NCBI GenBank assembly: GCA_028276365.1
Contig: JAPYWL010000010.1
Coordinates: forward strand, 1 to 32,602
Direction: 5' to 3'
From: Deltaproteobacteria bacterium
GTDB taxonomy: Bacteria; DRYD01
Length of the DNA: 32,602 bases
A program made the translations under genes and the position numbers. Under the pieces are notes generated by a model. It was not told where the DNA came from. It searched no databases and worked only from the letters and a program-made list of their open reading frames with translations. This document shows, piece after piece, positions 1 through 32,602 of the stretch (its first letter is position 1; the number at the start of each line of letters is the position of its first letter).

Positions 1-531
1 AAATATGTTGGATTAACTATAGATCAAATTTCTAAGGATTTAGGATTAACCCCTGCTAAAACTGTTATTTATCTATTAAAAACAGAGGGTTATGATTTAG
101 GAGCTATTTATTTCTTAATGGATGAAGGGGAAGTAGATTATATAGCGACTAAGCCTTATGTAATGGTTGCTAGTGATAGTGCAATAAGATGTCCTAATTC
201 TTTGTCTTGGCCTCACCCTAGAACTTATGGAACCTTTGTTAAATTTATAAATAAATATGTTAAACAAAAGCAAGTTTTATCTTTAAAAGAAGCGATATAT
301 AAGTTATCTGAATTCCCTGCTAAAAAATTTAATATCTATAAAAGAGGAAGTATTGAAAAAAGTTATTTTGCTGATATTGTTATCTTTGATTTAAATGAAT
401 TAAGAGATAATTCAACTTATTTAGATCCTCATAAATACCCTGATGGAATTAAATACGTTTTTGTTAATGGAAGATTAGCTCTAAAAGATAATCAGATTCT
501 AAATAGAAACGGTAAAGTTTTAAGATTTTAA
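1..531 (+). CDS. D-aminoacylase / N-acyl-D-amino-acid deacylase family amidohydrolase, C-terminal part
   Basis: The reading frame is open from base 1, so the gene starts before the window and only the last 176 codons are present. The family (amidohydrolase 3, COG3653) hydrolyses N-acyl-D-amino acids and related substrates with a metal-dependent TIM barrel. Visible family signatures are a VASDSAIRCPN stretch, whose Asp corresponds to the barrel's conserved catalytic/metal Asp, and the following HPRTYGTF motif. The C-terminal small beta domain (FPAKKFNI, then ADIVIFDL and VFVNGRLAL) is the standard composite-domain ending of amidohydrolases. The gene ends normally with TAA. The usual YGTFPR is YGTFVK here, so substrate preference is unclear. 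A related dihydroorotase-like enzyme cannot be fully excluded. Confidence 0.85.
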   Translation, partial: KYVGLTIDQISKDLGLTPAKTVIYLLKTEGYDLGAIYFLMDEGEVDYIATKPYVMVASDSAIRCPNSLSWPHPRTYGTFVKFINKYVKQKQVLSLKEAIYKLSEFPAKKFNIYKRGSIEKSYFADIVIFDLNELRDNSTYLDPHKYPDGIKYVFVNGRLALKDNQILNRNGKVLRF

Positions 532-533
532 AA

Positions 534-577
534 CTTTCAATTCCCCTTCTTTTAATTCCCCTATGGGTAAGCTAAAC
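534..577 (-). CRISPR. Orphan CRISPR-repeat-like sequence with partial second copy
   Basis: Read on the minus strand, 577-549 is a 29-nt sequence beginning GTTTAGCTTACCC and ending GGAATTAAAAG. It differs at only three positions from the plus-strand sequence at 7756-7784. The layout (GTTT start, inner inverted CCC/GGG pairing, AATTGAAA-type end) matches type I-B CRISPR repeats of low-GC bacteria. A 13-nt copy of the repeat's 3' end (CTTTCAATTCCCC at 534-546 on the plus strand) lies next to it, giving a 15-nt tandem duplication. There are no spacers or cas genes nearby, so this is a solo or decayed repeat, not an array. Confidence 0.55.
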
Positions 578-824
578 AGTTATGCTATATATTCACTCCA
601 ATATAATAATTAGGTAAAAAAATAAAAAAATCCTTCATAATAAAAAAAACTGTTAATGTGAAATAGGGTAGTTTTTCTGGCTTTGTAATTACTAAAGAAA
701 AATTGATAGGTTTTCGGAATAGAATAATTTTATTGCTGTTTTAACAAATAATCTAAATAATCTAAAAAAACATTATACATGTAAACAATGATTTAAAAAT
801 TTTATAATGGGGGTTTAATTCAGT

Positions 825-1883
825 ATGGCAAATAAAAGAGATAGGGTTATAGATATTTTAAAGGGTTTGGCTGTAGTTTGTATGGTTTTAGCTAATTTTA
901 GTTCTTATGTTATAGATAATCCACATTTTGGTTTAAGGTTTATATACTCTATTGTGGCTCCTATTTTTATTTTATTATCTAACTTTATGATAGCTTATAA
1001 TTACTACATAAAAAAGTATAATTATTCTTATTATTTAAAGAGAGGATTATATCTAATTTTTTGGGGTGTGTTTATAGATGCTATTGTACATAGAAATTTC
1101 CCTTTTGCTTCTTTTGATGTTTTATATTTAATAGGTTTTAGTATAATTTTAAATAGTTTATTCTTTAAGATAAACAGTTTTGTTATTTTAATTATAGCTA
1201 ATATTGTTTTTGTTCTAACTTATTATTTTCAATCTATTTTGGGATATATTGATATCCCTAAGGAAGCTTCATTATTTAATTTTCAAGAATTTAAAGAGGT
1301 TTTATTTAATTATTCTATTAAGCAGTTTTTTATAGACGGTTGGTTCCCAGTTTTTCCATTTGAGGGCATTGCTTTAATGGGATTATTTTATTTTTGGTTA
1401 TATAAAAATAAGAAAGATATCTTTCTTAATAAATATTTTATTTTTATTAATTTCATTGTTTTTGTTATTTTAAGTTTTATCTTATATAAGATTAGCGGTA
1501 GTTTATATATAAGAGAGGCTTCTGGCAAATTATTCTATCCTCCTACTTTAGTTTTTATTTATTGGTCCCTTAGTTTTATTAATCTATTATTTTCATTTCT
1601 TATTTTTTTAAGTAATAAAAATGTGGATAATTACTTATTTCATATTTTAGCCGTATTAGGTAGGAATTTATTATTTATTTATATTGTTAATTCAATATTT
1701 GGTGAGTACGTTGTCAAGAATTTAATGAATTTATATAAATTACCAAGTAATTATTTTGTATTATTTTCTTTTTGGATTATTTTTGTTATAGGGATGTTTA
1801 TTTTTTTAGAATATAAAAGGATGATTGTTTTTTTAGAATATAAAAATAAGCTGATCATAAGACAAAAGTTTAATAAAGTATAA
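825..1883 (+). CDS. HGSNAT/DUF1624-like integral membrane acyltransferase
   Basis: This is a 352-aa polytopic membrane protein with roughly ten hydrophobic segments. Its N-terminus (RDRVIDILKGLAVVCMVLAN) matches the start of the heparan-alpha-glucosaminide N-acetyltransferase catalytic family (PF07786, DUF1624), whose members open with R-x(3)-D-x2-RG-x-A and a first helix. Family members move acetyl groups across the membrane onto sugars or other extracytoplasmic acceptors, but most bacterial members have no known substrate. GGGGG at 808-812 stands 12 nt before the ATG as a Shine-Dalgarno. It faces a convergent glycosyltransferase-like gene, and a role in envelope glycan modification is only inferred. 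The usual catalytic His of the human enzyme cannot be placed with confidence. Confidence 0.7.
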   Translation: MANKRDRVIDILKGLAVVCMVLANFSSYVIDNPHFGLRFIYSIVAPIFILLSNFMIAYNYYIKKYNYSYYLKRGLYLIFWGVFIDAIVHRNFPFASFDVLYLIGFSIILNSLFFKINSFVILIIANIVFVLTYYFQSILGYIDIPKEASLFNFQEFKEVLFNYSIKQFFIDGWFPVFPFEGIALMGLFYFWLYKNKKDIFLNKYFIFINFIVFVILSFILYKISGSLYIREASGKLFYPPTLVFIYWSLSFINLLFSFLIFLSNKNVDNYLFHILAVLGRNLLFIYIVNSIFGEYVVKNLMNLYKLPSNYFVLFSFWIIFVIGMFIFLEYKRMIVFLEYKNKLIIRQKFNKV

Positions 1884-1903
1884 ATTTGTAAAGTAAATAC
1901 AAA

Positions 1904-3043
1904 TTATTTAATAATTAAGTTGAAAATATAATTAGCGATATTGATTGCTCCGTTTAAGGGCCCCATTTCTTTGTAGCATTCTTCTCTTAAAAAATTATAT
2001 TTAGTTTTATCTTTAAATAAATTAATAGTTTCATTTACTAAAGAATCTATATCATATTGTTTTACTAATATTAAGCAATTGTTTAATAGTTTTTTTTGTC
2101 TTTTTCTATACCAGTTATTTTCATTAAAAGAGATAACAGGTAATTTATATCCTGCTGCTTGTTCATTGGCACTTCCCCCTTGACCCCATACTAAATAACT
2201 ATTTTCTAATACATACCTATAATATTTATCACTTAATAAATAAACTTTTTCTTTGTTTTCTTGATTTAGTTCATTTTCTATTAGATTTTTTATTTCATTT
2301 ATTGGATAAAAATCTGGAACTATTATGCTAAAAGTTGGTAAAAAATTTAAAATATTTTCAGTTTTTATTTTATTTAGTATTAAATTAATTGCTTTAATAA
2401 AGTAAAATAGATTATTTAAACAGTTTTGTTTTCTACCAGGTAAAATTATAATATTATTTATAAAATTTATATCTTCGCTAAGCTGTAGATATTCTATATC
2501 TAAAACTGGATTACCTAAAAAATAGACATTATTTAATTTGTTCTTTAGTTTTAAATAAGTTATTTTATCTCTAACAAAATTGGCATTAACTAAGGACATA
2601 AGATATATTTCAATAAAATTAAATGGTTCAGTTTTGTAAGATTTAGCAGTTGGGATAAATATTACATTAGTTTTAGATAACTTATTTTCAAAAACACTTA
2701 AGAATAGCGGATATATATCTCCTACTGCTACTAAGTATATATTTTTTTTATTTTTATATTCTTTTAAAAAGTTTAATTGTTCAAGGATTAAGTTTAGTAG
2801 ACCATCTTTTATATCAATGATGAAGTTTTTAATGTTTAGGAATCCGCTTATGCCTGAGCTTTTTAAAATCTTTGTAGGTCCTATTACTTTTATATTATTT
2901 TGTTTATATTTTTCTCCGTCATTTACTAACGGAAATGCTGATATATCAATATTGTTTATCTTATTTTTTAGCTCTCTTATTATGTATGTGCTTAGGGTAT
3001 CTTCTCCATAACCATTACTTAAAAATATAATTTTAGTATCCAT
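1904..3043 (-). CDS. Lipid-A-disaccharide synthase-related protein (TIGR03492/COG4370 type)
   Basis: The 379-aa product starts with KIIFLSNGYGEDTLSTYII, the hallmark FLSNGxGED start of the lipid-A-disaccharide-synthase-related family described in cyanobacteria, Deinococcus and others. It has a GT-B-like fold. The C-terminal donor-site motif is visible as GQGGSANEQAAGYKLPVISF, comparable to the GxGxxxEQ-A-x-G-x-P-V region of LpxB/MurG-type glycosyltransferases. The biochemical reaction of this family is not established, and no lpxA, lpxC or lpxD gene lies in the window, so true lipid A synthesis should not be assumed. No clear Shine-Dalgarno precedes the ATG. It is divergent from the methyltransferase at 3355, across about 310 bp in which I see no other feature. 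Confidence 0.8.
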   Translation of the reverse strand: MDTKIIFLSNGYGEDTLSTYIIRELKNKINNIDISAFPLVNDGEKYKQNNIKVIGPTKILKSSGISGFLNIKNFIIDIKDGLLNLILEQLNFLKEYKNKKNIYLVAVGDIYPLFLSVFENKLSKTNVIFIPTAKSYKTEPFNFIEIYLMSLVNANFVRDKITYLKLKNKLNNVYFLGNPVLDIEYLQLSEDINFINNIIILPGRKQNCLNNLFYFIKAINLILNKIKTENILNFLPTFSIIVPDFYPINEIKNLIENELNQENKEKVYLLSDKYYRYVLENSYLVWGQGGSANEQAAGYKLPVISFNENNWYRKRQKKLLNNCLILVKQYDIDSLVNETINLFKDKTKYNFLREECYKEMGPLNGAINIANYIFNLIIK

Positions 3044-3354
3044 ACTTAATTATTCAATTTTTGTAAATGCTTTCTTTTTTTATTTATTATTTGAAGGTGT
3101 AAATAGAATTGATAGAAGATGATGAAAATTTGGAATCTGGATTTTTTAATCTATAAACTATAAGGAAATTTTTTAATAGAGTGGTGTATATAAAAGAGGT
3201 ATTAGAAAGTTATATAGAAATATAAGCTGGATTAGTTTGTGAGATTTTTTTTATGGTAAGAAAAATTTTTAAGGGGAATTTATTTTTTTTGGAGAATTAT
3301 AAAAAAAGTTATTTTGTTATTTTTTATATTTACTAAGTGGAAAGGAGATTATTT

Positions 3355-4074
3355 ATGAATTTAAAAGAAATTGCTTGGGCTTTTGATAAGATGTCTAATA
3401 TATATGACTTAGTTAGTTATTCTATGAGTTTTGGAGTAACTATATACTGGAGGAAACAATTAATAAGACATTCCTTAAATGTTTATAATATAATTAAAAG
3501 TCAGAATACGAAAAAAAAAGTTTATATATTGGATTTATGCAGTGGTACAGGAGATATTGCTATTAATTTAGCTAAAAAGATTGATAAAAATGATATTATA
3601 TTAGCATTAGATATATCTGTAGGAATGTTAAGAAAGCTAATAGAAAAGTATAAAAAACTTGGATATAACAATATAATCCCTATAGTAGCAGATATTTCTA
3701 TGTTACCTTTAAAAAATGATTCCATTTCTTTAGCTACTATGTCATTTGGAGCAAGGAGCTTATATGAAGGTGAAAAAAGCTTTGAAGTTTATTTAAAGGA
3801 AATTTTAAGGACTTGTAGGTATTATGTTAATTTAGAAACTTCGCAACCTTATAACCTTGTTATGAAATTTTTATATTATTTGTATTTGTACTTTATAATA
3901 ATAATTTTGGGTAGTTTATTTTTTAGGCATTATAATAGGGAATATTTTAAAACAATAATGAAATTTCCCGATGCTAAAACATTTAAGGAAATATTATTGA
4001 GTATGGGTTTTAAAGAAGTAGAGTACTATAACTTAATGTTTGGGATGGCTTGTATTCATATATCTAAAAAGTAA
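3355..4074 (+). CDS. ubiE: UbiE/MenG-type class I SAM-dependent methyltransferase
   Basis: The 239-aa enzyme probably C-methylates a quinone precursor (demethylmenaquinone to menaquinone). I chose ATG 3355 because AAAGGAG at 3341-3347 is 7 nt upstream; an in-frame GTG at 3337 would lie before this Shine-Dalgarno. The N-terminus has the UbiE-type WAFDKMSNIYDLVSYSMSFG. SAM motif I is ILDLCSGTGDIAINLA, motif II is ILALDISVGMLRKL, and VADISMLPLKNDSISLATMSFGARSL is the diagnostic UbiE/COQ5 stretch (usual form FGLRN, here FGARS). Length fits the family. The FGARS variant and a hydrophobic insertion around residues 175-195 are unusual. No other men or ubi gene is visible, so the substrate is inferred from the family. 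Confidence 0.8.
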   Translation: MNLKEIAWAFDKMSNIYDLVSYSMSFGVTIYWRKQLIRHSLNVYNIIKSQNTKKKVYILDLCSGTGDIAINLAKKIDKNDIILALDISVGMLRKLIEKYKKLGYNNIIPIVADISMLPLKNDSISLATMSFGARSLYEGEKSFEVYLKEILRTCRYYVNLETSQPYNLVMKFLYYLYLYFIIIILGSLFFRHYNREYFKTIMKFPDAKTFKEILLSMGFKEVEYYNLMFGMACIHISKK

Positions 4075-4139
4075 TCTATAAAATTTAATTTAAGTCTGTT
4101 TAAAGTAAAGTTTTTTTAAAAGGATTTGGTAGGTGCCTT

Positions 4140-4478
4140 TTAAATAAATATCTTTATTAGGTTTATAGTAAATAAATATAAGATTGTAAAGAATAATAAA
4201 TAGATTGGATTTTTTTCATCTATTGGTTTTAATATAAGTGTTATTACTAAAAACAAAGGTATCACAAGAATATAATGTTTAAATAATACTAAAGGAATTG
4301 TTAATATATAAAAGCCTATTAATCTAAACAAATCGATTTTGGGATAAATTAGAAAAAATAATAATAAAAATAGTAAATGTATTATTAAAATAAAATTGAA
4401 ATTATATAAAAAAGTAAAGTGATTTATTATTAGTAAGTTAATATAAAAATAGCATAAAAATAGAATTATTATTGCCAT
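4140..4478 (-). CDS. Hypothetical small integral membrane protein
   Basis: This is a 112-aa, almost wholly hydrophobic product (I, L, F, Y) with about four predicted transmembrane segments and a few charged residues in short loops (for example YPKIDLFR and KPIDEKNP). I do not recognise a family. There is no convincing Shine-Dalgarno before the ATG, and the gene lies between ubiE and gap on the opposite strand. Very AT-rich DNA easily yields hydrophobic open frames, so this could be spurious. The charged-loop pattern and lack of stops over 112 codons favour a real gene only modestly. Confidence 0.4.
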   Translation of the reverse strand: MAIIILFLCYFYINLLIINHFTFLYNFNFILIIHLLFLLLFFLIYPKIDLFRLIGFYILTIPLVLFKHYILVIPLFLVITLILKPIDEKNPIYLLFFTILYLFTINLIKIFI

Positions 4479-4632
4479 TTATTCAATAATTTTATATGAA
4501 TTCTTATTTTTCCCTTTGTTTTTTGAAGATGATTTAAAATTAAAAATAAAGAGGATTTTAATTTTTTTTTGTTAATTTTATATTAGATAAAAGATTAGTT
4601 AAAAATGAATTATTATTAGTGAATAAAGTTAA

Positions 4633-5673
<1,041 letters not shown>

Positions 5674-5794
5674 CTATAGGTATGGATTAATAAGGGCTTA
5701 ATAGATATTTAAGTTTCGGAATAGGATAAGTGTATAAAATAAGTGTTATTGATATAAAAAATTAGGCAACAATAAATATTAAGTTTTTCTACTT

Positions 5795-6022
5795 TTTGCT
5801 ACCTCTTGCTGTTAATGAAGTACAGCAAGGGAATAGTGAAAGGAATAATTTGGACAAAAGCAGTGGGCAAGTGTTTGTTTAAGTAAATTTATTAGTAAAT
5901 TTATTTAGAGTGTTTTAAAGTTAAGCTATTAAAAGGTGCTATGGTATATAAGTGATACCTAAGAAGCTTTGTTTTTGTAAAATCAAAAAGCTCCCCCTTT
6001 TAGAAGGGGGAGTATATTGCTT
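5795..6022 (+). ncRNA. Degenerate HEARO/omega-RNA-like element (ORF-less), copy A
   Basis: This non-coding stretch aligns in order with the better preserved element near 31411-31651. GTGAAAGG then TTTGGAC at 5836-5855 matches GTGACAAGG then TTTGGGAC at 31456-31478. AAGTTAAGC at 5918 matches AAGTTAAGC at 31540. TGCT-TGGT follows in both, and GATACCTAA at 5954 matches GATACCTAA at 31583, followed by AAGCT. It ends in a 22-nt hairpin (5991-6012) of the same length and design as copy B, then a short tail, then ATGA at 6023. A second hairpin, CTTGCTGT/ACAGCAAG (5805-5812/5822-5829), marks the left side. There is no transposase or nuclease gene inside. The left boundary is uncertain, and assignment to the HEARO class rests on motif order, not on a covariance search. 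Confidence 0.5.
5991..6012 (+). promoter_or_regulatory. Terminal hairpin of element A, sequestering the Shine-Dalgarno of the next gene
   Basis: CTCCCCCTT, a four-base loop, and AAGGGGGAG form a perfect 9-bp stem. Its right arm (GGGGGAG, 6006-6012) is the only Shine-Dalgarno-like sequence before ATG 6023, 10 nt away. If the RNA folds, ribosome access is blocked. As a terminator it would lack a T-tract, so that role is unlikely. Confidence 0.6.
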
Positions 6023-7672
6023 ATGAAAATTATGGATAAGAATGTAGATAATTTAGTAGAAAAGGATATAATAGATGAAATAAATATAAATATATTACTT
6101 TCAAAAAATCCTTTGAAAGTTGTGGAAATTATTAATGAGCAAATAAGTAAGAAAAATACTTTTGTTAAAATATATTTATTAATTTTGTTAAATCAAAGTA
6201 ATTTAGACAAAGAAATTTTGCTTAAAGTAAATGAAAGTGTTTTAAATTATTTTTACAATTTTTCCAAGGATATAGATATAGTTTATCATTACTTATTATT
6301 TATATTTAGTAATGGTTTAGAAGGAATATTAAGAAGAGAAGATTTAGTTAATTATCTCGAATTAGTTTTTAAAGAAGAGGAAAATTATGATAGATTATAT
6401 GATCTTATAATAAATCTTGTTGAAAAAAATGTCAGTAATGTAATATTTGAAAAAATATGTGATTTATTTTTAGAAAAATTGTCCAAAATTAATGCTGGTA
6501 TATATTATGTTAAGAAATTGGTTAATTTTTTAGAAATTAATTCAAGATTAGATGAATTAGAAACACTTTTATCTAAAGCTATAAAATATTATAGGGTAGT
6601 TTGGATAGTAGATAAATATACTGTATTACTAAATAAAAAAGATAAAATAGAAAAAATAATTGAATTATTAACTAGTTTATTAATACAAAGGGATTTTAAT
6701 ATTATTTGGGTAGATGCTTTAGGAGTTATGGATAAAGCTATCACTAAAGCTGATAATTTAACTAAAATAATTTCTAAGATAATTGAAATTCTCCCATTTA
6801 TTAAACTATTAGTAGAAGATAAAAAGAATCTATCTTTAATATTAAGAATTTATTCTAAGATATTTGAAAATTTTCAAGATATTGAACATAATAAGAAATT
6901 AGAGGTAATAAAAAATTATGTGATTATTTTAGAATTAGCTAAATCCAAAAATTTAATAGATATTTATGAATTATCGAAAAATATCGTTAATATTTTGAAT
7001 AAAATCACTGATATTGAATTGAGTTATACTTTAATTAAAGAATTATTAGTATTTTTAGATTTAGAAGAACAAAAAATTCTACTTAATAATTGTATTCTAA
7101 ACTTAAAATCAAATGAGGTAATATATACCATCTTTATGAATAATTATAAAATTTTAGATTTATCAATTATCAAGGATAGATCTTTAGATATACTTAAAAA
7201 TTTATTAAATCAAGGTAATCTAGAACAAATTAAAGAGATAGTTTATTATTTTTTAAATAATCTTTATAAAGACATTATTTTAAATAAAGATTTGTTGGTT
7301 GTACTTGTAAAGTTTTTAATATTTTATAATGATTTTGAAAATATCAAAAAATTAGCTAAGGAGTTAGTTATATTAAATAAGTATAGTTTATCAGATTTAC
7401 AAGATTTAGAAGCATTATTTTTTATTAATTTAATTATAGGAAATTATGTTTTTGTTTTTTATAATGTTGCTGATTTTATTATTAAGTATCCTGAGAAGAT
7501 AAAATTTATTTTAGAATTTTTGAATCAAAAAGTAAAAGATAATCCAAATTTACTTAATTTATATAATATTTTAGTTTCTTTGATTTTAACAAATTTAAGG
7601 GATAAAGAATTAGAAGTTAAGACTGATTTTAATTTTTATGAATATATTAAGAAAGTACCTTTGGTAGATTAA
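6023..7672 (+). CDS. Unknown helical (HEAT/TPR-like) 549-aa protein
   Basis: I do not recognise this protein. It is rich in Ile, Leu, Lys, Asn and Glu, contains no apparent catalytic motif, no signal peptide and no long membrane segment, and reads as a chain of amphipathic helices of about 30-40 residues, as in HEAT, TPR or ARM solenoids. Repeated phrases such as NILNKITDIELSYTLIKELL and KEIVYYFLNNLYKDIILNK fit an all-helical scaffold. A TTG at 6017 also opens the frame, but ATG 6023 lies 10 nt after GGGGGAG and is preferred; ATG 6032 is also possible. The start codon lies directly at the edge of the HEARO-like element, whose hairpin supplies the Shine-Dalgarno. A structural or partner-binding role would be a guess. 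Confidence 0.75.
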   Translation: MKIMDKNVDNLVEKDIIDEININILLSKNPLKVVEIINEQISKKNTFVKIYLLILLNQSNLDKEILLKVNESVLNYFYNFSKDIDIVYHYLLFIFSNGLEGILRREDLVNYLELVFKEEENYDRLYDLIINLVEKNVSNVIFEKICDLFLEKLSKINAGIYYVKKLVNFLEINSRLDELETLLSKAIKYYRVVWIVDKYTVLLNKKDKIEKIIELLTSLLIQRDFNIIWVDALGVMDKAITKADNLTKIISKIIEILPFIKLLVEDKKNLSLILRIYSKIFENFQDIEHNKKLEVIKNYVIILELAKSKNLIDIYELSKNIVNILNKITDIELSYTLIKELLVFLDLEEQKILLNNCILNLKSNEVIYTIFMNNYKILDLSIIKDRSLDILKNLLNQGNLEQIKEIVYYFLNNLYKDIILNKDLLVVLVKFLIFYNDFENIKKLAKELVILNKYSLSDLQDLEALFFINLIIGNYVFVFYNVADFIIKYPEKIKFILEFLNQKVKDNPNLLNLYNILVSLILTNLRDKELEVKTDFNFYEYIKKVPLVD

Positions 7673-7755
7673 AATGGGCAATATAGAATAATAAGTAATT
7701 AAATATAGCAAGCAGAAATTTATTTATTTAAGAAGAGTGAGTTCTGTAATTACGA

Positions 7756-7784
7756 GTTTAGCTTACCCTTAAGGGAATTGAAAG
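7756..7784 (+). CRISPR. Orphan CRISPR-repeat-like sequence
   Basis: This is a 29-nt sequence starting GTTTAGCTTACCC and ending AAGGGAATTGAAAG. It has a small CCCTTAAGGG palindrome in the middle and the ATTGAAA-type 3' end typical of type I-B repeats. A near-identical copy lies inverted at 549-577. No second copy occurs within 100 bp on either side, so it is a solo repeat, not an array. Confidence 0.55.
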
Positions 7785-7804
7785 AATATAGCGTTTTTGT
7801 GAAA

Positions 7805-8098
7805 TTATAAACCTGTTAAGTAATCACAGGAGTAATCAATAATAGATATGTCTTTATAGTTTAGAAAGAAATCATAGATTTTATTCGAAATTTTGTTTAG
7901 GAAATCAATTTCATTTGAAACAATGGAGATACCTATCGTTGATAAGTGTAAAGAAGACTGATTATCTACTTCTGCTATTGATATGTTGAATCTTTTTGAA
8001 AGTTTGTCTTTAATGGAATTAATTATTATTCTTTTTTCTTTAAGATTAGAGGGTTTATTAGCTAAGTATAATTTAAATTTGAGGGCAGCTATGATCAC
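7805..8098 (-). CDS. DUF503 (YlxP-like) small protein
   Basis: The 97-aa product matches the DUF503 family (PF04456): the opening IIAALKFKLYLANKPSNLKEKRIIINSI corresponds to the family's hydrophobic strand plus SLKEKR motif, and the middle RFNISIAEVDNQSSLHLSTIGISIVSN corresponds to the RFNVSVAEV...DxW...GIAVVS pattern. The usual Trp after the DQ pair is absent here (DNQSSLHLS). In Firmicutes ylxP sits near infB and rbfA and is suspected to act around ribosome or translation functions, but its biochemical role is unknown. It begins with GTG and follows murD by 32 bp on the same strand, so the two are probably co-transcribed. No strong Shine-Dalgarno is seen. Confidence 0.8.
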   Translation of the reverse strand: MIIAALKFKLYLANKPSNLKEKRIIINSIKDKLSKRFNISIAEVDNQSSLHLSTIGISIVSNEIDFLNKISNKIYDFFLNYKDISIIDYSCDYLTGL

Positions 8099-8130
8099 TT
8101 TTAATTAATATTTATTTCGAAACTTAATAT

Positions 8131-9720
8131 TTATTTAACTTTAGCTAAAAAATGGTTTTTAAAATTATTAACGAGATTATCGAAGAATTTTCCACGTTCT
8201 TCTGCTGATTTAAATTGATCAAAACTTGCGGCACCTGGGATAAATAAAATGGCTACTTTAGAATTTGGGTTATAATTAAGATAATCTTTAGCTACGTTAA
8301 TAGCTTTTTCAAAAGCATATTCTACACTGCTAAGTGAATATAGATAACCGAAGTTACTATTGGATTTAGCAAAAGCTGAGATAATACAATTTGCTCCTTT
8401 ACCAAACGCTACCACTCCGATAAACTTATCCTTATGTTCTTTTATTTCATTAATGTTATTTAGTAGATCTTGTATAGCTTCCTCTTCTTTTTGATATTTT
8501 AGATATCCTCCGCTTAATAAAATTAATTTATAATTTATTTTTAATTTATCCATATATTCAATAGCAGTTTTCAAGCTAGTAATTAGTGCGTGGAAATTGG
8601 TAGCTTTGCTGTCATTAAAAAACAGTATTCTATCAATTTGTACGAAGTTATCCAATCTGTAGGATAATGGTTCAAAATTATTTAGTACCTCTTTTAAGAT
8701 TTCTTTGTTTAGTTTAATTTTTTCGTAATTTTCAAGCCAAACATACGAGATTAGAGTAGATATCAATATGTTTTCCCTATAAAATCCATTTGTTAATAAA
8801 GTCTGATATTTTTTTAAAGTTGATATATCAAATTCAAAACATGGAGAAAATTTATCTATTTTTATTAAATTTGGAGTCTTGAATGATAAAAGATAAATTT
8901 GAATAATGTTGTTTTTTAATTTAAGTAAGTAAGCTTTTTTGGGGATGTTAGGTAAATGTAGCTTACCTACCTCGTTATTAGCAAATAATAATACATTGGA
9001 ATTTACTTTATCTAAGTTACAACTTATGATTTTATCATTTAGGTTAATAAAAGCGAAATCTTTTTTAGCTTGAAATTTAAATAATTTTAACTTAGAATTG
9101 ACATAATCCTCAAAAGAAGGGTGTCTATCTAAATGATCTGATTTTATATTGGTTATAACTGATATTTTACTTCTGAAGTTGTTGGTAAATTTTAGTTGGA
9201 ATGAACTAACTTCTAAAACTATTACTGGATTTTCTGCATTTTCATTTGTAATATTAAGTACTACTTCTGAAAATGGTATTCCAATGTTTCCTCCTAAGAA
9301 GCTATTAACATTATGTTTTTTTAGTATTTGATATGTTAAATAAGTTATGGTACTTTTACCATTAGTACCTGTAATAGATATTATGTTTTTAGGTTCTGGT
9401 AAGAATTTATAAGCTGCCTCTATTTCAGAGATAACTGGTACTTTAAAAGATTCCGAAATTTTTATAACTTCATGATCAAATAGAATACCTGGGCTTACTA
9501 TTAGTAATTTATAGTTTTTTATTTCATTAAAAACATAGTTAGGTTGTTTCCCTAAGTATAGATCTTTGAAAATATGATTATATTCCTTAGGTAATGTTAT
9601 ATCAGGATTATCGTCAAAACCTACGACCTCAAATCCTTTAGTTTTATAAAGTTTAGCAGCTGCTAATCCACTTTTTGATAGGCCTAATATGCCTACTGTT
9701 ATTTTCTTTACTCTTGCCAC
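8131..9720 (-). CDS. murD: UDP-N-acetylmuramoyl-L-alanine--D-glutamate ligase
   Basis: This cytoplasmic Mur ligase adds D-Glu to UDP-MurNAc-L-Ala in peptidoglycan synthesis. Domain order is visible: an N-terminal Rossmann-like part (VGILGLSKSGLAAAKLY, then VSPGI), the ATP-binding loop TGTNGKST at residues 117-124, the metal/substrate segment EVSSFQLKF, TNIKSDHLDRH, and a C-terminal domain with FFNDSKATNFHALITSL, LLSGGYLK and LFIPGAASFDQFKSAEERGKFF. All of these are diagnostic of MurD. It starts with GTG and lacks a visible Shine-Dalgarno. At 529 aa it is longer than the usual 440-460; the extra residues lie mainly in loops of the central and C-terminal domains rich in Lys, Asn and Ile. It is isolated from other dcw-cluster genes. 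Confidence 0.95.
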   Translation of the reverse strand: MARVKKITVGILGLSKSGLAAAKLYKTKGFEVVGFDDNPDITLPKEYNHIFKDLYLGKQPNYVFNEIKNYKLLIVSPGILFDHEVIKISESFKVPVISEIEAAYKFLPEPKNIISITGTNGKSTITYLTYQILKKHNVNSFLGGNIGIPFSEVVLNITNENAENPVIVLEVSSFQLKFTNNFRSKISVITNIKSDHLDRHPSFEDYVNSKLKLFKFQAKKDFAFINLNDKIISCNLDKVNSNVLLFANNEVGKLHLPNIPKKAYLLKLKNNIIQIYLLSFKTPNLIKIDKFSPCFEFDISTLKKYQTLLTNGFYRENILISTLISYVWLENYEKIKLNKEILKEVLNNFEPLSYRLDNFVQIDRILFFNDSKATNFHALITSLKTAIEYMDKLKINYKLILLSGGYLKYQKEEEAIQDLLNNINEIKEHKDKFIGVVAFGKGANCIISAFAKSNSNFGYLYSLSSVEYAFEKAINVAKDYLNYNPNSKVAILFIPGAASFDQFKSAEERGKFFDNLVNNFKNHFLAKVK

Positions 9721-9875
9721 ATTTTTATTATTCTACGTAAATACTATTTTAACCTTCTTTTTTCAATTCCTGATAACTTATTTTAAAGATAGAAAGATAT
9801 AGGAAAAAAGTAGAATAATGTTGAAAAATACTATTAGGAAGTTTTTATTTTTATTAATAGGAAAAGGAGTGTGTT

Positions 9876-11552
9876 ATGAAGATAGCTCATATAGGAGTCG
9901 GATATTGGGGGAAAAATATTTTAAGAAATCTGTTTATCTTAGAACAAGAAATAAAAAAATTTGAACTAAAGTATATTGTAGATAAAAACAAAGAAAATAT
10001 TTTAGATTTTATTCATAATAATTTTAAAGAAAATGCTAATAAGATTTTAAATAAAGTAATAATAAAAAGTGATTTAAATGAGGTAATAAATGACAAGGAT
10101 CTAAATGCTGTGTTAATATCTACGCCTGCTGCTACTCATTATGAATTAACTAAATTAGCTTTGCTTAACAATAAGCATGTATTTGTTGAAAAACCTTTAG
10201 CTTTAAATTATGATAAAGCTTTAGAATTACATAATTTAGCTAATCAAAATAGGAAGATTTTAATGGTTGGACATATTTTACTTTATCATCCTGCTATATC
10301 TAAAATTAAAGAATTAATTAATCAAGGCACTATTGGAAAATTGTTTTATTTTTATTCTAATAGGTTAAATATAGGGAAAATTAGGGTAGAAGAGAATATT
10401 TTATGGTCATTTGCTCCTCATGATATCTCTGTTATTTTATATCTATTAAATAAGGAACCAATTAAGGTTTTTTCTTTTGGTGGGGATTACCTTAATAAGG
10501 GGATTTTTGATACTACTACTACTATTTTGGAATTTGATAATGGAGTTAAGGGACATATTTTTGTTAGCTGGTTACATCCTTTTAAAGAACAGAAAATGGT
10601 TTTTGTTGGTAGTGAGGGAATGATCGTTTTTGATGATTTAACTCAAGAAAAGTTATTTTTATATCCTCATAAGACTACTTGGATTGATGGAAAAATTCCT
10701 GTAGCTAATAAAGCAGAATTTAAAATAATTGAAACTGAAAAATCTGAGCCTCTTAAGAATGAATTAATTCATTTTATTGATTGTATTTTAAATGACAAAA
10801 AACCCTTAACAGATTCAGAAGAATCACTTAGAGTTTTAAAAGTATTAGAATTAGCTCAAAAACAATTAGATTCACAAACTCATAACACTAATTTTAATAA
10901 TTTTTTTAATAGTTATGTTGATGTTAATAAAATTGATATTAATAAGAAAGTAAAAAGTGAGTTAAAAGATGTTTTTGTACATGAAAGTAGTTATATAGAT
11001 GAGAATGTGGAGATAGGTTCGGGGACTAAGATTTGGCATTTCTCTCATATCTTAAAAAATACCAAAATAGGGTCTAATGTTATAATAGGGCAAAATGTTA
11101 TGATAGGTCCTGATGTAACTATTGGCAATAACTGTAAAATCCAAAATAATGTTTCAGTTTATAAAGGGGTTATATTAGAGGATGATGTATTTTGTGGTCC
11201 TTCTTGCGTATTTACTAATGTATATAATCCAAGAGCTTTTATTGAAAGAAAACATGAATTTAGGAATACTTTGGTAAAAAGAGGAGCCACTATTGGGGCT
11301 AATGCTACTATTGTTTGTGGGGTAACTATTGGAGAGTATGCTTTTATTGGAGCAGGAGCAGTGGTTACTAAGGATGTCCCCGATTACGCTTTAGTGGTAG
11401 GAGTACCTGCTAAGCAAATAGGATGGGTTTGTCAATGCGGAAATAAATTAGTATTTGAAAATGATTATTCCAAGTGTTCATATTGTAATAAAGAATATCT
11501 TCTTATTGAAGGTAAAGTTAAAATTTATCTTGGAAAGTATGTAATTAAATAA
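9876..11552 (+). CDS. Fused Gfo/Idh/MocA sugar dehydrogenase and WbpD/WlbB-type N-acetyltransferase
   Basis: Two enzymes are joined in one 558-aa chain. Residues 1 to about 335 form a Gfo/Idh/MocA NAD(P)-dependent dehydrogenase ([14 protein letters not shown] nucleotide-binding start; VEKPLALN with the conserved catalytic EKP lysine; GHILLYHPA). Residues about 365-530 form a left-handed beta-helix acyltransferase (hexapeptides such as [20 protein letters not shown]). It ends in [16 protein letters not shown] and a CxC...CxxC segment, as in WbpD-like UDP-2-acetamido-3-amino-glucuronate N-acetyltransferases. Together with an aminotransferase (not in the window) they would make UDP-2,3-diacetamido sugars for surface polysaccharide. 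AAGGAG stands 7 nt before the ATG. The gene is monocistronic and divergent from murD. Confidence 0.88.
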
Positions 11553-11604
11553 AATTTTTTACATTTCATCAAATGATTGTAAAATAAAGAGGTGAGCTTT
11601 GGAT

Positions 11605-13020
11605 ATGATAAAATTAGAAGATTTTGTTAAAATAAAAGATTATAAATTTAAACATATAAATAATAATGCTGTTATTTATATAGATGATATAAATAATGTA
11701 GAGCCTGAAAGTATAAAACAGTTACTAAATGTTTCGAAATTACCAGGTTTAGTAGGGGATGCTATTGCTATGCCTGATATTCATTGGGGATATGGGTTTC
11801 CAATTGGTTGTGTAGCTTGTACTAATTATGATGAAGATGGTGTAATATCTCCAGGGGGGATAGGATTTGATATTAACTGTGGCGTTAGATTATTAAGAAC
11901 TAATTTAGAATATAATGAAATTCAAAAATATAAAGAAAAAATATTGGATGAATTATTCAAGGAAGTACCTGCAGGATTATCAAGTGAAAGTGATATTAGA
12001 TTATCTAAAAGTGAGTTTAAAAAATCTATAATAAAAGGGATAAAATGGGCTTTAGAGGAAGGATATGCTGATAAAAATGACTTAAATTTCATAGAAGATA
12101 ATGGGTATAAAAGAGAAAGTAGTTTTGATTATATAAGTGAGGAAGCAATAGAAAGAGGGAAGAATCAGTTAGGGACTTTGGGAAGTGGTAATCATTTTTT
12201 GGAACTACAAATAGTAGATGAAATCTATGATGAAGAAGCAGCTAAAAGACTTAATTTGTTTAAGGATCAGGTGGTTTTAATGATACATTGTGGGTCCCGA
12301 GGATTTGGACATCAAATTGCTACTGATTTTATAAACTTGATGCTAAAAGTTATGGAGAATAAATATAAAATAAAGGTAGAAGATAAGCAATTAGCGTGTG
12401 TTCCTGCTAATAGTGAAGAGGGTAAGAAGTATATTTATTCAATGAATTTAGCTGCTAATTTTGCTTTTATTAATCGACAAATAATTACTTATAAAGTTAG
12501 AAAAGTTTTTAAAAAGTTATTAAATACTAAAGAAGTAGAAATAGTGTATGATATAAGTCATAATATGGCTACTATTGAAGAATATTCTTATAATTCTAAG
12601 AAGTATAAATTAGTTATGCATAGGAAGGGAGCTACACGAGCTTTACCTCCTTTCCATCCTTCATTACCTAATGAATATAAGGAAATTGGGCAGCCTGTAT
12701 TGATACCTGGAGATATGGGCAGATACTCTTTTGTATTAGTAGGTACTGAAACTGCTTATAAAGAAACATTTGGACATACTTGTCATGGAGCAGGTAGAAT
12801 TAAAAGTAGAAATCAAGCCAAAAAAACTATTAACTATAATGAATTGATAAAAGAGTTAGAAAGTAAAGGAATAAGTATAAGAGCAGCAAGTAAAGCTACT
12901 ATCTTAGAAGAAGCACCTCAAGCTTATAAAGATGCTCTAAATGTGGTAGATATTGTTCATAATGCTAATATTTCTAAAAAAGTTGCTAAACTCAGACCTA
13001 TTGGTGTTGTTAAAGGATAA
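11605..13020 (+). CDS. rtcB: RNA-splicing ligase RtcB
   Basis: RtcB joins RNA 2',3'-cyclic phosphate or 3'-phosphate ends to 5'-OH ends using GTP and Mn2+, in RNA repair or tRNA splicing. I chose ATG 11605, 8 nt after GAGGTGAG; an in-frame TTG at 11599 is too close to it. Key motifs are present: MPDIHWGYGFPIG, GIGFDINCGVR (metal-binding Asp and Cys), LGSGNHFLE, HCGSRGFGHQIA, YDISHNMA, the HRKGATRALPP segment, and a C-terminal GTETAYKETFGHTCHGAGR with the guanylated active-site His. Length (471 aa) fits the family. It is convergent with manC, and its cofactor archease is encoded only 1.4 kb away on the other strand. Confidence 0.96.
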   Translation: MIKLEDFVKIKDYKFKHINNNAVIYIDDINNVEPESIKQLLNVSKLPGLVGDAIAMPDIHWGYGFPIGCVACTNYDEDGVISPGGIGFDINCGVRLLRTNLEYNEIQKYKEKILDELFKEVPAGLSSESDIRLSKSEFKKSIIKGIKWALEEGYADKNDLNFIEDNGYKRESSFDYISEEAIERGKNQLGTLGSGNHFLELQIVDEIYDEEAAKRLNLFKDQVVLMIHCGSRGFGHQIATDFINLMLKVMENKYKIKVEDKQLACVPANSEEGKKYIYSMNLAANFAFINRQIITYKVRKVFKKLLNTKEVEIVYDISHNMATIEEYSYNSKKYKLVMHRKGATRALPPFHPSLPNEYKEIGQPVLIPGDMGRYSFVLVGTETAYKETFGHTCHGAGRIKSRNQAKKTINYNELIKELESKGISIRAASKATILEEAPQAYKDALNVVDIVHNANISKKVAKLRPIGVVKG

Positions 13021-13047
13021 AATAAATATATTATAAATATATAAATT

Positions 13048-14424
13048 TTAAACTCGTTGATAGATATCTTTAATTCTGACGATATCATCTTCTATTAACT
13101 TATCTCCTACTTGTATTTCTATAAATTCTAAGTCGGTATTTCCTGTGTTTTTTATTGAGTGAATTGCTTTATAAGGTATTTCTATAATATCATTTTCTTT
13201 AACCGAGATTTCTTTATCATTTATAATAACTATTCCGTTACCTTTTAAAATAAACCAATATTCTTTTCTAAAATTATGGTATTGTAAAGATAACTGCTGA
13301 TTAGGATAAACTGAAATGAATTTGATTCTATATTTATTGATGTCTTTATCTAATTCTTTATAGTATCCCCAGGGTCTATAATCTGTAATATTATATTTTA
13401 GAATTTCTGGATCAATTTTATTTAGGATCTCTTTAATTTTAAAGCTACTGTTTTTTTGAGATATTAATAAGAAATCAGCAGTATCAACTACTATTAGATT
13501 GTTACAATCAATAAAACAGTATTTTTTATTTTTTAAATTTTCATTATCTTTTATTAAAAAGGAGTTAGAGTTTAAATGATATACTTCATTATTATTTTTA
13601 TTGTTATTAATTTCTAAGTATTCGTATATTTTTGATATTTCTTCAAAAGTGCCTACATCTGACCATCTAAAATTAGATTTAACTACTAATAAATTATTGC
13701 TTTTTTCACTATATGCATAATCAATGGAAATTTTGGGAATATTTTTATAATTACTTAATAGTTCTTGATAATTAAGGTTTATATAAGTTTTAAAATCTTG
13801 GTTAATTTTGTAAAAATCATCAAAAAACAATGAGCTATTTAAAATATATATTCCTGAATTCCAGAGGTAATTAGGATTTTTGTAATAGTATTTAGCTTTT
13901 GATTTATCAGGCTTTTCTATAAATTTATCCACTCTAAATATATTGTTTTCTATTTTTTGGTTTAGTTTAATATAGCCGTAGTTTGTGGATGGGTGATCTG
14001 GTTTAACTCCTATCGTTATTACTCCTTTATTTGTATATTTTAAACCAGTTTTTAAGGAATTTAAGAATTCAGATTCATTAAATATAAAATGATCTGATGG
14101 TAAAAATATGAAATTAGCTTCTTTTAGATTATATTTATAAAGGGTATATTTAATAGAGAGTAAAATTGCTGCTGAAGTATTGGAATTTTCAGGTTCCAAG
14201 ATTATTTTCTCTTGTGGAATGTTTTCTTGCTCTATTAAATGTTTATATTTTATACCTGAAGAAATTAATATTTCATCAAATTGATTTAAAACTCTTTCGT
14301 AAGTTAGTCTTAGTAAGCTTTTATTGTTAAATATTTTTAAAAACTGTTTTGGATAGGATATTCTGGATAGTGGAAATAATCTGCTTCCTATCCCTCCTGC
14401 TAATATTATACAAAAATTATACAT
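13048..14424 (-). CDS. manC: Bifunctional mannose-1-phosphate guanylyltransferase / mannose-6-phosphate isomerase
   Basis: The 458-aa product makes GDP-mannose for exopolysaccharide or protein glycosylation. The N-terminal nucleotidyltransferase begins ILAGGIGSRLFPLSRISYPKQ, with FLPSDHFI, IGVKPDHPSTNYGYI and VDKFIEKPDKSKA as further GMP motifs. The C-terminal about 115 residues form a type II PMI cupin: RPWGYYKEL, YPNQQLSLQYHNFRKEYWFIL (metal-binding His/Glu set) and IPYKAIHSIKN. The ATG is preceded by GAGGTG about 8 nt upstream, which lies inside the archease gene; the two frames overlap by 8 bp, so they are translationally coupled. The intervening linker is unusually Asn-rich (residues about 270-290). 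Confidence 0.92.
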   Translation of the reverse strand: MYNFCIILAGGIGSRLFPLSRISYPKQFLKIFNNKSLLRLTYERVLNQFDEILISSGIKYKHLIEQENIPQEKIILEPENSNTSAAILLSIKYTLYKYNLKEANFIFLPSDHFIFNESEFLNSLKTGLKYTNKGVITIGVKPDHPSTNYGYIKLNQKIENNIFRVDKFIEKPDKSKAKYYYKNPNYLWNSGIYILNSSLFFDDFYKINQDFKTYINLNYQELLSNYKNIPKISIDYAYSEKSNNLLVVKSNFRWSDVGTFEEISKIYEYLEINNNKNNNEVYHLNSNSFLIKDNENLKNKKYCFIDCNNLIVVDTADFLLISQKNSSFKIKEILNKIDPEILKYNITDYRPWGYYKELDKDINKYRIKFISVYPNQQLSLQYHNFRKEYWFILKGNGIVIINDKEISVKENDIIEIPYKAIHSIKNTGNTDLEFIEIQVGDKLIEDDIVRIKDIYQRV

Positions 14425-14845
14425 CTATTATCACCTCTAATTCAAAATTGCTAATAAATTTAAAATCATGATAAGTAGGAGCCTTAAGATATCCTTTTAT
14501 TTTCTTTTTATTTATTTTTTTTATTTTTACGCTTATCTCCCATTTGTCTTCTTTTAAATTAATATAGTTTACATCAGTTATTAGTAACGATTTAGCATCT
14601 AAATAATAAATAAATTTTGAGATAAAATTAAATACTTTTTGATAATCATCTGAATCTGATAAAATTATTTTTATGTTATTTTTTTTGATATTTTTTTTAT
14701 TTTGTTTTTCAATTTTTAATTGATCTTCATCTTGATAGTTAATAATATATTTTAGAGCTGAGATTAGATCTTTAAAAAAGTCAAATAAATTAATTGATGT
14801 TATTCTTATTTTTATATCTGCTGTATGATCAAGGATTTCATACAT
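14417..14845 (-). CDS. Archease, RtcB activator
   Basis: The 142-aa product has the archease signatures: YEILDHTADIKIRI at the N-terminus (the family's Y-E-x-L-D-H-T-A-D metal-binding motif) and LKAPTYHDFKF with a final FELEVIIDV, matching the family's KAxTYH...VIxD end (PF01951). Archease speeds guanylation of RtcB and allows multiple turnovers. The cognate rtcB lies nearby at 11605-13020 on the opposite strand. The archease gene sits in the lysS-mgtC-fpg-archease-manC operon. The central part is poorly conserved and very Lys/Asn/Ile-rich (residues 40-70). Confidence 0.85.
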   Translation of the reverse strand: MYEILDHTADIKIRITSINLFDFFKDLISALKYIINYQDEDQLKIEKQNKKNIKKNNIKIILSDSDDYQKVFNFISKFIYYLDAKSLLITDVNYINLKEDKWEISVKIKKINKKKIKGYLKAPTYHDFKFISNFELEVIIDV

Positions 14846-14897
14846 AACTTAATTTTTTACCAATTTAATTTTTGTTAATTTTTATTTTTATTAATCT

Positions 14898-15746
14898 TTA
14901 TTTTTGACAAGTAGGACAATAATATGTTATTCTATCTTCTATTTTTATTCTTTTTATTTTTGAATTACAATCTGGGCATTTAGTTTTGTTATATATTTTA
15001 TGTAGATTTTGGTAGTTACCTTCTTGACCTAAGGCATCTACATAATCGCTGATAGTAGATCCTCTTTGTTTTATTGATTCTTTTAGGATTTCTTTTAGAC
15101 AGTTATAAAGTTTGTAATACTCTTGTACGGTTATTTCAGAAGATTTTCTTAAAGGTGAAATTTTAGCGCAAAATAAACTTTCTATTGCATATATATTACC
15201 TATTCCTGCTATTAAAGACTGATCCATAAGAGCTATTTTTATCGGTTTTTTTATTTTTGACAAAATATTAATAAAATCAATAGTTTTTAATCTATTAAAA
15301 GGTGGTCCGTATTTTTTTAAAGGATTTTCATCCTTAGTAAATATTACTTTTTCAAATAATCTTTTAGCACTGAAAAATAAAATTTTTTCTTGCTCGTTGT
15401 TAATATTAAAAATAAACTCTATTATTTTATATTTTTCAAAGTAATTTAGTTTATCTGGTGATAAAAATTCCTTAATAAGTAAAGCTCCTGTTAATGCTAA
15501 ATGAAATAATATCCAGTAATTACCATTAAATTTAAAATATATTATTTTTCCATAATTGGACACATCTTCTAAATTTTTATTTATTAATTCATTTACTAAT
15601 TCTGGATTTTTTATGATAGAATCTTTATAAATATTTATTTTTTTTAATGTAATTTGTGGATGATTTAAGTTAGGTTGATTTTTGGTTAAATTAAAATAAT
15701 TTTTTATTTGTGAGGATATTGTAGTTGCTTCAGGGAACTCTGGCAT
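14898..15746 (-). CDS. mutM: Fpg/Nei-family DNA glycosylase (MutM-like), divergent
   Basis: This 282-aa base-excision repair enzyme removes oxidised bases. It has the MPEFPE start (catalytic Pro and Glu), the lysine of the NYGKIIYFKF strand, the H2TH region ALMDQSLIAGIGNIYAIESLF, and a C-terminal zinc finger, CPDC...CPTC. Some otherwise conserved positions differ. HLGMTG of classical Fpg is HLALTG, and the DPRRFG loop is replaced by FSAKRLFEK, so the void-filling Met/Arg/Phe triad described for E. coli Fpg seems to be Leu/Lys/Leu. Either the enzyme has changed lesion preference or it belongs to a separate Fpg/Nei branch. It is 13 bp from mgtC and 52 bp from archease in the same operon. Confidence 0.88.
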   Translation of the reverse strand: MPEFPEATTISSQIKNYFNLTKNQPNLNHPQITLKKINIYKDSIIKNPELVNELINKNLEDVSNYGKIIYFKFNGNYWILFHLALTGALLIKEFLSPDKLNYFEKYKIIEFIFNINNEQEKILFFSAKRLFEKVIFTKDENPLKKYGPPFNRLKTIDFINILSKIKKPIKIALMDQSLIAGIGNIYAIESLFCAKISPLRKSSEITVQEYYKLYNCLKEILKESIKQRGSTISDYVDALGQEGNYQNLHKIYNKTKCPDCNSKIKRIKIEDRITYYCPTCQK

Positions 15747-15759
15747 AATTTTTAATTTA

Positions 15760-16446
15760 TTAAAACTCGTTTAATTCGTATAATTTTATATTATAATTTT
15801 CACTTTTCAATTTTTCATTTAATTCAGTTTTTACTTTATTTTTGCTACCTTTTAGTTTTAGGATTACTCCATCTTTGATTTCTGTTGTTTCAAGGATTTC
15901 AATGTTGATTTCATGTAACTTATTTTTTAGTTCCTCAAAAATTGATTGATAATTAAGATTATCTTGAGTAGATTCTAAGTTATATTTTACTTTAATGTAG
16001 AAGATACCTAAGTTTTCATATAGCAGTTTTTCTATAAATCTAAGGATTGTGATAGCAAAAAAGACTATTAAGCTTCCAAGGATTCCTTCTAATATTTTCT
16101 CAGAACCTATAACCATCCCAATAGAAGCTGCTATCCACAAAGTAGCTGCAGTAGTTAATCCTTTAATTTTTAGCCCGCTTCTTATAATAGTACCTGCTCC
16201 TAAGAAACCTACCCCATTTACTATTTGCGAAGCAACTCTGCTACTATCTGCTGCACTACCACTAAAACCATATTTTGATATAAATGTAAATATTGCACTT
16301 CCTACTGTAACTAAAGTTATTGTTTTTAATCCTGCAGGTTTATGTCTTACTTCTCTTTCTAATCCTATTAATATTCCAGACAAAATAGATACACCAGTTA
16401 TTACTAAAAATTTTTTTATTAATTCTATTTCTATATTTATTTCCAT
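15760..16446 (-). CDS. mgtC: MgtC/SapB family membrane protein
   Basis: The 228-aa product has the MgtC/SapB membrane domain (PF02308). Residues 10 to about 130 carry four to five hydrophobic helices with the diagnostic ILIGLEREVRHKPAGLKTITLVTVGSAIF, then QIVNGVGFLGAGTIIR and GLTTAATLWIAASIGMVIGS. A soluble C-terminal domain of about 80 residues (IKVKYNLES onward, with LKGSKNKVKTELNEKL) resembles the ACT-like tail of longer MgtC proteins. MgtC acts in low-Mg2+ adaptation and modulates F1Fo ATP synthase in Salmonella; what it does in other bacteria is unclear. It sits between lysS and fpg in an apparent operon. Confidence 0.92.
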   Translation of the reverse strand: MEINIEIELIKKFLVITGVSILSGILIGLEREVRHKPAGLKTITLVTVGSAIFTFISKYGFSGSAADSSRVASQIVNGVGFLGAGTIIRSGLKIKGLTTAATLWIAASIGMVIGSEKILEGILGSLIVFFAITILRFIEKLLYENLGIFYIKVKYNLESTQDNLNYQSIFEELKNKLHEINIEILETTEIKDGVILKLKGSKNKVKTELNEKLKSENYNIKLYELNEF

Positions 16447-16493
16447 ATTATTAACTATATTAAATATTATTTATTTTAAGATTTTAATTTAAT

Positions 16494-17975
16494 CTATTTT
16501 TTGGGAAGTAAAGCGGGGAATAATATTACTTCCCTTATTGATATATTATTTGTTAAGATCATAACTAATCTATCTATACCAAAGCCTAAGCCACCTGTAG
16601 GTGGTAAGCCGTAAGATAACGCAGTTATATAATCGTGATCGTATTCATGAGCTTCTGCTTCTCCTTTTTCTTTTAATTTTTGTTGTTGTGTAAATCTTAG
16701 GGCTTGTTCATCAGGATCATTTAGCTCACTAAATGCATTAGCTACCTCAAAATTAGCTATAAATAATTCAAACCTTTCAGTATATAATGGATTATCACTT
16801 TTAGAAATAGCTAAAGGAGAGATTTCTACAGGATAATCAAGTACAAATGTAGGATCCCATAACTCTGGTTTTACTAATTCATCAAAAGCTTTATCTATAA
16901 CATGACTAATAACTCTGTTTTCTCTTGGGATTTTTAATTCATTAGCAATTTTTTCCAAGTATTCTTTATCATTTCTTAGTTTTTCTATATCTAATCCTTT
17001 TTTATATAGTTCATTTGGGAAGCTAATTTTTTTAAATGGTTTATTAAAATTCAATTTTTTCTCCTGATATTCTATTTCATGTGAATTATGTATGTAATAA
17101 ACTAGTGAAGAGATTATATCTTCTGTTAAGTTTATCATATCATTTAAATCTGCGAAAGCTTGATATAGTTCTAATATTGTAAATTCTGGATTATGTTTTG
17201 TTGAGATTCCTTCATTTCTAAAAACTTTACCTAATTCATAAACTTTATCAAAATTCCCTACTATTAGTCTTTTTAAATAGAGTTCTGGGGCTATTCTTAG
17301 ATACATATCAATTCCTAAGGTATTGTGATGAGTTTTAAAGGGTTTAGCTAAGGCACCTGTTGGAATTATGTTTAACATTGGGGTTTCCACTTCCATAAAT
17401 CCCTGATTTTCTAAATAGTTTCTTAAAAATTTAATTATTTTGCTTCTTATTATGAAATTTTTCTTAGCTTCGGGATTAATAAATAAATCTAAGTATCTTT
17501 GTCTATATCTGATTTCTGTGTCTTTGAGTCCATGCCATTTTTCAGGTAAAGGTAATATACATTTAGCTAAAAAGTGGTAATCTAATATGTGCAAAGTTAA
17601 TTCATTTGTTTTAGTTCTAAATAAATATCCTTTAACTAATATTAAGTCACCACTATCTATATAGTCCTTAAATATATCAAATTTTTCGTTAAGTTCATCT
17701 TTTTTTAAGTATATTTGTAATTTATGATTAACTCCTAAAAGATCGGAAAATATACTTTTTCCATGATGTCTTATATTTAGGAGCCTACCACCAACTATAT
17801 AAATTTCTTCTTTATTAAGATTTGTTTCATTTTCGAATTTAGTTTTTAATTCATCTACTGTTGAATTTGGTTTATAGGGTAAGGGGTATCCGTAAGGGTT
17901 TATTGATAATTCTTTTAGTTTTTTTCTATGAGTTAATCTTGAGTCTTTTTCATCGAGTTTTACTTCATTTATCAT
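16494..17975 (-). CDS. lysS: Class II lysyl-tRNA synthetase
   Basis: The 493-aa enzyme charges tRNA-Lys. It has an N-terminal OB-fold anticodon-binding domain (residues about 55-145) and a class II catalytic core: motif 1 around FLRNYLENQGFMEVETPML, motif 2 as KVFRNEGISTKHNPEFTILE, and motif 3 as GLGFGIDRLVMILTNN. RYRQRYLDLF, EVANAFSELNDPDEQALRF and the GLPPTGG stretch are characteristic of bacterial LysRS. An AGGAGG sits 6 nt before the ATG. It is the first gene of the lysS-mgtC-fpg-archease-manC operon. No T-box leader is visible upstream; instead there is a transposase remnant. Confidence 0.97.
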   Translation of the reverse strand: MINEVKLDEKDSRLTHRKKLKELSINPYGYPLPYKPNSTVDELKTKFENETNLNKEEIYIVGGRLLNIRHHGKSIFSDLLGVNHKLQIYLKKDELNEKFDIFKDYIDSGDLILVKGYLFRTKTNELTLHILDYHFLAKCILPLPEKWHGLKDTEIRYRQRYLDLFINPEAKKNFIIRSKIIKFLRNYLENQGFMEVETPMLNIIPTGALAKPFKTHHNTLGIDMYLRIAPELYLKRLIVGNFDKVYELGKVFRNEGISTKHNPEFTILELYQAFADLNDMINLTEDIISSLVYYIHNSHEIEYQEKKLNFNKPFKKISFPNELYKKGLDIEKLRNDKEYLEKIANELKIPRENRVISHVIDKAFDELVKPELWDPTFVLDYPVEISPLAISKSDNPLYTERFELFIANFEVANAFSELNDPDEQALRFTQQQKLKEKGEAEAHEYDHDYITALSYGLPPTGGLGFGIDRLVMILTNNISIREVILFPALLPKK

Positions 17976-18073
17976 AATTAACCTCCTTATTAATTAGTAG
18001 TTCTTATAAAGAATTCTTTATTTTTTTTTTATATTCCTTTTTATTACTTAGAGTATTTTTGAAAGGGTAATTC

Positions 18074-18215
18074 CTTAGTTATATCTAAATTCAAGCTCTT
18101 TTAAATAGTAGATAAAATTATCTTTACTTACACTATGAAATTTGAGCACTTTCTTTTTGCATAGCTCCAAAATCCTTTAATATTTGGGTGGAATATTTTA
18201 AACAATCACCTTGAA
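18074..18215 (-). pseudogene. IS1595-type (ISXO2-like) transposase C-terminal remnant
   Basis: Reading the minus strand, one frame gives FHPNIKGFWSYAKRK. After a one-base shift the next frame gives KFHSVSKDNFIYYLKELEFR followed by YN and a stop at 18075-18077. This matches the C-terminal end of IS1595-family transposases, whose consensus runs roughly H-x-N-x-I-E-G-F-W-S-x-A-K-R, then K-F-x-G-V-x-K, then YLKExEFRYN. Only about 45 codons survive, with a frameshift and no upstream domain, so it is a dead relic. It lies between lysS and trmD, where the rest of the insertion has been deleted. No terminal inverted repeats are recognisable. Confidence 0.65.
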
Positions 18216-18224
18216 AGTTATCTT

Positions 18225-19058
18225 TTAACTAGGAATTACATTATTTAAGATAGAATCATATAAAATTTCGTCTATTTCTTTATAATTTAGAAATTTAAGA
18301 AAAGGAAGGGGATAGTAAATCTTTTTTGATTTTTTTTTTATTTGAAAATATTTATAAAATTTTATATATAGTTCAGGTTTTTTATAGATTGTTTGGGTTA
18401 ATGAATTTTCTAAATTTTTTTTTATTATTTCTTTATGATTCCCTTTTACTAAGTATTCAGGGACTTCTAAATTGAAATTGTTATTTAATGGATTAATTAA
18501 TTTATTTGGCCTTGTATATTGAGGATTTTCTAATAAAAAAGGGATATTAAATAACGAAAAACTATCTTCTATATAACTGTTTTCATCTATTACTAATTTT
18601 CTTATTATAGATTCAATAATAACAAATACTGCTAATTCTCCGCTACTTATAACGTAATCACCTATTGATATCTCCTCATTTATGAATCTTATTATTCTCT
18701 CATCTATACCTTCATAATTTGGGGCTATAAATATGATTTCATTTAATTTAGATAAATCTTTTATTATATTACTATTTAGTATTTTACCTTTTGGAGAAGG
18801 TAAGATGATATAAGGTTTTTTACATTTTTTTTTAGAATATACTAATGCTTTATATAATGGTTCAAATTTAAATAGCATGCCTTTTTTTATACCATATATA
18901 TAATCATCTACTTTTTTATGTTTATCATCACTAAAATCTCTTATATTAATAATTTCAACTTCTAAAATCTTTTTATTAATTGCCCTTTTTAATATTGATA
19001 AATTTAATAAATCTTTAGTTAATTTTGGAAAAATAGTTAAAATAAAAGTTTTTAGCAT
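18225..19058 (-). CDS. trmD: tRNA (guanine-N1)-methyltransferase, divergent
   Basis: TrmD makes m1G37 in tRNAs and is usually essential. The 277-aa product shows the family plan: TIFPKLTKDLL start, INIRDFSDDKHKKVDD, the knot region APNYEGIDERIIRFINEEISIGDYVISSGELA, DSF, and LLENPQYTRP, then VPEYLVKGNHKEI. Several normally invariant positions have changed: the VDDxPYGGGxGM loop reads VDDYIYGIKKGM, CGRYEGIDER reads APNYEGIDER, and DYVLTGGEL reads DYVISSGEL. The glycine-rich SAM/knot loop is therefore eroded, although the frame is intact. There is no rimM, rplS or ffh beside it. It lies at the border of a region with many pseudogenes. It may be functional but fast-evolving, or newly inactivated. 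Confidence 0.85.
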   Translation of the reverse strand: MLKTFILTIFPKLTKDLLNLSILKRAINKKILEVEIINIRDFSDDKHKKVDDYIYGIKKGMLFKFEPLYKALVYSKKKCKKPYIILPSPKGKILNSNIIKDLSKLNEIIFIAPNYEGIDERIIRFINEEISIGDYVISSGELAVFVIIESIIRKLVIDENSYIEDSFSLFNIPFLLENPQYTRPNKLINPLNNNFNLEVPEYLVKGNHKEIIKKNLENSLTQTIYKKPELYIKFYKYFQIKKKSKKIYYPLPFLKFLNYKEIDEILYDSILNNVIPS

Positions 19059-19653
19059 TTTTTTGTTTTTAGCTCTTTATTTATCTATATTAGTTTTATT
19101 TTTTTTTTAACCTCTTATATTGACAACTATATTGAATGGATTTAATGAATTACATAAAGTTCTTTTAAGTGAGCTTTAAGAGAGATTGGGAGTCCCCGAG
19201 GGTTTTGCATACTACTAAATTATAAAAATCTTCTATATACTAAGGAAGCTTTTCTTTTTTATTTTTTATTATAAATATAATACAAATGAATAATTACAAG
19301 TAGTAATTAAAGAAAAAATTAATTTTGAAGGAAAACTTAGCTAAAAAACAAATCTGAGTAAAAAAGAAAAAAGTATTTATGTAAGGTTCTACTAAGAAAG
19401 AATATAAAAATTTTTTACAATGATTTTTTATAAAGTCCAAGCTTAGATTAGGTATATAAGGAAAAGATAAAAAAGATGTTATAGATAGTTTTACAAAGAC
19501 TTATCTAACAGCTGAGGATAATAGATGCTGTCTATCGATAAGGAAACTATATATGTCTTAAATTCTATTCTAATAAAAAGTCTATATTAATAAAGTTTTA
19601 TTCTAAGTAGCTATACTTTTAGAGTATTTAGCTATGTTTTACTATAAGCTATT
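19059..19653. other. 595-bp gap without a recognisable gene
   Basis: Both strands are full of stops. The longest readable plus-strand piece (about 19465-19560) encodes about 33 residues including DSFTKTYLTAED and LSIRKLYMS, and another plus-strand frame between 19321 and 19470 gives short pieces such as NLSKKEKSIYVRFY broken by stops. This looks like decayed coding DNA, perhaps mobile, but I cannot name a family. No tRNA or terminator was seen. Confidence 0.4.
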
Positions 19654-20448
19654 TTAAGGTAAAATTTTTTCTAAATTATAAATACTTTTTAGAGAGTATG
19701 ATTTAATAGTATATTGATAAGATTTAAAAAACGGATAATTGCTTTCAGCGGATAAATTAGTTTCAATCTTTATTGGCTTTGATTTTATCTTACCTGAATA
19801 GGGTATATAAGTTCTTTTATCATATGAAAAAGCATAAACAATAAATCCCAAACTAGATACTCCCCAGTCAGTAAAATAAAACCTACCTAAAATTTCATTA
19901 GGATTTAAGGTGATAATATAATTTTTTTTGGGATTTAAAGCTGGATCTAAAATAGTAATTCCTAATTTAGAGGCAGGAGAATTAATAACGTTACTTAAAG
20001 CATATACAAATATAAAATTAATTATTTAGAAAGGTTGCATTTAGGGGAGTATCGGTATAATCTGTAGAAATTACCATACTTCTCAAAACTTCACCTTCGT
20101 AATCTAAAATAACTAATAAATTATCCCAATTATTCACATTTTTAAACGCACATTCAACTAAGAAACACCTGTAAAGAGAATAAAGGTAGCTAAAAGAAGT
20201 ACGATTAATAACTTGTAAATTATTTCCTATACTCTTTAAACTTAATATGTTTTTATTTTTGTCATATTTAACAAATAATATGGAATCATTATATAGTTTG
20301 CAAATTTGTTTAGTAAACCATTTATCATAGAGCTATAAGTATATAGTATATCTGGATTAGATTTAGAGGCACTAAAACAGTATGTTTTATTAAACAAAAT
20401 AAAACTAATAAATATAATTATCAAATAAATTAGATTATTTTTTAGCAT
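19654..20448 (-). pseudogene. Frameshifted secreted-protein gene of unknown family
   Basis: Three consecutive minus-strand frames join into one coherent product of about 260 residues. Frame 1 (from ATG 20448) gives a signal peptide, NLIYLIIIFISFILFNKTYC, then FSASKSNPDILYTYSSMING. Near 20295 it shifts to a frame reading DSILFVKYDKNKNILSLKSI, continuing to VILDYEGEVLRSMVISTDYT. Near 20025 it shifts again to NFIFVYALSNVINSPASKLG, ending with GFIVYAFSYDKRTYIPYSGK and ...YNLEKILP before the stop at 19654. Alternating hydrophobic/polar strands suggest a beta-rich exported protein. No Shine-Dalgarno precedes the ATG. Two frameshifts in the same protein make a pseudogene the best reading; sequencing error in A/T runs is the alternative. 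Confidence 0.7.
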
Positions 20449-20498
20449 GTTTGTTTATTATAGGTATAAGTTAATTAGGTTAAATTTCAAATCCGCAT

Positions 20499-21272
20499 CT
20501 AGATTTCTAAATTTCTAGAATATTCTCCTTTAACGATTGGTACTTTTACTGAATTTCCCCATTCAGTCCAAGAACCGTCGTAATTTTTAACTTTAGGATA
20601 GTTTAGTAAATATTTTAAGACAAACCAAGTATGTGCTGATCTTTCTCCTATTTCATTAACAGCTGTAGCCCAGGGGATATTTATAGCAGTTGGTATATGA
20701 CCTCTTCTTAGTGTTCCTTCTTGGGGGTAATCTGGCATATGAATTAATTCACCTGTGTATTCTTTAGGACTTCTAACATCTATTAGGATTCCACCTTTCT
20801 TTATATGTTCTATTATTTCATCTTTGAATGCTCTTATTAGATTATCATTTCTTTTTTTAGCTTTGTAGTTAGTTTTGGGGAATTGAGGAACTTCTTTAGT
20901 TAGTGGTTTTCCTTCTTGTATCCATTTATTTCTGCCTCCATCCATTACTTTAACTAATTCATGACCAAATAAATTAAATACCCATAAAGCATAAGCAGCC
21001 CACCAATTGTTTTTATCTCCATAAAAAACTACTGTAGTATCATTTGATATTCCTTTTTCACTATATAATTTTTCAAATTGTTCTTCATTTATATAGTCTC
21101 TTTTAACGGGGTCATTTAGATCTGTATGCCAATCTATTTTAACGGCATTAGGTATATGTTCATATAGTAAAACATCTTCATCTACTTCTACTATTCTGAT
21201 TTTGGGGTTATTAATATTTTCTAATACCCAATCGGTACTTACTAATACAGGGTTTTCTAATTTTGTTGTCAT
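20499..21272 (-). CDS. Rhodanese/sulfurtransferase-family protein lacking the catalytic-cysteine segment
   Basis: This 257-aa tandem-rhodanese protein resembles the thiosulfate sulfurtransferase (CysA2/SseA) group. The N-terminal, normally non-catalytic domain is intact ([64 protein letters not shown]). In the C-terminal domain, [14 protein letters not shown] and [19 protein letters not shown] run directly into [16 protein letters not shown] and [17 protein letters not shown]. In relatives, roughly 25-35 residues ending in the active-site YCR precede IGERSSHTWFVL; here they are gone in frame. The whole protein contains no cysteine. A GAGGAAGG Shine-Dalgarno precedes the ATG and the frame is otherwise clean. 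It cannot do cysteine-based sulfur transfer, so it is either recently dead or a repurposed binding protein. Confidence 0.9.
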
Positions 21273-21416
21273 TCTATTTTTCCTTCCTCTTATTTTATAA
21301 GTCTTTATTTTAAAAGAATTTTATACCTTATTTTAAATGGAGTTGTTTTTTAGGGAGGTTTTTTTTTGTTTTTTTTGAATAACTAAAATATGAATATATT
21401 AGAGGGGCAAAATTTT

Positions 21417-21752
21417 TTGATAATATATACAGTTTTTATTAGTTTTTTAATGATTATAGCTGGATTGGTTGGTATAGTATATAGGAGAAATTTAGTAGCT
21501 ATTTTAATATCTATTGAGGTTATATTGAATGCAATAAATTTAGATTTTGTGTTATTTTCAAGATTGAAGGATAATATTAATTCTGTAATTGACGGCCAAG
21601 TATTTGCTTTATTTAACATATTAATAGCAGCAGTGGAAATAACAGTAGGTTTAGCTATAATCTTTGCTATAAGAAATCAGTTACAAACTTCAGATATGGA
21701 TAAACTTAATAAAATAAGTTCTTTAAACAATAATAATTTAGATAATGATTAA
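21417..21752 (+). CDS. nuoK: NADH-quinone oxidoreductase subunit K, solitary
   Basis: NuoK is a three-helix membrane subunit of the proton-pumping arm of complex I (also MrpC-like). The protein has the family pattern RRNLVAILISIEVILNAINL, with the conserved Glu of helix 2, and DGQVFALFNILIAAVEITVG, with the second conserved Glu. The frame extends to ATG 21390 but has no Shine-Dalgarno there; TTG 21417 lies about 10 nt after AGAGGGG (21401-21407) and gives an N-terminus of usual length before RRN, so I favour it (ATG 21390 would give 120 aa). A polar Asn/Asp-rich tail follows the third helix. No other nuo or mrp gene is adjacent, which is unusual for this subunit. Confidence 0.88.
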   Translation: MIIYTVFISFLMIIAGLVGIVYRRNLVAILISIEVILNAINLDFVLFSRLKDNINSVIDGQVFALFNILIAAVEITVGLAIIFAIRNQLQTSDMDKLNKISSLNNNNLDND

Positions 21753-21867
21753 TAGAGTATAGTTATTTTTATATTTTTTTTGGAGGGGATAGGAAAGAAT
21801 TGAAGAAAAACAAAAATATTAAGTTTTTATTTGTTTAAAGTTTTTTAAATTAATAGAGGGGGTAGTT

Positions 21868-22152
21868 ATGGCTTATAGACCATGTAAATTTAGGCATTCT
21901 CAGTTAGGGATATTTCAATGTGAAAGACATATGTATCAGCATAGTGATCAGGATCAGTATGAGGAGTTATATCAATTTTGTTTACAGAATGTTCCAGATA
22001 AATTTTGTCCTTATATAGATTTTGGGTTTGATATGTCTCAGGATCCACCAAGAATTTTTATTAATTGTACTCATCCATATTTTGGGGGACCGTTGAAAGC
22101 CATTGGGGATTGTCCTAATTGTCCATTCCCTGAAGGTGATTCCTTGGCTTAG
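21868..22152 (+). CDS. Cysteine-rich small protein of unknown family
   Basis: I do not recognise this 94-aa protein. It has seven cysteines at residues 6, 18, 38, 47, 67, 82 and 85, plus histidines at 10, 21, 25 and 69, and a closing CPNCPFPEGD. The pattern suits a zinc or Fe-S site rather than disulfides, since no signal peptide or membrane helix is present. The middle (DKFCPYIDFGFDMSQDPPRI) is acidic/aromatic. GAGGGGG lies about 6 nt before the ATG, so translation is probably good. It sits between nuoK and the DUF167 gene on the same strand, which may indicate shared transcription. A redox or metal role is inference only. Confidence 0.8.
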   Translation: MAYRPCKFRHSQLGIFQCERHMYQHSDQDQYEELYQFCLQNVPDKFCPYIDFGFDMSQDPPRIFINCTHPYFGGPLKAIGDCPNCPFPEGDSLA

Positions 22153-22185
22153 TTATTTTTTATTCTTTTAATTTTAGAAGTTTTT

Positions 22186-22404
22186 ATGTTAATAAAGGTA
22201 AAAGTATTCCCTAATTCTAAGGTAGAAGAAATAATAAAGAAATCAGATGATGAATATATAGTTAAGGTAAAAGATAAAGCAGAACAAGGAAAAGCTAATA
22301 AAAGAGTTAAGGAACTTTTAGCTAATTTTTTCTCTAAAAATGAAGACAAAATTATATTAATTAAAGGATCAAATCAACAAAATAAAATTTTTAAAATTTA
22401 TTAA
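22186..22404 (+). CDS. DUF167 (YggU) family protein
   Basis: The 72-aa product matches DUF167 (PF02594): VKVFPNSKVEEI at the start corresponds to the family's V-x-P-x-(A/S)-x-K-x-x-I motif, and the middle VKVKDKAEQGKANKRVKELLA matches the V-x-A-P-P-x-x-G-x-A-N-x-x-L signature, with KDKAEQGKAN replacing APPVDGKAN. IILIKGSNQQNKIFKI corresponds to the family's closing SR-x-K-x-x-x-I strand. Function is unknown across bacteria. It follows the cysteine-rich gene by 33 bp on the same strand. Its Shine-Dalgarno is weak. Confidence 0.88.
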   Translation: MLIKVKVFPNSKVEEIIKKSDDEYIVKVKDKAEQGKANKRVKELLANFFSKNEDKIILIKGSNQQNKIFKIY

Positions 22405-22448
22405 TTAATTTTATCTATTTATTTATCAATGTGTAGGTAGATTTTTAG

Positions 22449-22820
22449 TTAAATTTTTTTTATTTTTTTAGTTTATTTGATTATAAGATTCAAAATTTTA
22501 AATTATTTTTAGATTCTCTTTTTTTTGAGTATATTTCTGATAAAAGAAGAGATATACCTTTTGAAAGGATTATTTATATTGGGGATAATGAAAATGATAT
22601 ACCTGCTATGAAAATGGTAAATTATAATGGAGGATTTTCTATTGCTGTTTATGATCCTGATAAGATAAGAGAAAAAGATGAGGATACTCCAAGGGATGTT
22701 GCTATTAAATTAGTGGTTCAAGAACGGGCAAAATATATTGCTCCTGCTAATTATACCTCTAATAGTGAATTAGTTAAAATTATTAAATTAATAATTGATA
22801 ATATATCAGAGAGTGTTTAG
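22449..22820 (+). pseudogene. HAD-superfamily phosphatase, headless 3' fragment
   Basis: The frame opens after a stop at 22446 with no plausible start and then reads RRDIPFERIIYIGDNENDIP followed by AMKMVNYNGGFSIAVYDPDK. IGDNENDIPAM is HAD motif IV (GDxxxD) with its flanks. The N-terminal DxDxT motif I and motif II are missing; only about 120 residues of a protein usually near 280 remain. It ends normally with TAG. A later ATG at 22608 opens the rest of the frame but would remove motif IV. This is a gene remnant made by a 5' deletion. Confidence 0.75.
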
Positions 22821-23005
22821 AATTATCTTTGATTTTAATTCTGTTTTAATGCCTTTTTAATATTTTTTTTATATATTTTTTACTTTTTTGTATTAAGAAT
22901 TTATAAAGAAAATAGAAGTTTTTAGGTTTTATTTAGGATAGTAAAAATATGGGGATATTAAATTACCAGAGATTAGATTAATAATAAGCAGGAGCTTTTT
23001 ATCAT

Positions 23006-23317
23006 ATGAAAAAATCTAAAACTTTATCTAAGGAAATTAATAATAATGATGATTTGCTAATTAAAGAACAAGCCAAAAAAAAAATAAAAATACAGGTAAT
23101 AGGAACTTAACAATTGATAAATTAGATAAAGAATTAATTGAATAATTATATATATGGAGAAGAATTAATAGAATATGATTTTGTGGGAAATATTATTCCT
23201 AATGAAAAATATACAGGTGAAGTTTTAGTAAAAGAAGAAATAATACCTTCTGAAAAATATAAAGCAGAAATATTTATAAAAAAAAATATAATATTTAATT
23301 TTTTTGTTGATGATTAA
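23006..23317 (+). pseudogene. Broken reading frame of unknown family
   Basis: ATG 23006 follows AGGAG (22991-22995) and opens a lysine-rich 34-aa frame, MKKSKTLSKEINNNDD onward, that ends at TAA 23108-23110 just after a run of nine A at 23077. In another frame the text continues as NLTIDKLDKELIE and then stops. A third frame gives GEELIEYDFVGNIIPNEKYT and VKEEIIPSEKYKAEIFIKKN, ending at a TAA near 23317. The three parts have one composition and probably come from a single small gene broken by slippage in A-runs. A shared YTGEVLVKEEIIPSEKYKAE motif hints at an internal repeat (IIPxEKY occurs twice). I see no family. Confidence 0.4.
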
Positions 23318-23533
23318 TTAAAAAAATAGCAAGCAATTATTTAAGTTTTTTACTAAGTATTTATAAGGAAATAAAGCAATTAAGCTAGTTGTAAATAGTT
23401 GTAAATAATTTTAAATAATTCTAAATAATTGTAAATAATAAAGAAAATGAAAAAAGTAAAACAGGATTGGGGGAATTGAAAGTGAATGAGCAAAAAGAAA
23501 TAAAGAGAAAAGGGAGAAAAAAGGGGGTAAAAA

Positions 23534-23797
23534 ATGGAAAGGGGGATAAAGAGATGGAAGAGAGCGGGGATAATGATAATTTTAGCGTTATTTTTGTTAG
23601 TATTTTTTAGGTAAATAATATTATTGATTATAATATGTGGTATAAGACGCAGGGGATAAAGATGCTAAGGACAAAGTATATAACGCTTGTATTTAGGAAT
23701 ATGAAAATATGATGTGAGGATGATAAACGAAGTGATAAAGAGTAAAGCAGAGCTGATATGGGGAAGTAAAAAAATTCAGCCCATTCTTCCCTATTGA
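23534..23797 (+). pseudogene. Small membrane/secreted-protein gene, frameshifted
   Basis: ATG 23534 lies 6 nt after GGGGG and encodes a 26-residue peptide with a basic start and a hydrophobic stretch (RAGIMIILALFLLVFFR) before TAA 23612-23614. A +1 shift continues as VNNIIDYNMWYKTQGIKMLR and TKYITLVFRNMKI. A further shift back to the first frame gives DVRMINEVIKSKAELIW, ending at TGA 23795-23797. Together they look like an approximately 85-aa exported or membrane-anchored protein with two frameshifts. The alternative is that the 26-aa peptide is itself a small membrane peptide. Codon choice (ATA, AGG, GGG) resembles the downstream ATPase gene. Confidence 0.4.
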
Positions 23798-23910
23798 TTC
23801 CTATTGATTTAGGAATATTCCCATATACTTCTAATATCTCTATTGGTTTTGGTGATCAACAGAAATCGGATTTTTTAAAATAGTGTCTAATGTTAGAAAA
23901 AGTATATTGA

Positions 23911-24270
23911 AGGTAAGCAAGTGGAAGTAAAGGCAAGCAAAGGGAAGCAAAGGGAAATAAATGAAGCCAAAAGGAACCAAAAGGAAACAAAAGAAACCAA
24001 AGGAAACTAATTGAAATAAATTTAAATCAAAAGAAATCAAAGGAAACCAAAAGAAACCAATTGAAACCAATTGAAGCCAATTGAAAGCAATTGAAACCAA
24101 GGGAAGCCAATTGAAGCTAATTGAAGCTAATTGAAACTAATTGAAACTAATTGAAAGCAATTGCAAGCAAAAGAAACTAAAAGAAACTAAATGAAACTAA
24201 ATGAAACCAAGGGGAACCAAAAGGAACCAAAGGAAACCAAAAGAAAGCAAAAGAGAGCAAAGGGAACAAA
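23911..24270 (+). repeat. Decanucleotide tandem array, 36 units
   Basis: From 23911 to 24270 the sequence is an unbroken run of 10-bp units ending in AA, with consensus about (T/A)(T/A)GAAACCAA. Examples are TTGAAACCAA, TTGAAGCCAA, AAGAAACTAA and ATGAAACTAA. Units vary by substitution, but none of the 36 changes length. Homogeneous blocks occur (four TTGAAR units at 24061-24100; runs of identical neighbours at 24111-24150), as expected from local duplication. The purine-rich strand is the plus strand. Flanking DNA fades into purine-rich sequence on the right. The unit length is close to one helical turn, so its A-runs are in phase and bending is predicted. It ends 158 bp before the AAA-ATPase start codon. 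Confidence 0.95.
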
Positions 24271-24428
24271 AGGTATTAAAAGAAAGAAAAAGATAAAAAA
24301 GAAAAACAATTAGAAAAAAGAAAAAGAGCTAAAAAAAAAGAGAAAAAGAGAGGGAAAAATTGACAGATAAAGGAATAAAAAAAGGGAAAAATAGAAAGGG
24401 AGGAGTAAAGAAGAGGAGGAAAAGGAAG

Positions 24429-25955
24429 ATGAAGAGGTTAGGAATAGGGATAAGTGATTTTAAGGAATTAATAAAAGGAAATTATATATACGTAGATAAA
24501 ACGGAGTATATATATAAGTTAATAGATAGTGGGAAATATTATTTTTTAAGTAGGCCAAGACGTTTTGGAAAATCATTATTACTATCTACACTTGAGTATT
24601 TATTTAAAGGAGAAAAGGAGTTATATAAAGGATTGTATATAGAGGATAAGTGGAGATGGGAGGAGACTTATCCAGTGGTAAGAATAGACTTTGCCAAAGA
24701 TATAAAAAATAAGGAAGATTTAAGGGAGAAGATGTATCAGGAATTAAGGAAAAATTATATGTGGAATAAATTGGAGATGTCAAAGGAAGTAAGAGATGAG
24801 AGTATATTATTAGAGGAGCTAATAATGAGGATAAGTGAGAAGGAGAGGAAGCAAGTGGTAGTATTAGTAGATGAATATGATAAGCCGATATTGGATGTAA
24901 TAGAGGATAAAAAGGAAGCAGAAGAAGTAAGAAAAGAACTAAAGGGATTTTATTCAACATTAAAAGGATTAGATAGGTATATAAGGTTTGTATTAATAAC
25001 AGGAGTAAGCAAATTTTCAAAGGTATCATTATTTAGTGGATTAAATCAATTGAAGGATATCTCATTAGATGTAAGATATGGGAATATATGTGGATATACT
25101 CAAGAAGAGTTAGAGTTTTATTTTAAGGAGTATTTAGAAGGAGTAAATTTAGAAGAGGTAAGGGAATGGTATAATGGATATAGCTTTTTAGGAGATAGGT
25201 TATATAATCCGTTTGATATATTGTTGTATTTGGATAGTAAGAAGTATAAGAATTATTGGTATAAAACGGGAACGCCAAGTTTTTTAATAAAACTAATAAA
25301 GAGTAGGAGATATGATATAACAAAATTAGAGAATATGGTAGTAAAAGAGGATATATTGGAAAAATTTGATATAGAGGAGATAAGAATAGAAGCATTGATG
25401 TATCAAACGGGATATTTGACAATAAAAGAGGTGTATGAAAGAGAATATGGAGAAGAATATAGATTAGGGTTTCCGAATAAGGAGGTAAGAATATCGTTTA
25501 ATGAGGATGTATTACCGTTGGTATTAAAAGATAATATAAGGGAAAATATAGCAGATAAGATAATAGAGATATTAAAGGGAGAGAAATTAGAGGAGCTAAA
25601 AAAGCAGCTAGAAGTGTTAATAAGCAATATAAGTTATGTACATTATAAAGGGGAATCAAGTTATGTAATAGCGATATTTAGTTTATTATATTCTACAGGA
25701 TTAAATGTGATAACAGAAGATAATACTCATAAAGGTAGAATAGATTTAGCTATAGTAGTAAATAAAGAGATAGTATATATAATAGAGGTAAAGGTAATAG
25801 AAAGAGAAGACGAGAGGGGGAAAGCGATAAAACAAATAGAAGAAAAGGAGTATTACAAGAAGTATATGAATTATGAAAGGGTATATATAGTGGGAATAGA
25901 GATAGATAAGTTTAAAAAGCAGATAATAAATTATGAATATAAGAGGGTAAAATAG
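24429..25955 (+). CDS. AAA-ATPase-like / PD-(D/E)XK nuclease family protein
   Basis: This 508-aa protein belongs to the widespread PF09820 (AAA-ATPase_like) plus PF08011 (PDDEXK_9) group, often present in many copies per genome and possibly mobile. The start KRLGIGISDFKELIKGNYIY is followed by VDKTEYI. FLSRPRRFGKSLLLSTLEYLF is the family's Walker A region, VVVLVDEYDKPIL is Walker B, and GVSKFSKVSLFSGLNQLKDI a conserved sensor area. Near the C-terminus GRIDLAIVVNKEIVYIIEVKV supplies the D...ExK nuclease motif. ATG 24429 follows AGGAGG; the frame is open back to TTG 24360 but that part is basic low-complexity. Codons are strongly ATA/AGG/TTA/GAG-biased and the coding strand is purine-loaded, unlike its neighbours, which suggests transfer. 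Function is unproven. Confidence 0.9.
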   Translation: MKRLGIGISDFKELIKGNYIYVDKTEYIYKLIDSGKYYFLSRPRRFGKSLLLSTLEYLFKGEKELYKGLYIEDKWRWEETYPVVRIDFAKDIKNKEDLREKMYQELRKNYMWNKLEMSKEVRDESILLEELIMRISEKERKQVVVLVDEYDKPILDVIEDKKEAEEVRKELKGFYSTLKGLDRYIRFVLITGVSKFSKVSLFSGLNQLKDISLDVRYGNICGYTQEELEFYFKEYLEGVNLEEVREWYNGYSFLGDRLYNPFDILLYLDSKKYKNYWYKTGTPSFLIKLIKSRRYDITKLENMVVKEDILEKFDIEEIRIEALMYQTGYLTIKEVYEREYGEEYRLGFPNKEVRISFNEDVLPLVLKDNIRENIADKIIEILKGEKLEELKKQLEVLISNISYVHYKGESSYVIAIFSLLYSTGLNVITEDNTHKGRIDLAIVVNKEIVYIIEVKVIEREDERGKAIKQIEEKEYYKKYMNYERVYIVGIEIDKFKKQIINYEYKRVK

Positions 25956-25981
25956 GTTTAATTATTTTGAAAAGGTTTTAG

Positions 25982-26164
25982 TTTTTTGAAATTGAAAAAT
26001 TACTTAAAATAGTGGATAATATTCAAAAAGAGACTGATAGTATATCTAAAGCTATTAACTCTATTCAAAAATCTAATGAGAGTATTCGTAAGGAGATCCT
26101 TAAATCTAAAAACCTACAAAATTTTGATAATAATTCAAGTAATAATTTTAATGATAATCCGTAA
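25982..26164 (+). pseudogene. Coiled-coil protein fragment
   Basis: A 60-codon open frame follows a TAG at 25979-25981 and reads EKLLKIVDNIQKETDSISKA, then INSIQKSNESIRKEILKSKN, then an Asn-rich tail. The heptad pattern suggests a coiled coil. There is no ATG; GTG 26012 is possible but has no Shine-Dalgarno. It is probably the 3' remnant of a longer gene, or a very short gene upstream of the methylase. Confidence 0.4.
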
Positions 26165-26230
26165 AAAAGAAATTTCTTTTTTATTTTAGGATATTCTATT
26201 AAATAATGTAAATAGTTTTTGGAGGGGGGT

Positions 26231-29200
26231 ATGAGTTTAATTTCTCAAAATCAGGAAATAAAAATTCTTACTGATTTACTTAATCATGTTAAATCCCAAA
26301 ATATAACAGAAGAAGAATTTTTAGATTACTTTATCTCATTCTTTAAAAGAAAAAATAATAACTTTATAGAGCTAATAGAAGCTGAAAATTTAGCTGATTT
26401 TTTAGATAATAAAGATAAAGCTAAGTTCTTGAGGCTAATAAGATTGGGAGAAATTCAATTTGATTATGAAAAATTAGTATTTTATGCTTGTAAAATAAAG
26501 GATCAGCTTAATTATAGAACTTCTAAGAAGATACAATATCAATTAGCTAAAAAATTACTTAAGACTTATAACGATGATGCAGGTATTTTTATATTTTATG
26601 ATGATAACTTTAATTTTAGGTTTTCTTTAGTTTATGCCATATACAAAGGAATAAAACGGGAATTCAGTTACTATAAAAGATTTACTTATTATGTTAATCC
26701 AAATTTACCATATAAGACATTTATAAAACAAGTAGGAGAGTGTGGATTTAGTAGTATAGAAGAAATCCAAAAAGCATTTAGTATAGAACCAGTTACTAAA
26801 GAATTTTATAAAGAAATTCAGAATTGGTATTTTTGGGCGTTTAGTGAATGGGAAAAAGGAAATCTTAAATTCCCACTTGATAATCAAGAGAAATCCAATT
26901 ATGAGGAGCATATTAAAATCAATCTGATTAGATTAATCACAAGGATAATATTTATATGGTTTATAAAAGAAAAAGATTTAATCCCCAATAAGTTATTTGA
27001 TAAGAAAGAGTTAAAGAATATAGTAAAGGATTTTAATACTAAGAGTAATTATTATAATGCGATTTTACAGAACTTATTTTTTGCTACTTTGAATACTCCA
27101 TTAGAAAACAGGGGCTGGGCTTTAGATAAAGGATACGTTATAAATAGATCCAATTATGGTGTTAAAAATCTATATAGATATGAGGATATGTTTTTAATAG
27201 AGAAGGAAGAAGTTCTTAAATTATTTAAAGAGATTCCGTTTTTAAATGGTGGATTATTTGATTGCTTGGATAAAGAGGATCCAAATGGTAAAGTGATCTA
27301 TGTAGATGGGTTTTCAAGAAGAGAAGATAAAAGAGCTATTATTCCTGATTACCTGTTTTTTAAGGAAAAGATAGAAAGAATAGACTTATCTAAGTATGGA
27401 TTAGGTAAAAACGAAGAGGTAAGGGGATTAATTGAGATTTTAAATAATTATAACTTTACAACAGATGAAGCAACTGAAATAGATCAAGAAGTAGCATTAG
27501 ACCCTGAATTATTAGGTAAGATATTTGAGAATTTATTAGCAAGCTATAATGAAGAAACAGCTACTACAGCAAGAAAAGCCACAGGTAGTTTTTATACCCC
27601 AAGGGAAATAGTAGATTATATGGTTAAAGAATCTCTAAGAGAATATTTTAAAGAAAAATTACCATTAGTAACTCAAGAAGAACTAAATAATTTATTATCT
27701 CCAAGTGATGAGGAATTAGAACTTGAAGAGAATAAAAAGAGAGAAATAATAAAAGCGATATATGAGTTAAAAATAATAGATCCAGCATGCGGTAGTGGTG
27801 CTTTTCCTATGGGGATACTACATAAATTAGTACATATACTCCAGAAAATAGATCCTCATAATAAATTATGGCCAGAATTTGTATTAGATGAATCACTAAA
27901 AGAATTAGAAAGATTAGGCCAAAGTGAAGATAAAGATAAAATAGTAAAAGAAATAGAGGAGGTATTTAATGAGAATTTAAATTATCCAGATTATGGTAGG
28001 AAGTTATATTTAATAGAAAATTGTATTTATGGGGTGGATAAGCAACCTATAGCAACTCAAATAAGTAGGTTAAGGTTTTTTATATCCTTGGTAATAGATC
28101 AAAAAGTAGATAAGAATAATCCTAATAATTATGGGATATTACCACTACCTAATTTAGAAACTAATTTTATTAGTGCTGATACTTTACTAAATTTAGAGAA
28201 ACCTTTACAAGGTAATTTTTTTGAAAGTGAGGAATTAAAAAAATTAAAGAAAAAACTAATTGAACTAAGACATAGATATTTTAGGATAAAAGATAGAAGT
28301 AGTAAGTTAGGATTACAAAAAAAGGATAAAGAAATAAGAGAAAAAATAAAGGAGTTATTGGTAAAAAATAGTTGGCAGGAAGTGGAAGCAAAGAAAGTAG
28401 CGGATTTTGATATATTTGATCAAAATTCCTGGGCTGATTGGTTTGATAGTAAGTACATGTTTGGAGTTAATGAAGGATTTGATATTGTTATAGGTAATCC
28501 TCCATATGTAAGACAAGAAAAAATAAGAAATATGAAAACTAAATTAACAAAATACGAAGTTTATACTTCTACAGCAGATTTATATGTGTATTTTTATGAA
28601 AAGGGTATAAAGTTGTTAAAAGAAAGGGGAATATTGAGTTATATAACGAGTAATAAATGGTTAAGGGCTAAATATGGTGAAAAATTAAGGGATTATTTGA
28701 AAAATTATAAGGTTTTAAAGATAATAGATTTTGGGGGCTATAGAGTATTTGAGCAAACTGTTGATACTAATATAATAATCATAAAGAAGGAAAAGAGTAA
28801 TGATAATATAGTTAAATTTTTAGAGGTTTCAAAAGATGTAAAGAAAGAGGATTTAATAAGTTATATAAATGATATCAAGAATTGGAATGAACTAAAACAA
28901 AGTAAGCTAAATAAAACTGGATGGATATTAACTAAGGATGAGGTATTAAAGCTAAAAGAAAAAATAGAAAGGATTGGAAAACCACTTAAAGATTGGGACG
29001 TTAAAATTTACAGAGGTATTTTAACTGGATATAATGAAGCATTTATTATTGATAATGAAACAAGGAATAGAATATTAAGTAATTGTAAAGATGAGGAAGA
29101 AAGAAAGAGAACTCAAGAATTAATTAAACCTATCTTAAGAGGAAGAGATATAGGTAAGTATTATTATAAATGGGCTGGGCAATGGGTTATAGTTATACCT

Positions 29201-29815
29201 GCGGGATGGACCAATAAGAATAGAGGAAAAGAAAATCCAGAAAAATTTTTTAAGGAAAAATTTCAATCGTTATATAATTATTTTATGAGTTTTTCTAATG
29301 TTAAAACGAAAGGTAGGGGACTATTTGATAGAGATGATCAGGGGGATTATTGGTGGGAGTTAAGGCATTGTAATTATTATTTTGAATTTGAAAAAGAAAA
29401 AATAATTTACCAAGAGATAGTTATGGAGCCGTCCTTTGCTTATGATAATAATAATTTTTATATTGAAGCAACTGGGTTTATAATGGTAGGAAAAGATTTA
29501 AAGTATATATTAGGTCTTTTAAATTCTAAACCTGTATCTTTTTTCTTTAGAAATTACTATGCTGGTGGTGGATTAGGAGAAAAAGGATATAGATATAAAA
29601 AAGCATTTTTAGAAAATCTTCCGGTACCTGCTATAACTTCTGCTAACAAAGGAATAGTAGATAAAATAGTAGATTTAGTGGATAGGATAATACTATTAAA
29701 GAATCAGGATATAAATAATGATATTTCTAATTTAGAAAGGGAGATAAATGAATTAGTATATAAGCTTTATGATTTAACCCAAGATGAAATAAAGATACTA
29801 AAAGAAAGTAAGTAA
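26231..29815 (+). CDS. Eco57I-type DNA methyltransferase, large (type IIG-like)
   Basis: This 1194-aa protein modifies DNA adenine. ATG 26231 follows GGAGGGGGG; the frame is open to TTG 26219 but that would precede the Shine-Dalgarno. The N-terminal third (residues 1 to about 430) has helical segments and FIFYDDNFNFRFSLVYAIYK; AFSIEPVTKEFYKEIQNWYF is typical of this methylase group. Motif I is IIDPACGSGAFPMGIL (about residue 515) and motif IV is DIVIGNPPYVRQEK (about residue 755). The C-terminal 300 residues carry a TaqI-like specificity region ending in LNSKPVSFFFRNYYAGGGLG and ENLPVPA. I see no clear PD-(D/E)XK site, so cleavage may need a partner. It lies in a defence cluster with ImmA/IrrE, PIN-like and PLD-helicase-like genes. 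Confidence 0.9.
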   Translation: MSLISQNQEIKILTDLLNHVKSQNITEEEFLDYFISFFKRKNNNFIELIEAENLADFLDNKDKAKFLRLIRLGEIQFDYEKLVFYACKIKDQLNYRTSKKIQYQLAKKLLKTYNDDAGIFIFYDDNFNFRFSLVYAIYKGIKREFSYYKRFTYYVNPNLPYKTFIKQVGECGFSSIEEIQKAFSIEPVTKEFYKEIQNWYFWAFSEWEKGNLKFPLDNQEKSNYEEHIKINLIRLITRIIFIWFIKEKDLIPNKLFDKKELKNIVKDFNTKSNYYNAILQNLFFATLNTPLENRGWALDKGYVINRSNYGVKNLYRYEDMFLIEKEEVLKLFKEIPFLNGGLFDCLDKEDPNGKVIYVDGFSRREDKRAIIPDYLFFKEKIERIDLSKYGLGKNEEVRGLIEILNNYNFTTDEATEIDQEVALDPELLGKIFENLLASYNEETATTARKATGSFYTPREIVDYMVKESLREYFKEKLPLVTQEELNNLLSPSDEELELEENKKREIIKAIYELKIIDPACGSGAFPMGILHKLVHILQKIDPHNKLWPEFVLDESLKELERLGQSEDKDKIVKEIEEVFNENLNYPDYGRKLYLIENCIYGVDKQPIATQISRLRFFISLVIDQKVDKNNPNNYGILPLPNLETNFISADTLLNLEKPLQGNFFESEELKKLKKKLIELRHRYFRIKDRSSKLGLQKKDKEIREKIKELLVKNSWQEVEAKKVADFDIFDQNSWADWFDSKYMFGVNEGFDIVIGNPPYVRQEKIRNMKTKLTKYEVYTSTADLYVYFYEKGIKLLKERGILSYITSNKWLRAKYGEKLRDYLKNYKVLKIIDFGGYRVFEQTVDTNIIIIKKEKSNDNIVKFLEVSKDVKKEDLISYINDIKNWNELKQSKLNKTGWILTKDEVLKLKEKIERIGKPLKDWDVKIYRGILTGYNEAFIIDNETRNRILSNCKDEEERKRTQELIKPILRGRDIGKYYYKWAGQWVIVIPAGWTNKNRGKENPEKFFKEKFQSLYNYFMSFSNVKTKGRGLFDRDDQGDYWWELRHCNYYFEFEKEKIIYQEIVMEPSFAYDNNNFYIEATGFIMVGKDLKYILGLLNSKPVSFFFRNYYAGGGLGEKGYRYKKAFLENLPVPAITSANKGIVDKIVDLVDRIILLKNQDINNDISNLEREINELVYKLYDLTQDEIKILKESK

Positions 29816-29850
29816 AAAATTAATTTTAAAAAAAGGGGATAAATAATTTT

Positions 29851-30054
29851 GAGTCTATAGATAATAAGCATGTTGATATTACATTTGCTACAAAAACTCC
29901 AGTAATTAAGATTTAAGAGGAGAAACTATAGAAAGCACCCAAAGATTTCTTAGAGAATGAAGGGACTCTTAAAGAAGGAATGTTCTTTTCCCTTAAGGAA
30001 ATTTATAGATAAAATGAAAAAGAAATCCAAAAAATAATAATCTCTTTATTTTAA
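29851..30054 (+). pseudogene. Decayed reading frame between the methylase and the XRE/ImmA gene
   Basis: A single plus-strand frame reads ESIDNKHVDITFATKTPVIK, a stop, EEKL, a stop, then KAPKDFLENEGTLKEGMFFS and LKEIYR, a stop, then NEKEIQKI before TAA 30052-30054. Three nonsense codons in a frame with protein-like composition suggest a decayed gene fragment. No family is recognised. The rest of the 367-bp gap (30055-30182) is AT-rich with nothing visible. Confidence 0.35.
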
Positions 30055-30182
30055 TAAAAAATATCATAAACAAAACATTTAGTAAAATTAGTAAATTAGA
30101 AAAAGGGTAAAGAGATAAAAAAATACAATAGAATAATAGAGCTAAGCTATAAGGATAAATAAAGATAAACGTTTTTAAAAGT

Positions 30183-31355
30183 ATGAAGGATTTTAAAGTT
30201 GATGTTAATCCTGAGGTTATAAAATGGGCACGGGAATCCAGTGGATATACCTTAGAATATATATCTAAAAAACTTAATCTACCTACTCAAGAATACAAGA
30301 AAATAGAAACTGGAGAAGAAAAAATCTCTTTTAAAAAACTTCAAAAATTAGCAAATATTATAAAAAGACCTATCTCCGTATTTTTACTACCAGAAATCCC
30401 TAATGAACCTTCAACTAAATTATCTTTTAGAATTATTCCCAATACTTTAAAAGATACACAAAATAACATTGACCCTGAATTAATACTTACTATTAGAAAA
30501 GCAAAATATTATCAATCTATTGCTAATGAATTAATAAAAGAATTGAATTTGGAAAATAAAATATCAATCCCTAATTTTAGTCTAAAAGATGATCCTGCTG
30601 AAGTTGCTAATCAAGAAAGAGAAAGGATCGGAATTCCTATAACTGAACAAGAAAAATTTAAAGATGAATATCAAGCTTTTAATAAATGGAGAGAAATTAT
30701 AGAAAACCAAAATATTTTAGTTTTTCAATTTAGCTTTCCTATTGAACAAAGTAGAGGATTTGTAATAGTAGAAAAAAATCCCCCTGTTATTGTTATTAAT
30801 ACAAAAGATTATATTCTTGCTAAAATTTTTACCCTTTTTCATGAATACGCCCATATTTTATTAAGAATATCTGAAATCTATTCAGAAGAAGATTTAAATA
30901 CTCAAAATCAGGAGAATAAAGAAATTGAAACTTGGTGTAATAAATTTGCTAGCGAATTCTTACTCCCTAAATCCCATTTCATAAATGAATACAATTTTTT
31001 AGTAAATAAAAAGTTATCTTTGGAAGATTTAATAAGTAAATTATCAACTACATTTAAAGTAAGTAAGCAAGTGGTGTTAATAAAATTAAAAGAAATAGAA
31101 TTAATAAATGATGATGAATATAGAGAGCAGATAAATAAACTTCCAAAGATGTATAAGGAACTTGGAAAGTACCGTTTTACTAAATCCAAGAAAGATGTTA
31201 ACTTCAGGAAATGTATTCAAGAAAGAGGTAAAAAATTTATTTCTTTAATATTTTCAGCAAAAGAAAAAGGGTTAATAACTACTGCTGATGCTATAGAATA
31301 TCTTTCTTTAAAGCTTAATGATCTTAATAAATTAGAATCTTCACTTGAAGCTTAA
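30183..31355 (+). CDS. XRE helix-turn-helix plus ImmA/IrrE metallopeptidase protein
   Basis: This 390-aa protein combines an N-terminal XRE-type DNA-binding domain (residues about 8-65; WARESSGYTLEYISKKLNL, then YKKIETGEEKISFKKLQKLA) with an ImmA/IrrE zinc-peptidase domain. The active site is FTLFHEYAHILL (HExxH at about residues 219-223), followed downstream by EIETWCNKFASEFLLP, whose Glu and ASEFLLP are typical. Such proteins cleave repressors or serve as antitoxin/regulators of adjacent toxins. It has no visible Shine-Dalgarno before ATG. The DUF4411 PIN-like gene follows, a pairing commonly seen in genomes, but here the two are separated by about 300 bp holding a HEARO-like element. The C-terminal about 90 residues are unassigned. 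Confidence 0.92.
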   Translation: MKDFKVDVNPEVIKWARESSGYTLEYISKKLNLPTQEYKKIETGEEKISFKKLQKLANIIKRPISVFLLPEIPNEPSTKLSFRIIPNTLKDTQNNIDPELILTIRKAKYYQSIANELIKELNLENKISIPNFSLKDDPAEVANQERERIGIPITEQEKFKDEYQAFNKWREIIENQNILVFQFSFPIEQSRGFVIVEKNPPVIVINTKDYILAKIFTLFHEYAHILLRISEIYSEEDLNTQNQENKEIETWCNKFASEFLLPKSHFINEYNFLVNKKLSLEDLISKLSTTFKVSKQVVLIKLKEIELINDDEYREQINKLPKMYKELGKYRFTKSKKDVNFRKCIQERGKKFISLIFSAKEKGLITTADAIEYLSLKLNDLNKLESSLEA

Positions 31356-31418
31356 ATAAAATAAAATATTAAAAGTTCATTTTGTTTTTATCTTTTTAAC
31401 CCAAAACTGTAAGAAGTC

Positions 31419-31440
31419 TCCACCTTCTATAAGGTTGAGA
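31419..31440 (+). repeat. Left-end hairpin of element B
   Basis: CTCCACCTT, loop CTAT, AAGGTTGAG: a 9-bp imperfect stem with one mismatch. It repeats the right-end hairpin at 31619-31640 with one substitution. Paired subterminal palindromes are the recognition structures of IS200/IS605 TnpA-type transposition. Confidence 0.75.
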
Positions 31441-31618
31441 TGAATTGCGAAAGACGTGACAAGGTTCTTATTTGGGACTATATTGGACTATAATAGTAGA
31501 TGTCCCGATAATCAAGGGACCTAGGGTTGGAACGACCCGAAGTTAAGCCTTTAAAGCATGCTCTGGTGGATGACAGTATCGGGATACCTAAAAAGCTATC
31601 ATGCTTTCAAGCAGGAAG

Positions 31619-31640
31619 CTCCACCTTCTATAAGGTGGAG
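31619..31640 (+). repeat. Right-end hairpin of element B, also covering the toxin Shine-Dalgarno
   Basis: CTCCACCTT, loop CTAT, AAGGTGGAG: a perfect 9-bp stem, followed by TAGTTCAC. Its right arm GGTGGAG is the only Shine-Dalgarno-like sequence before ATG 31652 (11 nt away), so folding would hide it. Confidence 0.8.
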
Positions 31641-31651
31641 TAGTTCACTTT

Positions 31652-32173
31652 ATGAATATTTATATTATTGATACATCTAGTTTAATTGAAATGAAAAATA
31701 GATATCCTAAAGAGAATTTTCCCAGTCTTTGGGAAAAAGTAGAAGAATTAATATCAAAAAATAGATTAATTTCTCCATTAGAAGTAAGAAAGGAAATAGA
31801 AAGAGGGGATGATGAATTATCAAAATGGGTTAAAAATAAAAAAATAAACAGGATGTTTATAAAACTTGATAGCTTACAAATAGAAAAAGCTAAGGAAATA
31901 CTAAAGAAGTATCCTTTTTTAGCAGAAGTAGAGAAACCTGATAACTTAAATGCTGATCCATATTTAATAGCTTTGGCTCTCGTTAAAAAAGAACTTAGCA
32001 AAAAAGAATTATTAGCAATGAAACTATTTGATAAAAATAGTGTAGCTATAGATTATATAATCATAACCGAAGAATCTCTAAAGCCTAATAAAATACCTTA
32101 TATATGTAAGGATTTAAAAATAAATTGTATAAAATTATTAAAAATGATTGATTTAGAAGGTTGGTCTTTTTAG
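31652..32173 (+). CDS. DUF4411 PIN-like toxin
   Basis: This 173-aa protein has the PIN-like start YIIDTSSLIEMKNRYPKENF, whose first Asp is the metal ligand. SPLEVRKEIERGDDELSKWV supplies the central acidic residues, and NADPYLIALALV supplies the third conserved Asp region (PF14367, DUF4411). DUF4411 genes often sit beside XRE/ImmA-IrrE genes and are regarded as RNase toxins of toxin-antitoxin pairs. The start codon is part of the ATGA at the edge of the HEARO-like element, and the Shine-Dalgarno comes from that element's hairpin. The ORF is full length with no frameshift. Toxicity and RNase activity are inferred from the family. Confidence 0.85.
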   Translation: MNIYIIDTSSLIEMKNRYPKENFPSLWEKVEELISKNRLISPLEVRKEIERGDDELSKWVKNKKINRMFIKLDSLQIEKAKEILKKYPFLAEVEKPDNLNADPYLIALALVKKELSKKELLAMKLFDKNSVAIDYIIITEESLKPNKIPYICKDLKINCIKLLKMIDLEGWSF

Positions 32174-32244
32174 TTAAATAATAAAACAAAAATAAAGATA
32201 AGGTAAAATTAAAAATAAAAAACTAAAAGTAGGGGTAAAGATAA

Positions 32245-32602
32245 ATGTTATTAAATAGGATGAATAATTTTATAACTAATAATTTAGAAAAGAACTTAAA
32301 AAGGAGAATAAATAGGCTTATACTTGATAGCAAAGAACTTAAATTCCTTGTAGGATTCTTCTATTTCTCTGGACTTAAAGAACTATACGAAGGAATAAAA
32401 CAAAACTCCAATTTGTTAATAAAAATCTTAGTAGGACTATATGTAGATAAAACTAACTACGGGATTATAGAATACGCTGAAAAATCTAATATTAGTTTTG
32501 AAGAAAAAATAAACCTACTCATTAACTCAATAAAAAAATCTATTAACACGGAACTATTTGATAATAAAGATTTCTATGAACAAGCTAACTTCTTTATTAA
32601 AC
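32245..32602 (+). CDS. PLD-like N-terminus of a probable defence helicase, cut by the window end
   Basis: ATG 32245 follows AGGGG by 9 nt and the frame runs off the window after 119 codons. The visible text NNFITNNLEKNLKRRINRLI, then KELKFLVGFFYFSGLKELYE and LLIKILVGLYVDK, resembles the phospholipase-D-like N-terminal domain found before SNF2/DEAD helicase domains in restriction-type loci. The HxK nuclease motif and helicase motifs would lie further on or outside the window, so the helicase part is inference from the neighbourhood and family. It follows the PIN-like gene by 71 bp on the same strand, near the Eco57I-type methylase. Confidence 0.65.
   Translation, partial: MLLNRMNNFITNNLEKNLKRRINRLILDSKELKFLVGFFYFSGLKELYEGIKQNSNLLIKILVGLYVDKTNYGIIEYAEKSNISFEEKINLLINSIKKSINTELFDNKDFYEQANFFIK

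What the first reader, a model, noticed from the sequence alone, without database searches (positions are those of the whole stretch)
23911..24270. 360-bp array of 36 ten-base units with no length variation
Every unit is exactly 10 bp although units differ by substitutions, so selection or the copying mechanism preserves spacing. A-runs recur once per helical turn, predicting curved DNA. The array ends 158 bp before an AAA-ATPase/PD-(D/E)XK gene. It is not CRISPR (no spacers) and not coding in plus frames. It may be a binding platform, a recombination or replication site, or the recognition locus of the adjacent protein.
Basis: seen in the sequence. Interest (0 to 1): 0.75.

Follow-up and report, generated by a model that had tools for sequence, protein, structure and literature searches.

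The report
Ten-base satellite before recombining ATPase-nuclease genes
The 360-base array is a real bacterial "satellite" of ten-base units that recurs in front of about a quarter of a 28-copy family of ATPase-nuclease genes in this one genome, in a block of shuffled genes that also holds truncated pilus-gene copies; it looks more like a by-product and helper of gene shuffling than a protein-binding site.

Summary
In detail: 35-36 units of 10 bp in unbroken register at 23911-24270, far beyond chance (lag-10 identity 0.79 against 0.37±0.02 in shuffles). The unit, AAnnGAAnYY, forms about a dozen arrays in this 1.59-Mb genome. With one exception, every array whose downstream DNA is assembled stands just before an AAA-ATPase_like/PDDEXK_9 (DUF1703) gene, in the same orientation. 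Only 8 of 28 intact paralogs carry one (7 clear, 1 short), and the six other genomes of the phylum carry none, so it is not a general recognition site of this protein. Curvature of the window array is no greater than in shuffles. Adjacent units are more alike than shuffled units, array edges decay, and copy number changes mostly in steps of ten: a minisatellite growing by local duplication. Array genes lack the -10-like hexamers that all 20 other paralogs have within 200 bp, and the paralogs are mosaics of one another. The block also holds type IV pilin-like genes: one full "pilX" and three 5'-truncated copies, each directly after such an ATPase gene, with a mosaic variable centre, as in silent cassettes. 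Best reading: an array grown in the promoter-poor purine-rich leader of recombining cassettes. Function is inferred, not shown.

The parts
23513..23866 (+). remnant (pseudogene) of a type IV pilin-like gene, 'pilX'
   Evidence: tblastn match to the full-length pilX ORF of contig C52 with several stops; 83% DNA identity to the pilX copy of C62
23389..23439 (+). small separate 10-bp repeat (TTGTAAATAA x5), probably degenerate and unrelated
   Evidence: TRF
23911..24270 (+). 10-bp tandem array, consensus AAnnGAAnYY, 35-36 units in one register
24277..24428 (+). purine-rich leader (100 A, 38 G, 11 T, 3 C) without -10-like hexamers; array units fade into it; recurs before the other array genes
24429..25955 (+). 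AAA-ATPase_like (PF09820) + PDDEXK_9 (PF08011) gene, 'DUF1703' family, 508 aa
   Evidence: Pfam; conserved start and invariant motifs in 17 paralogs; AlphaFold pLDDT 90
25991..26159 (+). end of an RmuC-like gene, mostly lost here, larger in contig C1
   Evidence: 99.4% identity to C1:10926-11094, which lies in a PF02646 RmuC ORF

Best explanation
The array is a bacterial minisatellite. Shown: it lies in the promoter-poor, purine-rich leader of a subset of a 28-copy ATPase-nuclease family; adjacent units are nearest relatives, edges are degenerate and copy number differs mostly by whole units, as expected if it grows and shrinks by local duplication; related arrays sit with related cassettes; paralogs and neighbouring pilin copies are mosaics; several rearrangement junctions fall inside arrays. 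Inferred: the array is copied along with the cassette by duplication and recombination, supplies repeated homology that helps cassettes realign, misalign and exchange segments, and, by displacing the usual promoter, leaves those gene copies weakly transcribed, dependent on read-through, or silent. The exact 10-bp step is then a result of unit copying more than of helical phasing or a bound protein.
For: About 12 arrays in the genome; those with assembled downstream DNA stand before a DUF1703 gene in the same orientation, except orphan C1b. Adjacent-unit Hamming distance below shuffled in 11 of 11 arrays tested (window 2.49 against 3.58±0.17) and edge scores low. Length differences between related arrays mostly multiples of 10. 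-10-like hexamers absent within 200 bp of 7 of 8 array genes, present for 20 of 20 others. Gene mosaicism: C24's best partner changes from C2 to C93 to C16 to C73 along the gene, at 0.94-1.00 in most windows. Junctions in arrays: gene 3' end fused to array in C2; 63-bp pilV fragment inside C52, C62 and C93 arrays. No arrays in six other genomes of the phylum.
Against: Unit positions differ strongly in conservation (A1, A6, A7 at 0.91-0.98 against about 0.5 at positions 3, 4 and 8), and between related arrays substitutions are about 12 times rarer at 1, 6, 7 than at 3, 4, 8, 9; that could be selection on a motif, though exchange between units would also give it. Orientation is constant in all 8 cases. 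Array genes keep intact reading frames, catalytic motifs and ribosome-binding-like sites, so they are probably expressed at some time. No recombination or expression was measured.
Confidence: 0.47

Rival explanations
1. Inert hitchhiker: a neutral satellite that arose once by slippage in purine-rich DNA and was copied passively with the cassettes; no role in recombination or expression.
For: Same growth signatures as the best explanation; rare unit changes hit conserved positions as often as expected (30 of 51 against 33 expected, p 0.38); absent from close relatives.
Against: Nearly exclusive association with one gene family at one position and orientation; arrays of up to about 80 units kept in a 1.6-Mb genome; pyrimidines at positions 9-10 retained inside a strongly purine-skewed block.
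Confidence: 0.23
2. Binding platform: each AAnnGAA unit binds one protomer of a DNA-binding protein (a nucleoid protein, a regulator or the ATPase itself), giving a filament or operator that controls the gene.
For: Fixed 10-bp step and orientation; positional conservation. The ATPase model matches Orc1/Cdc6 weakly (E 2.7e-4, TM 0.31), so DNA binding is plausible.
Against: Most paralogs and relatives have no array; curvature not above shuffles for the window; unit number varies from about 10 to about 80; no depletion of rare changes at conserved positions.
Confidence: 0.19
3. Leader-RNA element: the array is transcribed from a far-upstream promoter as a long unstructured 5' leader with regularly spaced CC/UC dinucleotides that controls Rho termination, stability or translation.
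For: No promoter-like hexamers between array and gene, so any transcript would start in or above the array. Most units carry CC, UC or CCC.
Against: In C24, C52 and C62 a terminator-like hairpin, judged by eye, stands just before the array; no Rfam match; many units lack YC.
Confidence: 0.08

Closest known systems
DUF1703 family (AAA-ATPase_like PF09820 + PDDEXK_9 PF08011), expanded in Cardinium cCpun (PMC6387759)
   Same: Same two-domain genes; a similar burst of 25 divergent paralogs with intragenic recombination
   Different: The passages of that paper read here mention no tandem arrays (no occurrence of 'tandem', 'intergenic' or 'upstream'); here 28 intact copies, some with arrays and pilin cassettes, in another lineage
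Neisseria pilE/pilS silent pilin cassettes (PMC3899283, PMC3547852)
   Same: One full-length pilin-like gene, several 5'-truncated copies with a mosaic variable centre between conserved blocks
   Different: No exchange shown; each truncated copy follows a DUF1703 gene; no pilE-type G4 shown upstream of the full copy (loose G3N7 runs occur mainly in arrays with CCC units, not in the window)
Minisatellites (satellite DNA and VNTR loci) evolving by unequal crossing-over and slippage
   Same: Local unit similarity, decayed edges, whole-unit length change
   Different: In a bacterium, in fixed orientation before one recombining gene family
ParMRC-type centromeres with tandem 10-12-bp repeats (resemblance from memory)
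   Same: Short direct repeats next to an ATPase gene
   Different: No ParM or ParR partner; Orc1/Cdc6-like ATPase with nuclease; many chromosomal copies of different length
44-bp tandem arrays before DUF1703 genes in Desulfobotulus alkaliphilus (found here, L118/G040)
   Same: Tandem repeats 13-160 bp upstream of several DUF1703 genes of one genome
   Different: Unrelated GC-rich palindromic unit; across 71 loci from many taxa upstream tandem repeats are not enriched (7/71 against 5/72 downstream)

Membership tests
DUF1703 (PF09820 + PF08011) protein family | both Pfam domains above cut-off | tested here: met
   218 and 45.8 bits against 26.1 and 25.5
DUF1703 (PF09820 + PF08011) protein family | P-loop GKS, DEYDK, and D...ExK nuclease residues | tested here: met
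   invariant in 17 paralogs; core residues invariant in 43 homologs
Minisatellite evolving by local duplication | adjacent units more alike than distant ones | tested here: met
   11 of 11 arrays
Minisatellite evolving by local duplication | length change by whole units | tested here: met
   differences of 10, 20, 30, 50, 70 between related arrays, few exceptions
Minisatellite evolving by local duplication | length polymorphism between cells | not testable with these tools
   no reads; arrays break the assembly at C52, C58 and C93 ends
Neisseria-type silent pilin cassettes | full copy plus 5'-truncated copies | tested here: met
   C52 full; C24 x2 and C62 truncated
Neisseria-type silent pilin cassettes | type IV pilin N-terminal motif in the expressed protein | tested here: inconclusive
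   N_methyl over cut-off in pilV only; pilW below cut-off; pilX no Pfam match
Neisseria-type silent pilin cassettes | gene conversion into the expressed copy | tested here: inconclusive
   mosaic pattern only
CRISPR | repeats separated by unique spacers | tested here: not met
   units abut
ParMRC centromere | adjacent ParM/ParR genes | tested here: not met
   neighbours are DUF1703, pilin-like, RmuC-like and defence-type genes
Intrinsically curved DNA | curvature above composition-matched shuffles | tested here: not met
   window array z -0.2; other arrays -0.7 to 2.7; wedge values from memory

The most novel reading that the evidence does not exclude
The block is a dedicated diversity-generating system: the array marks each silent cassette and the DUF1703 ATPase-nuclease acts at or near it to start conversion of the pilin-like gene, the neighbouring lipoprotein-like gene and its own paralogs.
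Probability: 0.08. Interest if true: 0.88.

Novelty: new variant of a known kind. Interest (0 to 1): 0.52.

Why it matters
DUF1703 genes are widespread and sometimes massively expanded, and the role of the expanded Cardinium set is undetermined (PMC6387759). Here the expansion is tied to a patterned minisatellite, loss of nearby promoter hexamers, heavy mosaicism and truncated pilin copies. That gives a testable link between this nuclease family and programmed or accidental gene shuffling.

Tried and rejected
CRISPR (no spacers). Coding array (stops in plus frames; minus-strand ORF is period-driven). Phage or plasmid origin (no match in phages or plasmids; the single IMG/VR hit L078 is a 20-base chance match). 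Curved DNA. General rule for DUF1703 genes in other taxa (no enrichment). Arrays of C83 (coding 42-bp repeat) and of C124 and C68 (A-rich chance matches) set aside. Purifying selection on the unit: positional pattern suggestive, but the rare-variant test shows no depletion. Solved homologs: none by sequence; fold search weak.

Full report
What is there. The window holds 35-36 ten-base units in one unbroken register (23919-24268 in my tiling). Lag-10 identity is 0.79 against 0.37±0.02 in shuffles. The array ends 158 bp before the conserved ATG at 24429 of a 508-aa gene with AAA-ATPase_like and PDDEXK_9 domains.

Other copies in the genome. A DNA search finds about a dozen array segments on contigs C1 (two), C2 (two), C16, C24, C52, C58, C62, C73 (short), C74 and C93. 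The C83 match is a coding 42-bp repeat and is set aside. The same genome holds 32 PF09820 matches, of which 28 are intact genes that I used. Eight of these carry an array, always upstream and in the same orientation (C73 only a short one). C52, C58 and the left end of C93 run into contig ends; C1b is an orphan array with no gene after it. Labels on the gene tree need 5 changes against 7.2 in shuffles, so arrays are scattered over the tree. Among seven genomes of the phylum a three-unit pattern occurs only in this one (100 forward and 24 reverse places, control 0), although four of the six relatives carry 5-19 PF09820 matches each. Upstream regions examined in the same-genus relative have no 10-bp arrays.

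Anatomy of the unit. Over 581 tiled units the consensus is A.97 A.94 A/T, T/A/G, G.91 A.91 A.98, A/G/C, C/T, C/T. Related arrays (C2 with C24; C62, C52 and C93) differ mostly at positions 3, 4, 8 and 9 and rarely at 1, 6 and 7 (97 of 754 against 6 of 568, p about 3e-18). This could be selection, but exchange among units would also hide changes at positions where all units agree. Rare unit types show changes at conserved positions about as often as letter slots predict (30 of 51 against 33; p 0.38). I therefore do not claim selection on the motif. Off-register steps are 10 of 472 core junctions.

How it grows. In 11 of 11 arrays adjacent units are more alike than shuffled ones (window 2.49 against 3.58±0.17), and units at the edges score low. 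In the window the array fades into the purine-rich leader. Length differences between related arrays are mostly whole units. This is the signature of local duplication and explains the exact step without a bound protein. Curvature of the window array equals that of shuffles (parameters from memory, used only for comparison).

The leader. Array genes have a leader made almost only of A and G. Within 200 bp of the start 7 of 8 array genes have no -10-like hexamer, while 20 of 20 others have at least one (Fisher p 7e-6); the exception is a TAAAAT 28 bp before the start in C24. Full promoter-like pairs within 300 bp are absent from all 8 array genes, but also from several others. Promoter scans are consensus matches only.

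The cassette. Genes are mosaics of each other. Downstream of the DUF1703 stop in C24 and C62 comes a pilin-like gene cut at its 5' end; C24 shows DUF1703 end, pilX, reverse lipoprotein-like gene, array, DUF1703, pilX, reverse lipoprotein-like gene in tandem. C52 holds a pilV-pilW-pilX set with the only full pilX, then the reverse gene, then an array. The four pilX copies are 0.90-1.00 identical at most flanking windows and 0.41-0.75 in parts of the centre, with partner switches. A 63-bp piece of pilV sits inside the arrays of C52, C62 and C93, and in C2 a DUF1703 3' end runs directly into an array. In the window a pilX remnant lies just before the array. The pilin reading rests on an N_methyl match in pilV, a weaker one in pilW, and gene order; pilX has no Pfam match, and 'lipoprotein-like' for the reverse gene is a reading of its N-terminus by eye, also without a Pfam match. 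The names pilV, pilW and pilX are labels for this report, not tested orthology.

A purine-skewed block. Across pilVWX, the reverse gene, arrays and DUF1703 one strand has about 0.60-0.78 purines and mostly positive GC skew, including the gene read from the other strand, whose sense strand has only 0.37-0.38 purines. DUF1703 genes of the same-genus relative also have raised third-position G, so part of this belongs to the family. Its cause is unexplained.

A parallel elsewhere. Desulfobotulus alkaliphilus has 44-bp (and related 21- and 23-bp) tandem repeats upstream of several of its own DUF1703 genes, at distances of about 13 to 450 bp. Across 71 loci from many taxa such repeats are not enriched upstream (7/71; 5/72 downstream; 7/57 and 3/61 far away), so this is a second case and not a rule.

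The protein. AlphaFold gives a confident model (pLDDT 90). The nearest solved fold is archaeal Orc1/Cdc6 (E 2.7e-4, TM 0.31), a weak match that fits a DNA-binding ATPase joined to a nuclease. No solved homolog is found by sequence.

Caveats. The genome is a metagenome-type bin that appears to mix at least two strains: C1 and the window share the same locus at about 91% identity, so some copies may be alleles, not paralogs. C24 alone shows two cassettes on one molecule. No expression or recombination data exist here. Organism names are not given for this genome.

Noticed in passing
window about 530-600 (- strand) and 7756 (+); L018:5811-6165; L020, L031, L034, L039: A CRISPR-type repeat (GTTTAGCTTACCCATAGGGGAATTGAAAG) forms a short array on C66 and also occurs as solitary copies, several with a shared flank, dispersed in the genome.
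   Followed up: partly
L036:5502-6434; L033:263-1117 and 5188-6015; L032:2619-3473: Candidate silent-cassette family: one full and three 5'-truncated pilin-like genes with a mosaic hypervariable centre, found in no other genome of the phylum.
   Followed up: partly
L036:4000-8690, L033, L032, window 23001-26000, L017:7500-16000: Block of several kb with extreme purine and GC skew on one strand regardless of gene direction; cause unknown.
   Followed up: partly
L118 / L173-L177 (Desulfobotulus alkaliphilus): 44-bp, 23-bp and 21-bp tandem palindromic repeats upstream of several DUF1703 genes.
   Followed up: partly
window 26219-32602: Defence-type neighbourhood: type IIG restriction-methylase, HTH + ImmA/IrrE gene (RmrA-like), DUF4411 gene.
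   Followed up: no
L031:1-3468 against window 17864-22403: The same trmD-rhodanese-nuoK locus (gene names by eye) is present twice at about 91% identity, so the bin probably mixes strains; the right flanks are 99.4% identical over 169 bp.
   Followed up: partly
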